This document shows positions 1 to 48,940 of a stretch of 48,940 nucleotides of DNA, piece after piece. The position numbers and the translations under genes are program-made. How positions within the stretch are numbered: position 1 is the stretch's first letter; every line of letters begins with the position of its first letter. The stretch comes from a virus. The notes under the pieces are model-generated. The model was not told where the DNA came from. It searched no databases and saw nothing but the letters and a program-made list of their open reading frames with translations. The stretch is taken from positions 1 to 48,940 of IMG/VR virus record IMGVR_UViG_3300009545_000030; one strand, written 5' to 3'.

Positions 1-216
1 CACGGGAGACCGATCAGCGAGCAGCGCCACGGGAGACCAATCAGCGAGCAGCGCCACGGGAGACCGATCAGCGAGCAGCGCCACGGGAGACCGATCAGCG
101 AGCAGCGCCACGGGAGACCAATCAGCGAGCAGCGCCACGGGAGACCGATCAGCGAGCAGCGCCACGGGAGACCGATCAGCGAGCAGCGCCACGGGATACC
201 AATCAGCGAGCAGCGC
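1..216 (+). repeat. 27-bp tandem repeat (minisatellite), left part
   Basis: Eight head-to-tail 27-bp units begin at 1, 28, 55 and so on to 190, and a ninth partial unit starts at 217. Each unit encodes the nine-residue repeat SSATGDRSA, with D/Y and R/Q variants (units 2, 5 and 8 carry Q, and unit 8 also has Y for D). Because 27 is divisible by three, gain or loss of units keeps the gene in frame. The same array continues at 48847-48940. Confidence 0.97.
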
Positions 217-418
217 CACGGGCATCGCCGCAGTCGCCATCAATATCGGCAGATTCGGCAAAGCGAAAGCTGGAGAGGATGGTGCAATCGTTCTCGTCAA
301 TCATGACGACAACTGGAAAATCCGGCATATCCGAGCTGCAAAAGTGGGCGAGCATGGAATTAAGGCCGATACGTTTTATGTGCTGAACGATGCTGGCGAA
401 TTCGAAGAAGCTGAATAG
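2..418 (+). CDS. DUF7666-type repeat protein, C-terminal part (begins at 48452)
   Basis: The frame is open from base 2 and ends in TAG at 416-418. It encodes about eight nine-residue repeats and then a conserved-looking C-terminal domain of ~65 residues (AVAINIGRFGKAKAG, GAIVLVNHDD, RAAKVGEHGIKADTFYVL), the usual tail of DUF7666 phage proteins. The frame matches the gene fragment at the far end of the window, so the two halves are one gene cut by linearisation of a circular genome. The true repeat number is unknown, because short reads cannot resolve such an array. Confidence 0.88.
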   Translation, partial: TGDRSASSATGDQSASSATGDRSASSATGDRSASSATGDQSASSATGDRSASSATGDRSASSATGYQSASSATGIAAVAINIGRFGKAKAGEDGAIVLVNHDDNWKIRHIRAAKVGEHGIKADTFYVLNDAGEFEEAE

Positions 419-677
419 CCCCGTCTCCAATCACGGTTAACGAATAGATTTATTGGCCAATCGTGGCGAGCCGAAAGTCCACGAAATTACTGGAGGGTTT
501 GCAGCCATGTGACTTCGGTCATACAACGCAACGGCGAAGGCCGAAAAGGCTATATGCCTAACTCAAATATTATGAGCTTTTAATGATGATGAGAGATAGC
601 CGGTTCATGTTGCACCCAGCTTCGGTTGTGACCGGACAAGATACCCGAAGCTGGTTTAACGAATAGAGGGAAGAGGA
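419..677 (+). other. Non-coding interval with hairpins
   Basis: No convincing gene is seen in these 259 bases. They contain a short stem closed by a TTCG tetraloop near 518-533 and a 10-bp perfect inverted repeat at 616-654, then the ribosome site of the gene at 678. The interval lies within the rightward early operon, so it would be transcribed as a structured spacer. Confidence 0.5.
616..654 (+). terminator. 10-bp inverted repeat, terminator- or processing-like hairpin
   Basis: CCAGCTTCGG at 616-625 pairs perfectly with CCGAAGCTGG at 645-654 across a 19-nt loop. Only a short TTT follows, so an intrinsic terminator is possible but weak. It may instead act in RNA processing or as an attenuator between the DUF7666 gene and the next gene cluster. 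Confidence 0.4.
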
Positions 678-1022
678 ATGCACGAATATCAAGCAATTTA
701 TGATGCTGTGCGCAGCAGAATTTCGAACTGCGATGTTGGCGCAGCCGTGGAGTTAGCGATGCGTGAGGCAAATATTTCTCATTATGTAGAGCGCGCATAT
801 TTCTGTATCGCCGAAGAGTTTGGCCAAGCCGCACTGGAATATAAACGCCCATGCGTTCTTTTCCGCCCCTCCCTCTCTGTCGACGGCAATCAATGGTGCG
901 CTCTGTATGGCGAGGATTTGCAAAATGGAGTTGCCGGCTTTGGTGATACTCCAGATAAAGCAATGCTGGATTTCGACATCCATTGGCTGAACGAAAAAGC
1001 GGTTAAAGCCCAAGGCAACTAA
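678..1022 (+). CDS. Conserved phage hypothetical protein (114 aa)
   Basis: The ATG follows the strong ribosome site GGGAAGAGGA. The soluble 114-aa product has the segment RPSLSVDGNQWCALYGEDL followed by GFGDTPDKAMLDFD, a pattern common in small early-operon proteins of proteobacterial temperate phages. No catalytic motif or membrane segment is visible. It is the first gene of a tight run of small accessory genes (678-2498) leading to the recombination genes. Function unknown. Confidence 0.75.
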   Translation: MHEYQAIYDAVRSRISNCDVGAAVELAMREANISHYVERAYFCIAEEFGQAALEYKRPCVLFRPSLSVDGNQWCALYGEDLQNGVAGFGDTPDKAMLDFDIHWLNEKAVKAQGN

Positions 1023-1029
1023 TTAGCGG

Positions 1030-1281
1030 ATGGGGTGGGAGATGGAATGGCAACCGATAGAAACTGCGCCAGACGTTGAAGGTGATTGCTTTTGGTGCCG
1101 CATTGTTTGGGGGCCTGAAGGTGATCAATCAAGTGGAGATGGTTTCCGCTGGAATGGCAAATGGTTTGCGGCCGGCTGCTTTTACTGTCTGGGGAAAGAC
1201 AAAAGATTCGAATGGCGAGAAATCGAAGTAACCCCAACTTATTGGATGCCTAAACCCGAACTGCCGGAACAGCCGAAATGA
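1030..1281 (+). CDS. DUF551-family protein
   Basis: The product (83 aa) begins MGWEMEWQPIETAP and ends TYWMPKPELPEQP. The WQPIETAP start and the TYW.P..LP end are hallmarks of the DUF551 phage family, whose function is unknown. ATG at 1042 (MEWQPIETAP) is an alternative start, but neither start has a clear ribosome site. A second, diverged family member is encoded in the other early operon at 43617-43811. The stop overlaps the next start by 4 bp. Confidence 0.85.
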   Translation: MGWEMEWQPIETAPDVEGDCFWCRIVWGPEGDQSSGDGFRWNGKWFAAGCFYCLGKDKRFEWREIEVTPTYWMPKPELPEQPK

Positions 1282-1496
1282 CCATTAAATTCCTCGACCC
1301 CACAGGCAAAGAACTCACGGCAGGGCAGGCGCTGGATGTATGGCTTGAGTATGCAGTTAAGCAGGAATCGACAATTATGCATCTCGACGTGCGTTTGTTT
1401 GCTGATGCAATCGAAGGTTATACAACACCAATGATTTGCTTAAAGAAGGCCGGCATCGAGATCAAGTTTGGAGAAGAAAATGAACAACAAGCCTGA
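1278..1496 (+). CDS. Hypothetical protein (72 aa)
   Basis: Starts with ATGA overlapping the previous stop, so it is probably translationally coupled. The acidic 72-aa product (MTIKFLDPTGKELTAGQALD) has no recognisable motif or membrane segment. It overlaps the beginning of the next gene by 17 bp. Function unknown. It is kept because of its position and compact packing in the operon. Confidence 0.7.
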   Translation: MTIKFLDPTGKELTAGQALDVWLEYAVKQESTIMHLDVRLFADAIEGYTTPMICLKKAGIEIKFGEENEQQA

Positions 1497-1680
1497 CTGG
1501 AAAGATGCTCCCGAATGGGCGAAATATCTCGCCATGGATGAAAGTGGTAGATGGGTTTGGTATGAACAGCAGCCTTATATCGGCTCGCAATCTGGAGTTT
1601 GGATGTGCAATGGCAAATATGGTTTTGATGATGAAATCATACCGTCATGGGAAAAAACTTTAGAGGCTCGGCCATCATGA
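1480..1680 (+). CDS. Small Trp-rich phage protein (66 aa)
   Basis: The start is set at ATG 1480 because GGAG lies 6 nt upstream; a TTG 12 bp earlier is less likely. The product contains PDWKDAPEWAKYLAMDESG and WVWYEQQP, a pattern typical of small phage proteins with repeated tryptophans. No known catalytic function. The stop overlaps the next ATG. Confidence 0.75.
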   Translation: MNNKPDWKDAPEWAKYLAMDESGRWVWYEQQPYIGSQSGVWMCNGKYGFDDEIIPSWEKTLEARPS

Positions 1681-1934
1681 ACATCAAATCCGTCCTCCCC
1701 GATCTGGCTTATGGCAGAAATTTTACGTTGCCATATCGGACCAAGCTGGATTTAGGCGTTCTCGGTGAGCAGGAATGCAACGTGCTTTTCGAGCGACATA
1801 ACAGAGAGCCAGATGTTGGATCGGGATCGATTGAGGTCACATCAGTCAGCTGGAAAGGTCTGGTAATCACTACTGACCTGCCCTACGAAGTTCTTGAGGA
1901 TATTGCGCAGGATATTGCTGGAGATTGGGAATGA
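1677..1934 (+). CDS. Hypothetical protein (85 aa)
   Basis: ATG 1677 overlaps the upstream TGA (ATGA). The 85-aa product (MNIKSVLPDLAYGRNFTLPY) is acidic at its C terminus (YEVLEDIAQDIAGDWE). No motif recognised and no membrane segment. It belongs to the translationally coupled chain 1278-2498. Confidence 0.7.
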   Translation: MNIKSVLPDLAYGRNFTLPYRTKLDLGVLGEQECNVLFERHNREPDVGSGSIEVTSVSWKGLVITTDLPYEVLEDIAQDIAGDWE

Positions 1935-2179
1935 GCTATTTAGAAAATGGTGGGCCGGCGTTTCCATGTGGAGAAATATCTTCTACTTGGTCAAATGGAG
2001 AGAAAGAGTCGTCTGAAATTGGCTTCGGCATGACATTGCGTGATTATTTCGCGGCGGCAGCGCTAAAGCCACTTGTCGAGAACGCAACAAAGGGCCATTC
2101 ATCTTATGGCAATGAGATTGAAATCGCGCAACGCGCCTATGAAATTGCTAATGCCATGCTTGAGGCCCGCAAGAAATGA
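1931..2179 (+). CDS. Conserved small phage protein (82 aa)
   Basis: ATG 1931 overlaps the previous stop. The sequence has GGPAFPCGE, GFGMTLRDYFAAAALKP and a helical end IEIAQRAYEIANAMLEARKK. The GGPAFP...GMTLRDYFAA pattern recurs in many small phage proteins of unknown function. The stop overlaps the start of a 40-aa membrane microprotein. Confidence 0.8.
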   Translation: MSYLENGGPAFPCGEISSTWSNGEKESSEIGFGMTLRDYFAAAALKPLVENATKGHSSYGNEIEIAQRAYEIANAMLEARKK

Positions 2180-2298
2180 CCGACTACCTAAAATCCGGCC
2201 TAGTAGTTCTGATCATCTTAGGGGCAATGATTTATTGCGATACCGATGAGTTTACGTATCGGTGCAAGTCTGGACATAAAGAATGGTGCGTGAAATGA
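2176..2298 (+). CDS. 40-aa single-pass membrane microprotein
   Basis: ATG 2176 overlaps the preceding TGA, and its own TGA (2296-2298) overlaps ATG 2295 of the next gene. A hydrophobic stretch at about residues 8-20 (LVVLIILGAMIY) is followed by a polar tail with cysteines (residues 20, 30, 38). ATGA coupling on both sides is the main evidence that it is real. Function unknown. Confidence 0.65.
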   Translation: MTDYLKSGLVVLIILGAMIYCDTDEFTYRCKSGHKEWCVK

Positions 2299-2498
2299 GC
2301 GAAGCAATCGAAGGCATGAGAGCGCTTCAGGATCACAACAAAGCGCTGAAGCGGAAATACGGCATCAATTGCCCGCAGTGCGCAGTGGCTAGACCGAAAG
2401 CGCACCCGACAATCCTGATGCCACAACAGCGCTGCAAAGTTGATGGCTATCGCGATCCCCGGCCTGAACTTACTGATGAACAGTGGAGAGATGTGTAA
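2295..2498 (+). CDS. Hypothetical protein with CxxC (67 aa)
   Basis: ATG 2295 overlaps the previous stop, and its TAA overlaps the ATG of recT (TAATG). The basic 67-aa product starts MSEAIEGMRALQDHNKALKR and has one CPQC pair near residue 26. A second metal-binding pair is absent, so a zinc site is doubtful. It lies directly upstream of the recombination genes. Function unknown. Confidence 0.7.
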   Translation: MSEAIEGMRALQDHNKALKRKYGINCPQCAVARPKAHPTILMPQQRCKVDGYRDPRPELTDEQWRDV

Positions 2499-3457
2499 TG
2501 AGCACGGCACTGGCAACAATCACCGATCAGATTTATGCGATTCGCGGTGATTTCGAATCCGTGGTGGCAGACCGCTCCGTTAACTTTGAGCGGGAAGCCG
2601 GCTTTGCGATCCAGATGGTCACCGCTAATGACTATATCCAAAAGGTCGCCATAGCTAATCCGCAGTCTGTTCGCAATGCTGTGACGAATATTGCGGCCAT
2701 TGGCATCAGCCTAAACCCTGCCAAGAAACAGGCCTATCTGGTGCCTCGCAAGGGTGTGATATGCCTGGATCTGAGTTATATGGGCTTGCTCCATCTGGCA
2801 ATCGATAGCGGCTCAATAAAGTGGGGGCAGGCCAAGCTCGTACATGAAGCCGATATCTTTTCGCTTAACGGATTGGACCAGCTGCCGCTGCATAAGTATG
2901 AGCCTTTCAGCAAGAGCCGCGGCGAGATTATCGGCGTGTACGTTGTGGTGAAAACGGCAGACGGCGAATACCTGACCGACCCCATGAGTATTTCCGATGT
3001 GAACGATATTCGTGACCGTTCGGAAGGCTGGAAAGCCTATCTGAAGGACAATACAAAGACCTGTCCGTGGGTAACTGACCCCGGGGAAATGATCAAAAAA
3101 ACGGTCATTAAGCGCGCCTATAAATTGTGGCCGAAAACAGATCGGTTAGATAAGGCTATTCACTATCTGAATACCGATGGTGGCGAAGGCATCCAGCTTG
3201 CGCAGGCTGAGAATAAATGTGACCCCGCCCTGCTCAGCGCTCTGATCGACAAAGCCAGGCAGGCGGCCACACAGGAAGCCCTTACAGGCATTTGGCAGTC
3301 CGGGCTGGCCTCGATCAAGGCCACGAAAGACAAGGCCGCATACAACGAGTTCAAGGCTGTTGTGGCGCTTCGCGGTGATCAGTTGAAGGCCGCCAATAGC
3401 TCGATAATCGATGGCGAAATCGTTAATGCGTCGGGAGATCAAAATGCAGATCATTGA
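2498..3457 (+). CDS. recT: RecT-family single-strand annealing protein
   Basis: The 319-aa product is a RecT-type recombinase. The diagnostic segment runs from about residue 60: NAVTNIAAIGISLNPAKKQAYLVPRKG, then CLDLSYMGLLHLA, and further on GEMIKKTVIKRAYKLWP. Members anneal complementary single strands and cooperate with a 5'-3' exonuclease, which is encoded by the next gene with a 14-bp overlap. The start at ATG 2498 gives MSTALATITDQI. The pair corresponds functionally to lambda Bet/Exo in the left early operon. Confidence 0.95.
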   Translation: MSTALATITDQIYAIRGDFESVVADRSVNFEREAGFAIQMVTANDYIQKVAIANPQSVRNAVTNIAAIGISLNPAKKQAYLVPRKGVICLDLSYMGLLHLAIDSGSIKWGQAKLVHEADIFSLNGLDQLPLHKYEPFSKSRGEIIGVYVVVKTADGEYLTDPMSISDVNDIRDRSEGWKAYLKDNTKTCPWVTDPGEMIKKTVIKRAYKLWPKTDRLDKAIHYLNTDGGEGIQLAQAENKCDPALLSALIDKARQAATQEALTGIWQSGLASIKATKDKAAYNEFKAVVALRGDQLKAANSSIIDGEIVNASGDQNADH

Positions 3458-4091
3458 ATGTGATCAGGGCGGAGAGTTGTGGCATCAAAGTCGGTGTGGT
3501 GCCATAACCGCCAGCATGTTTTCTGTGGCGCGCGAGCGTTTAAAGACGGGGCCGAATAAAGGCGACTTTTCATCCAAGGCTAAAGATTATGCCTTTCGTG
3601 TTGCCATCGAGCGGATTAGCGGTTTGCCGCTGGATGAAGGTTTTGAAACGTGGGCCATGAAGCGCGGCCATGAACTGGAGCCTGCGGCCCGCATGGAGCA
3701 TGAAATGGAGACCGGCTTGTTCGTCCAGCATGCGGGCTTTGTTCTCAGTGAGGACGGGAAATTTGGCGCCAGCGCTGACGGACTGATTAACGAAGATGGC
3801 GGCTCAGAATACAAGGCTCTTGTCTCGCCTGAGCGCCTCCGCAATATTCTATTAACCGGCGATATCAGCGAATTTCTTGATCAGATACAGGGAGGCATGT
3901 GGCTCACTGGTCGCACTTGGTGGCATTTCTGTCTGTATTGCCCAGCCCTTGAGCCTATCGGCAAACAATTCTGGATGCGGCATGTAAACCGGGATGACGA
4001 TTATATCAACGCATTGGAGCAGGATTTAATCCAGTTCGAAAAGCTGGTCAGCCAATACGAACAAACTTTACGAATGGGTGCAGCAGCCTAA
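3444..4091 (+). CDS. YqaJ/lambda-Exo-type recombination exonuclease
   Basis: The 215-aa product has the PD-(D/E)XK nuclease pattern of the YqaJ/lambda-exonuclease family: RCGAITASMF near residue 20, RGHELEPAAR near 77, catalytic D112 in GASADGL and the E122-K124 pair in SEYKA. These enzymes chew 5' ends of double-stranded DNA so that RecT can load on the single strand. ATG 3444 is chosen, inside the end of recT. The EXK loop reads EYKA and not the usual EIKCP, but the acid and lysine are kept. A terminator-like hairpin follows at 4106. Confidence 0.92.
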   Translation: MQIIECDQGGELWHQSRCGAITASMFSVARERLKTGPNKGDFSSKAKDYAFRVAIERISGLPLDEGFETWAMKRGHELEPAARMEHEMETGLFVQHAGFVLSEDGKFGASADGLINEDGGSEYKALVSPERLRNILLTGDISEFLDQIQGGMWLTGRTWWHFCLYCPALEPIGKQFWMRHVNRDDDYINALEQDLIQFEKLVSQYEQTLRMGAAA

Positions 4092-4105
4092 CCCTTCCCA
4101 GGTCT

Positions 4106-4133
4106 AGCGGCGCCAATACGGGTCGCTCTTTTT
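4106..4133 (+). terminator. Intrinsic terminator candidate after the exonuclease gene
   Basis: AGCGGC (4106-4111) pairs with GTCGCT (4122-4127), with one G-U, across a 10-nt loop. CTTTTT follows at 4128-4133. It sits between the exonuclease and a lipoprotein gene and could attenuate the rightward early transcript unless antitermination operates. Confidence 0.5.
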
Positions 4134-4143
4134 AAGGTGACAT

Positions 4144-4386
4144 ATGATTAAATTAACGATACTGGCTTTGACGATTTTACTTTGCGCCTGCACCAATGAT
4201 AACGATGCCAAGAGAGCGTTGATGGGAATGGGGTTTACAGATATCAATACTACCGGCTATCAAGTTTTTGGTTGCAGTGAAGACGATCACTTCCATACAG
4301 GCTTTACGGCTAAGAATCCCAATGGCCAGCAAGTTAGCGGAGTCGTTTGTTCTGGATTTTTTAAAGCTGGGACAGTCCGGTTCTAA
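4144..4386 (+). CDS. Small lipoprotein (80 aa)
   Basis: The N terminus MIKLTILALTILLCAC is a short lipoprotein signal peptide with lipobox LCAC and predicted lipidated Cys16. The ribosome site AAGGTGA precedes ATG 4144. The mature part is ~65 residues with two more cysteines and no known domain. A phage-encoded surface lipoprotein in an early operon could act in superinfection exclusion, as some phage lipoproteins do. That role is inference. Confidence 0.8.
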   Translation: MIKLTILALTILLCACTNDNDAKRALMGMGFTDINTTGYQVFGCSEDDHFHTGFTAKNPNGQQVSGVVCSGFFKAGTVRF

Positions 4387-4418
4387 CCCACCCTGCGCCC
4401 TGAGTGAGAGGAATAAAC

Positions 4419-4655
4419 ATGAAATTCAGAAAAAAGCCGGTTGTTATTGAAGCAATTCAATTCGTCGGAAACTTCGATGAAATAGAAAAATTCGTTGATA
4501 GTGATGCCGAATTTCGAGATGGAAAACTGCTCGTTGCTACCCTGGAAGGACCATTATGGGCTTCTGATGGGGATTGGATTATTAAAGGTATACAGGGTGA
4601 ATTTTATCCCTGCAAACCCGATATATTCGAAGCCACTTACGAGCGTGCAGAATGA
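4419..4655 (+). CDS. Conserved phage protein, MKFRKKPVVIEA type (78 aa)
   Basis: ATG 4419 has the strong ribosome site GAGAGGA. The start MKFRKKPVVIEAIQF and the end GDWIIKGIQGEFYPCKPD IFEATYE belong to a widespread small phage family of unknown function. The length is normal for the family. The next gene starts 4 bp inside its end. Confidence 0.88.
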   Translation: MKFRKKPVVIEAIQFVGNFDEIEKFVDSDAEFRDGKLLVATLEGPLWASDGDWIIKGIQGEFYPCKPDIFEATYERAE

Positions 4656-5242
4656 ACAAGGCCGAACGCGAGAAGCTGCGTGAATCAATAGCGGAAAATA
4701 ATACCTGCTGGCAAACAAATTATATTCATCCGAATATTGTTACCGCCCTCCTCGACCACATCGATGCACTGGAGGGGCAGGTTGAGGTATACACCACAAT
4801 AAAACGAATTTACGGTGATAAATGTGCTGCGCGCTCAGGCCTTCCATTAATGAATCATATCGATGAGGGACTAATAGTCCTTGATGCGATAGGCGCAGAA
4901 GAGATCGCTAAACGCGCATACTGCTTACATCCATTATTGCAGGACGATGAGAATTTAAAGGCCGTATTTCTTGCAATGGAATATCGAATTGTAGCGAATA
5001 GCTGCCTTTCTCACCATGTCGGAGTTGCACCAAGAGCAAGCACAATTGACGCCGTTAACCAGATGCTAATAGCCGATAAGGTGCAAAACAGAAAAGATTT
5101 TGAGCAGCATCATAAAGGCGTTCACCCAGAATCTGAGAGATTATCAGCCTACTTTGCAAACTGGTTATCAGAGCTTGGCATTTCGGAGGAACGATATCAG
5201 GAATTAAAAGCAGCCCTCGCCAGCGCGCCGGAGGTGAAGTAA
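4652..5242 (+). CDS. Conserved phage protein with HD-like motifs (196 aa)
   Basis: The soluble 196-aa product has two notable stretches: IAKRAYCLHPLLQDDENL (residues ~86-104), and LIADKVQNRKDFEQHHKG followed by HPESERLSAYFANWLSELG near the C terminus. Conserved His/Asp and the ADKVQN motif resemble small HD-like or SpoT-hydrolase-like folds seen in phage proteins, but I cannot assign an activity. It is coupled to the previous gene by ATGA. Confidence 0.75.
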   Translation: MNKAEREKLRESIAENNTCWQTNYIHPNIVTALLDHIDALEGQVEVYTTIKRIYGDKCAARSGLPLMNHIDEGLIVLDAIGAEEIAKRAYCLHPLLQDDENLKAVFLAMEYRIVANSCLSHHVGVAPRASTIDAVNQMLIADKVQNRKDFEQHHKGVHPESERLSAYFANWLSELGISEERYQELKAALASAPEVK

Positions 5243-5638
5243 ATGCTGGATATTAGCCCTTTCACCGATGAGCAGTGGTGGCTGATGTGTGACTGTGGAC
5301 TAAGTCTGCCAGAACCAATTAGTAAGGCGGATTTGAGCAAGCCATTTATTTATGATCGAGAATATGGCGTTTTTTATTGCAATTTCGGAACTCATTACTT
5401 GGGTATGTGGTGTCTTTTGTCGTTTCAAGACGGCATTGAAAATCTTCCTTCTGATCATCATGTGGCCGCTGATAAATGGTTAAGCGATAAATCCGGGCGC
5501 GCATTTAAAAGCTCCGTTAGTCGTGGTGTTTTCGCTGGAAAAATCGGTTGTTTGAATGCTATAGAAAGACGATTTTTCGGCAACTCTATTACCTATATAA
5601 ACGGTTTAATTGATGACGATGTGGAGATTTATAAGTGA
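5243..5638 (+). CDS. Hypothetical protein (131 aa)
   Basis: Begins immediately after the previous stop with MLDISPFTDEQWWLMCDCGL. No signal peptide, membrane segment or recognised motif. AT-richer than the morphogenesis genes, like its neighbours to 7612. The stop overlaps the GTG start of the next gene. Confidence 0.65.
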   Translation: MLDISPFTDEQWWLMCDCGLSLPEPISKADLSKPFIYDREYGVFYCNFGTHYLGMWCLLSFQDGIENLPSDHHVAADKWLSDKSGRAFKSSVSRGVFAGKIGCLNAIERRFFGNSITYINGLIDDDVEIYK

Positions 5639-6180
5639 GCCAAGTTGAGCGGGGATTGTTTGAGCGGATTGATGTATGCATTGACAAGCAATGGGAAGAC
5701 TATCATGTCGATGTTGATGCAATAAATATAATCTGCGCCGAGTTTGAGCAGCGGCTGGCTGAGGCTGAGAAACAGCTCGAAGTGCAGAGAACATTCTGCA
5801 ATACCTCGGCGAAAATTGCGCAGGATAATCTGGATAAAATTGCGGAAGTTGAACATCAGCGCGATAAAGCATTAGACGATTACGAAAAAGCCATGCACCG
5901 CGTTTAACAACTAGAATGCTATGAAGAAATGGTAATAGGGGTTTGCGGAGAGCTGAAAGGGATTGAGGAGTATCGAGCAGAATTGCGGCTTATGCTGCGG
6001 CGCAGTGATTGCCTAAATAAAGCATTAGAAATACTAGAAGGTAAAGAAAGGTTAATACAGAAAATTACAAATGAAATGGAAAAAACCGAATTTTCTAAAA
6101 CGTCTATATATTTAGATGCCGTTGAGTCTTTATTTGTATCGATAGACGCCCCGCTGCCGGAGTCGAGCAAAAATGAGTGA
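5635..6180 (+). pseudogene. Coiled-coil protein interrupted by an in-frame ochre codon
   Basis: The GTG start at 5635 overlaps the previous stop. A 90-aa coiled-coil product (AEFEQRLAEAEKQLEVQR...) ends at TAA 5905-5907. The same frame continues without a break (QLECYEEMVIGVCGEL) to TGA at 6178-6180, giving another ~90 residues of charged helix. A single change of GAA or CAA to TAA explains this. Alternatively there are two genes, 5635-5907 and 5929-6180 (ATG 5929, no clear ribosome site). The next gene overlaps the end by 8 bp, as expected if the full-length gene was the ancestral unit. Confidence 0.65.
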
Positions 6181-7012
6181 ACTCGCGAAAATGATTGCTC
6201 GTATATTGCGGCAATGGGAAGGTTGTACCGATATCGATAAAGTGGCGATGGAAATTGCCGGGGCATTTCGCGCTTATAAGGCCGAAGAGAACCAACAATA
6301 TAAACCGGAACCGCGCTCCGGAATCGAGATGTTTTATGATCCGCAATCTTCGGATTTATTAAATCAGAAACATTCTTTAACCTCGGAAGACATTGAAGAA
6401 TTTTTGCCAGAAACAAAACAAAATCCTGATGGTTCGCTGAATGTCAGCGCAGAAGACCTACATCAATTCGCTCGCGACATCTATGCGTTAAAGCCCGCTG
6501 CGGGGCAAAGTGAGCCGGTTGCTGATACGCGCGAACATTATTTAATCATTCGTGAAGCTGAACGAAATGACAGTGAAGAAAAATATTTTTCGGCGCGCCG
6601 ATTAACCGGCCTAGAAATGCCGAGTATACATTTTCGAGCAGGCTTTGATCGAGGATTTGATGCAGCGCAAAAGCACCCCATCCCCGCAGCTCCGGCTGTG
6701 CCAGATGGCTATTGTATAGTCCCCCATTATCGCGGCTTTGCCAAAATGGGCGCCGGGCTTTATTCGCTGTGCCACACTGCCAAGCCTGATCCAGCAGAAC
6801 TGCTGATTGTAATCGCAACTGATGAAGAGCGAGCCACCAGGGAGGTTGGTGGACTTTATCATGATGAAAGCAAACAAATAGAACCGGATGAAATCTGCGT
6901 AAGACTCGAATTTGTTAATAAGGCGGGGCTTGATGCTTTGGAGCAGCAATTGCGCTTATTACGTAAAGAGCATTTCGCAGCCTCACCCGAGCAGCAGGGC
7001 GGCGAGAAATGA
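6173..7012 (+). CDS. Hypothetical accessory phage protein (279 aa)
   Basis: Starts MSELAKMIARILRQWEG at an ATG overlapping the previous frame and runs 279 aa. It looks mosaic, with an N-terminal helical part, a linker rich in E, K and P (residues ~45-110), a central REHYLIIREAERND segment, and then PAAPAVPDGYCIVP, a phrase common in variable early phage proteins of the Ea22-like kind. No membrane segment or catalytic motif. Function unknown. Confidence 0.65.
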   Translation: MSELAKMIARILRQWEGCTDIDKVAMEIAGAFRAYKAEENQQYKPEPRSGIEMFYDPQSSDLLNQKHSLTSEDIEEFLPETKQNPDGSLNVSAEDLHQFARDIYALKPAAGQSEPVADTREHYLIIREAERNDSEEKYFSARRLTGLEMPSIHFRAGFDRGFDAAQKHPIPAAPAVPDGYCIVPHYRGFAKMGAGLYSLCHTAKPDPAELLIVIATDEERATREVGGLYHDESKQIEPDEICVRLEFVNKAGLDALEQQLRLLRKEHFAASPEQQGGEK

Positions 7013-7382
7013 GCGAACATTCAGACTACGAAGAAAAACCCAAAAAGGTAGCTGTCGTGAAATGCCCTATTTGCAAAAACGAAATGCAGCCCGTCTCGCT
7101 TGAGCATGATAACAATCAAATGATGTGTTTTTTGATGATTGTCTCCTGCACTTTTGGGCTATGCCAACGGAGGCGGTTGAGGCGATTAATTTGTTGATTG
7201 GGTCCAGCTGCAAAACAGCTATACGGGAATGGTTCGAGCTAAAGGAAAGAATCAGAACCGGCGGCCAAGTGGCCCATAGTGATTTTTGGCATGAGGCTAT
7301 ATATCAGGCAGAGCAAAAACTCCGCGCCTGCATTGAACCTAAGCCTGACTTTTCAGTTAAAACTGGGTATGAAATTAAATAA
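7009..7382 (+). CDS. Zinc-ribbon protein, -1 frameshift candidate
   Basis: The zero frame (7009-7197) encodes MSEHSDYEEKPKKVAVV then a CPICKNEM knuckle and MMCFL, after which it turns into an unconvincing basic tail. The -1 frame is open from 7125 to 7382 and encodes a sensible continuation: DDCLLHFWAMPTEAVEAINLL and a helical C-terminal half. The junction is the slippery heptamer T TTT TTG at 7128-7134, in the correct phase for -1 slippage. The joined product pairs CPIC with a second cysteine pair and has TEAVEAIN, reminiscent of Lar-type zinc ribbons. A miscalled T run is the main alternative. Confidence 0.55.
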
Positions 7383-7612
7383 TGGGAAATCGGCAAGGCC
7401 ATAAAAGAATGAAGAAATTTCTAGGGCGCCAATTTGATATGCAGCGTAATGGATGGGTATTTAAAGATGGATCTGGATTTATCCCGGAAGAAATGCATAT
7501 TGAGATCATGAACCAATTAGATGGTGGGCCATTTGCCGGATTTCGGGCTTTGATGACGAAGTTTGAGTGGGATGAACGTCTAGTTGAAATCGGCAAGGCT
7601 ATGCAGGATTGA
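7382..7612 (+). CDS. Hypothetical protein (76 aa)
   Basis: The start ATG overlaps the previous TAA (TAATG). The 76-aa basic N terminus MGNRQGHKRMKKFLGRQF is followed by GWVFKDGSGFIPEEMHIEIM. No motif recognised. It is the last accessory gene before xis and int. Function unknown. Confidence 0.6.
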   Translation: MGNRQGHKRMKKFLGRQFDMQRNGWVFKDGSGFIPEEMHIEIMNQLDGGPFAGFRALMTKFEWDERLVEIGKAMQD

Positions 7613-7616
7613 TGAG

Positions 7617-7817
7617 ATGCTTTTAACGCCGAGCGAATGGCTTGAACGTCGATTTGGGGATGCCCAGAAGCGCCCTGCACCGAGCAGCGTTCGTCGCTGG
7701 CTGGAGGCTGGTGAATTGGCCGGCGAGAAGATTGGCGGCCGCTGGTTTGTCGAGTACGATCCGCAAGCAATCCATACCGGCAGTGAAATCGCTGATCGCA
7801 TCCTGAAGGCATCATAA
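7617..7817 (+). CDS. xis: Excisionase, lambda Xis type
   Basis: The 66-aa product starts MLLTPSEWLERRFG and contains RPAPSSVRRWLEAGEL then GGRWFVEYDPQA, matching the winged-helix layout of lambda Xis (LTLQEW...SLETVRRW). Xis bends attachment-site DNA and steers integrase toward excision. It ends 3 bp before int, the same order as in lambda. ATG 7617 is chosen because the Xis homology begins there; the ribosome site is weak. Confidence 0.88.
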   Translation: MLLTPSEWLERRFGDAQKRPAPSSVRRWLEAGELAGEKIGGRWFVEYDPQAIHTGSEIADRILKAS

Positions 7818-7820
7818 TAA

Positions 7821-8918
7821 ATGACACCGCGCCGCCGTTCGAAGAAAAACCGCGATTTGCCCGACAACCTTTATACGGCGACCGGCGGCTATATTTATCG
7901 GCATCCGGTAACCGGAAAGAACCATGGCGCCGGCTCGGATCGTGCCGAGGCCATAAAAGCTGCGAATGCCCTGAATCGAATACTGGTGAAGCCCAATTCT
8001 CTTGTGAATCGCATCTTAGGAACAAATTCATTGCCTGCTGTTCTTGATCGGTTCCGCAAAGAATATTTAGCGGATCAGGATCACTCAAAAAGTTACAACG
8101 ATCAGATCAATGAAAAGCTGCGTCGGATAGAGCGCGAATTGGGAGCCGAGACCGCCTGGGAGGCTATCGACTTAAAAACTTTATCGGACTGGCTCGCAAC
8201 ACTGACCCGCGATTTATACATTAAATATCGCATGTTGTGGGTGCAGATATTCGACTTCGCCTGTTCGGTGGGATTATCACCGGCAAATATTGCAGAACTT
8301 ACCATTGTCAAAAAAGCGCCAAAAAAGGCTCGGAAGCGCTGGTCGCTGGAGACTTACCAAGCCGTTTATGCGCATGCCGAACCGTGGCTGCAGGTAGCGA
8401 TGGATTTTGCAATCACTAGCCTGCAGCGCCGCATTGACCTCACCAGCGTGCATAAAAAACGCGATATCGTCGACGGCCGCATTCTGGTTATGCAGGTGAA
8501 GACGAAAAAACGTATTGCGATACGGATCGGCGGCAGCCTGGAACAAGTCATCACCCGCGCCAAACAACTGCATCCCTTCTGCCCTTTCGTAATCGGTCAT
8601 AAACCAGAGCGCGCCCGCACAAGCCCGAAGAACCCCAAAGAACACCCCTACCAAGTGGCCACTACCTACCTGACTAAAGCAGTTGCTGCAGCGCGCGATA
8701 AATCCGAAGTATTCAAGGACTGGGCGCCAGAGGAATTACCGACACTGCACGAATTGCGGAGCCTGGGCGCGCATCTGTATCAGGAAGCCGGTTACCCGGT
8801 GGAATACATTCAGGCTTTATTGGGCCATGCCGATGCCAAAATGACGGAACTTTACCTATCTGGCTACGGCGAAAAATGGCAGGAGGTACGGGCGGATTTA
8901 CCCCTGACCTCAAAATAA
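7821..8918 (+). CDS. int: Tyrosine integrase, lambda Int type
   Basis: 365 aa with the lambda Int architecture. The N-terminal arm-binding domain (RRRSKKNRDLPDNLY, GGYIYRHPVTGKNHGAGSDR) is followed by a core-binding domain and a C-terminal catalytic domain. Active-site residues are visible: R203 (LQRRIDL), K227 (VKTKK), H310 and R313 (HELRSLGAHLY), H336 (LLGHADAKM) and nucleophile Y345 (TELYL). It catalyses phage integration and excision at attP/attB. The inferred attP starts at its stop codon. The genome is therefore a temperate phage. Confidence 0.96.
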   Translation: MTPRRRSKKNRDLPDNLYTATGGYIYRHPVTGKNHGAGSDRAEAIKAANALNRILVKPNSLVNRILGTNSLPAVLDRFRKEYLADQDHSKSYNDQINEKLRRIERELGAETAWEAIDLKTLSDWLATLTRDLYIKYRMLWVQIFDFACSVGLSPANIAELTIVKKAPKKARKRWSLETYQAVYAHAEPWLQVAMDFAITSLQRRIDLTSVHKKRDIVDGRILVMQVKTKKRIAIRIGGSLEQVITRAKQLHPFCPFVIGHKPERARTSPKNPKEHPYQVATTYLTKAVAAARDKSEVFKDWAPEELPTLHELRSLGAHLYQEAGYPVEYIQALLGHADAKMTELYLSGYGEKWQEVRADLPLTSK

Positions 8919-9141
8919 TAGTCTGGGAATAGTCTGTAAATAATCTGGCACCAAAAAAGTGCGCCCCAAGTTGTTGATTTAAATGTCGTAATTTTGCAAA
9001 ATGCTAAGAACCCATTCGCTTACAACATGAGCCTCTATGTCGATATCAATTTGATTTAAATAGGAAATATGGAGTATTTATGGTACGCAAAAAGCGCAAA
9101 ACGCACATAATGAAATCAATCGCTTACGCTCGAATAGTCTG
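8917..9141 (+). other. attP: Inferred attP with arm sites and IHF sites
   Basis: Three direct repeats AATAGTCTG, AATAGTCTG and AATAATCTG lie at 8917, 8928 and 8939, exactly 11 bp apart, as expected for P' arm sites on one DNA face. A fourth copy is at 9133-9141. Perfect IHF-consensus matches flank the middle: CAAGTTGTTGATT at 8967-8979 (reverse orientation) and AATCAATCGCTTA at 9114-9126. The interval 8980-9040, with the palindrome ATTTTGCAAAAT at 8991-9002, is where the core would lie by analogy with lambda. The crossover sequence itself cannot be fixed without attL/attR or attB. Confidence 0.75.
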
Positions 9142-9176
9142 GGGCCATCTGCTAAGCTCATTCCCAACAACCCTGA

Positions 9177-9281
9177 ATGGATTATGCTGTGTCGGCCACC
9201 CGCCTCCTATTCGAAACGCTGGCTGCAGCTATTTTGATAGCCATAATCATAAAACTTGGCATGAAGTTCTGGGGTGTATAA
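9177..9281 (+). CDS. Possible 34-aa membrane peptide
   Basis: ATG 9177 opens a 34-codon frame encoding MDYAVSATRLLFETLAAAIL and IAIIIKLGMKFWGV, one hydrophobic helix with a basic end. It lies 21 bp upstream of the glycosyltransferase start. No ribosome site is visible, so the call rests only on the membrane-like composition and position. Confidence 0.3.
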   Translation: MDYAVSATRLLFETLAAAILIAIIIKLGMKFWGV

Positions 9282-9302
9282 CAAAAAGTCGAGGGAACGC
9301 CC

Positions 9303-10247
9303 GTGTTTAATATTGCCGTTGTTATTCCTGCGTACAATGCTGCCCGGACAATAGGTAGAGCGATTGCGAGCGTCAAAGCTCAGACAGTCCAGCCCGCTGA
9401 AATTATCATCGTTGACGATGGCTCGACCGATGATACGGTTGCCGTGGTTGCCGATCTGTCAGTTAATTTGCCTATCCTGTTTCTCCGGCAATCGAATGCC
9501 GGTGCCGCAGCAGCTCGCCAGACAGGCTCTGAGGCTTCATCCGCCGAATATATCGCCTACCTTGACGCCGATGATTGGTGGCCTGCTGATAAGCTTGAGC
9601 AGATGCAGGACACCCTAGCGGTGGCGCCCATTGATTTCCTGATGGCCGACCTTCAGCGCATCCATTCTGATCGGCCAAATGAGATACTGGCCGGGCATCG
9701 AATAAATTTTCCTTGGGCTATGGATTACCTAGAATCGCTCGTTGAGCAGCCCACTAAAGGCTGGTATAAGCTCGGTCCGACCAGCGCAGTAGAATTACTT
9801 CTGCGCGGCTTCCCAGCCTTTCCATCGACTTTCCTGGTCAAGCGTTCGGCATTGATAGAGGTGGGCGGCTGGAATAGAGGGATTAGGTATTGCGAGGATT
9901 TCGATTTGGCTTTACGGCTATGCGATCGATTTGGCGTGCACTACCTCGATAAACCCATGGCCATCATGGGGCTGCATTCTGGCAACGATAACCCCTATGC
10001 CTATGTCGTTCGACAAATGACCGGTGGCGTTGAAGTCCTGAAATCCCATCATAAAACCGCTCTATTGCAAAATAAAACACGATTCGCTGAAGCCGTCTCA
10101 TTCAAACTCTGTTCCCTCGCTTATGCCCTCAAACAGCATGGCGATAAAGCCGGAAGCCGTGAGCGCTATAGGCAAGCCATGTTTTGGCCAGGGAAACGGA
10201 TGCATGCTTTTTTGCGATGGGCCATTTTGTCGCTGCAAGGAGCATAA
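9303..10247 (+). CDS. Family 2 glycosyltransferase
   Basis: The start is GTG 9303, with GAGG 8 nt upstream. The 314-aa product has a GT-A fold: IAVVIPAYNAARTIGRAI at the N terminus, IIIVDDGSTDDT near residue 36, the metal/nucleotide-sugar DXD motif in AYLDADDWW near residue 82, and a CEDFDLALRL segment near 200. It would transfer a sugar from a nucleotide- or lipid-linked donor. It lies just past attP, where P22-like phages carry O-antigen-modifying gtr genes, so lysogenic conversion of the host surface is a reasonable inference. No flippase or bactoprenol transferase gene accompanies it. Confidence 0.88.
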   Translation: MFNIAVVIPAYNAARTIGRAIASVKAQTVQPAEIIIVDDGSTDDTVAVVADLSVNLPILFLRQSNAGAAAARQTGSEASSAEYIAYLDADDWWPADKLEQMQDTLAVAPIDFLMADLQRIHSDRPNEILAGHRINFPWAMDYLESLVEQPTKGWYKLGPTSAVELLLRGFPAFPSTFLVKRSALIEVGGWNRGIRYCEDFDLALRLCDRFGVHYLDKPMAIMGLHSGNDNPYAYVVRQMTGGVEVLKSHHKTALLQNKTRFAEAVSFKLCSLAYALKQHGDKAGSRERYRQAMFWPGKRMHAFLRWAILSLQGA

Positions 10248-10486
10248 TGGATACCTACAAATTCACATCGCTAGGTCCGCCCTCAATGCTACAAGGCTGC
10301 ATAGTCTATATAACGAGTTTGCGCCGCGATTATCGAAATGCCGAAGACCTCATAGACGATTTAATATTGCGGGCAGTAGAGATCAACGGTAGGCAATGGT
10401 GCGTGGTGGGGCTGAAAAAGCATGATACAACGGGGGCATATTACGCAGGGGCGGTGATTGAATTGTTGGTGGAGTCTGTGCATTGA
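10247..10486 (+). CDS. Hypothetical protein (79 aa)
   Basis: ATG 10247 overlaps the glycosyltransferase stop (TAATG) and is preceded by the ribosome site AAGGAG, so the two are co-translated. The 79-aa soluble product (MDTYKFTSLGPPSMLQGCIV) has no recognised motif. The AAGGAG site makes it a more credible gene than its size alone suggests. Function unknown. Confidence 0.65.
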   Translation: MDTYKFTSLGPPSMLQGCIVYITSLRRDYRNAEDLIDDLILRAVEINGRQWCVVGLKKHDTTGAYYAGAVIELLVESVH

Positions 10487-10502
10487 TTGGAGAGGGGAAG
10501 GA

Positions 10503-10518
10503 CGGCGACCCCTCGCCG
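10503..10518 (+). terminator. Short GC hairpin after the conversion-like genes
   Basis: CGGCGA (10503-10508) pairs with TCGCCG (10513-10518) around CCCC. No run of T follows, so it is at most a weak or Rho-assisted terminator for the rightward genes. A second inverted repeat (AATCACC at 10547 with GGTGATT at 10582), enclosing the palindrome CCACGTGG at 10560, follows it. Confidence 0.35.
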
Positions 10519-10700
10519 GTACACACTCTTTCAGCCGTCATAGCACAATCACCGGATTTCCACGTGGACTGTCACCGGCGGGGTGATTACGCTCTCGCGC
10601 CACGATTCCCCAAGATTGCTTGCATCTGGCCATTAAGGATTAACCAAAAACCCCGGCACTAATTTTCTCCGGCCGCCACAACAGTTAACGATTGCTGCTC

Positions 10701-10800
10701 GGCGATGGCCCGGCTGGATTTGAACCAGCATCCTCCAACGAACAAGACGCGGTTAACTTGCAGGTCAGTGCTCTAACCAATTGAGCTGCGAATCATCGCC
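10701..10800 (-). tRNA. Degenerate tRNA-like element, possible Cys(GCA)
   Basis: Read on the minus strand, a normal T arm (GCTGG/CCAGC with loop TTCAAAT) and a normal D arm (GCTC/GAGC around AATTGGTTA) are present. The ends pair over seven bases (GGCGATG/CATCGCC). The acceptor next to the T arm (CGGGCCA) matches the 5' side only with G-U pairs and an A-C mismatch. Between D and T arms there are 17 nt more than a type-I tRNA has. The best anticodon reading is CTGCAAG, that is GCA (Cys), but its stem is poor. It may be a decayed phage tRNA or an unusual tRNA-like RNA after the late operon. Confidence 0.5.
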
Positions 10801-10845
10801 CCGCCATTATACAACATCCAAGATAAATCTATACACGTCCAGAAA

Positions 10846-10878
10846 TCATGCATAGATTTTGCGGTTTTCTATGCATGA
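10846..10878 (-). terminator. Hairpin at the convergent junction after the late operon
   Basis: An 11-bp perfect stem, TCATGCATAGA at 10846-10856 with TCTATGCATGA at 10868-10878, encloses an 11-nt loop. It lies just past the last minus-strand late gene and before the tRNA-like element. T runs are short on both sides, so intrinsic termination is plausible but not classical. It could also protect the late mRNA 3' end. Confidence 0.5.
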
Positions 10879-10900
10879 AACCATTTCCCCCATACCCGCT

Positions 10901-11173
10901 TTATTGCGTCAAGGAAGCCTTTAAGCCAGTTGGCGCTGCGGGTTTCGTAAAATTTACGGCCACCTCGTTAGAGGGCGCAGATTCCAGCAGGGTAAGTTTA
11001 TCGACCGCTGTAGCCGTATATTTGTAAATGCCGGGCGCTTTCCCATCCATTAAAACGGTAAAGTTAAGCGCGCCAACATGATCAATAATCATGGTGCCAT
11101 TTTCATAAATTCGAAATTCGGCATCCGGGTGCGCAATATCGGTATAGGTCCAATTCAGAGTAATTTTTGCCAT
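10901..11173 (-). CDS. Fibronectin type III-like small protein (90 aa)
   Basis: The 90-aa product starts MAKITLNWTYTDIAHPDAEF and ends APSNEVAVNFTKPAAPTGL, with GIYKYTATAVDK in the middle. This is the beta-sandwich pattern of a fibronectin type III domain, often found in phage structural proteins. It is the last gene of the late operon and starts at the stop of the holin-like gene. It may be a virion surface or lysis-associated protein. The precise role is unknown. Confidence 0.7.
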   Translation of the reverse strand: MAKITLNWTYTDIAHPDAEFRIYENGTMIIDHVGALNFTVLMDGKAPGIYKYTATAVDKLTLLESAPSNEVAVNFTKPAAPTGLKASLTQ

Positions 11174-11586
11174 TATCTATTTCCCTCCACCCCTTTCAGT
11201 TTTTCAACCGTGCGCATTGTGCCAAGGCCCAACAGTCCGAATAAAAGCTGCATAGTTAATGCTGTATCTAGAACTGGAAATGCGCCGTCATAGTGAAACC
11301 AAACGATAGCTATGAATCGCGCGATAGGTTCAAGAATAGCTGAATAAGCCAGGGCAAATCCGCAAATCCACATGATGAATGGTCTACCGCCAGCCACAAA
11401 CCAATTGGTGCTTTTTGCCTCTTCCTGATTGATGGCCATTTGACCGGTCATTTCGGCCAACTCACCGGACTGCTGTAGCTTGAGTAATTCTAATTTGGCT
11501 GCATCGGCTTGAGCCTTATCAGGCCATAGGCGATCAATTAATTTTCCGCCGATATCGAGTGCTGCGGTTATAGGATCAAGTGGCAT
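11173..11586 (-). CDS. Holin-like membrane protein (GTA_holin_3TM type)
   Basis: The 137-aa product starts MPLDPITAALDIGGKLIDRL. It has an amphipathic N-terminal helix, a charged segment rich in E and K (LELLKLQQSGELAEM), then NWFVAGGRPFIMWICGFALAY and later hydrophobic segments. The layout matches the three-TM holins described in gene-transfer agents and many phages. Holins form inner-membrane pores that time lysis. ATG 11586 has GAGG 7 nt upstream and overlaps the end of the DUF5675 gene, forming a lysis-like pair. Confidence 0.8.
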   Translation of the reverse strand: MPLDPITAALDIGGKLIDRLWPDKAQADAAKLELLKLQQSGELAEMTGQMAINQEEAKSTNWFVAGGRPFIMWICGFALAYSAILEPIARFIAIVWFHYDGAFPVLDTALTMQLLFGLLGLGTMRTVEKLKGVEGNR

Positions 11587-11983
11587 TTTCAATCCTCAAG
11601 AAAATTGTTTCATGTTTAGAAATCGCTTCCTTGAGGATTTGATAGAGGATAGAAAATGCAGCTCGGCTCTCTCCAACTGAAGCCAGGCCTTTTGTATTTC
11701 CAACCAGAATGCAGCCTTCTGTATCTTCCGGCTTATTTCCGGAATGAATGCGTACGCCTTCAAAGCCGGGGACATCCAGAATCTGCGGCAGCAGTCGTGC
11801 GAAATGATTGGAATAATTAATCACGACTTCGTACTGACCGGCCGGAATGGCTGTTTTACCTGGAATCTTTGGGCCTGCTCTGACTTCATCTTCCAATGAA
11901 AAACAGAAAAACTTTCCATCAATAAACAATTCGCCAATCGTCGCCCCGTCCTTGCTGGGATTACGTTTGATCAGTAAATCCAT
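11576..11983 (-). CDS. DUF5675-family protein, lysis-associated candidate
   Basis: The 135-aa product contains GELFIDGKFFCFSLEDEVR, KIPGKTAIPAGQYEVVI and GVRIHSGNKPEDTEGCILVG, the conserved blocks of DUF5675. The His and Cys in RIHSGN...EGCILVG resemble the layout of L,D-transpeptidase-like sites, but this is not established for the family. Members are often next to holins, as here, so a cell-wall role is likely by context. No other endolysin candidate is visible in the genome. Confidence 0.78.
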   Translation of the reverse strand: MDLLIKRNPSKDGATIGELFIDGKFFCFSLEDEVRAGPKIPGKTAIPAGQYEVVINYSNHFARLLPQILDVPGFEGVRIHSGNKPEDTEGCILVGNTKGLASVGESRAAFSILYQILKEAISKHETIFLRIENAT

Positions 11984-13914
11984 CAGCCTGTCGCCCCATA
12001 AGCGCCAATTTCGGTAACAGTGAAAAAGGACTCGGTGTTGCGAAGATCAAGGTTGCCACCACTGTCTTGCCAGACCTGCGCTCGAAGTATATCGGCCTTA
12101 TTTAAATAAATGTCGATGGAACCAAAAACACCACCCGGTGACCCTGCAGTTGGCGTGTAGTTGGCAAATTCGCCGGGCGGAGTAACGGCGGCTCCGTTGA
12201 GGATAAATCGCAATCGCCTAGATCCTGTTGCATTGGCGGCAAAATAGGCTTGCGCCTTGAGACATAACAAGCCATGCCGTTGTACGGTGATCAATTCTTG
12301 GTTCGCGGAAGTGCTATGCATGGAGGCAAAATCAGCGTCCTCCACGGTCCATGCAACATCAGTCCATGTGCCAGTAGGAATGGATTGAACGGCGCTACGG
12401 CTTAGGCGTGTATGCGGTGCATTCAGCCCACTAAAGGCGAAATGCGTATGGCCCCTGGAAGTACAATTAATCGCTTCATTGAAATCGCCAGTAACGGAAA
12501 TCTGGTTTCTGAAACCGTCGTACATTGTCGGCACGGTTTGCTCATCGAGCGCCTCGCAACCAATAAATCGAACACCGCGGGGATAGGTGAGCGCGAAAGA
12601 GCCCTGCAGAATAAGAAATCCTGCCGGTTGATTGGCGGTCCAATTGCCGTTATATCCGATAGATTTTGACAGGCAGCCGATGAAAGTTAAATTTTCAATA
12701 TTCGGGTCACCAGCCTCACCAGGACCACTTACAACATGTCCGGCATAGCCGCACTTGTCGGCAATCGTCCCCATCCAACGCCCATCGTTATCAGCAGTAG
12801 ATGCCTTCCAGCCAAAGGAATTACACTGATAAGCGAGGCCGCCATGAAAGGCAAAGCTGGTATTCCCCGCAGACCCTGTACAGTCAATACCCTGATCAAC
12901 ATCGCGAGCGCTAGCCCCATAGACGTTAAACCGTGAGTTTCCGCTGAATACAATACCGCGTGAATATCGGGTTGTTGCGCCTGAACCAAAATTACCACCT
13001 AGCGTTTTTGCTTTAGGATTGTGCACAACGAAATCGGAGCAGGCGTTAAACCATATCCCCTGCACTCGATCGTCGCCAGGATCAGACGCCAGGGAATAAT
13101 TAATATCGTGTGCATAAATATTTCTAGCTGTGAAATTACTGCAGCCGTTGAAAACAATGCCGGAACCAATGTCGTCCCCAGACACCTCGACGCCATCGAA
13201 GAAATGGCCGCTACCGCCCTCAATCCAGATACCGGCATCCAGAGCCAGCTGACCATTCGTCCCGTTGCCGTTGCGGATGACCTTGACGTTACGCAGACTC
13301 AAATTGTTGACACTGCTGCTAGTGAGTGTGCGGACATCCCCCGCCCCACCTGGGGCCAGTTGCTTGAAAATGGCATTTCGAACATCGGCCCCAGAAGGCA
13401 ACGTAATATTACCGGTTACCGCATAAGTGCGATTCTTGCCATCAATGATTAAGCCAGCGGCGAGGGCGCGAGTGATTGGTGTCGTATCATCTGTAGAGCC
13501 ATCGCCAGCTGCACCAAAATCAATTTTTGGGTCAACGACTTGGCCATTAATCCAGGCATCCAATGTCGTACCCACCGCATTCGATGCACTACGAAGGATA
13601 CGGATTTGGCTGGAAAGGCTGTTACTGATGCTGTCTATTGTCCATTTGGATACATTGGACGCATCTTTTAGAATGAATTTATAAGTAACGGCCGAGTCCA
13701 GCCAGATTATTACCGTATTTCCAGAGACTTGCGGCTCACCGCGGGCATTGAGAGAAATGGTTGTGCCGGCTGATGTGCCGATGCCATCGATATACATTGG
13801 GGTTGGGGTTGTAGACCCAACGAGATAAGCCGACAGCGAACCACCCGATAAAGGAACGCCCGCATCAGTAAAGAATTGCACCACGAAAGGTGTCGCGGGA
13901 TAATAAGTTGCCAT
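11983..13914 (-). CDS. Tailspike with beta-helix (643 aa)
   Basis: The N-terminal ~110 residues (MATYYPATPFVVQFFTDAGV ... YLVGSTTPTPMY) form a virion-attachment domain of the kind seen in podoviral spikes. Then IDFGAAGDGSTDDTTPITRAL opens a pectate-lyase-like parallel beta-helix (GIWIEGGSGHFFDGVEV, NGCSNFTARNIYAH). The C terminus (TGSRRLRFILNGAAV) looks like a trimerisation or carbohydrate-binding fold. It occupies the P22 gp9 position after the ejection genes, so it probably binds and cleaves a surface polysaccharide. The active site cannot be assigned by eye. Confidence 0.85.
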   Translation of the reverse strand: MATYYPATPFVVQFFTDAGVPLSGGSLSAYLVGSTTPTPMYIDGIGTSAGTTISLNARGEPQVSGNTVIIWLDSAVTYKFILKDASNVSKWTIDSISNSLSSQIRILRSASNAVGTTLDAWINGQVVDPKIDFGAAGDGSTDDTTPITRALAAGLIIDGKNRTYAVTGNITLPSGADVRNAIFKQLAPGGAGDVRTLTSSSVNNLSLRNVKVIRNGNGTNGQLALDAGIWIEGGSGHFFDGVEVSGDDIGSGIVFNGCSNFTARNIYAHDINYSLASDPGDDRVQGIWFNACSDFVVHNPKAKTLGGNFGSGATTRYSRGIVFSGNSRFNVYGASARDVDQGIDCTGSAGNTSFAFHGGLAYQCNSFGWKASTADNDGRWMGTIADKCGYAGHVVSGPGEAGDPNIENLTFIGCLSKSIGYNGNWTANQPAGFLILQGSFALTYPRGVRFIGCEALDEQTVPTMYDGFRNQISVTGDFNEAINCTSRGHTHFAFSGLNAPHTRLSRSAVQSIPTGTWTDVAWTVEDADFASMHSTSANQELITVQRHGLLCLKAQAYFAANATGSRRLRFILNGAAVTPPGEFANYTPTAGSPGGVFGSIDIYLNKADILRAQVWQDSGGNLDLRNTESFFTVTEIGAYGATG

Positions 13915-14025
13915 TCGGTACTCCGTATCGCTTCACAGCGAGATACTATGAAAAACAAGCCATCCACTGGATTCGAAGACCTACAATGCTCTCTGCAGGT
14001 GCTTTGTTCCCTTTTTTTAGTGCCT
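13915..14025 (-). other. Non-coding gap between ejection gene and tailspike
   Basis: About 110 bases without a convincing minus-strand gene. A small hairpin (CGCT/AGCG around GTGA) lies near the tailspike start. A plus-strand frame at 13948-14073 would encode a 41-aa hydrophobic peptide but overlaps the ejection gene and lacks a clear ribosome site. It is not called. Confidence 0.4.
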
Positions 14026-16116
14026 TTACTCGCTCTTGGTGCCCTGTTTGGATTGGCTTTCGGACTGTTTTAGATAATCCGCCATTGCTGCTGCATCGGG
14101 ATCATTCTGATTTTTTGCCCAAGTCGCCAGATTATTAATTTGAGCTGGCAATGTACCAATGGGCTTCTCCGTCGTTTTTACCATCCAATTAACAATTTTC
14201 GGGCTAGTTAGTGCTCTGGCAGCGAGATTGGCCGAACCAATTAAGCCCGCTTCTGTTCCTGCCACTGCAGGATGACCAGTCAGCAATGCGCCGATTGTGG
14301 TATACCAGGCCGCTTGCTGAGAGATTACCTGAGCCGTTCCAGATGGGTTTGCGAAAACTTTTGAGCCAGCCCTAAGATTTGCCGCAATTGAGGCCAGGGC
14401 ATCCATATCTTTGTTAAAACTTGTTCCATAGCGACTAAATGTCGCTTGCTTTGCTTCCGGGGACATAGTGTTCCACGAAGTCAAAAATCGCTCCGTGGAA
14501 AACAAGTCCCCAGTATCATTTTGCGCCCCAGGCAATGCTTTACCCATGCGACGTAAAATTGACGCTGAGAGCATCTTTTGGCCATCTTCTGGAAGACTTT
14601 TCATGACGCCACGAAGAATCGTAGCCCCATCCCGTGTGCCCGAAGTCGCCGCATTAAAAATCTTCTCAGGACCGCCATTTTTATCGATTACCGATTGCAG
14701 TAAGTCAATGCGGTCGTGCAGTGCTGCGGTATAGCCATTCGCCCGCCGGAAGGCTTTGTAGGCCTCTGGACCGGCATCCTTGGCCGCCATCTCCATATCT
14801 TGGCTAAGTGCGCCATACAGCTGTTTAAGCTGAGCTTTGGGCACATCGGGAGCAAGATCAATGTCTGAAAGCTTTTGTCCAATTCGGCTACGAATTTCTT
14901 TGAGCGCCTGATAAGGCATTGTATCTTTGGGCGCAACAAAGCTAGTAATTCCATCTGATAATGCCCCGGACTGACTTTTCCATCCCATATCAGCTTGTAA
15001 TGAGTCCCCCAAATTATTCATTGTAGAATTGCTTAACAGTGGAGAGCGTGATGTATTTTCCGCGCCAATAATGGGCGCCGTCATCCGCTCTATTGCCGCC
15101 TGCGTATTTGTCGCAGCCACTTCAGTATTGGTAGGAATATAGTTATCTAATTTGTCATAAAGTGCGCCCTGCACCGCACGACTTCTAACCATAAACGCAT
15201 CACCGGCTGTTTTTGAATTTTCACCAGTAATGCCTTTGTAAATTGCCCTTCCCGCCTGTTCAGGATTGGCTTTCGGCGCCAAATTATTGGCCATGTCCTC
15301 GACTTTATTGGCCAGATTTTCCTGTAGGCTTACACCTTTTTTGATCATTGGGCCCGCCCCACCGGGTACGCGGGAGAGCATGCTTTCCGCACCCTGATAG
15401 GTCCGGCTGCCCGTGGCCTGTCCTATAGTTGGGGTTTCACCAGCCTGAGCGAATGTATCCACAACATTGGAAGCGGCTTGACGGCCTTCCTCGCCACCTC
15501 GAAGAATCCATTTGATTAAGGCTGGGCCGCCGGCAGAGATAATGGCGGGGAGTGCTCCTGCGGCCATGGAGGCCGCCACCTGTCCACCCGGGCCGGCGCC
15601 GTTCTGTCTGGCAATCTCTCCACCAATGCCCGCAGAAGCGCCCGAAACAGCCTGCAATCCTGGTTGCGCCGCCAATGTCTCTGCAACACCCTGGGAGACT
15701 GGATTTGTAATCAAGCCGGCAGCTTGATTGGCCATGCCAGCCCCTGTGGCGGCGCTCACAGCGCCGCGCGTTGCGGTAGAGGCTAAATGCTCTGCATTAT
15801 TCTGTGGCTGATCCAAGCCCCCCGCCGTCAATCCCTGTTGAAAGTTTTCAGATGCAGACGGCCAGGGTTCCGCTCCCAATGCTCGCCTACCAATATTGAC
15901 TGCACCCGTCGCCAAGTCAGCGGCAGCCAAAGGCAGTGCTGCAACTCCAGATAAAATATCTCTACCGGTTACTGAGGCGGCATGTCCAACATCTTTTAAA
16001 AAAGAAGAATCGGATTTTGCTGGTCCGGCTTGATCCAGCATAAAGCCTTGCGGTAATCCTGGCAAAGGAGATGCATCCAACTGAAACCCGGCTGGCAATC
16101 CTACATTTTCTGCCAT
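14026..16116 (-). CDS. P22 gp16-like DNA ejection protein (696 aa)
   Basis: The N terminus has a duplicated GLPAGFQLD / GLPQGFMLD motif seen at the start of large phage internal proteins. Alanine- and glycine-rich hydrophobic stretches follow (AALPLAAADLATGAV, ASMAAGALPAIISAGG), then a long helical domain, with another Ala/Gly-rich hydrophobic patch near residues 610-650. Third of three genes in the P22 order 7-20-16, immediately before the tailspike. Such proteins leave the capsid and span the envelope during infection. No transglycosylase motif is visible. The assignment rests on synteny and composition. Confidence 0.75.
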   Translation of the reverse strand: MAENVGLPAGFQLDASPLPGLPQGFMLDQAGPAKSDSSFLKDVGHAASVTGRDILSGVAALPLAAADLATGAVNIGRRALGAEPWPSASENFQQGLTAGGLDQPQNNAEHLASTATRGAVSAATGAGMANQAAGLITNPVSQGVAETLAAQPGLQAVSGASAGIGGEIARQNGAGPGGQVAASMAAGALPAIISAGGPALIKWILRGGEEGRQAASNVVDTFAQAGETPTIGQATGSRTYQGAESMLSRVPGGAGPMIKKGVSLQENLANKVEDMANNLAPKANPEQAGRAIYKGITGENSKTAGDAFMVRSRAVQGALYDKLDNYIPTNTEVAATNTQAAIERMTAPIIGAENTSRSPLLSNSTMNNLGDSLQADMGWKSQSGALSDGITSFVAPKDTMPYQALKEIRSRIGQKLSDIDLAPDVPKAQLKQLYGALSQDMEMAAKDAGPEAYKAFRRANGYTAALHDRIDLLQSVIDKNGGPEKIFNAATSGTRDGATILRGVMKSLPEDGQKMLSASILRRMGKALPGAQNDTGDLFSTERFLTSWNTMSPEAKQATFSRYGTSFNKDMDALASIAANLRAGSKVFANPSGTAQVISQQAAWYTTIGALLTGHPAVAGTEAGLIGSANLAARALTSPKIVNWMVKTTEKPIGTLPAQINNLATWAKNQNDPDAAAMADYLKQSESQSKQGTKSE

Positions 16117-17270
16117 TGGCCACTCCGATAAATAATGCGCTCCCCTGTTTGCGGATTGGTGGCAGTCTGCCCTTCATTAAAGGTAGTGGCGGCCGGCTCT
16201 TTCGTCGCTACATTGCCAGCCGATCCAGCTCCACGCATAGCTTCCATGGCGGTCTTTCTGGCCTCGGCTTTTTGCGCAATAACGGCGTCGCTATCCCCGT
16301 AAACGGGAAAATAAGTCTTATATTCATCCTTCATTTCTTGCGCGCCAATTACTGCACCAGACTCCTTGCGCAGCTTGGCTCGTATCCAATCATTGGCGGC
16401 CTGATTATAAGTTTGTTTTTCTGGCGAAGCAGTTACATTGCTGAGGCCGGTTAATGCCTGCCCGGAAGAAATGGGGTTATAGCCTTTCTGCGTAATGCCG
16501 GCCAATCTTTGCTCGGCTTCTGACATTCTGTTGTAATACCCAGCGGCGGATTTCTCTAAATCCGTCATCTTCCCGCCGCCGGCTGCCTCTTGTTTCGTTT
16601 TGAGGGTTTCGGCATTGGTTTTATCAATTTCCGCCCGTGTTTTTTCTTGCGTGAGTGGAATGCCACTTATCTCAGCTTGCGTTTTTGCAGTTGTGGCGCG
16701 TGTATTTTCTAAATCAGCCAATGCCTTGGCGGCTTTGGTGGGATCAGTATAAATTGCAGGCTTGTCAGATGAGGCCGTATCATAAACAGCGTAGCCTTCC
16801 GGGGTTGCTTCCATTTTAAAGCGACCAGGGCTAGACATTTTTTCCCGAATCGCTTCGTTCGTCTTAAACTGCTCGCCGCCATAAATCTGCTGTTTGCTCC
16901 AATCAAGGACTCGCATAGCTTCATCGCCGTATTCAGCCGGCAGCTGATTAATGTCATAGCCCATCCTGCCCGCTTGATTGCGGGCCTCCGCATAGATTTG
17001 TGGACGTTGCTCTGGGGGGGCTTTCTCGATCGCCAGGGCTGTATTGGCGCCCAATTGAAGCAGCTGCGTGCGCTTTTGCTGTTCTTGTTGTTGTCCAAGC
17101 TGGGCTAGCTGAGCCTTACCCATATCGAGGCGCTGTTGTTCTTGCTGATACTGCAGCGGCGCTAATTTGGTTTGTTGCAATGCGGCCATGGTTTGAGCGG
17201 CACCGCCGATAGCACCAAGAACATTGGGGCCTTGTTGTTGGGCAATTAATTGCTGGATCGCAGATGCCAT
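16101..17270 (-). CDS. P22 gp20-like ejection protein (389 aa)
   Basis: The product begins MASAIQQLIAQQQGPNVLGA and is rich in Q, A and coiled-coil repeats (LAPLQYQQEQQRLDMGKAQL; TAKTQAEISGIPLTQEKTRA). This is typical of internal virion proteins of podoviruses. It lies between the gp7-like and gp16-like genes and overlaps the latter by 16 bp. It probably forms part of the trans-periplasmic ejection conduit. Assigned by position and composition. Confidence 0.72.
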   Translation of the reverse strand: MASAIQQLIAQQQGPNVLGAIGGAAQTMAALQQTKLAPLQYQQEQQRLDMGKAQLAQLGQQQEQQKRTQLLQLGANTALAIEKAPPEQRPQIYAEARNQAGRMGYDINQLPAEYGDEAMRVLDWSKQQIYGGEQFKTNEAIREKMSSPGRFKMEATPEGYAVYDTASSDKPAIYTDPTKAAKALADLENTRATTAKTQAEISGIPLTQEKTRAEIDKTNAETLKTKQEAAGGGKMTDLEKSAAGYYNRMSEAEQRLAGITQKGYNPISSGQALTGLSNVTASPEKQTYNQAANDWIRAKLRKESGAVIGAQEMKDEYKTYFPVYGDSDAVIAQKAEARKTAMEAMRGAGSAGNVATKEPAATTFNEGQTATNPQTGERIIYRSGQWQKM

Positions 17271-17277
17271 ATTTCAC

Positions 17278-18093
17278 CTATGCCGCTTTATTATAAAGCT
17301 GGGATAATGCATACAGTCCGGCGCCTTGATTAATTGTATTGTTAATGGCATTCGATTGGCCTAAATACCCGGAGGCTCTTGCATCGGCTGCATTTTGATA
17401 GGATTGGCCAATATTCCCAGCGGTTGCGGTACCTAATTGCGCGGTATTCGTTGTAGCGGTTTGGCCCACTCCAGCAAGTGCGGCCAATTGGTTTCGATAA
17501 TTATTCAACTGGGTTGATGCGGCGCCTTGGCCGTACCGCGTCAATTCTTTCATTGCCCTACCGCTATTTGATAACCCCCTCGCCGCAAGACCCGAATTTA
17601 CGGCGCGCTGGCCCTGATCGAAGGTAAATTTATAATCAGGGGAATTATAAAAGGAGGAATAATCGGGCTGTCCCGCTGGGATATATTCACCCTCTTGCGC
17701 AGGCGGGTTGATATAGGTAAATGGCCGACCTTCGTTTTTGCCATACATCAAATAATGATCATAAACCGATTTATTCGACGTATCCCAGCCTGTCGCCACA
17801 TCAGGATTGGCCCGCAGATAGGCTTGCTCATCGAAATTATCCGGCGTTTGTGCGCCCGCATCGGCTGTGCTGGTCGAATATGGAACACCGTTGAGGGCGG
17901 CCAACTGCTTTAATGCATTCGCGCCCGTACCGCGCCAAGGCGCTAAGTCTTCGCGTGATTGGTTATACATCTGCAATTGTGCGGCAGCACTTTGCTCAGC
18001 GCCTTTCTGTGATGCTTTTGCAGCGCTTTTCGAAGCCTGACTTGATAGATATGCGCCGCCTACAACAGCAGCACCAGCGCCACCTATTGGCAT
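17278..18093 (-). CDS. P22 gp7-like ejection protein with HYxxxGxxEGR module (271 aa)
   Basis: The N terminus is small-residue and helical (GGAYLSSQASKSAAKASQKG). The C-terminal half is Ala/Gln/Asn-rich with GQRAVNSGLAARGLSNSGRA, common in phage DNA transfer proteins. At residues 87-124 there is an insert, FDEQAYLRANPDVATGW then YDHYLMYGKNEGRPF, matching a small repeat domain found in secreted and surface proteins. First of the three ejection genes. Confidence 0.75.
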   Translation of the reverse strand: MPIGGAGAAVVGGAYLSSQASKSAAKASQKGAEQSAAAQLQMYNQSREDLAPWRGTGANALKQLAALNGVPYSTSTADAGAQTPDNFDEQAYLRANPDVATGWDTSNKSVYDHYLMYGKNEGRPFTYINPPAQEGEYIPAGQPDYSSFYNSPDYKFTFDQGQRAVNSGLAARGLSNSGRAMKELTRYGQGAASTQLNNYRNQLAALAGVGQTATTNTAQLGTATAGNIGQSYQNAADARASGYLGQSNAINNTINQGAGLYALSQLYNKAA

Positions 18094-18777
18094 TTAGGCC
18101 ACCTCTCTTACAGTAATATTGTCAAAACTCACCGATCCATCTTGTTCTAAAATAACCGGCATGTAATTGGATAAGATGGCCCATTTGTTGTATTCATAAA
18201 TTCCCTTTCCCTTATTGCCGAAATCCGTACAACGAAGGGCATAACCCACGAATTTGTCATGAATCGGATCATCATCATGAGTGAGCGAGCCAGCAGCCTC
18301 TAACTGCTGGTGAAATGCATGCCCTTTTTGAGCCAGGGCTTCGTTTTTTAGCACCCAGTCCCATAATGTCATGCCGTAATGATGGCAATCCTGAACGCCG
18401 TCTTTTCCTGGCCATCCGCCTTTAATGGTATAGCGATAATTCCAGCCGAATTTTTCGGTGAGCAGAAGAGCTGGCTTATTATTGACTGGAACGCGGGTCA
18501 CCATTTCTCTACAATCCGTCGCACAAAACATGATTTCAGCCGCTTGAAGGGCTTTTGCGAAAACATGCCGTCCGGCCTCAAACAAAGTATGCACTTCGTA
18601 TAAATTCGGCTCGATACGATGGCACAAAAACCCACCATCCTCGCACTCAAGACCGATGTAATGATCCCACATGGATGATAGATCAATATGATCCTGCCAA
18701 TCCTGTGCAACTTTCTCAAAGATGCCGGGCTTATTCGCCATGCTATTGAGAAAATCAGGAGATTCGCTGAATTTCAC
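18094..18777 (-). CDS. P22 gp14-like GNAT-fold protein (227 aa)
   Basis: The start is GTG 18777, overlapping the TGA of the 58-aa gene (GTGA). Segments LYEVHTLFEAGRHVFAKALQ, ADCREMVTRVPVNNKPALLL and EKFGWNYRYTIKGG follow the pattern of GNAT-like phage proteins, in the place that P22 gp14 (DUF2824) holds just before the ejection genes. P22 gp14 is an assembly factor of uncertain activity. A catalytic acyltransferase role is not claimed. Confidence 0.68.
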   Translation of the reverse strand: MKFSESPDFLNSMANKPGIFEKVAQDWQDHIDLSSMWDHYIGLECEDGGFLCHRIEPNLYEVHTLFEAGRHVFAKALQAAEIMFCATDCREMVTRVPVNNKPALLLTEKFGWNYRYTIKGGWPGKDGVQDCHHYGMTLWDWVLKNEALAQKGHAFHQQLEAAGSLTHDDDPIHDKFVGYALRCTDFGNKGKGIYEYNKWAILSNYMPVILEQDGSVSFDNITVREVA

Positions 18778-18950
18778 CGCTGAAAAACCACCAAGGATTG
18801 ATTTTCACCAACCTCGAAATCCGCCTCTTGTTCCGGCAATAGCTGCGCTTCGGAAATGCAGTCAATTTCGCCTTTTTCAGTGTCTGTACGCATAAGCCGA
18901 GTAATGACCGGATCGGTGGTTGACTGGTTTTTAATGGTTAAAGCAATCAT
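18774..18950 (-). CDS. 58-aa hypothetical protein
   Basis: ATG 18950 opens a 58-codon frame beginning MIALTIKNQSTTDPVITRLM and ending ENQSLVVFQR. The stop TGA overlaps the GTG start of the gp14-like gene, and the gene begins one base after the previous stop. This tight packing is the evidence that it is expressed. The beta-strand-like composition suggests a small structural protein. Function unknown. Confidence 0.65.
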   Translation of the reverse strand: MIALTIKNQSTTDPVITRLMRTDTEKGEIDCISEAQLLPEQEADFEVGENQSLVVFQR

Positions 18951-18951
18951 T

Positions 18952-19281
18952 TTATGAGCCTATCGCAATAATATGAATTGTTGTTCCATCAGGAATAGTT
19001 CTGATTGTCGGGCCAAGTACTAATAGATTCGCTCCACGCATTGCATAACCCGCAGCGGCTGTAGAGGTCGGCGCAGTACTCAAACTGCAAAATGCCCTGT
19101 CATAGACATTCGCTGCGGATAATTCTGGAATTGGCAATATCTTGGGAACGTTGTCAAAACCAGCGGATGTATAATCAATACTCCAAGCCCCGCTCGTTGT
19201 TGTGGTAGAGCCTATCCATACTTTCGGTGCGTCAATCCAGCCAGACGAATTCATAAACATCATAAACGGCCGTGTTGTCAT
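18952..19281 (-). CDS. Small structural protein, fibre-associated (109 aa)
   Basis: The 109-aa product (MTTRPFMMFMNSSGWIDAPK ... GYAMRGANLLVLGPT) is beta-rich and small-residue-rich. It follows the fibre gene at 19291-20496 by 9 bp. It may be a fibre cap, chaperone or decoration protein. No family is recognised with confidence. Confidence 0.6.
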   Translation of the reverse strand: MTTRPFMMFMNSSGWIDAPKVWIGSTTTTSGAWSIDYTSAGFDNVPKILPIPELSAANVYDRAFCSLSTAPTSTAAAGYAMRGANLLVLGPTIRTIPDGTTIHIIAIGS

Positions 19282-19290
19282 GATAATCCT

Positions 19291-20496
19291 TTAAATGATT
19301 TCGTAGAGAAACTGGAATAGCATCGCCTTATTCGTGGTATCTGCAGCGATAAATTGCAGCTGCGCCCTATCATTTGTTGTATCGGCAAGAATCGCCGCAC
19401 CTTGGCCAGATACTCCTGTCGCAAAAGCAGTGCCTGCGCAATCCTCGGCAGCCCCAAAGTTTGAGGCAATGGGTAAAGAAATTCCTAATTGTGTGGATAC
19501 AGTCGCTGTCGTTGGATCTATATCCACCTTGCCGCTGACAGAAACCACATTACCAACACGCATGTACTGGCACTGATAGGCTGTCGATGCATCCAGGTTC
19601 GCAACATTGGTTAATATCGGCGTATAGGTGCCAGATAAAATATTCGCGAAGGTGGGGCTTGAGCCGGTTCCCAAATCCTGTGGGCCAGAAAGTGTAATTC
19701 CTCCCGCAGAATTGGTAACGGTTACTCGATTGGCCGTGCCTGTAATTGCCGCGGCGACTGGGGCGGCTCCAGTAGATCCAATGAGTAGCTGTCCATTCGT
19801 AGGCGCCGCCGTGCTCGTTATAGCGCCGCTCGTTCCACTATAGGTAAAGGCATTGGCTGTTAAGCCGGATAACGTTAATCCTGTAAAGGTTGGGCTTGAT
19901 CCAACGGCTATATTCTGGGGCAGCGATAAAGTGATCGATCCGGCACCATTCGCCACGACAACTTGATTTGCTGTCCCCGTTAAGGTCGCTGCAACCGGAT
20001 TTAAACCCGTACTGCCTATTAATATCTGGCCATTCGTCGCTGCGGCCGTGGAGCTGATTAACCCCCCTGTCGTGGCGTATAAAAAGGATTTAGCCGTTAG
20101 TGCGCTGAGCGATATATCTAGAAATGTCGGGCTGGCCGCCGTATTGATGTCTTGCGGCGTTGACAGCGTAATCGTGCCGGCGCCATTAGTGACCGTAATC
20201 TGGTTAACCGTACCGCCGAGATTGCCGAGTGTCGGAGCAAACCCCGTCTTACCAATAAGCAACTGGCCGTTTGTCGGTGCCAGCGTGGAAGTAACGCTGC
20301 CATCTGCCGCCAGATAAACAATCCCGAAAGCCGTTCCGCTATTGGGAATATAACTAAATACCGCGGGGAGGATATTCTCTTCGCCGCCAAAGAGTTTGAC
20401 GATTTGATTCAGCACCTGCATGGCAGGCACTGTTAATTTACCCTCTTTCCCAACCCAGGAGGCTTGTGCCGGAAATGCCTTAAACCGATCAACCAT
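19291..20496 (-). CDS. Repeat-containing tail fibre/needle-position protein (401 aa)
   Basis: ATG 20496 overlaps the gp10-like stop (TGATG). After an N-terminal ~55 residues there are about four repeats of ~55 residues with the pattern TNGQLLIG.TG..P ... VTNGAG.ITLS.PQ ... SPTF ... LTA..F. The C-terminal ~110 residues (GTYTPILTNVANLD, YMRVGNVVSVSGKVDID) form a phage fibre tip domain. In P22 order this is where the tail needle gp26 lies (after gp10, before gp14), so it may plug or extend the tail. Confidence 0.78.
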   Translation of the reverse strand: MVDRFKAFPAQASWVGKEGKLTVPAMQVLNQIVKLFGGEENILPAVFSYIPNSGTAFGIVYLAADGSVTSTLAPTNGQLLIGKTGFAPTLGNLGGTVNQITVTNGAGTITLSTPQDINTAASPTFLDISLSALTAKSFLYATTGGLISSTAAATNGQILIGSTGLNPVAATLTGTANQVVVANGAGSITLSLPQNIAVGSSPTFTGLTLSGLTANAFTYSGTSGAITSTAAPTNGQLLIGSTGAAPVAAAITGTANRVTVTNSAGGITLSGPQDLGTGSSPTFANILSGTYTPILTNVANLDASTAYQCQYMRVGNVVSVSGKVDIDPTTATVSTQLGISLPIASNFGAAEDCAGTAFATGVSGQGAAILADTTNDRAQLQFIAADTTNKAMLFQFLYEII

Positions 20497-21878
20497 CAGG
20501 CTACATCCGCAAAGCAATCCGCCACGGCAAAAGGAATGGGATCAGTCAGATAAAATTCGATCAATCGGGCTCTGGCCGAACCCATATTACGAACGATGAT
20601 CTTGCGCAGATAATCACCTTGCACACCCATATCCAATTGACGTTCGTTGCTCCACGATCTGCCATTATCGTCTGACCAACGAATCACAAGCAGAGGGGCG
20701 GAGCCTTGTCCGGTAGTTAACCCATTACCGGTATCCATAATTAGTTTTAATCGCTTAAAACGAAGGCGCCTATCATCCAATGAAAACACTTTCGATTGCC
20801 GGCGGCGTTTTAAAATAGCTCCGGCATCGTCATAGGCATCGCGGCTCATCTCATACAAATTGCCATTCAGGCCGCCAAAGAAGTGCTTGCCGTAGGCATC
20901 AAGATAGATAGAGGAATGGTGCGTCGAGGATTGCCAATAGGTACGTTTATGCCATGCCTGCATGGCTACATCGTAAACATGCGTGCCGCGATTAGGCACA
21001 GTCAGCACGTAGAATTTATGGCCATGATCTGTGTAGGTGTAGGCATAGGAGGCCTGCAAATCTGCCTGACCGCCATCCTTTAGGTAATTCGAAAGCTCAG
21101 TATTGGTTCCCTCATCGCTGATAATAACCGGGGTATATCCTTGCATCCGATAGACGAGCAAATCATTGCCTAAAAAGAATAGAGTGTTGTCGTCCTTAGC
21201 CACTGAGAATCGAGCATACAGCCCACGCTCAATTTGTGCCGATCCATTGCGCTCGAAGGGGAAATCAGCATTGCCAGAATCAAACCATACCTCAATCGTT
21301 TTTTCGCCAAAGCAGAAAACCTCTCCATGATCTTCGCGAACGGCTAAGGTGTCATCCGGCGCCTTCTCGTTTGTCACAAAGTCTAAAGCATCATACTGAG
21401 TGCCATCGCCCAGCTGAGAAATAAACCATTGCCCATTACTGGTTGAGAACAAGAAATAGCCGTCTAATTCATCAACAGTATCCGCGCCAGGAAAATCCGG
21501 ATCTGTAATAATATTCAGCGTGCCAGTGGAGATATCATAAACATAACCAGTATTTCCAGTGCCTGTTACGATAACAAGCTGGTTGCCATTGTTGGCCATG
21601 GAAACCCGATCGGTGCCGTCCACAGTTCCTATAGCGGTAAGCACATAAGAGTTATTGAAGGTATACAGTGTAGTGCCGAAGACAATATAGGGCACATTAT
21701 TCATCAAGTCGCCGCCGCGGCAAAACCCTGAAACAGAAGCTCGCTCAATACTTCCGGGAGCGCCGACTAAAGCCAGGGGATTTCGCTTTCCAGGCACAAC
21801 ATAGCAATTTTCGGTAATTTCATTGCTGATAACGACGGAAAGGGCTTTAGCCTGGGGACCGATGATATCCAGTTTCAA
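20496..21878 (-). CDS. P22 gp10-like packaged-DNA stabilisation protein (460 aa)
   Basis: The product has the beta-propeller-like sequence of P22 gp10: NCYVVPGKRNPLALVG, GGDLMNNVPYIVFGTTLYTF, VDELDGYFLFSTSNGQWF, GEVFCFGEKTIEVWFDSG, FPFERNGSAQIERGL. In P22, gp10 forms a hub below gp4 that closes the portal and holds packaged DNA. It begins in ATGA overlap with the gp4-like gene, the same order as P22. Length is close to P22 gp10 (472 aa). Confidence 0.9.
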   Translation of the reverse strand: MKLDIIGPQAKALSVVISNEITENCYVVPGKRNPLALVGAPGSIERASVSGFCRGGDLMNNVPYIVFGTTLYTFNNSYVLTAIGTVDGTDRVSMANNGNQLVIVTGTGNTGYVYDISTGTLNIITDPDFPGADTVDELDGYFLFSTSNGQWFISQLGDGTQYDALDFVTNEKAPDDTLAVREDHGEVFCFGEKTIEVWFDSGNADFPFERNGSAQIERGLYARFSVAKDDNTLFFLGNDLLVYRMQGYTPVIISDEGTNTELSNYLKDGGQADLQASYAYTYTDHGHKFYVLTVPNRGTHVYDVAMQAWHKRTYWQSSTHHSSIYLDAYGKHFFGGLNGNLYEMSRDAYDDAGAILKRRRQSKVFSLDDRRLRFKRLKLIMDTGNGLTTGQGSAPLLVIRWSDDNGRSWSNERQLDMGVQGDYLRKIIVRNMGSARARLIEFYLTDPIPFAVADCFADVA

Positions 21879-22576
21879 TAGATTACCTCCGGCATAAGAT
21901 ATACTGAGCCTTCATCGGTATCATTGGTTTCGGCTTCATCGAGAAACTGGATAGCCATATTGGTGATCCAGGTTTTATCCTCTCCAGATACTTCATACAT
22001 CGGCATTAAACGCAGTGCCAAATTGTAGACAATGGCCTCTAACCATTCGGTGGGGAAATAAGGGGTATTTGCCAGAGAGTCAAAATCTTCAATGTAGGAT
22101 TTATAGGAGAAATTGATTTGATTAGCCGCAATCGGGGAAGGCCAAACATACAGAACGCCGCGGATTAATTGAGGGTCGTAGTAAACATAAACCGGTTCTC
22201 CAGAGGAATTATCCTTCTCCGGTTGATTCATGTATTCCTGACGGGAGCGAATCTGAATCTCAGTTTCGACTGAATCAACTACTCGCCTTGCATTGGCAAT
22301 TTCCAGAGGACGGTTTATGACAAGATCGCTAGCTGCCGGCCCCAGCGTATAAGAAGGCTGGTCAATAATAAGATTAAGCGTTGCCTCCTTCCATACCCAT
22401 GCCTTTAAACCTTTCTTCGACCATGCTTTTGCCATACGGTTAAGCATGCGCATAGCATATTGCAATTGACTCGCTGTCGGTGGCTCATCATCTTCAATGC
22501 CACCAATTAAAATCAGCGCATCTTTAATGATTTCAGTGGCGCTTTGATCGAAATCGATGGAACCGGAAGTCGTCAT
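21875..22576 (-). CDS. P22 gp4-like head completion/tail accessory factor (233 aa)
   Basis: The product contains AMRMLNRMAKAWSKKGLKAW, GPAASDLVINRPLEIANA, and EWLEAIVYNLALRLMPMYEV, the hallmarks of the P22 gp4 family. In P22, gp4 binds below the portal as twelve copies and permits gp10 addition. It overlaps its neighbours by 4 bp on each side. No muramidase motif is evident. Confidence 0.88.
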   Translation of the reverse strand: MTTSGSIDFDQSATEIIKDALILIGGIEDDEPPTASQLQYAMRMLNRMAKAWSKKGLKAWVWKEATLNLIIDQPSYTLGPAASDLVINRPLEIANARRVVDSVETEIQIRSRQEYMNQPEKDNSSGEPVYVYYDPQLIRGVLYVWPSPIAANQINFSYKSYIEDFDSLANTPYFPTEWLEAIVYNLALRLMPMYEVSGEDKTWITNMAIQFLDEAETNDTDEGSVYLMPEVIY

Positions 22577-22800
22577 TCTGACAACTCTTCAATAAAAATG
22601 GGGCCAGAATCAGGACGCGTTTCGCTAGGCACTCGCTCAACAGGAACCGGTCGCTGCAAATCGAGGGGATGACGTGTTTCCGCATATTCGCGAGCAACGA
22701 TTAAACCATCCCACTGTTTTACGCATTCCGAACGTAGGCGTTTTTGGCCAGAGCGATCACAAATAACCAAATAATCGCCAGGCCGGTAGAAATTCCTCAT
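22573..22800 (-). CDS. Conserved small phage protein (75 aa)
   Basis: The product MRNFYRPGDYLVICDRSGQK ... ETRHPLDLQRPVPVER is a small-protein pattern seen between coat and connector genes in several phages. DYLVICDRSGQKRLRSECVKQ may form a compact metal-free fold. Overlaps of 4 bp on both sides indicate coupled translation. Function unknown, but head-tail joining is likely by position. Confidence 0.75.
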   Translation of the reverse strand: MRNFYRPGDYLVICDRSGQKRLRSECVKQWDGLIVAREYAETRHPLDLQRPVPVERVPSETRPDSGPIFIEELSE

Positions 22801-23111
22801 ATAGAGTCAGCCTGACTGATATGTACGACTACAGAACCCGCTCCGCTATTTACAGTCACCATGATGCAATTCACGGAAGCATCGATTACTTGTGCCTGAT
22901 CCGTCGTTGCGCCAGACATATTGGTAACGTCCGACCAGAAAGCAGTAGTGGCGGGCGTGGTAAGTTCATAAATGTTGTCGGTCGTATATTGCACCGTGTA
23001 GTTAATCGTACCGACTGCATCCGCCTGAACGGTTGTTGCTGGCGAGCGATAATCGACGGGAATTAAATAAGGACTATTCGAGCTGGTAACAGTAACTTTG
23101 GACGGCCGCAT
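22797..23111 (-). CDS. Small beta-rich structural protein (104 aa)
   Basis: The product starts MRPSKVTVTSSNSPYLIPVD and is rich in V, T and S (CIMVTVNSGAGSVVVHISQA), like head decoration or joining proteins of podoviruses. It lies just downstream of a terminator and upstream of the gp4-like gene. Role inferred from position and composition only. Confidence 0.65.
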   Translation of the reverse strand: MRPSKVTVTSSNSPYLIPVDYRSPATTVQADAVGTINYTVQYTTDNIYELTTPATTAFWSDVTNMSGATTDQAQVIDASVNCIMVTVNSGAGSVVVHISQADSI

Positions 23112-23130
23112 GACTCATCTCCAGAAAGTG

Positions 23131-23154
23131 AAAGAAAGAGGGCTTGCGCCCTCT
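23131..23154 (-). terminator. Intrinsic terminator after the beta-helix gene
   Basis: On the minus strand AGAGGGC pairs with GCCCTCT around the tetraloop GCAA (stem 23137-23154), followed by TTCTTTC. It lies directly after the stop of the 323-aa gene and before the 104-aa gene. The T tract is interrupted, so termination may be partial. Confidence 0.65.
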
Positions 23155-23156
23155 CC

Positions 23157-24128
23157 TTATGAGTCGACAGCCGGAATGACAAAGCCCGTTGCGCCAACAA
23201 CACCCGTTACCCGGTTCTCAAATGCTGCGAGACCCACGGTGGTGGTGAACAGCAAGTCAGTAGTAGTGGTCAGAGTCTGGATGAAGTTGTTGTAAACGAA
23301 GCCGGTGGAGGTCGTTCCACCCACGTTAATGAATGACCCGCCTGCGGTTGTGGTATTCGGGCGGTAGCCTTTGTTGTAGCCAATGTCGGCATTCGTCAAA
23401 ACACCCGCAGTCACGATTACACCAATAGCCACGTTGTTCTGCACAGCCCATTTCAGGTTATTGCGCAGCATGGTCAAGCGATCGATATCGTTGGCGGTGA
23501 GAATGGTCGTGTTGTTCGAGGTCACACCCAGATTAACAACGACGTTATCGTTGAATGTCAGGCCATCAGCGGTGTTGGCCGCGCCTGTGGTCTTCACGAT
23601 GTTCAGGAAGTTGAGAATGGAACTGGTATCGTAGAAATAACAGTTGTGAACTGTGAATTCGGGGGCAGTCGCGACAGTGAAGCAGGCGGCAATCGACAGG
23701 AAGTTCGCGGCAAACTGGCAGTTCTGAACGCTCATATTCGCTGCAGAGACAGGAATAGTCGCCGTGTTCGCCGTATCGAGCGTGAATTTCGGGCGATTGG
23801 CACCCATGCCCAAACCAACAATGGCTACACCGGCAATGTTGAAGTTCAATGCGGTGGCACTGGAAACCGTCTCAACATGCCCAGGCTTGATAAAGATAAT
23901 ATCGCCGCGATTGGCTACGCATTGGGAAATAGCATAGTTCAGCGTGCCATAGGGCTGGCTAAACGTGCCTTTATTGCCGTCGGACCCACCGATATCCCCG
24001 GTTTGCAGAGTGGTGGCATTCGATACCCAGATCACGCGACCCGGATGCGTTTGAACGATAGGAAGGCCACGAACGGTCAAGCCGTTCATGAAGCCATTGG
24101 GATAATTCGCTGCTTTTGAAGCGGACAT
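23157..24128 (-). CDS. Beta-helix head-associated protein (323 aa)
   Basis: The product starts MSASKAANYPNGFMNGLTVR, followed by RVIWVSNATTL and GTFSQPYGTLNYAISQCVANRGDIIF. Then come solenoid-like turns (NMSVQNCQFAANF, FTVHNCYFYDTSSILNF, GLTFNDNVVVNLG). A gene of this type directly after the coat gene suggests a head fibre or capsid decoration. It has its own terminators on both sides, so its expression can differ from the coat gene. No enzymatic site is visible. Confidence 0.72.
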   Translation of the reverse strand: MSASKAANYPNGFMNGLTVRGLPIVQTHPGRVIWVSNATTLQTGDIGGSDGNKGTFSQPYGTLNYAISQCVANRGDIIFIKPGHVETVSSATALNFNIAGVAIVGLGMGANRPKFTLDTANTATIPVSAANMSVQNCQFAANFLSIAACFTVATAPEFTVHNCYFYDTSSILNFLNIVKTTGAANTADGLTFNDNVVVNLGVTSNNTTILTANDIDRLTMLRNNLKWAVQNNVAIGVIVTAGVLTNADIGYNKGYRPNTTTAGGSFINVGGTTSTGFVYNNFIQTLTTTTDLLFTTTVGLAAFENRVTGVVGATGFVIPAVDS

Positions 24129-24191
24129 GGTAAATCTCCAAGTGTTTTTGCAAACACAGCCTTAGCTGCTGGAAGTACGCCTCACGGCGAG

Positions 24192-24215
24192 AAAAAAGAG
24201 GGGATTGCTCCCCTC
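24192..24215 (-). terminator. Strong intrinsic terminator after the coat gene
   Basis: On the minus strand GAGGGG pairs perfectly with CCCCTC around a 6-nt loop (stem 24198-24215) and is followed by six T (24197-24192). It lies 25 bp after the stop of the coat gene. Unmodified polymerase should stop here, giving an abundant coat-ending transcript; Q-modified polymerase would read through. Confidence 0.85.
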
Positions 24216-24239
24216 AAAGGTACTACTGCTATGGACTAC

Positions 24240-25157
24240 TTATGCGCCAGCCGAACCCCACGCATGGCGAGCATCCGTCCAGCCCGGAATTTCCCGGAAG
24301 AACGATGCAAATTTCAGGTTGCGGGTATCGAAATCATTCTCTTGAACCGGCGCAGAGGCCGGTTCACGAATAATGACTTTCAGCCCATCGCCTTCCATCA
24401 GGTCAGTCAGAACGAACCATGCATCGGTATCGGTCAAATAACTGTTGATGATTGGCTGCAGATTTTCCTCCGTACGAATCGCATTGATATCGTTGTTCGG
24501 AGTGCCGCTTTCCTGGGTGGATTTCAGAACGCGAGCGAAATCATATCTCAGGTTTTCCGGGCCAATCAGTTTTACGCCCCGAAGACCAATGATATTGCCG
24601 CGGTCATCCTGTGCCTGGCCAATCTGGATCAAAATCTGCTCCAGTGCCGCATGGCTGAAATCCGCTGCCGTTGCCAAGGTATTGCTCCACGTTCCACCGG
24701 AAATATTCGGATGGTCTGTCACGCACAAAGCCTTGGCATCACCACCGGTATAGCTGGTGTTAAAAGCACGGTTAAGCACATTGGCGGAGTTTGTTTCTTG
24801 GGTCTGGCGGGCGGAATAACCCAGGTATTTTGCTTGCTTGAAACCGAGGTCGTACTGTTTATCCGACAGCATTTCATAGGTAAACATTACACCCAGGGCC
24901 CAAGTAACTTGGTTGTACCGCTTGATAAATCCTTGACGGATCGTATCGTACTCAACCGCAGCGCCTTCGGCCTTCTGTCTGAATTTCCCGGTTCCGACGA
25001 GTTGAACATCTTCCTCATAAGCTTTCTCAGATGTTTCGTTGTAGAAAATCTGATTGCGCTGCAGAGGGGTTTTTTCGCGATAGCCCATACCCCAAAAACG
25101 ATTGACCCCAACCTGTAGGGCCTTCGGGACTGAACCAGTATTGACAATGCCGACCAT
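24240..25157 (-). CDS. Major capsid protein (305 aa)
   Basis: The product (MVGIVNTGSVPKALQVGVNR ... KAYEEDVQLVGTGKFRQKAEGAAVEYDTIRQ split in the chain) follows the pattern of an HK97-fold coat protein. It has an N-arm with GYREKTPLQRNQIFYNETSEK, ending in an extended strand, a helical P-domain (YEMLSDKQYDLGFKQAKYLG), and a late INSYLTDTDAWFVLTDL strand common to phage coats. It lies after scaffold and before connector genes, as in P22. A strong terminator follows. A similar pattern occurs in Mu gpT-type coats. Confidence 0.82.
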   Translation of the reverse strand: MVGIVNTGSVPKALQVGVNRFWGMGYREKTPLQRNQIFYNETSEKAYEEDVQLVGTGKFRQKAEGAAVEYDTIRQGFIKRYNQVTWALGVMFTYEMLSDKQYDLGFKQAKYLGYSARQTQETNSANVLNRAFNTSYTGGDAKALCVTDHPNISGGTWSNTLATAADFSHAALEQILIQIGQAQDDRGNIIGLRGVKLIGPENLRYDFARVLKSTQESGTPNNDINAIRTEENLQPIINSYLTDTDAWFVLTDLMEGDGLKVIIREPASAPVQENDFDTRNLKFASFFREIPGWTDARHAWGSAGA

Positions 25158-25168
25158 GATTCAGCTCC

Positions 25169-25735
25169 TTATACGCCAGTGGTAGAGGCAAGTTCGTGTT
25201 CGTTGATACGCACCAACAATTTAGCGTTGGCGACCCCAGGCTCGTTTGTGGGTGATTGGACAAACCCCAACATCCGCAATTGAGCGGTTGCCGTTTTGTG
25301 GTCTGAACTGTCCAGTTGCATGCCACTGGTGCCTGTCGCGGTATTACCAGCAGCTACAGTGATGTCGGCATTTTCACCGATATCCACCAGGGCTGTGGGA
25401 GCACCGACCGCATCTTCCTGAATCTCAAAAATCAGATCAGGATCGTCAGCGACCAGAATATAACGAGCGGTGGAAGCCACTCGGTAAATGGTCGAATCGG
25501 CGGTATCAGGCACAATGCCTACAACCACACCACGCAATGCATCACCAGCCGCTGCTTGCGCAATAGTGGGTACGCCATTGGCATCCGTAGTACCACCGGA
25601 TTTCACAAAATCACCGATGAAAATTGCCGTGCCATCAGTGGATGGGCAATAGTAAAGATTGCATTGACCATTATACGGAGACCCGCTGAGATGTTTGACC
25701 GGGCGCGCTCCGCAAACTCGGCTTACGTTAGCCAT
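25169..25735 (-). CDS. Capsid accessory or decoration protein (188 aa)
   Basis: The beta-rich product (MANVSRVCGARPVKHLSGSP, GDFVKSGGTTDANGVPTIAQ, GDALRGVVVGIVP) resembles small head proteins that bind the coat lattice. It starts 16 bp after the previous stop and ends 12 bp before the coat start. Decoration is inferred from the position next to the coat gene and from composition. Confidence 0.65.
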   Translation of the reverse strand: MANVSRVCGARPVKHLSGSPYNGQCNLYYCPSTDGTAIFIGDFVKSGGTTDANGVPTIAQAAAGDALRGVVVGIVPDTADSTIYRVASTARYILVADDPDLIFEIQEDAVGAPTALVDIGENADITVAAGNTATGTSGMQLDSSDHKTATAQLRMLGFVQSPTNEPGVANAKLLVRINEHELASTTGV

Positions 25736-25750
25736 ATTGAGTTCCTCGGA

Positions 25751-26179
25751 TTATTCAGTAATGACCTCCGGCCGCTGAATTTTGATTCCAGCACCGGTCA
25801 GTCCTTGGGGAGCCTCTGAAAGAAGCGACTTTTCTTTGTCCCGAATTACCCGCTCCTTTGAGCGTTGGTCTTCCTCGTAAAATTCAACGGGAATCTCCAT
25901 CAGGACGGCTGTGACGCCACCACCTACGGGCTTGCGCACCACGCTATCTACTTGACTGGCCGCACCGGCCATGGGATCTCCGACCTTTGTCGGTTTTATG
26001 ACTTTTTCGTAACCGGCCTCAGTAAACATATCGAGCCGGCCATCAACATCGTTAACCCAGCGGCGGACATAACCGTCTCGCTGATCCGTTGTCAGGATGT
26101 TACGTTGATGAATGGGAACGCGTTTGGGGTGAGCCGATTCACTGCGATTCGGGCGATTGCTTTGCATGTTCTGGCTCAT
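25751..26179 (-). CDS. Hypothetical head-assembly protein (142 aa)
   Basis: ATG 26179 overlaps the scaffold stop. The product (VPIHQRNILTTDQRDGYVRR, EVDSV..., IPVEFYEEDQRSKERVIRDK) is charged and soluble and lies between the scaffold and decoration genes. The segment GYVRRWVNDVDGRLDMFTEA occurs in similar genes of other tailed phages as I recall them. Function unknown. Confidence 0.6.
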   Translation of the reverse strand: MSQNMQSNRPNRSESAHPKRVPIHQRNILTTDQRDGYVRRWVNDVDGRLDMFTEAGYEKVIKPTKVGDPMAGAASQVDSVVRKPVGGGVTAVLMEIPVEFYEEDQRSKERVIRDKEKSLLSEAPQGLTGAGIKIQRPEVITE

Positions 26180-27009
26180 TTCAATTCACCTTGTTCTTTC
26201 AAACCTGCAATAAATTCATCAAAGGACATGCTCTTTTTGAGCACAGACCATACTTGTTTATGGCCCTCATCCAAATCCGCATAGGAATAGGATGACTTGG
26301 CCCGCGATTCAGGGTTATTGCTGGATACCGGCGAGGGCTTTTCTTTGTTGGGATTGACAAATTTGTGTGCGAAGGCCCGCTTTACATCTTCTTCAACCTT
26401 CGGCAATGCATCTTTAAATGTCATGTCCTGGGCAAGATATTTCTTAGCCCTGGCAATTGCGTAATCCGTCATATCCTCGTCTTTGTCGAACCATTTTTCG
26501 TGTTTTTTTGCAAACTCCTGCACTTCAGTAGGAATTTGCGGCTCTGCGGGCTTGGCTTCGGGTAGGTCTTCCTTCCTGACCTCCTGTAATTGCTTATCAG
26601 CCTGTTCAAAGGCTTCAACATCACCGACTTCAACTGCCTTACGACGTTGCTCTTCAAACTCCTGAATGACCTTATTGCGCGCTGTTTCTGCGGCCTTCTT
26701 GGCATACTTGGAAACGGCCTCGATCTTTTCGTCTTTATCCTTGAGTGCCTTGCCTAACGAATGGATTTTGTCGAACAACGGTTTACGGCGAACAAATTCA
26801 GCCGCATCAACCCACTCGTCTTCATCCTTCCCGGAACTTACCCAGGTTTCTTTATCAGTCCAGCCCGATTTAGCGGCTTTCTCCACCATGGGATCAGCGG
26901 CCTTCTCAGGCGGCTTTTCCTCGACAACCTCCACTGCTGGCTCTTCGATAAACTCAGCCAACGATTCAGGGAGCTCTTCTGCGACTGCGGCCAGTGCTTC
27001 AGTACTCAT
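26176..27009 (-). CDS. Scaffolding-like protein (277 aa)
   Basis: The highly charged product has an acidic N terminus (SLAEFIEEPAVEVVEEKPPE), a long Glu/Lys/Ala coiled-coil centre (KAAETARNKVIQEFEEQRRK), and a helical C terminus (VWSVLKKSMSFDEFIAGLKE). This composition and the position between portal and coat fit a P22 gp8-type scaffold that directs coat assembly and then exits. It overlaps the GroES gene by 4 bp. Length is close to P22 gp8 (303 aa). Confidence 0.8.
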   Translation of the reverse strand: MSTEALAAVAEELPESLAEFIEEPAVEVVEEKPPEKAADPMVEKAAKSGWTDKETWVSSGKDEDEWVDAAEFVRRKPLFDKIHSLGKALKDKDEKIEAVSKYAKKAAETARNKVIQEFEEQRRKAVEVGDVEAFEQADKQLQEVRKEDLPEAKPAEPQIPTEVQEFAKKHEKWFDKDEDMTDYAIARAKKYLAQDMTFKDALPKVEEDVKRAFAHKFVNPNKEKPSPVSSNNPESRAKSSYSYADLDEGHKQVWSVLKKSMSFDEFIAGLKEQGELK

Positions 27010-27317
27010 GCGGCCTCCTCGCGAATAATTGCGGTGATATCCTCATCGTTCAGAAGTCGGTATTGAACACCGTCTTCCTCAATGAGAAACCCTCCGTATT
27101 TGGCGAAGTAAACGCGCTCACCCAATTGCGCCCAGGGAATACCATCGTCATAGGCTTTCCACGCATTGGGGCCAATGGCCATCAATACACCGGTATGTTG
27201 TGCCTGCTCCTTACGCTTTTTATCCTCACCATGAGCCAATACAATCCCACCTGCGCTGACTTCTTCCAGCGGATCAGGTTTAACAATCACGCGATGCCCT
27301 GCCGGCTCAATTCTCAT
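27006..27317 (-). CDS. Phage-encoded GroES/Cpn10-like co-chaperonin (103 aa)
   Basis: The product has Cpn10 family blocks: EPAGHRVIVKPDPLEEVSAG at the N terminus, GIVLAHG (mobile-loop region), GVLMAIGPNAW, GERVYFAKYGGFLIEEDGVQ, and RLLNDEDITAII at the end. GroES caps the host GroEL cage; phage homologues such as T4 gp31 adapt it for coat folding. It is in the head module directly before the scaffold gene, which suggests a role in folding the coat. Length is normal for the family. Confidence 0.9.
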   Translation of the reverse strand: MRIEPAGHRVIVKPDPLEEVSAGGIVLAHGEDKKRKEQAQHTGVLMAIGPNAWKAYDDGIPWAQLGERVYFAKYGGFLIEEDGVQYRLLNDEDITAIIREEAA

Positions 27318-27549
27318 GAGTCACCTCAATACTTTCTCTTAGGCTTTCTGTATCCAGAAATTCGCCCAAGCCATCGATTTGATAGCGAAGGGCCAATGCT
27401 TTGACGCCGTAGCTTTCTACGGTATGACTTGCGATATCGATATTAATGAGTTCGCTAATCAGCGAGTCTTTGCGTTCGTTCAAATGCTTTAAGACGGTCT
27501 CTGTGACCGGATGATGGAGCCAATCGGCCCATTCTTGCGGTTTGATCAT
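27307..27549 (-). CDS. Conserved small phage protein (80 aa)
   Basis: The product MIKPQEWADWLHHPVTETVL ... HLNERKDSLISELINIDI is a small helical protein. The start W..W..HPVT motif recurs in proteins between portal and head genes of other podoviruses. It overlaps the GroES gene by 11 bp. Function unknown. Confidence 0.72.
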   Translation of the reverse strand: MIKPQEWADWLHHPVTETVLKHLNERKDSLISELINIDIASHTVESYGVKALALRYQIDGLGEFLDTESLRESIEVTHEN

Positions 27550-27628
27550 GGTTTTCCTTAGCGGCTCTCGCGAGCGGCAATCTATAAGCCTTTGCTTATT
27601 GGTTACATTTTACAACTGGTATTGACTT

Positions 27629-27721
27629 TTAACAATTCTTTCCACCCTTTTTGGGCTTTCCTTTACCGACTTTCGGCATTTCGCTGGGCTTCATCATGGG
27701 TTTTGGGGCTGGCTTTTTCAT
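27629..27721 (-). CDS. 30-aa strongly basic protein
   Basis: ATG 27721 overlaps the portal stop (ATGA). The 30-residue product is almost all Lys, Pro, Met and Gly: MKKPAPKPMMKPSEMPKVGK then GKPKKGGKNC. The ATGA junction and non-random basic composition support expression. It might bind DNA or acidic scaffold during packaging, which is speculation. About 80 non-coding bases follow it. Confidence 0.6.
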   Translation of the reverse strand: MKKPAPKPMMKPSEMPKVGKGKPKKGGKNC

Positions 27722-29787
27722 TCTGCGGGCTCCTGTTGTTGGGCTTGTGCAGCAGCTTTATCTGCTAATTCTTTTTCATGATCCATTTGAGCCATGGCGC
27801 GCTCATGCTCCATGTCGGCCACTACGCCTTGATGCAGGCTATCAACGTGCGCCACAATGGCGTTTGTTTGCGCGCCTAACGTCGTTGCATTCGCATCTGC
27901 CGCGGCTTTCTCGGCCTGAGCAAACTTAAGCACGGCGTCGTATTCAGCCATTTTTTGCTTCAGCTCAAACTCGCGCTCTTTGAGATCAAGCTCACGCTCT
28001 TTGTTCTGCACGTCGGCCATTTTCATCTCGGCATCATGCAGAAGTTTCTGAGCCTCAGGATTACCGTTCGGGTCCTGCTCTGGCAGGATTTCAGCGATTT
28101 GTTTCTCAGTGACATGCAACGATTCGAGGGCATACGTAAGAATCGGCTTAGAATTCACGCCGGGCAATCCAATCATTGCCTGCATAGCCTGTATCTTGGC
28201 CATCCTCTGCATATCAGACGACATATTCGGATCGGCCACCGGGAGAATATCGCAGTCCTTGCCATTGAAATCTTCCCGGAATACACGGGCATCCTCATCC
28301 AAGACTTTGAAATATTCCTCCTCGTCCATGTATTTATAATTCAGCTTGTAGAGAATCTGAAACTCACTGGCCATCGACCGATAAATGCGTTTATAGATTG
28401 CATTGAAGGTCTTCATGCCCTGTTCAATCAGAGCAACCACGGTTGTAGCGGGTGTGTTCATCCCAGGAGCATCACCAGCCAGTACATCCTTCACACTGGC
28501 GAGGTCTTTGGCCATCTCGATGACCATGCCGAGCAGCTGGAATAGTGTGGCGCTGGGCTCTTTTGCTGGGTTTGGATAAATACCCTTGCTTAAATTCTCT
28601 GCCGTAGCCTCAGTCTTCTTCCACTCATTTGGCGAGAAGCGATATACCCCTGATTTAACCTTGATCTCCTTGGAGAGGAAGCCACCGCCGACAATGGACA
28701 TGGTGCCGGCATCAAGTAGCTGGTTAAATAGAGTATTCGCCGTCTCATTAAGGGGAGCCAGCAATAATCCAAAGCCGGTTGCGTAGAAGCCTCCATCAAA
28801 GCTCGGAATAAACGGGTAGCTGGCGAAATACTGGCAAGGCTCAATATTCTGAATCTCGCCCTTCTGATTCTCGGTAATGTCCTCGGCTTCGTAATTAGCG
28901 ACAATCCGCATCACTGTGCGCGAGGATTTCTCAACCGTGACAATGTAGGGCTCTTCGTACCCATCATCATCCAGGTCGCGCCAGCAATGCTGCTCCAGAA
29001 ACGTATAGTACTTTTCGGTCTCCGGTTCCGTGGATACCTGATCGGGGCTTATCTGATTGAGATTAACATCTCGCCATACGCCGGAACGTTGATTGCTGAT
29101 AACTGTATTCTTATGCGTGTTTTCGAGGATATCGGTAATGCGTCTAGCCGATTCAATGCTCGAAGCCGTATTGTTGATACAGACTTTATCCGGCATGCGC
29201 ATTTCGGACTTATTGCGCTTCAGTCTGGGATCGTAATAGACCTTGCGGAATAGGTGTCCGACGACCGGCAGGACATGCAGGAGCTTATCGGTATCACCCT
29301 CCCACTCCTTCATGCGCTTTAACAGCTGCCAGCTCATATAGGAGCCGACACGTTTTGCCTTCAGTTCCTTCTGCCCATCAGGATCGGGTCCAATAATCTC
29401 GCCCTTAACGACTTTATCGTCCTTGATGATCTCTGAATAAGCACGGGCAGCAAACTTAATCGAAGCATCAGCAATCAATGGCAGCTTGATATTCGCTGCG
29501 CCCGGCCAAGGAAAGGTTTTCTCCTCCCTCAGCTGGTTGGCTAACTTAATCGCGTCCTTATGCTTTGCCAGCCATTCCTTGCGTGATTCCTCGTCAATCT
29601 CATAATCATCGACAACCTCATTGCCAAGCTTTTTGAGCTTGTCCTCTTCCATGTTATCGGCAAGATTGGTCTCTCCAGCCATCTTGAGCAGTTTGGCTTT
29701 TGCTGCGCCATAGGTAGGCTGTTGATCGCCGATGTATTGCAGGTCCGCTGTGGGCCCCTGCGGGGGCATTACTGCTGCTTCAGGCAT
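27718..29787 (-). CDS. Portal protein, P22 type (689 aa)
   Basis: The start is ATG 29787 (MPEAAVMPPQG), overlapping the terminase stop by 1 bp; TTG 29790 is an alternative. The core carries portal-typical stretches (EEKTFPWPGAANIKLPLIAD, LLHVLPVVGHLFRKVYYDPR, PFIPSFDGGFYATGFG, NTPATTVVALIEQGMKTF). The last ~120 residues form a long charged coiled coil ending in Gln/Ala, consistent with the portal barrel of P22 gp1 (725 aa). It forms the dodecameric packaging and ejection channel. Confidence 0.93.
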   Translation of the reverse strand: MPEAAVMPPQGPTADLQYIGDQQPTYGAAKAKLLKMAGETNLADNMEEDKLKKLGNEVVDDYEIDEESRKEWLAKHKDAIKLANQLREEKTFPWPGAANIKLPLIADASIKFAARAYSEIIKDDKVVKGEIIGPDPDGQKELKAKRVGSYMSWQLLKRMKEWEGDTDKLLHVLPVVGHLFRKVYYDPRLKRNKSEMRMPDKVCINNTASSIESARRITDILENTHKNTVISNQRSGVWRDVNLNQISPDQVSTEPETEKYYTFLEQHCWRDLDDDGYEEPYIVTVEKSSRTVMRIVANYEAEDITENQKGEIQNIEPCQYFASYPFIPSFDGGFYATGFGLLLAPLNETANTLFNQLLDAGTMSIVGGGFLSKEIKVKSGVYRFSPNEWKKTEATAENLSKGIYPNPAKEPSATLFQLLGMVIEMAKDLASVKDVLAGDAPGMNTPATTVVALIEQGMKTFNAIYKRIYRSMASEFQILYKLNYKYMDEEEYFKVLDEDARVFREDFNGKDCDILPVADPNMSSDMQRMAKIQAMQAMIGLPGVNSKPILTYALESLHVTEKQIAEILPEQDPNGNPEAQKLLHDAEMKMADVQNKERELDLKEREFELKQKMAEYDAVLKFAQAEKAAADANATTLGAQTNAIVAHVDSLHQGVVADMEHERAMAQMDHEKELADKAAAQAQQQEPAE

Positions 29788-31268
29788 CAATACCCACCTA
29801 TTCCACTCCTGCCCGCATCGTTAGCCAAAGGGTCATCAAATTCGATATCGCCTGAATATTCGACGTGATAAGCGAAGGTTAGGGCCAGGGCATCTGCCAA
29901 GTCAGGCGATGACAATCCACGCTTTTTCATATCAGCTTTCTTTTCCAGCAAAATAGCGTCCCGGCCATCCTTGATTGCATAACCGTATTCAACGCCTGTT
30001 AGATCGGCGGTAAGCTCAGGATCATTCGGAATAGCTCCGCCCTTGAGCCATGTGCGCATAAAGCCCCACATCTCAGCCCGTTTATTGGCGTAGGCAACAT
30101 CGTCATGGCCTGGCATTGAGCGATCAGGCTTTGCACCGAACTGAACCTCAATTACGGGAACGCCCAGCTGATTAAGCCGATCAACAACACCGCCACCAAC
30201 GCCAGTTCCATCCACAAAGACCGCTTCGACATGGTAATACTTCCTTGCCTCGACAATTTTTGATGCCAAGGTCATTGTATCGACATTGCGTAATTTGATG
30301 GGGGGAATGGTCTTCGCATCTCTACCGCGGCGAAACCATAAAACCGATTGATCATCACCGAAACGTGCGACATCCACACCCATTACCATGGGGTCAAAGT
30401 CTTGGCGTTTTATTTCTCGGTGGGCCGCCTCTTCAACCAGATCACCGGAGATAAATTGCATTGATCCGGCACGCGGAAATACGCCTCTGACGCGAACCCT
30501 GACAAAATCAGAATCCTCACCGTAATCCTGCACCCACTGGGCAATCTGTTCTTTATTGGTCAGGGTGACAGTGCGGGAATCAATTTGCTTATTGGTCCAG
30601 CGGTGTTTAAACCGTCCGAAACATTCTCTAAACCTTCCCGTATTCCGTGTAGGGTTGCCGAATGCACACCAGATGATTTGGGTGTTTTCATCGGTCAATG
30701 CTCCTTCAGTGACCTCCCAGATGATATCGGGAATCGCTGAGGCTTCGTCCATGATAATGACAATCCGCTTGCCCTGATTATGGAGACCTGCAAAGGCTTC
30801 GGTATTGCGTTCTGACCAGGGGATCATATCGATCCGCCAGGTCTTTTCATGTGCCGGATCTTTCGAGTACAACGCTGTGGCTGTCAGTTCAAACCAATGC
30901 TTACAAATACAGAGCCGATGCCATTTGGCCAATTCAGCCCATGTTTTGGTTTTAAGCTGTGTCTCGGTGTTGGCTGTTACTACACCCTTCGTATCTTCGA
31001 AGGTTGAGACAGACCAGAGGATAATCCATGAGACCAGGGCCGATTTACCGATACCATGACCACTGGCCACCGCTTCCTGTATCGCCTGACTTACCGGCAA
31101 TCCATTTTTAATATCCGTGAGGATTTGGATTTGCCAATCTTCAGGATGCTTATCCTTTAATTCGCCGGAGCCCCATGGGAATGCGAATAGGACAAAGCGA
31201 AGAGGATCGTAGGTACAGCGTGCTATCTCATCAACCAGATCTAACTCAATATCGCTAGCTGACTGCAT
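29787..31268 (-). CDS. terL: Terminase large subunit (493 aa)
   Basis: The ATPase domain has Walker A GHGIGKSA near residues 70-77 and Walker B VIIMDEAS at 170-176. The nuclease domain starts with D299 in MGVDVARFGDD, followed by VEAVFVDGTGVGGG and a C-terminal SSPDLADALALTFA with another acid. The protein translocates DNA into the prohead and cuts it. Gene order terS-terL-portal matches P22, a headful packager, consistent with a circular assembly. Length is normal. Confidence 0.96.
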   Translation of the reverse strand: MQSASDIELDLVDEIARCTYDPLRFVLFAFPWGSGELKDKHPEDWQIQILTDIKNGLPVSQAIQEAVASGHGIGKSALVSWIILWSVSTFEDTKGVVTANTETQLKTKTWAELAKWHRLCICKHWFELTATALYSKDPAHEKTWRIDMIPWSERNTEAFAGLHNQGKRIVIIMDEASAIPDIIWEVTEGALTDENTQIIWCAFGNPTRNTGRFRECFGRFKHRWTNKQIDSRTVTLTNKEQIAQWVQDYGEDSDFVRVRVRGVFPRAGSMQFISGDLVEEAAHREIKRQDFDPMVMGVDVARFGDDQSVLWFRRGRDAKTIPPIKLRNVDTMTLASKIVEARKYYHVEAVFVDGTGVGGGVVDRLNQLGVPVIEVQFGAKPDRSMPGHDDVAYANKRAEMWGFMRTWLKGGAIPNDPELTADLTGVEYGYAIKDGRDAILLEKKADMKKRGLSSPDLADALALTFAYHVEYSGDIEFDDPLANDAGRSGIGGY

Positions 31269-31536
31269 TCTCTATCCGCTTGCGTGCAGCCTCAATGAGA
31301 ACCGCAAGATTCCCAACGATATTGATATCAGCATCAATCCCCTGAGTGGCCTTGCCGTCTAATCGATCCCCAAGCTCTTTAATCGCATTGAGATCGCCTT
31401 CCATTGCGAGGCTAATCAGCTTATCAGCGATCTTCCTAAGATCATCAGCATCACGTTGTGCAATGGCGCGATTGAGGGCATTAATCCATGGCTTATTCTT
31501 GGTAGCATTCTTATTACCAATAGGTGCGCCAGCCAT
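31255..31536 (-). CDS. Terminase small subunit-like protein (93 aa)
   Basis: The product starts MAGAPIGNKNATKNKPWINA and has ALNRAIAQRDADDLRKIADK and GDLNAIKELGDRLDGKATQG. This short helical type commonly precedes terL in proteobacterial phages and is usually annotated as a small terminase subunit. It overlaps terL by 14 bp. It is shorter than P22 gp3 (162 aa), so pac recognition is inferred, not shown. Confidence 0.75.
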   Translation of the reverse strand: MAGAPIGNKNATKNKPWINALNRAIAQRDADDLRKIADKLISLAMEGDLNAIKELGDRLDGKATQGIDADINIVGNLAVLIEAARKRIENAVS

Positions 31537-31596
31537 TTTGTATCAATTCCTATCTATTTGAACCGTCAACTATTTGACTTTCTGGGTTTTGATCAA

Positions 31597-33174
31597 TTAA
31601 CGAACAACCGACCGAACTACATCCCTACAGATATTGCCTGTGGGGTCATGAATAAAAGAACTGCCTGCAGCGGGTGCGGCGGTTGTCAGAATATCGACTT
31701 TGCTGCTACGTACTGGTGAGCTATCTGCATCATCAATAGCCGCATAAATATCATAAGCGGTTGAGGCGGTGAGCCCTGAAATAACAATGAGGGTTGCATC
31801 ACCCATGTTTCCAGTTTGTGAGGCACTGGCAAATATCGGGGGACCGCCGCCTGAAGCCTGCCCTGCCAATATCTCAGTAGCTGTAGGGGCTGTATCGCCA
31901 TTGCCTACAACAACCAGCCGATAGGTAATAGGTTCTCCGCCGGCTGGATAGAACCGAATGACGGCAGTTGTAGAGCCTATTGAGATGGCTTCGGGCTGAA
32001 TACTGAATGCAAGTAAGGTTGGTAGATCAAACGTCGTATTAAGCAAACGAAGGCGTGTAAAGCCACCATTCCCCGCCGTTGGGCAAAGGATCGACCCCTC
32101 GCCGAATTCATTCCATGCCTCAATCATAAAGGTCGATTGAGTTTGGGTAGCGTTGGCATCCAATAGTGTTTTAGCTGTGGTTAAATGATTGCCCCACTCA
32201 GTACTGGTGGGCATGCCATGGAGCAGTGTTGATGGCGTCCAAGGCGTTGGATCAAAGCCTGCCGTAAGCGGGGGCCAGAAAACATCAATATCTGGATCGC
32301 CCATCCAGCCATTGCAGAAGCCGCGGTATATAGCACTGCCGGTTCCTACTTCGCCTGAAAATACGGCGTTATCGAGATCTGCATAGGTTGTGGGCGACGG
32401 GCCTGCAGCGTTATTGCCTGTTCCCAGAGAGTTTTGGCGTGTCGTTGTATAAATGTTTGAACCTGTTACGCCATCCCACCCGTGGGCGGGGTCACTGACA
32501 TCTATCCACGCACTAGAAGAATCGGCCTGTCCATCCATCCAATAAATGCCACCTTGGCCCTGTCCTGCAACATACGCATCGGCCGCATCAAGGAAAGTCT
32601 TTACCGCAGCATGGCTTGCATAACGATCTCTGAGGCTTGGACCCGAATTGACAATAACAACCTTCTTGCCGCCAACCGTTAGATAATTCGAATCGCCAAA
32701 ATAATTCGCGCTCCAATACTCATACAGCGAATGATCAGTCGATGAACTCAGTCCGCCTGCATTCGTCTGATTGGCGAATTGAATACAGAATTTAGGTTTT
32801 GAAACTGCCGATGTCTTATATAGCTCGATAAAATGGTTGAGGTACGGTTGTAATGTCGAGCCAGACCATTGCATGAACCAATCGATTGCAACGAAAGTGA
32901 CGCCGTATTGCTTCATCCATGAAAGCTGGGTATCACAAACGGTTTGTTGCGTTTCGTCGTATGCCCCGAGCGATAAAGGGATGCGATCATTGGGTATTAC
33001 CGACCATGGATCGGAGGCATAAGGGCCACCACCTGGCGTTGACCAGCCGGGGAAATAGTAAACGCCGCACTGATAAGTAGTAGCTGGCGTCCCGGAAGCA
33101 AAGCCGGCAGTAACGAGATCGCCTATTGTTGATCCAGGCCCGATCCCTCGGGTTACCAGATTGGCAACGGTCAT
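31597..33174 (-). CDS. GH99/WbsX-like domain fibre or depolymerase (525 aa)
   Basis: The central region has GVYYFPGWSTPGGG, QLSWMKQYGVTFVAIDWFMQ, KPKFCIQFANQT, KKVVIVNSGPSL and FMIEAWNEFGEGS, the pattern of GH99-like (WbsX) TIM-barrel proteins acting on polysaccharides. The EAWNEFGEG motif carries candidate acid residues. A fibronectin-like C-terminal domain follows (SIGSTTAVIRFYPAGGEPIT ... ASTAYDIYAAIDDADSS). It is last of four tail-surface genes upstream of terminase, and a host-glycan hydrolase is likely. Confidence 0.78.
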   Translation of the reverse strand: MTVANLVTRGIGPGSTIGDLVTAGFASGTPATTYQCGVYYFPGWSTPGGGPYASDPWSVIPNDRIPLSLGAYDETQQTVCDTQLSWMKQYGVTFVAIDWFMQWSGSTLQPYLNHFIELYKTSAVSKPKFCIQFANQTNAGGLSSSTDHSLYEYWSANYFGDSNYLTVGGKKVVIVNSGPSLRDRYASHAAVKTFLDAADAYVAGQGQGGIYWMDGQADSSSAWIDVSDPAHGWDGVTGSNIYTTTRQNSLGTGNNAAGPSPTTYADLDNAVFSGEVGTGSAIYRGFCNGWMGDPDIDVFWPPLTAGFDPTPWTPSTLLHGMPTSTEWGNHLTTAKTLLDANATQTQSTFMIEAWNEFGEGSILCPTAGNGGFTRLRLLNTTFDLPTLLAFSIQPEAISIGSTTAVIRFYPAGGEPITYRLVVVGNGDTAPTATEILAGQASGGGPPIFASASQTGNMGDATLIVISGLTASTAYDIYAAIDDADSSPVRSSKVDILTTAAPAAGSSFIHDPTGNICRDVVRSVVR

Positions 33175-34967
33175 TAACTGGCTCTCGTTCTGCTAGTCGG
33201 CGCCGAGGAGCTATCGAGAGTGTACGTAGCCGCAGTAGTACTGCCATCGAGCTTTTTAACAGTCAATATTGTGCCGGAGACAGAAACCTCACCGACACTC
33301 TGCATGGTGAGCATTAATGCCTGAGCAATCGTTGGTGCGGAACCATCGGCCGGATAACTCTCGACCATAGCATTGGCGGTAATATCACCGCGGATATCGA
33401 TACCGCCGGTGCCAGCAACTGCTTTAATGCCATCGCTGGTGCCAGCCGTTCCACCTGTTGCGACAAGGCCATGCTTGCTGGTGCCGTTGGCTGTCAATAC
33501 GAGGCCATGGCCAGCAGTCGCAATTGCTTGAATGGCATCGCCCACCGTTGTAGTAACCGTGATGCCGGCACCTGCGGTGGCGCCCCCTACGACGGCCAGA
33601 CCTGCTGTTCCGGTAGCACCTGCAGCAGCACGAATGCCAATACCAGAAGCTCCGCCAGCCGCACTGAGACCGCTTCCGCTACCAGCGGCAGTGAGCGCCA
33701 GAGCGGAACCGTTAGTGGCGGCCGACGTAATGTTCATGCCCTGGCCGGTTGCACCAGAGCCAGAGGTGAATTGCGCACCGTTGCCCGTACCACCACCGAC
33801 CGCATTGATGCCGTGAGAGGTAGTTGCGCCACCAGCCGCATTGATACCGTGTTTCGTTGTGCCGCCGCCAGCCGTGTTAATCCCATGACCCGAGGTTGCA
33901 GAAATCAGAATGCCATCGCCACTTGTAGACCCACCGGTGGCCGAGATACCCGCACTGGTTGTGGCTCCCCCAACAGCGTTAATGCCGTGCTTGGTCGTCC
34001 CGCCACCAGCTGCAGTGATGCCGTGACCACTGGTTGCTGAGGTGATGATTGCATCACCACTTGTTGATCCGCCCGTGGCTTTGATGCCGTTACCCGTTGC
34101 TCCACCAACAGCTTTAATACCAGCGCCCGTGCCATTGCCCGTGACCGAGATGCCATCACCGTTAGTTGTTCCATTGGTGATTGTTACGCCTGCACTCAAT
34201 ACCGCATTGGTCGCAACATTGATGCCCGTGACGTTAACATTGGGTACCAAAGTTGTAGAAGCTGGAGAGCCACCATAAACGACGTAGGTGATAGTACCGG
34301 TAGGAGTTGTGGTCCACGTATCGACAGTTACGGTATCGGTAGAACCGACATTAGCGGTGATTACGCGCGACTGACCAACGCCCGTGGTTCCACCTGTAAT
34401 AATAACTGTGGCGCCAATCAACTCACTGTCAGCAAAAGCCGCGGCAGAGCGAAGCACCAATGTTGTACCGGTGGCGGATTGGGCTGTGCCGTTGTCAACA
34501 ATACCGAGTGCAGGAATAGCGCCAGCCGGTAAATTCACATTCGCGAAATCAAGGCCCGCTTCGCCTGTGGTCGTAATATCCAGCGTTCTGCCAGCGGTAG
34601 TGGGCATAACAGCGCCCATAGCAGCAACGCTGTAATCGGAAACAAATTTAGCCGAGGCATTGCCGTAGGTGTAAATCCGGATAACTTGGTCTTCAATCGC
34701 TTTGGTTGCTGAATCCACAATTTGCACAACGACTTCGGCTGCCGATAATTCCGTAGCGGTCAGAGTGATTGACCAGAGCGCAGAACCTGTACCGCCTACG
34801 GCAGCAGGGTTGTTCGTTGTGTTCGCGACGTTGCCGCCATCTTTCGAAACCTTTGTATCTCCCGTTGCTGGCGTCCAATCGGCAGAGACAGCCAAGTCTA
34901 CTACCGCACGCTTGACCACGGGAAAAGTAAATGTGGTCTGCGTATTATATTTGGCTAAGAGATACAT
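33174..34967 (-). CDS. Repeat-rich fibre protein (597 aa)
   Basis: Residues 1-110 form a conserved fibre N-terminal domain (MYLLAKYNTQTTFTFPVVKR, VVDLAVSADWTPATGDTKVS). Residues ~120-240 contain RTLDITTTGEAGLDFANVN and AGAIPALGIVDNGTAQ. From ~260 to ~530 there are over fifteen short Gly/Ala/Thr/His repeats of ~13 residues of the type GGGTTKHGINAVG, including a ~44-residue higher-order duplication (SATSGHGITAAGGG / SATSGHGINTAGGG). These look like a glycine-rich solenoid shaft. Confidence 0.75.
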   Translation of the reverse strand: MYLLAKYNTQTTFTFPVVKRAVVDLAVSADWTPATGDTKVSKDGGNVANTTNNPAAVGGTGSALWSITLTATELSAAEVVVQIVDSATKAIEDQVIRIYTYGNASAKFVSDYSVAAMGAVMPTTAGRTLDITTTGEAGLDFANVNLPAGAIPALGIVDNGTAQSATGTTLVLRSAAAFADSELIGATVIITGGTTGVGQSRVITANVGSTDTVTVDTWTTTPTGTITYVVYGGSPASTTLVPNVNVTGINVATNAVLSAGVTITNGTTNGDGISVTGNGTGAGIKAVGGATGNGIKATGGSTSGDAIITSATSGHGITAAGGGTTKHGINAVGGATTSAGISATGGSTSGDGILISATSGHGINTAGGGTTKHGINAAGGATTSHGINAVGGGTGNGAQFTSGSGATGQGMNITSAATNGSALALTAAGSGSGLSAAGGASGIGIRAAAGATGTAGLAVVGGATAGAGITVTTTVGDAIQAIATAGHGLVLTANGTSKHGLVATGGTAGTSDGIKAVAGTGGIDIRGDITANAMVESYPADGSAPTIAQALMLTMQSVGEVSVSGTILTVKKLDGSTTAATYTLDSSSAPTSRTRAS

Positions 34968-34976
34968 AATTCATCC

Positions 34977-35672
34977 TCAATACTGACCACGAAATTCTCC
35001 GCGGGTATTGCGTTCAAGCTGTGAAATAATTATTCCGGCGGCGCCTACGGTGGGATTATCAGCAGAATCGCTATTTACGGTTCCGGTTATGCTGAGCGTC
35101 TTCCCACTGACTGTATCGACAAGACTTGTATCGGTAAGCGGCCAATAAGCCGTAAGAGTGCCCGATGAAATTGTTGATGGGGTTGCGCCTGCAATCAGGG
35201 AGGTGCGGTCACCACTACTGAGCGCGCTCGACCACATCGCGACATGCGCAATCTTTCCATCAATATCGGATATAGCACCTTGGCGCGAATCACCGCCGAT
35301 ACAGAAATTTGGCGAACTTTCCGCATTAAAAGTCCCAGCGAAGCCACCGGTCACGGACTCGCCAAGAGCATAAATATTTACATTCCCTGACCCGTCATAA
35401 ATCATAATTACGGGATACCATGTGGCTGTCGATGGCGATCCCGTGGTTGACGCATTGCCACCAGAGGCTTGCTGCATTTCTGTATAAAATTTTGTACTTT
35501 GCAGCTCAAGATCTATGTAAGATCCAGAGACATTGTTGTAGGCCAGCATTTTCGTGCCAGCTATGGAAGTGAATTTTATCCAAGCCAAAAGAGTGAGTGG
35601 GCGCGCAGTAATCCCCATTGAGCCCGTATAGGTAAGGCGCTGGCCTGTTGTGTTTGTAAATACACGGCTCAT
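34977..35672 (-). CDS. LamG/concanavalin-like adhesin (231 aa)
   Basis: The product has the jelly-roll pattern of LamG-like domains: MSRVFTNTTGQRLTYTGSMG, PLTLLAWIKFTSIAGTKMLA, YPVIMIYDGSGNVNIYALGE, GKIAHVAMWSSALSSGDRTS, and LTAYWPLTDTSLVDTVSGKT. Such domains bind sugars or surface proteins. It lies between two fibre genes and overlaps the upstream stop, so it is probably a receptor-binding module of the virion. Confidence 0.8.
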   Translation of the reverse strand: MSRVFTNTTGQRLTYTGSMGITARPLTLLAWIKFTSIAGTKMLAYNNVSGSYIDLELQSTKFYTEMQQASGGNASTTGSPSTATWYPVIMIYDGSGNVNIYALGESVTGGFAGTFNAESSPNFCIGGDSRQGAISDIDGKIAHVAMWSSALSSGDRTSLIAGATPSTISSGTLTAYWPLTDTSLVDTVSGKTLSITGTVNSDSADNPTVGAAGIIISQLERNTRGEFRGQY

Positions 35673-37240
35673 TGGTCACTAATCTCCGCACCACGTGTAT
35701 ACGGATAAGTGGCCAAGTACGCCACCTGGAGAGCCCAGGCGGTATCTATATAAGCGCTGGAGCCTTGTAGCTCTGCATTTGTATTAGAGCTGGATTTGCC
35801 GCCATCGCTGAAAGCCGGTGAGGCAGAGGAGCGTATAATTGTGGAATCGCAAGCATACGTTCCAGTCGCCGTAGAAAATGAATTGACTGCAACCTGTCCA
35901 TAAAAAGAGCAGCGCGAAATATAGGTATTACCTTGTGTGCCAGATGCGCCTGCTGCAGCTAAATCTAATGCCTTCCCGCCCAAAGCGTCCCCGCCAGCAC
36001 AATGCACATATTCTATTTCGCCAGTTGTTCCACCATTTTGATTCTGTGCCCCGACAGCAAAACCATTCTGTGATTTGCAATAACGCACGGTAATTTGTTG
36101 GCAGGAATCCTTAAGATATAGCTCTTCAGCCGCATTAGAATTAATCATGCGGCAACCCTCAAAAAGGGCATATTTCAACCCATAAGCCGAAACAATGCCG
36201 TAGCTGTTCGAGCTTGACGGACGGCCATCCTCAAGGATATTTCGGAAAAATACATAATGGTTATAAGTGCCATCTGAGCTGGAGGCGTCATTCGAAAAGA
36301 AAAACGGCGTGGCATTATCTGTGCCTGCCGTGCCAACACCTATATTTGTATAACTGAGATTGCATGCAGTTATGCGATCTTGGCCATCTGGAATCATGAA
36401 ATACTGCATGTCAGCTTTACCGGCTGTTACACCAGTAAAAGTAAGTTCATTAATAAAACCATCCGCAATATTTCCACCGGAGATGGATACAAAATTCCCG
36501 GCAGCAAAATCTATCGTTGCGCTGCCGGCTACAGCCCCCGAGGTTGGCAACGAATACATCACCACAGGGCATTTGGTGTTATTCAGCATGACATTGCCAT
36601 TTGACTGATTAGTATGCCCTGTGAGCGTATAAGTGCCGCTCTCCTTAAATATTACATGGCCGATTATTGTCGTTACAGTTGATGCGCTACCGAATGCTTT
36701 GCGCAAATCCGTTTTATAGGGATTTGAATAGCTGCCAGTGCCTGTAGAATCATTTCCAGAGGTTGCCGCAAACCACATGAATTTAGTGGTGTCGTCTTTA
36801 TCAACCACCGATATGGATACTGTAGTTGATACAGAATTAGAGTCCTGATCGGTAATAGTGGCGGTGATTGTATAAGTCCCGATTGCGGGCGCATCACACA
36901 TAACCATGCCATAATTTTGCAATGTATTGGCATACCAATCACGCGGCATATCTTGGCCGATTGAAATGCCCGGCATGTCGCTGGATATTGTGTATCGGAA
37001 TGGTGGTCTGCCGCCCATAACGCCGATTGGGAAGCGCATTGGCACACCAGCAGGCTGCAGCTTATGCCGAGCAAAAGCCCCAGCAACCGCCTCACTATCG
37101 GGACGAGGATAAATGAGACGCAGCGTTAAGTTTGCAGCCGGCATTGCGCGGCCGGCAGGCAAAGGGAATGTGTAAACGTTGCCGCCACCACCACCAGCCG
37201 AATAAGACGGCCTAAAAATGGGGGGCTGGCGCTGGATCAT
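35669..37240 (-). CDS. Ig-like plus beta-helix tail protein (~523 aa)
   Basis: ATG 37240 is used; GTG 37246 would add two residues. Near residues 70-150 there is a cadherin/Ig-like putative domain (GGRPPFRYTISSDMPGISIG, GTYTITATITDQDSNSVSTT). The rest forms a right-handed beta-helix (FMWFAATSGNDSTGTGSYSN, ITACNLSYTNIGVGTAG, LFEGCRMINSNAAEELYLKD). It is the second gene after the late promoter. Probably a spike or fibre. No catalytic residues assigned. Confidence 0.75.
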   Translation of the reverse strand: MIQRQPPIFRPSYSAGGGGGNVYTFPLPAGRAMPAANLTLRLIYPRPDSEAVAGAFARHKLQPAGVPMRFPIGVMGGRPPFRYTISSDMPGISIGQDMPRDWYANTLQNYGMVMCDAPAIGTYTITATITDQDSNSVSTTVSISVVDKDDTTKFMWFAATSGNDSTGTGSYSNPYKTDLRKAFGSASTVTTIIGHVIFKESGTYTLTGHTNQSNGNVMLNNTKCPVVMYSLPTSGAVAGSATIDFAAGNFVSISGGNIADGFINELTFTGVTAGKADMQYFMIPDGQDRITACNLSYTNIGVGTAGTDNATPFFFSNDASSSDGTYNHYVFFRNILEDGRPSSSNSYGIVSAYGLKYALFEGCRMINSNAAEELYLKDSCQQITVRYCKSQNGFAVGAQNQNGGTTGEIEYVHCAGGDALGGKALDLAAAGASGTQGNTYISRCSFYGQVAVNSFSTATGTYACDSTIIRSSASPAFSDGGKSSSNTNAELQGSSAYIDTAWALQVAYLATYPYTRGAEISDQ

Positions 37241-37245
37241 GCCCA

Positions 37246-37665
37246 CTATTTAATTTTCGCCTCGATCAATTCTTTAAGGCTGTCGAATCGTTCGAGCTGT
37301 ATTTCCTTATCCTCTCTGCGCTGCTCAGAGATACGATTCATTGCGCCAGTCAATTGCTTACTGGCTTCAATGGCATTCTTTTCTACGTTGTCATGCAGGC
37401 TTTCGACGTTAGCTTTGATGGCGCCTAAACTGGCTTCCAGTTTTTCAACATTGCTGATTCGCCCCTCGAGCCGATTCAAAATAGGCATGACTCGGGTATT
37501 TTCAAACTCCTGCAACCCAGCTTCGACAATTTGCCCGGTCTCAATCTCATTCAGCTTTCGCAGTCGTTTGTAGAGAAAATGGATAATCCCGCCCAATATC
37601 GTCGCAATCCCAGAGAGCGCCCAGCCGATCACCCCAGATGCGTCTGGATCGAGTGGGCTAGCCAA
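37246..37665 (-). CDS. Membrane-anchored coiled-coil protein, holin position (139 aa)
   Basis: TTG 37665 is chosen because AAGGA lies 7 nt upstream, just after a terminator U tract; an in-frame start 66 bp upstream would run through both arms of that terminator. A transmembrane helix at residues ~11-28 (VIGWALSGIATILGGIIHFLY) is followed by a basic stretch (KRLRKLNE) and a long coiled coil to the end. It is the first gene of the late transcript, where lambdoid phages place lysis genes. It could be a holin-like or anchor protein. Confidence 0.62.
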   Translation of the reverse strand: MASPLDPDASGVIGWALSGIATILGGIIHFLYKRLRKLNEIETGQIVEAGLQEFENTRVMPILNRLEGRISNVEKLEASLGAIKANVESLHDNVEKNAIEASKQLTGAMNRISEQRREDKEIQLERFDSLKELIEAKIK

Positions 37666-37677
37666 TGCTTTATCCTT

Positions 37678-37701
37678 AAAAAAATCCCCGCCGGAGCGGG
37701 G
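37678..37701 (-). terminator. Intrinsic terminator 2 in the late leader
   Basis: On the minus strand CCCCGC pairs with GCGGGG around TCCG (stem 37686-37701) and is followed by A then seven T (37684-37678). It stops leftward transcripts about 100 bp after the late promoter and just before the first late gene. Confidence 0.85.
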
Positions 37702-37732
37702 TAATGGACTACGAGCGAGAAATCGGGGCAAT

Positions 37733-37760
37733 AAAAAAGCCCCGCTGCTTAGGCGAGGCT
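37733..37760 (-). terminator. Intrinsic terminator 1 in the late leader (tR'-like)
   Basis: On the minus strand AGCCTCGC pairs with GCGGGGCT (one T-G pair) around a 7-nt loop (37738-37760) and is followed by six T (37738-37733). It lies ~40 bp after the predicted late start point, as lambda tR' does after pR'. Confidence 0.85.
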
Positions 37761-37804
37761 TAATGAATTCACTTTTTTGAGAGCGAGCGGCGCCCTCGTG
37801 TTAA

Positions 37805-37833
37805 AGATTATTGCCTTCACGCGGCACTGTCAA
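37805..37833 (-). promoter_or_regulatory. Late promoter, pR'-like
   Basis: On the minus strand TTGACA (37833-37828), 17-bp spacer, TAATCT (37810-37805). The -35 is a perfect sigma-70 box inside the last codons of the Q-like gene. Two intrinsic terminators follow. This is the layout of a lambdoid late promoter whose transcript is released by Q-modified polymerase. Confidence 0.8.
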
Positions 37834-38152
37834 TACTTTCAACATACCGATTCATAAAGGCTTTTTGGGCGAACTCCAAGCTGTCTGGCCGGTAGAATTT
37901 ATGGTTGCGATAGGTGTCGATCAGAACGACATAGGCATAGGTTTCTTCGCGTTTTAACCCAGCCAGAGCCTGATCGACAGCCAGCATGGTCTGGTCATCG
38001 GCCATCGCATACTCGGCATGTTTGCCAATTTCCGGGTATTCATCCCTTACTTCGCTTTGCCATCGTGATTTTGACGCATCCAGCCGACCTAATGGATTGG
38101 CTGACCATAAAACCCACTGCTCTAACAGCCGATCTACATCGCGCAACTCCAT
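37817..38152 (-). CDS. Q-like antitermination protein (111 aa)
   Basis: The product begins MELRDVDRLLEQWVLWSANP and is rich in charged helices, with a LDASKSRW segment and an alpha-helical C terminus. Size, the start resembling IEQVLERWGAW of the small phage antitermination Q family, and its position after ninG and before a promoter with two terminators all point to a Q-type antiterminator. Sequence similarity alone is modest. The TAATG overlap with the HTH gene couples them. Confidence 0.68.
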   Translation of the reverse strand: MELRDVDRLLEQWVLWSANPLGRLDASKSRWQSEVRDEYPEIGKHAEYAMADDQTMLAVDQALAGLKREETYAYVVLIDTYRNHKFYRPDSLEFAQKAFMNRYVESIDSAA

Positions 38153-38541
38153 TAGGCGATCTTCCTTCTCGAAGCCATCCAGGCATCAAGATCGGCCTTT
38201 GTGAAGCGTCTCGCCTTATTGGCCATGGTGAATACGGGTCCGCTTCCCCTAACAATATGATTTCCAATGCAACGCCGAGAAACACCGCAATACTTCGCCG
38301 CCTCTTTGATTCCCATCGTATCTTTTGGGACTGGCTCGGCATTGCTTATTCTCAGCGGCTCACTGAAAACAAAGGCGCTTGTACCCACTGGAACGCCGCA
38401 AATCCTCCCGCCCCTCGCAAAATACTCCTCCTTCTGCCTGTCCAGTTCCATTTGCTCCAAGGCTTTGATTGAGAGTGACACCCCTGGCCTCTCATTGCAC
38501 CGCCGCATTTCAATGTAATCGTCTCGGGTTAATCTGCTCAT
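38152..38541 (-). CDS. HTH DNA-binding protein (129 aa)
   Basis: The C-terminal half has MGIKEAAKYCGVSRRCIGNH and RRFTKADLDAWMASRR, the MerR/excisionase-like winged helix-turn-helix pattern. The N-terminal ~60 residues are helical and charged. It lies between ninG and the Q-like gene with ATGA and TAATG overlaps. It might regulate late switching, which is inference. Confidence 0.75.
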   Translation of the reverse strand: MSRLTRDDYIEMRRCNERPGVSLSIKALEQMELDRQKEEYFARGGRICGVPVGTSAFVFSEPLRISNAEPVPKDTMGIKEAAKYCGVSRRCIGNHIVRGSGPVFTMANKARRFTKADLDAWMASRRKIA

Positions 38542-39077
38542 ACGATTCTCCGGCTCAAAGGTTTAAGACGTGCTTTGTAATCAGCCTTGATCGCTTTCAA
38601 ATCCTCGATGGAATACTTTTTAACTTCGTGCGGACCTTCGATTTCGGCAACGACTTCGGATCCATATTTGAGCAAAAGTCCAATTCTGTAGTTGGCGATG
38701 TTGCCGGATAGGTGTGAGTTACACCGCTTACACTGTTTGTTCGCGTTGAGTTCATGAAATCGTAATTCCGGATTTGCCCCGATAGAGCGATAATGCCCAC
38801 AATCGTAATCTCCGCCTCGTGTCATAGGTGTGAAGTCGCCGCAAGAAATGCAAGGCAGATCAGTATCTCGATAACGGACAAACGCATTAAAGGCTGCCTG
38901 CGCCTCTCTGAGCCATTGCGATCTCGTCTTGAGCCTTTGCTTGGCCTCACGGTTTATTTTGCGCTGCATCTTATCCTGCTTCGTCCTGACAAGCGTTAGG
39001 GCACAAGGAACCGAGCAGGTAGTCTGCAATGGCCGTACAGGTTCGTATTTTGTTTTGCAACCCCTGCAAGTACGCAT
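38538..39077 (-). CDS. ninG: NinG recombination protein (179 aa)
   Basis: The N terminus MRTCRGCKTKYEPVRPLQTT is a cysteine knuckle. The central block has VRYRDTDLPCISCGDFTP, YDCGHYRSIGANPELRF, NANKQCKRCNSHLSGN and YRIGLLLKYGSEVVA, all diagnostic of NinG (Rap), a lambda nin-region structure-specific nuclease. The HYRS/CxxC..CxxC pattern forms an HNH-like zinc site. Upstream of Q as in lambda. Confidence 0.94.
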   Translation of the reverse strand: MRTCRGCKTKYEPVRPLQTTCSVPCALTLVRTKQDKMQRKINREAKQRLKTRSQWLREAQAAFNAFVRYRDTDLPCISCGDFTPMTRGGDYDCGHYRSIGANPELRFHELNANKQCKRCNSHLSGNIANYRIGLLLKYGSEVVAEIEGPHEVKKYSIEDLKAIKADYKARLKPLSRRIV

Positions 39078-39079
39078 GA

Positions 39080-39319
39080 TTATTTCGCATTAATTTGATT
39101 GGCGATATCGGTGGCGGTCGTAAACAGCTTGCCCACTAATCGCGTTGCACAATTCTTAATCCCGGCCCAGCTGGAACTAACGCATCCATCGCTATGACCG
39201 CAAATAATCACAGCTGCAATCACCTCGCCATTCTTTGCATCTGCAAGAACTTGTTCTAAAAACTCAATTACATCTTTGTGTGGCCGCTTCTCAATTACGG
39301 CTATGGGTTCTTTTTTCAC
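39080..39319 (-). CDS. Hypothetical nin-region protein (79 aa)
   Basis: The product MKKEPIAVIEKRPHKDVIEF ... FLEQVLADAKNGEVIAAVII then CGHSDGCVSSSWAG is a small phage protein found beside nin genes. An HS.GCVSSSW segment could place a Cys/His pair, but no function is known. ATGA overlap with ninB. Confidence 0.72.
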   Translation of the reverse strand: MKKEPIAVIEKRPHKDVIEFLEQVLADAKNGEVIAAVIICGHSDGCVSSSWAGIKNCATRLVGKLFTTATDIANQINAK

Positions 39320-39747
39320 GCTGCCGCAGCCTCCCGATATTGCGCATATTCGGCATCAGCCGGATGCGGAAGTAAGCAGCCGTGATCGGCCGCCCATGCG
39401 TCGATCTTGGTCATATAGTGGTACATCTGGCCTGTATCAAGATTGGCTGTTGATGCAAGCTGCTGGCTGATTTTTGTATTACCAACAATCTTGTCCTCAT
39501 ACCCGAGAAATTGATGGCGCATAAGATCGTGCATATCGTCCTTGGTGAATTTCTTGCCACCGCGGCTGAAATGCTCGGCCATCAATGTCAGCCACTGCCA
39601 ATAAAGATTGGAGGCGTTCAGACTGCGCTTATCGCGCCACTCTTCGAACGTAATCCTCCACCCCTTCTCCGGCATAGATTGAGCCAGGAACCTAAAGCAC
39701 TGTTGTAGCTGTTCGCGGGTTTGGGCTTTCCAATATTGGGCTGTCAT
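39316..39747 (-). CDS. ninB: NinB recombination protein (143 aa)
   Basis: The product has NinB family blocks: RITFEEWRDKRSLNASNLYW near the start, KKFTKDDMHDLMRHQFLGYE, and STANLDTGQMYHYMTKIDAW near the end. NinB (Orf) of lambda is an SSB-binding recombination mediator. It lies between the HNH gene and ninG. Length is typical (lambda NinB 146 aa). Confidence 0.9.
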   Translation of the reverse strand: MTAQYWKAQTREQLQQCFRFLAQSMPEKGWRITFEEWRDKRSLNASNLYWQWLTLMAEHFSRGGKKFTKDDMHDLMRHQFLGYEDKIVGNTKISQQLASTANLDTGQMYHYMTKIDAWAADHGCLLPHPADAEYAQYREAAAA

Positions 39748-40076
39748 AATTGATCAACCATATCCACTTGTGGAGAGCGATTACGACGCGTTTTTGCTGA
39801 ATTTTGTGCATGATGTTGCTTGTCATAATTAAGATGGCATCGTTGGCACAACGCCTTCAAATTCTCATGCGCGCAGTTCTCTGGCGTATGATCCAAATGC
39901 GCAATTGTCAGCACCACTTTAGAGCCTGTTTCTATATGCATAGAATAATTCGGCACGCGACAATCAGGGAAATCAGGCGACCCCTCACAGCAATGATTTG
40001 CCCTTTCCAAGATCTGAGCACGAATAGATTTCCAGTTTTTTGGATAGCGTGCTTTATTTTCCGGTTTAATTGGCAT
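39744..40076 (-). CDS. HNH endonuclease (110 aa)
   Basis: ATG 40076 gives MPIKPENKARYPKNWKSIRA, the usual start of this phage HNH family. The fold has CCEG...CRVPN, VVLTIAHLDHTPENC and NLKALCQRCHLNYDKQHH, with HNH-type His/Asn and Cys residues. A longer start 57 bp upstream has no good ribosome site. It overlaps the previous gene by 11 bp. It may process DNA during recombination or packaging. Confidence 0.9.
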   Translation of the reverse strand: MPIKPENKARYPKNWKSIRAQILERANHCCEGSPDFPDCRVPNYSMHIETGSKVVLTIAHLDHTPENCAHENLKALCQRCHLNYDKQHHAQNSAKTRRNRSPQVDMVDQL

Positions 40077-40278
40077 TATCAAAAAGTCCGAATTTGTTGA
40101 ATTTGAATTTCTCCGCCTGCTCAGCATCTGCAATTTTCTGGAAGGCCGCTTTCATCTCTTCCCGCTCTTCCTCGGTCATAGGCTTAACCGGCGTTGGCTC
40201 AAGCCCCAATGCATACATCTTGCAAGGACAGTGCGGATCGTTGCCTCTTGGACCCATACAGGCGCAGGGGCTAATCAT
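40066..40278 (-). CDS. Small cysteine-rich protein (70 aa)
   Basis: ATG 40278 (GGAGAGG 5 nt upstream, ATGA overlap) gives MISPCACMGPRGNDPHCPCK, then EEEREEMKAAFQKIADAEQA. The N-terminal four cysteines could bind a metal; the rest is a charged helix. Function unknown. Confidence 0.68.
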   Translation of the reverse strand: MISPCACMGPRGNDPHCPCKMYALGLEPTPVKPMTEEEREEMKAAFQKIADAEQAEKFKFNKFGLFDNAN

Positions 40279-40601
40279 TTCTGCCTCTCCAGCCAATTCG
40301 AGCGCATGGCTTGATAGGAAATTATTGCCCTGCCACGAGCGAGATATTTATCCTCACTTTGATCATCAACAGACGCCAACATTTCTTTATCCGGCTCATT
40401 CGGTGCCAGCCAAAATCCGTCGCGCTTCTTGAGCTGTTCGGCAAGGATTTCATTGTTGCATTCAAGATCATCAATGCACGCTAACAGTACTCCAACTTCG
40501 TTGTGGTATACCCGCATTGCATGCTCAACCCAATCCTTTGTAATTGCATACTTGCGCGGTCCAAGTTTGTGGGCAGCACGGATTGACTCAACCTCACTCA
40601 T
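40275..40601 (-). CDS. Hypothetical protein (108 aa)
   Basis: ATG 40601 (MSEVESIRAAHKLGPRKYAI) overlaps the stop of a 36-aa membrane peptide. The helical product has ACIDDLECNNEILAEQLKKR and ends with an ATGA overlap with the next gene. A longer upstream extension in this frame covers the membrane peptide in another frame and is not chosen. Function unknown. Confidence 0.68.
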   Translation of the reverse strand: MSEVESIRAAHKLGPRKYAITKDWVEHAMRVYHNEVGVLLACIDDLECNNEILAEQLKKRDGFWLAPNEPDKEMLASVDDQSEDKYLARGRAIISYQAMRSNWLERQK

Positions 40602-40708
40602 ACCCTCCCCTCCGCAAACCAAAACCACAGGAAATAGCCAAGACATGCAACAACACAAAATAGGCAGAGGTTGGCGTTGTCGTTTACTTCGGTGTCGTAG
40701 GTGTTCAT
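40598..40708 (-). CDS. 36-aa single-pass membrane microprotein
   Basis: ATG 40708 overlaps the upstream TGA; its TGA overlaps the next ATG. The acidic N terminus (MNTYDTEVNDNANL) is followed by a hydrophobic helix (CLFCVVACLGYFLWFWFA) and a basic end. Coupling on both sides supports expression. Function unknown. Confidence 0.62.
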   Translation of the reverse strand: MNTYDTEVNDNANLCLFCVVACLGYFLWFWFAEGRV

Positions 40709-40932
40709 AGCTCACCTGTAATTTTTATCGGGAACATGGGGTCGTATTCCTTATCGACGAAGGTTCTGATGAGAATGCAGAATCCAAATACCCATTCAGT
40801 CATGACGAACAAAGGACCGAATATCCAATGACGTTCGATAATCAACGGGCACTCTTGATCGTTCATGTTTAGATATACGGGTACGATTCCGCAGAACCAG
40901 CCCTTGTGGGTGAACGTCAGTTGGTTTTTCAT
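40705..40932 (-). CDS. Membrane-associated hypothetical protein (75 aa)
   Basis: The product MKNQLTFTHKGWFCGIVPVY contains IIERHWIFGPLFVMTEWVFG FCILIRTF, one long hydrophobic region near residues 33-55. It overlaps its neighbours by 4 bp on both sides. It might be a small inner-membrane protein. Function unknown. Confidence 0.65.
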   Translation of the reverse strand: MKNQLTFTHKGWFCGIVPVYLNMNDQECPLIIERHWIFGPLFVMTEWVFGFCILIRTFVDKEYDPMFPIKITGEL

Positions 40933-41126
40933 GCCGCCCTCTCGTTTCTAAGCAGCTTCAAATAACGATTAGCCTCTTCAGAGGTATCAGCTTGAGCCAA
41001 TACAATCTGAGATGTTTTTAGATTTGCTGCATAAGCCGATGTGTTTTCACTGGTGACACATTCGGAAGGTCTCACATAAAGACTCCCATTGATTTGATCT
41101 AGGACTACGAAGTATTTAGCGGTCAT
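40929..41126 (-). CDS. Hypothetical protein (65 aa)
   Basis: Starts with ATGA overlap with the helicase stop: MTAKYFVVLDQINGSLYVRP. It ends EEANRYLKLLRNERAA and has no recognised motif. Function unknown; packed into the replication/nin operon. Confidence 0.65.
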   Translation of the reverse strand: MTAKYFVVLDQINGSLYVRPSECVTSENTSAYAANLKTSQIVLAQADTSEEANRYLKLLRNERAA

Positions 41127-42385
41127 GAGACGGCCCTCAGATGATTTTCGAAACGGAGATATTCACCGCGCCAGATCACATCCACTCGGCCAGTTGCCCC
41201 GTGACGGTTCTTCTCGATATTAATTTCTGCCTTACCTTTTTCTTTACTGTCTTCGTGATAAACCTCATCCCGATACAACATGAAAACTTGATCGGCCTCT
41301 TGCTCAATCGTTCCAGAATCTTTTAGGTCGCCCATAAACGGACGTTGATTGGTGCGCTTATCGACTTCGCGATTTACTTGGGCCAATGTGACTACCGGGA
41401 CATTAAGTTCGCGTGCAAGCTCTTTCAGGCCAGCTGCAATCTCACCAATGGCCTCATGACGTGGTGCACGCTTATCGACTTTGATGCGTTGCAGATAATC
41501 GATGTAGATCGCTTTGATGCCGTAGTTGTAATGCCAGAAGCGTGAGCGGCGAACAATGTCTGAAAGCGTTGGTGCGGGTTTGTCAAAAATATATAATCCC
41601 TTGCCCTTGAATTGGTTAAACGCCAATGAAACCTTGTTCATATCCTCGTCAATCAGCCCGCCATTTCGCATACGCATAATCGGCACACGGCCCTGAATGC
41701 AGAGCAATCGTTGGCAGATTTGACCAACACCCTGTTCACCAGAAAACACGCCGACAGCATCTCCGGCCATCAATGCAGCGGCGGACATATTCAGCATCAG
41801 AGCGGTTTTCCCCATCGCTGGACGAGCGCCAATGATGATCAAATCGCCGCCATGCAATCCGCCTAGCATGGTGTCCAAATCCAGCAGACCGGTTGTCAGT
41901 CCGGGGCGGTGCCCATCCATTGCCGCGTTGATTTCATCGATTGCCAGTTTCATGGCATCATTGCAGTTGTAATCAAATTTTCGCGTTGGCATCGACAAGG
42001 CTAAAAGTTCGCGAATAGCCTCATCGACCGAGCCATCGCCAGCGGCGTTCTGAACCAGCCTGGAGCCGATTTGCGCAGCCTTGCGCATCTCGTTCGCCTT
42101 GCGGACTGCGTTGACGTACATCGGCAGCTGGGTGGTGCTGGGCGTGTCCTTGAGCAACGCTGCGAGAACACCGTGGTAATCAGGTCCGCCCTGTTCCGAG
42201 ATGTAACTCGCGGCACTCAGCCAGTCCACAGCATCACCGCGGTTGCTCAAAGCTTCGATGGCTTCGTAGACCTCCCGATACTGCCGGTTATCAAACTCTG
42301 CTGGCGTCAGATCGCACTGCGGAATAGCGCTAGGGTCGGTCAGCAATCTGACGAGTATTCCGGCTTCGTAGCTGTGTTCGATCAT
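41123..42385 (-). CDS. dnaB: Replicative DNA helicase, DnaB family (420 aa)
   Basis: The N-terminal DnaB domain (residues 1-100) is followed by LTTGLLDLDTMLGGLHGGDL, Walker A GARPAMGKTA (186-195), GVFSGEQGVGQICQRLL, and the Walker-B-containing IKAIYIDYLQRIKV. SRF..E...D.RPFMGDLKDSGTIEQEADQ marks the RecA-fold C-terminal motifs. It unwinds phage DNA at the replication fork, replacing lambda P-mediated capture of host DnaB. It is slightly shorter than E. coli DnaB (471 aa). The initiator gene is 8 bp upstream. Confidence 0.95.
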   Translation of the reverse strand: MIEHSYEAGILVRLLTDPSAIPQCDLTPAEFDNRQYREVYEAIEALSNRGDAVDWLSAASYISEQGGPDYHGVLAALLKDTPSTTQLPMYVNAVRKANEMRKAAQIGSRLVQNAAGDGSVDEAIRELLALSMPTRKFDYNCNDAMKLAIDEINAAMDGHRPGLTTGLLDLDTMLGGLHGGDLIIIGARPAMGKTALMLNMSAAALMAGDAVGVFSGEQGVGQICQRLLCIQGRVPIMRMRNGGLIDEDMNKVSLAFNQFKGKGLYIFDKPAPTLSDIVRRSRFWHYNYGIKAIYIDYLQRIKVDKRAPRHEAIGEIAAGLKELARELNVPVVTLAQVNREVDKRTNQRPFMGDLKDSGTIEQEADQVFMLYRDEVYHEDSKEKGKAEINIEKNRHGATGRVDVIWRGEYLRFENHLRAVS

Positions 42386-42393
42386 GTTCGGTC

Positions 42394-43140
42394 TCAGGCG
42401 ATTAGGGGTTTGCGTTTACCATTGCTTCCGGAAGATGGCGGCGGTCCAGCATTGTTCGGCGGTAACTCGTCCTCCCACCGTCGGCCATTAAGATAACTTG
42501 CCGGCAAGGGAATATATTTCCGGTCAGACCAATCTCCGGATCTCAGCCTTGCCTCGACGTTGATACGAATTTTGTTAACAAGGTCTTGGGTTGGTTTCAG
42601 CTTCCCAAAAGCCTTGCTGGCATCCGCCTTGGCATCCCTCTTGGGCCAAAAGGACCAAAACTCGTCGAACAAGGTATTAATTATTTCTTTGGTAGATTCA
42701 TTGGTAGATTCCTTTCCGGATTTCCGGAATACTGTCGTTCCGGATTTCCGGAATACTGAAGCCTCCTTGTTTTCCGCTTTTCCAGAATTCTGTATTTCCG
42801 GATTACTGCATTCCACTATTCCGATTTCTCGTAATTCTGCATTTCCGGAATTCTGGTTTTCCGGAATACTGTGTCTATCCGCAACACCAATCAGACGGTA
42901 AATAGGTGATTGTCCCCACCGTTTTTTCCGCTCCAGCAACCCCATTTCAATCAACCTTTCCACGGCTGCTATTACCGTCTCTTTGTTCAAGCAGGTATCC
43001 GCTGCTATACGATCTACCGCTGGCCAGCACATATGCGCCTCATCAGCTCTATCAGCCATGGAAAGCAGCACAAGTTTGTCACTGGATTTAATTCCAGTTT
43101 GGAGCCAAGCCCATCGGGTCGCATCTAAGCTCAATATCAA
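42394..43140 (-). CDS. O-like replication initiator with internal iterons (248 aa)
   Basis: The N terminus has ATRWAWLQTGIKSSDKLVLL then DRIAADTCLNKETVIAAVER and GLLERKKRWGQSPIYRL, a winged-helix (HTH_36) DNA-binding domain as in phage O-type initiators. A linker rich in E, N, S and K (residues ~90-145) is encoded by seven iterons. The C-terminal part (FWSFWPKRDAKADASKAFGK) may recruit the helicase encoded next. The best start is a non-ATG TTG at 43140 (or 43134), so the true start is uncertain. Confidence 0.85.
   Translation of the reverse strand: MILSLDATRWAWLQTGIKSSDKLVLLSMADRADEAHMCWPAVDRIAADTCLNKETVIAAVERLIEMGLLERKKRWGQSPIYRLIGVADRHSIPENQNSGNAELREIGIVECSNPEIQNSGKAENKEASVFRKSGTTVFRKSGKESTNESTKEIINTLFDEFWSFWPKRDAKADASKAFGKLKPTQDLVNKIRINVEARLRSGDWSDRKYIPLPASYLNGRRWEDELPPNNAGPPPSSGSNGKRKPLIA
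42714..42871 (-). other. Iteron array, probable replication origin
   Basis: Seven copies of a 14-bp site (plus-strand consensus TTTCCGGAATACTG) lie at 42721, 42745, 42779, 42795, 42825 (15 bp, weakest), 42842 and 42858. The first two are part of a 24-bp direct repeat from 42714. All face the same way within the initiator gene, and an AT-rich stretch lies at about 42675-42712. This mirrors lambda ori: iterons in gene O next to an AT-rich melting region. Confidence 0.82.
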
Positions 43141-43144
43141 CTAC

Positions 43145-43351
43145 TCATTTCACAATCGATAAACGGGCGCGATTCCTGTCGTATTTCCACTTCCTTGCTG
43201 CCTCAAAACGCTCGGGGTTATACGTAGCTATCGAGAAATGCTGGCCGCAATAATCCTTGCCACCGGCTGTAAATTTGGCTTCATTGCCGCAGTCATAGCC
43301 TTTCCAATGGCCTGTCAGGCTGCAGCCTTGGCAGTATTTTTTCTGGGCCAT
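43145..43351 (-). CDS. Small zinc-binding-like protein (68 aa)
   Basis: The product MAQKKYCQGCSLTGHWKGYD then CGNEAKFTAGGKDYCGQHF has CxxC and C/C..H residues that could form a zinc ribbon. The basic C terminus could bind nucleic acid. It directly precedes the O-like gene. Function unknown. Confidence 0.7.
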   Translation of the reverse strand: MAQKKYCQGCSLTGHWKGYDCGNEAKFTAGGKDYCGQHFSIATYNPERFEAARKWKYDRNRARLSIVK

Positions 43352-43354
43352 AAT

Positions 43355-43594
43355 TTATTTTCCTGCATGCTCTTCAAAAAACTTGGCCAGCTCATCGCCC
43401 TTTTCCCGGGCATATTGGAGCTGCTCAGGAGTGAACAAAGGCTTTATAGGGATGCTGTATTCATTGAGCAGCCAATTACCGAAATGATTAGCGGTAGCCC
43501 ATTCCTCCGCCTGCTCAGCATCTGCAAACCAGGCAACTCGACCAGCGCCCAAGACGCTAATCAGGAAGCCTTCTTGTTCTTTGTGTTCGCTCAT
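43355..43594 (-). CDS. Hypothetical protein (79 aa)
   Basis: ATG 43594 gives MSEHKEQEGFLISVLGAGRV; an N-terminal extension in frame overlaps the DUF551 gene and is not chosen. The core AWFADAEQAEEWATANHFGN is a helical pattern common in small phage proteins. Function unknown. Confidence 0.7.
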   Translation of the reverse strand: MSEHKEQEGFLISVLGAGRVAWFADAEQAEEWATANHFGNWLLNEYSIPIKPLFTPEQLQYAREKGDELAKFFEEHAGK

Positions 43595-43616
43595 ATCAAT
43601 ACTCGCTGCTGCACGT

Positions 43617-43811
43617 TTAAGTGACCGGGGCTTCGGGCAATGGCTTCCAGTATGTTGGGGTATAACGACAAAAATCATCATTTCTGAAATACCTTCTGCC
43701 ATTTTCATCTGGCTCGCTTTCAGTAATCAGTACTTGAAAATCGTCAATCAAGCTCCATCCTAAAAAATATTCATTCTTCGGCGCTGTTTCTATTAATTGC
43801 CACTCGCTCAT
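43617..43811 (-). CDS. DUF551-family protein, second copy (64 aa)
   Basis: ATG 43811 has AGAGG 6 nt upstream and gives MSEWQLIETAPKNEYFLGWS, ending CRYTPTYWKPLPEAPVT. The WQ.IETAP start and TYW.PLP end mark DUF551. Diverged relative of the gene at 1030-1281 in the other early operon. Function unknown. Confidence 0.8.
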   Translation of the reverse strand: MSEWQLIETAPKNEYFLGWSLIDDFQVLITESEPDENGRRYFRNDDFCRYTPTYWKPLPEAPVT

Positions 43812-43820
43812 ATCCACCTC

Positions 43821-44075
43821 TCAATACCAGGGGCGCGGTTCGCCGGGCTTTCCATTCAACTCGGGAAACTTGGCCTGCAGTTTTTTCGTCGTTTCGGGAT
43901 CGCAACAATCCAGCAGTTCAGTGAAATCCCGATGCACCCTTAACTCCTCGATCAGGCGAGCCTTATAGGCTTGGTAGCGCCTTTCCTCAGCATCTGAAAC
44001 TCCTAATATTTCGCCGCCTTGCATAATGACTTTATTAACGAATGAGCCTTTCTCAAACCACTCACGCCAGCTCAT
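43821..44075 (-). CDS. Hypothetical protein (84 aa)
   Basis: The product MSWREWFEKGSFVNKVIMQG is helical, with RYQAYKARLIEELRVHRDFT in the centre. ATGA overlap with the previous gene. No recognised motif or membrane helix. Function unknown. Confidence 0.65.
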   Translation of the reverse strand: MSWREWFEKGSFVNKVIMQGGEILGVSDAEERRYQAYKARLIEELRVHRDFTELLDCCDPETTKKLQAKFPELNGKPGEPRPWY

Positions 44076-44293
44076 AACCCACCTCGCACAACATCGCGCG
44101 CCAACTCAAGTTGCGAACTATCGATTTTCCGAAAGCCCGCATCTACGGCACCATTTTTCCAGCCATGCTGAAAACTGTATGGGGCAGTAAACGGACATGT
44201 TTCGCCTCGGAAGCCAGCGAAATAGCCGGCCAGCAATTGATCGTTATCTAATGCCTCTAAAGCTGGCTTGCGTCGAATTGGAATTATGTTCAT
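44072..44293 (-). CDS. Hypothetical protein (73 aa)
   Basis: The product MNIIPIRRKPALEALDNDQL contains AGYFAGFRGETCPF and YSFQHGWKNGAVDAGFRKID, a pattern of small phage proteins from early operons (FxxGxxNGxxDxG). ATGA overlaps on both sides. Function unknown. Confidence 0.72.
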   Translation of the reverse strand: MNIIPIRRKPALEALDNDQLLAGYFAGFRGETCPFTAPYSFQHGWKNGAVDAGFRKIDSSQLELARDVVRGGL

Positions 44294-44535
44294 AACCCAC
44301 CCCGAACGTTTGCCCGATGAATCGCATCCGAAACCCTTTCCTGATGCTCTGCGGCCTCTACAAGACGTTTGCAGGGCGCACAGTGGTGTTGCTTGGCTTT
44401 GATTTCTTTTGCGAGGAGAGGATTGCCGCAGCGGAGGCAGTCAACCAATGGAATGGTGTCCCACATCATTGATGTGCTGGAGCTATAAGTGATTGGCACA
44501 AATTTCAGGATTGAACATTTTTCGTATTGCTTCAT
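44290..44535 (-). CDS. Zinc-ribbon-like protein (81 aa)
   Basis: The product has VDCLRCGNPLLAKEIKAKQH and HCAPCKRLVEAAEHQERVSD, giving CxxC...CxxC spacing of a zinc ribbon followed by a helix. The start MKQYEKCSILKF follows the GAGGCGAGC ribosome region. Function unknown; possibly nucleic-acid binding. Confidence 0.68.
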   Translation of the reverse strand: MKQYEKCSILKFVPITYSSSTSMMWDTIPLVDCLRCGNPLLAKEIKAKQHHCAPCKRLVEAAEHQERVSDAIHRANVRGGL

Positions 44536-44822
44536 AACTGCTCGCCTCGGTAATTAAGTGCCGCCGTTCCCTGGCTTTATCCTTACTTTGAATTCTTGCC
44601 CTGCCGTGTCAGCGGCTATCCCATCTGCTTGCGACTTTTGAGATCATTGCGGAGCCACAATGCACACTTTGTGAGTCATCTGCTTTGTATGAGCAGCAAC
44701 GGGGCAGCCCTTCACGCGGTCCTGCGCATATACGGATAAGATCACCGTCCTATCATCGGATCAGGCCCTGACAGGCCGAATTCATAACCCACTTCTCCTT
44801 CCCTTCAGTTGTGATTGGAGTG
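44536..44822 (-). other. 287-bp gap with a possible decayed gene
   Basis: No clear gene is seen. On the minus strand a GTG at 44745 opens 33 codons (VILSVYAQDRVKGCPVAAHT...) ending at TGA 44644-44646; the same frame continues for 29 more codons after the TGA (SQKSQADGIAADTAGQEFKV...) to a TAA. The ribosome site is poor. It may be a decayed gene. Confidence 0.35.
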
Positions 44823-45077
44823 CTAACTATCGATTTTATGAGCCGGAATATCCGGCATGCCTTTGCCCCATCCAGCAAGCAAAGAGATCAACGCATTGGC
44901 AACTTCATCACGATCACAATTAGAAACATAATTCATTCGTGATCCCGCCTCGGCATTAAAAATTACTAATGTGAATCCCATTCTTTGGCCAGCTGCTTTT
45001 TCAATCTCGGACTCCAACAAAGCCGCTATTTTTTGTAATTCTTCTGATATTTTTCTATCAGGCGCGGCAAGTTTCAT
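44823..45077 (-). CDS. Hypothetical protein (84 aa)
   Basis: The product MKLAAPDRKISEELQKIAAL has LVIFNAEAGSRMNYVSNCDR and EVANALISLLAGWGKGMPDI. The beta-strand then FN.EAGSRMNYVSN.DR..V...L segment matches a small phage family of unknown function. ATGA overlap with the SEC-C gene. Confidence 0.72.
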   Translation of the reverse strand: MKLAAPDRKISEELQKIAALLESEIEKAAGQRMGFTLVIFNAEAGSRMNYVSNCDRDEVANALISLLAGWGKGMPDIPAHKIDS

Positions 45078-45295
45078 TCATATTTGCTCCAGCAGCAGCG
45101 CTTAAACTTGGCCCCGCTTCCACAAGGGCATCGCTGATTCCGCATATTGCCTTTGCGCTTGATTGGAGATAGTGATGCCAGATCGTCAGCCTGCTTATCC
45201 GTCAACGGAATCATGTGTTTGATTTCGCCGGACTTGGTTAACTTGTCGATCATTTCCTGATTAAACCGATGGATTTCGCCAGTTCTGCTGTCCAT
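45074..45295 (-). CDS. SEC-C motif protein (73 aa)
   Basis: The C terminus contains CPCGSGAKFKRCC, the SEC-C zinc-binding motif named after the SecA tail. The N-terminal part (MDSRTGEIHRFNQEMIDKLT) is charged. Phage SEC-C proteins are common, but the role here is unknown; they may bind zinc and RNA or protein. GAGG precedes the ATG. Confidence 0.82.
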   Translation of the reverse strand: MDSRTGEIHRFNQEMIDKLTKSGEIKHMIPLTDKQADDLASLSPIKRKGNMRNQRCPCGSGAKFKRCCWSKYE

Positions 45296-45303
45296 ATTTC
45301 ACC

Positions 45304-45492
45304 TCAGATAGTTAGAAAAATATTTGCCCGCGCAAACAACCGAGCAATCTTTTGCCGGCCAGGGCCTGGATTACGATTGATTTTTCTCCAACCCTTGGTC
45401 GGGTGATAAACATAATTGCAGTCGCGAAAAGCCTTTTCCTCATTGCCATGCTTGGGGTGTTCCACCGGATGCCCATAATGCTTATGTCTCAT
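45304..45492 (-). CDS. Basic hypothetical protein (62 aa)
   Basis: ATG 45492 (AAGGAAG upstream, ATGA overlap) gives MRHKHYGHPVEHPKHGNEEK, then RDCNYVYHPTKGWRKINRNP. It is rich in His, Lys and Arg, suggesting nucleic-acid binding. A longer upstream start overlaps the previous gene and is not used. Function unknown. Confidence 0.65.
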   Translation of the reverse strand: MRHKHYGHPVEHPKHGNEEKAFRDCNYVYHPTKGWRKINRNPGPGRQKIARLFARANIFLTI

Positions 45493-45944
45493 ATCTTCCT
45501 TCCTTTCAATTGGGCCTGGACGTTTCGATGTGCTGATCTCTTGGAGCAATAATAATATTTAGCCCTGAGTATTGGGGGCGCATCTACCCAGGCATATTCT
45601 GCAAACCCCTCGTGGCATACAGCGCCAACCTCCATATTTGTTGGCGCCAAAGTTTCTTTTATTACAAATTCATAATGAGCGGGCATCGGATCTTGATACA
45701 TAACAAGAAACTCCTCGCCGGTATCGAAATTATTTTCCCACTTATACTTAAATTCCCAATTACGCGAGACCTTTGCTAAGAATTCTTCCACCTCATATCT
45801 ATCTACCCTGGTATCGAATAAATTAAAAATGCTTGGCTCTCTCTCGGCAACAACTGCATCCCTTACCATCTCCACAGGGATTAATACTTGATGCCCCGGT
45901 TTTAATTTTCCCGCAATTGACATCATTTCCATCTGCGCGCTCAT
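45489..45944 (-). CDS. Hypothetical protein (151 aa)
   Basis: ATG 45944 (GAGG 8 nt upstream) gives MSAQMEMMSIAGKLKPGHQV. The soluble product has EVEEFLAKVSRNWEFKYKWE and EFVIKETLAPTNMEVGAVCH, and no known motif. It overlaps the upstream regulator by 4 bp. Function unknown. Confidence 0.65.
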   Translation of the reverse strand: MSAQMEMMSIAGKLKPGHQVLIPVEMVRDAVVAEREPSIFNLFDTRVDRYEVEEFLAKVSRNWEFKYKWENNFDTGEEFLVMYQDPMPAHYEFVIKETLAPTNMEVGAVCHEGFAEYAWVDAPPILRAKYYYCSKRSAHRNVQAQLKGRKI

Positions 45945-46357
45945 TTCGTTGCCCTCATAAACTCTTCGATGTGGCGCAATTTCAGTTCGAGTTCGGCATT
46001 CTTCTGGCGCTCGATTTCTAATTCGGCTTCGAGCTTGCCTTTCAGTTTTACTAGTCCGTAGTGCCGCTTCAGAGCCTGCCAACGCAACGGGATTTCGTTC
46101 CCACATAAATCCATCAACGCATCGATCTTGTCGGGTGGAAAGTTTGCCTGACCGGTTCTAGCGCGGGACAAAACACCCGGATCAATTTCCAATTCGTAGC
46201 AAATCGATTTGTCCTGCAAACCACTTTCATCAATGCAGCGAAAACAGGCTTTAGAAAGCGAGGGAATGAGTTCAAGCTGTTCATCCGCCAGTGTTTCTCT
46301 CACTTCACGAACTACCCTCAAAGCCAGCTTTTCTTGTTGTGCTGCAACCGATGGCAT
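45941..46357 (-). CDS. Probable CII-position DNA-binding regulator (138 aa)
   Basis: ATG 46357 (GGAAG 8 nt upstream) is preferred over GTG 46408. A helix-turn-helix-like segment, DKSICYELEIDPGVLSRART, is followed by PDKIDALMDLCGNEIPLRWQ, a pattern of Cro/CI-like phage regulators. The C terminus is a coiled coil (KLEAELEIERQKNAELELKL). It lies after cro in the PR-like operon, where lambda has cII. CII homology is not evident in sequence. Confidence 0.65.
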   Translation of the reverse strand: MPSVAAQQEKLALRVVREVRETLADEQLELIPSLSKACFRCIDESGLQDKSICYELEIDPGVLSRARTGQANFPPDKIDALMDLCGNEIPLRWQALKRHYGLVKLKGKLEAELEIERQKNAELELKLRHIEEFMRATK

Positions 46358-46463
46358 TTCAAATGCTTCCACTTGTAGGACGATTTCGTTGCCAAATAGA
46401 GCCGTCACTAAGGACGGCTGTTTCGTTCAATCTTTTGCAGTTCTACTGCGTTAATCTGACCAT

Positions 46464-46492
46464 TTGTTAAAGAAGAGGCTCTTGGCTATGCT
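46464..46492 (+). promoter_or_regulatory. Candidate promoter for the 98-aa membrane protein
   Basis: TTGTTA (46464-46469), 17-bp spacer, TATGCT (46487-46492), plus strand. Two near-consensus boxes with ideal spacing. An 8-bp inverted repeat (CTTGGCTA 46481-46488 / TAGCCAAG 46516-46523) overlaps the -10 and reaches the AAGGAGG ribosome site. Both could be chance. Confidence 0.45.
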
Positions 46493-46535
46493 GCTTAGCT
46501 CTCACGCAAAACAACTAGCCAAGGAGGCCTCAAAA

Positions 46536-46832
46536 ATGTCCGACCCAATCACTTATGCAAATTTGCTACAAGCATTAAGAGCAGATCAGATAAAACTTGC
46601 TAAAGCCCTCAAAACACTGGTCCGAATCGTTGAGTGCAATTTGGCCATTATGGCGATATGGGCCGCTTACTTATTTGATGCCGGCAGCCGCAGTCCACTG
46701 TATTTAGCCAGCCTAGCGGCCACGCTTGGGGTATACGGCGTTGCACTCTGTTTTCTGCCAAATACTGCAGACCTGTTAACAGATATCGGTCCAGAGTCGG
46801 ATACTGAAAAAGCTGAACCGCCAACGACATAA
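46536..46832 (+). CDS. Two-TM membrane protein, antisense to the PR-like operon (98 aa)
   Basis: ATG 46536 has a strong AAGGAGG 8 nt upstream, so the longer upstream start is rejected. Helices at residues ~38-52 (CNLAIMAIWAAYLFDAG) and ~58-80 (LYLASLAATLGVYGVALCFL) are followed by an acidic tail. It is transcribed opposite to the PR-like operon, between cro and the CII-position gene, so leftward transcription would oppose it. That suggests expression in lysogens, for example as an exclusion protein (inference). Confidence 0.7.
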   Translation: MSDPITYANLLQALRADQIKLAKALKTLVRIVECNLAIMAIWAAYLFDAGSRSPLYLASLAATLGVYGVALCFLPNTADLLTDIGPESDTEKAEPPTT

Positions 46833-46877
46833 CGCCTGTTGTGGCTAGGAATAAGGCGCAAAGAAGGATGTCGGCCA

Positions 46878-47120
46878 TTAAGCAGCAGCCCTCTGTTTTA
46901 GGAGCGCCTTGCGAGTGACTTTTCCACCAGTCACCTGCTCAATGATTTGCGAGTAGTTCGTCTCCCCCGTCCATTCAATGCGAGGAAGGCACCCTGCTGC
47001 CTCCCATTTCAAAACCGCCTGGTAACTTTTGAGGCCGCAGGCATTGGATATACGCCTAAGACCGGCCAACCGCGCAGGTCCAGCGAATGTGATTGCAAGA
47101 GTGATGAGATTAGTTTCCAT
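46878..47120 (-). CDS. Cro-like repressor (80 aa)
   Basis: The product METNLITLAITFAGPARLAG continues with LRRISNACGLKSYQAVLKWE and CLPRIEWTGETNYSQIIEQV, a YdaS/Cro-type helix-turn-helix of the kind placed divergently to phage repressors. ATG 47120 lies at or one base after the predicted PR start, so the mRNA would be leaderless. Upstream alternatives (GTG 47129) would fall before the transcript start. First gene of the leftward early operon. Confidence 0.82.
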   Translation of the reverse strand: METNLITLAITFAGPARLAGLRRISNACGLKSYQAVLKWEAAGCLPRIEWTGETNYSQIIEQVTGGKVTRKALLKQRAAA

Positions 47121-47127
47121 GCCATCC

Positions 47128-47156
47128 ACAATAACCCACAGTTATCGCATAGTCAA
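47128..47156 (-). promoter_or_regulatory. Early leftward promoter (PR-like)
   Basis: On the minus strand TTGACT (47156-47151), 17-bp spacer, TATTGT (47133-47128). Operator OR1 fills the spacer, and OR2 abuts the -35. The predicted start point, ~47121, adjoins the Cro ATG. Confidence 0.8.
47131..47145. promoter_or_regulatory. Operator OR1
   Basis: ATAACCCACAGTTAT, a 15-bp near-palindrome with half-sites ATAAC/GTTAT. It lies between the -35 and -10 of the PR-like promoter and matches two sites beyond the repressor gene. Confidence 0.85.
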
Positions 47157-47170
47157 TAAGCATGAGTTAC
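47156..47170. promoter_or_regulatory. Operator OR2 (degenerate)
   Basis: ATAAGCATGAGTTAC keeps 4 of 5 bases in each half-site and is centred exactly 25 bp from OR1, the same spacing as the left pair. Its weakness suggests lower affinity. Confidence 0.6.
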
Positions 47171-47208
47171 CGAATCAGGCTGCATACTTCCCTATCAACG
47201 GAGGAAGT

Positions 47209-47577
47209 ATGAAATACAAAGATTTTGGACTTAGATTTTCAGAAGCTTGCCGAGAGGCGTCCCCAAAATTGCCGGAGACCAATGAGGAGCTTGGCAAGAT
47301 ATTTGGTGTGACCGCCCCTAATATTACCTATTGGCGAAAGGGACAAAAGCTACCAGCCATGGGGACAGCACAGAGAATAGCCAAACGTTGTGGCGTTTGC
47401 GTCGAATGGCTATTAACGGGAAGGGGGCCAAAATACCCAGAAATTTCTAACAAGCAGATAAATCAGGCTGCAAACCTCGTGCTACAAGCTCTTCCAGAGC
47501 TGGCAGACAGTCAACTAGATTTGCTGGCCCGGATGGCGCAGGAGTTTCTCGCCGCCGCAAAGAAAGTTGATGATTAA
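47209..47577 (+). CDS. CI-like lysogeny repressor without autocleavage domain (122 aa)
   Basis: ATG 47209 follows GGAGGAAGT closely. The N-terminal ~65 residues carry an HTH (TNEELGKIFGVTAPNITYWR, KGQKLPAMGTAQRIAKRCGV, CVEWLLTGRGPKYPE) typical of phage CI-like proteins. The remaining ~50 residues form a helical tail (ALPELADSQLDLLARMAQEF). There is no S24 peptidase domain, so LexA-like autocleavage is impossible. Operators flank it on both sides. Confidence 0.85.
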   Translation: MKYKDFGLRFSEACREASPKLPETNEELGKIFGVTAPNITYWRKGQKLPAMGTAQRIAKRCGVCVEWLLTGRGPKYPEISNKQINQAANLVLQALPELADSQLDLLARMAQEFLAAAKKVDD

Positions 47578-47694
47578 CCTCCTCAAGCCAAAGCCAGCGA
47601 TCCCGCGGGCTTAGCTGCCACAAAATCCCCGCAATACCCACCGCCGTCATGCCTTTCAGCACAATCAAGTCCATTTTGCGTCCTCGTTTAAAAA

Positions 47695-47709
47695 ATAACT
47701 TTGGGTTAT
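47695..47709. promoter_or_regulatory. Operator OL2
   Basis: ATAACTTTGGGTTAT. Its reverse complement, ATAACCCAAAGTTAT, differs from OR1 at one base. It adjoins the PL-like -35, mirroring OR2. Confidence 0.85.
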
Positions 47710-47737
47710 TGACATCTCGGTAACCCAGAGTTATCAT
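47709..47737 (+). promoter_or_regulatory. Early rightward promoter (PL-like)
   Basis: TTGACA (47709-47714), 17-bp spacer, TATCAT (47732-47737). The -35 is perfect. OL1 fills the spacer and overlaps the -10. It drives the operon that runs through the circular join to xis-int. Confidence 0.85.
47720..47734. promoter_or_regulatory. Operator OL1
   Basis: GTAACCCAGAGTTAT, 15 bp, centred 25 bp from OL2. It overlaps the PL-like spacer and -10, as OR1 does at the other promoter. Confidence 0.85.
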
Positions 47738-47890
47738 CATTCCATCGGGTCCAAAAAGCAATTGTTATTTTTACGGAAGCAGCTTTGGAACCAGACAACC
47801 TACGCCCCCTGACACATTTACGCAACAGAGTTTCGGTGGTTAGGGGAAATGTAATGCAGCGGTTTAAACCTTAATAACGAGGGGAAGGAA

Positions 47891-48385
47891 ATGGGCAGAG
47901 AAATTAGAAAAGTCCCGGCTGGCTGGCAACATCCGAAATATTCAAAAGATCAAGTCAGCCATACATGGCAGGAAAACGCTTTCCATCCGATGTATGACAG
48001 CGATTACGACACGGCATGTGCCGAATGGTATGCGGAGGCCGCGAAATTTACGCCCAATGAATATGCAAAATGGTTTCATGATTATTACGGAAGTCCGCCC
48101 GATAAAGAATATTACAGAGAGCAAAGTTGGGCAGAAGAAGAGGCAACACATTTCGTTGTTTATGAAACTGTCAGCGAAGGAACACCGGTAACGCCGATAT
48201 TTGAAAAGCCCGAAGACCTTGTTGCTTACCTTGTAGAAAACGGCGACTTCTGGGACCAGGAACGAGGTGATGGTGGCTGGGATAGAGAGGCGGCGGAAAA
48301 ATTTGTTGGCTGCGGTTTCGCATTCAGCATGGCCATTAAGGATGGAAATGTCTCATCCCCGCGCGATGCAGAGATGTACAACTAA
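47891..48385 (+). CDS. Conserved phage protein, first gene of the rightward early operon (164 aa)
   Basis: ATG 47891 has GAGGGGAAGGA upstream. The acidic, Trp/Tyr-rich product (VPAGWQHPKYSKDQVSHTWQ; YDTACAEWYAEAAKFTPNEY; EGTPVTPIFEKPEDLVAYLV) has no membrane helix and no known catalytic motif. The VPAGWQHP start and the P..P.F..PEDL..YLVENG block occur in other phage proteins. As the first gene under OL/PL it corresponds to lambda N in position only; no Arg-rich RNA-binding N terminus is visible. Confidence 0.82.
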   Translation: MGREIRKVPAGWQHPKYSKDQVSHTWQENAFHPMYDSDYDTACAEWYAEAAKFTPNEYAKWFHDYYGSPPDKEYYREQSWAEEEATHFVVYETVSEGTPVTPIFEKPEDLVAYLVENGDFWDQERGDGGWDREAAEKFVGCGFAFSMAIKDGNVSSPRDAEMYN

Positions 48386-48391
48386 TTCCTC

Positions 48392-48414
48392 AATGGCTCT
48401 CCCGCAGAGCCATT
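48392..48414 (+). terminator. Intergenic hairpin between the first two operon genes
   Basis: AATGGCTCT (48392-48400) pairs perfectly with AGAGCCATT (48406-48414) around CCCGC. No T run follows, so it is more likely an attenuator or RNA-processing site than a full terminator. Confidence 0.45.
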
Positions 48415-48451
48415 CGGGAAGGGGTTTAACCAAACAATCAAGGAGCCTTTA

Positions 48452-48940
48452 ATGGCCACCAAAAAGAAGAAAGAAGCCGAGCCGAGAATTCTTGCTGTTA
48501 AGGGTTTCGATAAGAATTGGAAGTGCCGCGATTTCCAATTCGAAATGGGCAAGGCGTATAGCCATGAAGGCGAAGTAAAAGCCTGCTCATCCGGCTTTCA
48601 TTCCGTCGAATATCCACTCGATGTTTTTGGATATTACGAACCCGGGTGCAGTCGTTATGCAGAGGTCGAAGCATTCGGTGAAATCTCCCGCCATGACGAC
48701 GATACGAAAATTGCATCGGCAAATATCACAATTAGGGCCGAGCTGCATATTCCTGAATTGGTGACTCGCGCAATCAACTGGATTGTAGAGCGCTGTGATC
48801 CGCTGAAGGCGAGCCATAGCAAAGCGGACCAATCAGCGAGCAGCGCCACGGGAGACCGATCAGCGAGCAGCGCCACGGGAGACCGATCAGCGAGCAGCGC
48901 CACGGGAGACCGATCAGCGAGCAGCGCCACGGGAGACCGA
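48452..48940 (+). CDS. DUF7666-type repeat protein, N-terminal part (continues at base 2)
   Basis: The start ATG follows a good ribosome site (AAGGAG, 6-nt spacer). After a lysine-rich start the first ~110 residues match the DUF7666 pattern seen in many phage proteins (motifs KGFDKNWKCRDFQFE, SGFHSVEYPLDVFGYY, SRYAEVEAFGEI, ASANITIRAEL). Then the nine-residue SSATGDRSA repeats begin and run off the end of the window. It is the second gene of the PL-like operon. The function of the family is unknown. The repeats look like a small-residue solenoid, which is inference only. Confidence 0.88.
   Translation, partial: MATKKKKEAEPRILAVKGFDKNWKCRDFQFEMGKAYSHEGEVKACSSGFHSVEYPLDVFGYYEPGCSRYAEVEAFGEISRHDDDTKIASANITIRAELHIPELVTRAINWIVERCDPLKASHSKADQSASSATGDRSASSATGDRSASSATGDRSASSATGDR
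48847..48940 (+). repeat. 27-bp tandem repeat, right part
   Basis: Units start at 48847, 48874 and 48901, with 13 bases of a fourth at 48928. All are the R variant, and a diverged unit with Q precedes them at about 48829. The last 13 bases equal bases 1-13. An overlap of 13 bp, or an unresolved number of missing units, closes the circle in frame. A 40-bp overlap is excluded by a mismatch at base 39. Confidence 0.95.

Follow-up and report, generated by a model that had tools for sequence, protein, structure and literature searches.

A coupled four-gene block before the terminase genes of a lambdoid-type podovirus as a candidate second adsorption device with a tagged lectin

Do four coupled genes lying ahead of the terminase genes give a phage that also encodes a tail spike a second means of adsorption? 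The record in question, hereafter the window, comprises an entire IMG/VR virus contig (48,940 bases), and its gene content identifies the phage as a temperate podovirus of the lambdoid type, because an integrase, RecT and NinG are encoded.

Layout of the block and its surroundings

Four minus-strand ORFs, designated A, B, C and D, are situated between a Q-like antiterminator and terS, and all of them are translationally coupled. The start of A sits on the stop of the 37246-37731 gene (TAGTG), the overlaps are ATGA for A/B and TAATG for C/D, and gaps of 9 nt and 60 nt follow B and D, respectively. The block is followed by the terS candidate and then by terL, a P22-like portal gene and a gp10-like head closure gene.

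37817..38152, minus strand: Q-like antiterminator, upstream of the block (phrog_79, E=1.4e-6)
37686..37761, minus strand: two terminator-like hairpins downstream of Q, a possible Q-antiterminated leader; the number of such sites is not above shuffled expectation
37246..37731, minus strand: 161-aa protein with a membrane segment and a coiled-coil-like part, coupled to A; it probably starts further downstream; 97% identical in the nearest relative, L002
35669..37246, minus strand: A, 525 aa; short N-terminal tag, Gly linker and Ig-like/beta-helix-like body (ORF, Pfam, PHROG)
34977..35672, minus strand: B, 231 aa; LamG/ConA-like lectin (Pfam Laminin_G_3, E=2.5e-14)
33174..34967, minus strand: C, 597 aa; fibre-like protein (ORF; model of the N-terminal part)
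31597..33174, minus strand: D, 525 aa; predicted GH99-fold enzyme followed by an FN3-like C-terminal region of low confidence (Pfam, model, Foldseek, profile)
31255..31536, minus strand: terS candidate, from its position before terL and a weak DUF5681 match (E=0.0032)
29787..31268, minus strand: terL (phrog_5902, 6.6e-78; phrog_2 terminase large subunit, 2.8e-43)
27718..29790, minus strand: P22-like portal (PF16510, 3.4e-6; phrog_1216, 4.1e-22)
20496..21878, minus strand: head closure, gp10-like (phrog_578, 2.4e-104)
11983..13914, minus strand: separate tail spike in the usual P22-type place (PHROG virion protein, 4.4e-17; pectate-lyase-like Pfam match; sub-threshold End_N_terminal)

The coordinates, overlaps and gaps agree with the original prediction of a coupled, overlapping block of four genes before terS. 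The separate spike-like protein at 11983-13914 likewise bears out the claim that the block is additional to the spike at the usual P22 site, so that one phage would carry more than one receptor-binding protein gene; the phage of L054 also keeps a spike-like gene. The late promoter placed upstream of the block gained indirect support from the Q-like gene and the two hairpins, whereas promoter and terminator scans of the locus gave no excess over chance.

Other genes of the late region were recorded as well. Genes for a GTA-type 3TM holin and a DUF5675 protein (11173-11592 and 11576-11983, minus strand) occupy the far end of the late operon, unlike the lysis-type genes of L054 and L057, which stand directly before A. 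The repeat-containing product of 19291-20517 (minus strand) has a PHROG tail-fibre match (3.6e-8) and is a possible third fibre-like product. A beta-helix-like protein encoded right after the major capsid gene (23157-24128, minus strand; 99% identity in L002, dN 0.007) has no family match and may be a head decoration.

Predicted folds and functions of the four proteins

The following parts of the four proteins are referred to below.

37181..37246, minus strand: N-terminal tag of A, (V/M)GMIQRQPPIFRPSYSAGGGGG, conserved between this protein and those of L054 and L057, the bodies of which differ
34980..35024, minus strand: C-terminal type I tag of B, SQLERNTRGEFRGQY, from the sequence of the end of B
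34653..34967, minus strand: type I N-terminal Ig-like domain of C, residues 1-105 (pLDDT about 92)
34263..34475, minus strand: second beta domain of C, residues 165-235, common to type II C proteins such as that of L054
33333..34220, minus strand: Gly/Thr/Ala-rich repeat shaft of C (repeat pattern; low-confidence model)
32095..32112, minus strand: catalytic motif NEFGEG of D (E356, E359), invariant in 29 sequences and aligned with GH99 NEWHEG

When the window was compared with L002, dN/dS was 0.036 for A, 0.041 for D (0.02 in its catalytic part) and 0.08 for C after the N-domain, where dS was high; the reference values were 0.019 for TerL, 0.04 for the portal and 0.115 for the capsid. A-D are thus real genes under purifying selection. 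Hydropathy revealed no signal peptide and no strongly hydrophobic N-terminal stretch in A-D, and therefore Sec export is unlikely.

The Ig/beta-helix label given earlier to A could be traced solely to a sub-threshold Ig match in Pfam (E=0.0087), a weak PHROG tail-protein match (E=0.014) and the sequence pattern, and we keep it as provisional. Its N-terminal tag was not found outside the group formed by the window, L054 and L057. Neither A nor B had sequence relatives in the PDB. The LamG label of B was upheld, with 54.1 bits against the Laminin_G_3 cut-off of 27.6. The protein ends in LERNTRGEFRGQY, and its tag, SQLERNTRGEFRGQY, is the sole ORF end of such kind within the window.

C had been described as a Gly-rich solenoid fibre. 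Its Gly content (25%) and its 12- and 46-residue periodicity are in accordance with this description, and the solenoid shape of the shaft stays provisional at the low confidence of the model. The fold predicted for the N-domain is Ig-like, as in fibre adaptors of the BppU/p132 type, with weak scores: the best PDB fold matches were the T5 tail tip and the JBD30 and DT57C baseplates (E 0.0009-0.003, low TM), and the BFVD matches included a pectate-lyase protein. Ig folds are common. From its length and the entry we infer that chain L of 7qg9 (140 residues) is T5 p132. In phage T5 the Ig-like collar protein p132, which resembles BppU, anchors the L-shaped fibres (PMC10038345). The N-domain of C resembles p132 and the N-domain of TP901-1 BppU as a potential Ig-like fibre anchor, and the tail structures of T5 and DT57C are among its closest solved folds. 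However, C fuses the Ig-like domain to a repeat shaft and does so in a podovirus, and no sequence match to BppU/p132 was found in Pfam, PHROG or PDB, the fold match (E 9e-4) being weak.

The GH99/WbsX label of D was corroborated. D matched the Pfam profile Glyco_tran_WbsX (PF14307) with E=2.3e-11 and 44.2 bits (curated cut-off 25.1). For the AF2 model of residues 30-385, GH99 mannosidases were among the top Foldseek matches (E about 1e-8), and TM to the GH99 (beta/alpha)8 fold was 0.53-0.67 by target length; one GH71 enzyme ranked top by E-value but superposed more poorly than GH99. A profile built from D and its bacterial relatives also recovered GH99 chains (E 1e-8), with both catalytic glutamates in register. 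D thus has in common with GH99 endo-alpha-mannosidases/mannanases (BtGH99, BxGH99, MANEA) and with Pfam WbsX the predicted fold and the catalytic Glu pair, whereas its identity to them in structural alignments is 10-15%, it has no signal peptide, and it carries a phage N-terminal segment and the FN3-like C-terminal region. Two bacterial relatives of D adjoin flippase, polymerase/ligase, UDP-sugar dehydrogenase and glycosyltransferase genes, that is, clusters of the exopolysaccharide type, and start with signal-peptide-like sequences, which makes a surface polysaccharide the likely substrate. The GH99-type enzyme is therefore predicted to be a likely phage polysaccharide depolymerase; a search of open-licence full texts for phage plus GH99 returned no paper.

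The C-terminal tag of B and the N-domain type of C

Neither the tag of B nor its relation to the N-domain of C figured in the first reading; both are new here. Searches with the two families of C N-domains, between which we detected no sequence relation, gathered 109 loci. Type I C domains, to which that of the window belongs, were preceded by proteins ending in RG-repeat tags, and type II domains by proteins with GGM/HPGM tags. Simple tag patterns occurred in 17/25 upstream proteins of type I and 39/64 of type II, compared with 8/688 and 3/688 other ORFs. As these regular expressions had been picked after the data were viewed, we added a test free of them, in which the last 18 residues of 90 upstream proteins were compared and the nearest neighbour was restricted to non-homologous bodies. 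The type of C was predicted with a balanced accuracy of 0.884 (88%, p=0.0005), as against 0.38-0.47 for four control segments. When the last 5 residues were dropped and the identity of the C N-domains was held below 50%, the accuracy was still 71% (0.71, p=0.002; control 30%). The Mantel correlation between tag and C N-domain was 0.33 overall, with controls about 0; within type I it was 0.43, though one control reached 0.31, and within type II it was about 0. The strong signal is thus that between types.

The tagged bodies fall into 27 clusters, one of which bears either tag according to C (L153/L159 versus L180/L231), and the tag codons are synonymously diverse. In the eight records scanned, the tag was found where C is encoded, in one of them (L165) two genes ahead of C, and the few other ORFs that fitted loose patterns did not resemble it. 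In L165 (5-1162 and 1162-4191) a 1009-aa ORF separates the RG-tagged protein from C, which provides a natural case on adjacency.

Conserved short peptides on swapped bodies are known from branched receptor-binding complexes. In K1-5, SP6, G7C and Klebsiella phages, N-terminal hepta- and undecapeptides dock spikes on gp10-like adaptors (PMC6872550). The likeness of our block to these complexes (K1-5/SP6 gp37 adaptor, G7C gp66/gp63.1, Klebsiella KP32/KP34) lies in the several receptor-binding proteins or depolymerases, which in our case are predicted to share one virion, in the swapped modules and in a short conserved peptide, which in our block is a putative docking peptide, on members other than the anchor. 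However, the known peptides are situated at the N-terminus and bind domains of the T4 gp10 type (PMC6872550), whereas the tag described here is C-terminal, is carried by the gene before the fibre and has an Ig-like candidate dock. No T4 gp10-like docking domain was matched in A-D by Pfam or PHROGs. The comparison suggests that the block may work in the manner of a branched receptor-binding complex and be, in this functional sense, a variant of it. A literature search for C-terminal docking tags found none.

These data suggest that the tag of B may serve as a C-terminal docking peptide, and we tentatively propose that it docks onto C or onto the same site as C. Somewhat more speculative is the extension that unrelated tailed-phage lineages use interchangeable C-terminal address tags of at least two types, RG-repeat and GGM/HPGM, which would mount lectins, beta-helices and Ig proteins on the cognate N-terminal adaptor of the next fibre like a plug-and-socket code. 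It is rather unlikely, in our view, that the tags are instead passengers, that is, a sequence conserved at a recombination boundary or a translational coupling signal upstream of C that has no part in docking. The tag adjoins C and moved together with it, so that co-transfer could give covariation in the absence of contact; the last 5 codons of many type II tags hold the Shine-Dalgarno sequence and overlap the start codon of C, and the type II tag does not track N-domain distance. However, type I tags stand 0-58 nt from C, some loci have the ribosome site beyond the stop, the codons vary synonymously, the signal persists when the last 5 residues are removed at N-domain identities below 50%, and the tag of L165 is two genes away. 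Were the tag a docking peptide, it would provide a sequence rule by which receptor-binding proteins, most of them lacking annotation, could be found in uncultured phages of different morphotypes, and it would explain how very different adhesins are swapped while the virion is unchanged.

Exchange of the block and its probable place in the virion

No match to A-D was found in INPHARED (50,697 phage records); the type I N-domain of C also had none there, and the type II domain matched two uncultured phages only. The order A, B, C, D recurs in L054 and L057, where lysis genes precede it and the terminase comes after it; the terminases of both differ from that of the window. The TerL relatives L003-L047, in turn, mostly have the terminase alone in common with the window, and among the TerL relatives examined a similar cassette before terS was present in none except L001/L002. 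Aligned with L002, the window shows 97% identity where A ends but about 37% within B; the value is low for the N-domain of C and climbs in D. The synonymous difference was 0.81 in the C N-domain and 0.65 in the rest of C, compared with 0.37 in A and D and 0.41 in TerL. B is replaced by a different protein in L002, yet the tag type is kept. The simplest explanation is therefore that B and C were transferred together as one block. This swap, together with the A-B-C-D order found under other terminases, bears out the suggestion of an exchangeable cassette. In Alteromonas phages, a host-recognition module of a fibre and its neighbour gene is common to unrelated phages (PMC10579305). The transfer of a fibre plus neighbour gene between distant phages is the shared trait, but the partner is a chaperone/cap in those modules (PMC10579305) and a tagged lectin in the window.

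The gp10-like gene (20496-21878, minus strand) is another likely recombination point: its pS against L002 was 0.74, near saturation, whereas that of portal and capsid was 0.34-0.40.

That the block is structural and receptor-binding, as originally predicted, obtained indirect support from homologues in tail loci and from the lack of signal peptides. The D homologue of L142 belongs to a podovirus tail locus, after genes matching portal, major head protein and tail protein PHROGs, and its N-terminus, SAIDDTQPPTG..PASSA.LR.NF.AAK.EI..LQ, recurs as the beginning of the 561-aa spike-like protein encoded next. A shared N-terminal anchor is the usual way in which spikes attach. Since D of L142 has its anchor in common with the adjacent spike, D is probably a virion enzyme; a search for this anchor in phages gave one marginal match. 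In L060 a B-C pair is downstream of a J-like tail-tip gene (phrog_5616, 1.5e-54), in L252 B-C pairs are flanked by portal and capsid genes, and in L058 B-C follows the portal. When 132 genes next to C were scanned against PHROGs, the terminase, portal, neck and tail matches were scattered, with no single context.

We consider a virion adsorption role of A-D likely, and it is reasonably probable that they form a second, multi-part adsorption device. As regards virion location, tag-to-C binding, substrate and order of events, the arrangement is one that we infer: C would be the fibre, docked to the virion by its Ig-like N-domain with the repeat region as shaft, and B the lectin, clipped by its LER..RG..RG peptide to the N-domain of C or to the same virion site. 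D, the polysaccharide-cleaving GH99-type enzyme, and A, the beta-helix adhesin, would each be attached via a short N-terminal segment of their own, and the P22-type spike and tail would act after the four proteins had jointly bound and cut a surface polysaccharide of the host.

Should the proteins be attached to the capsid as head decorations rather than tail parts, the positions of B-C in L252 and L058 would fit, and Ig and LamG domains are frequent in such decorations; the tail loci of L142 and L060 and the anchor shared by D and the spike in L142 argue against this, and we regard it as unlikely. Quite improbable is that A-D are non-virion morons, either soluble enzymes and lectins freed at lysis or surface proteins of lysogenic conversion. 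The position before terS is unusual, morons occur close to it in lambdoid phages, and a GT2 glycosyltransferase is also encoded, but the missing signal peptides, the coupling to the late operon and the homologues in tail loci speak against this reading. As for D, the Pfam name Glyco_tran_WbsX would make it a glycosyltransferase, which is very improbable given its GH99 hydrolase fold and catalytic pair, the best fold matches to glycoside hydrolases instead of sugar-nucleotide-dependent transferases and the signal-peptide-like starts of its bacterial relatives.

At 43821-45549, early ORF triplets appeared duplicated by length; they proved to be similar in length but not duplicated. The GT2 gene (9303-10247, plus strand; Pfam 6.7e-30) is near the integrase gene, and its product may modify the O-antigen or exopolysaccharide of the lysogen; such a modification would be the counterpart to a virion enzyme that cleaves polysaccharide.
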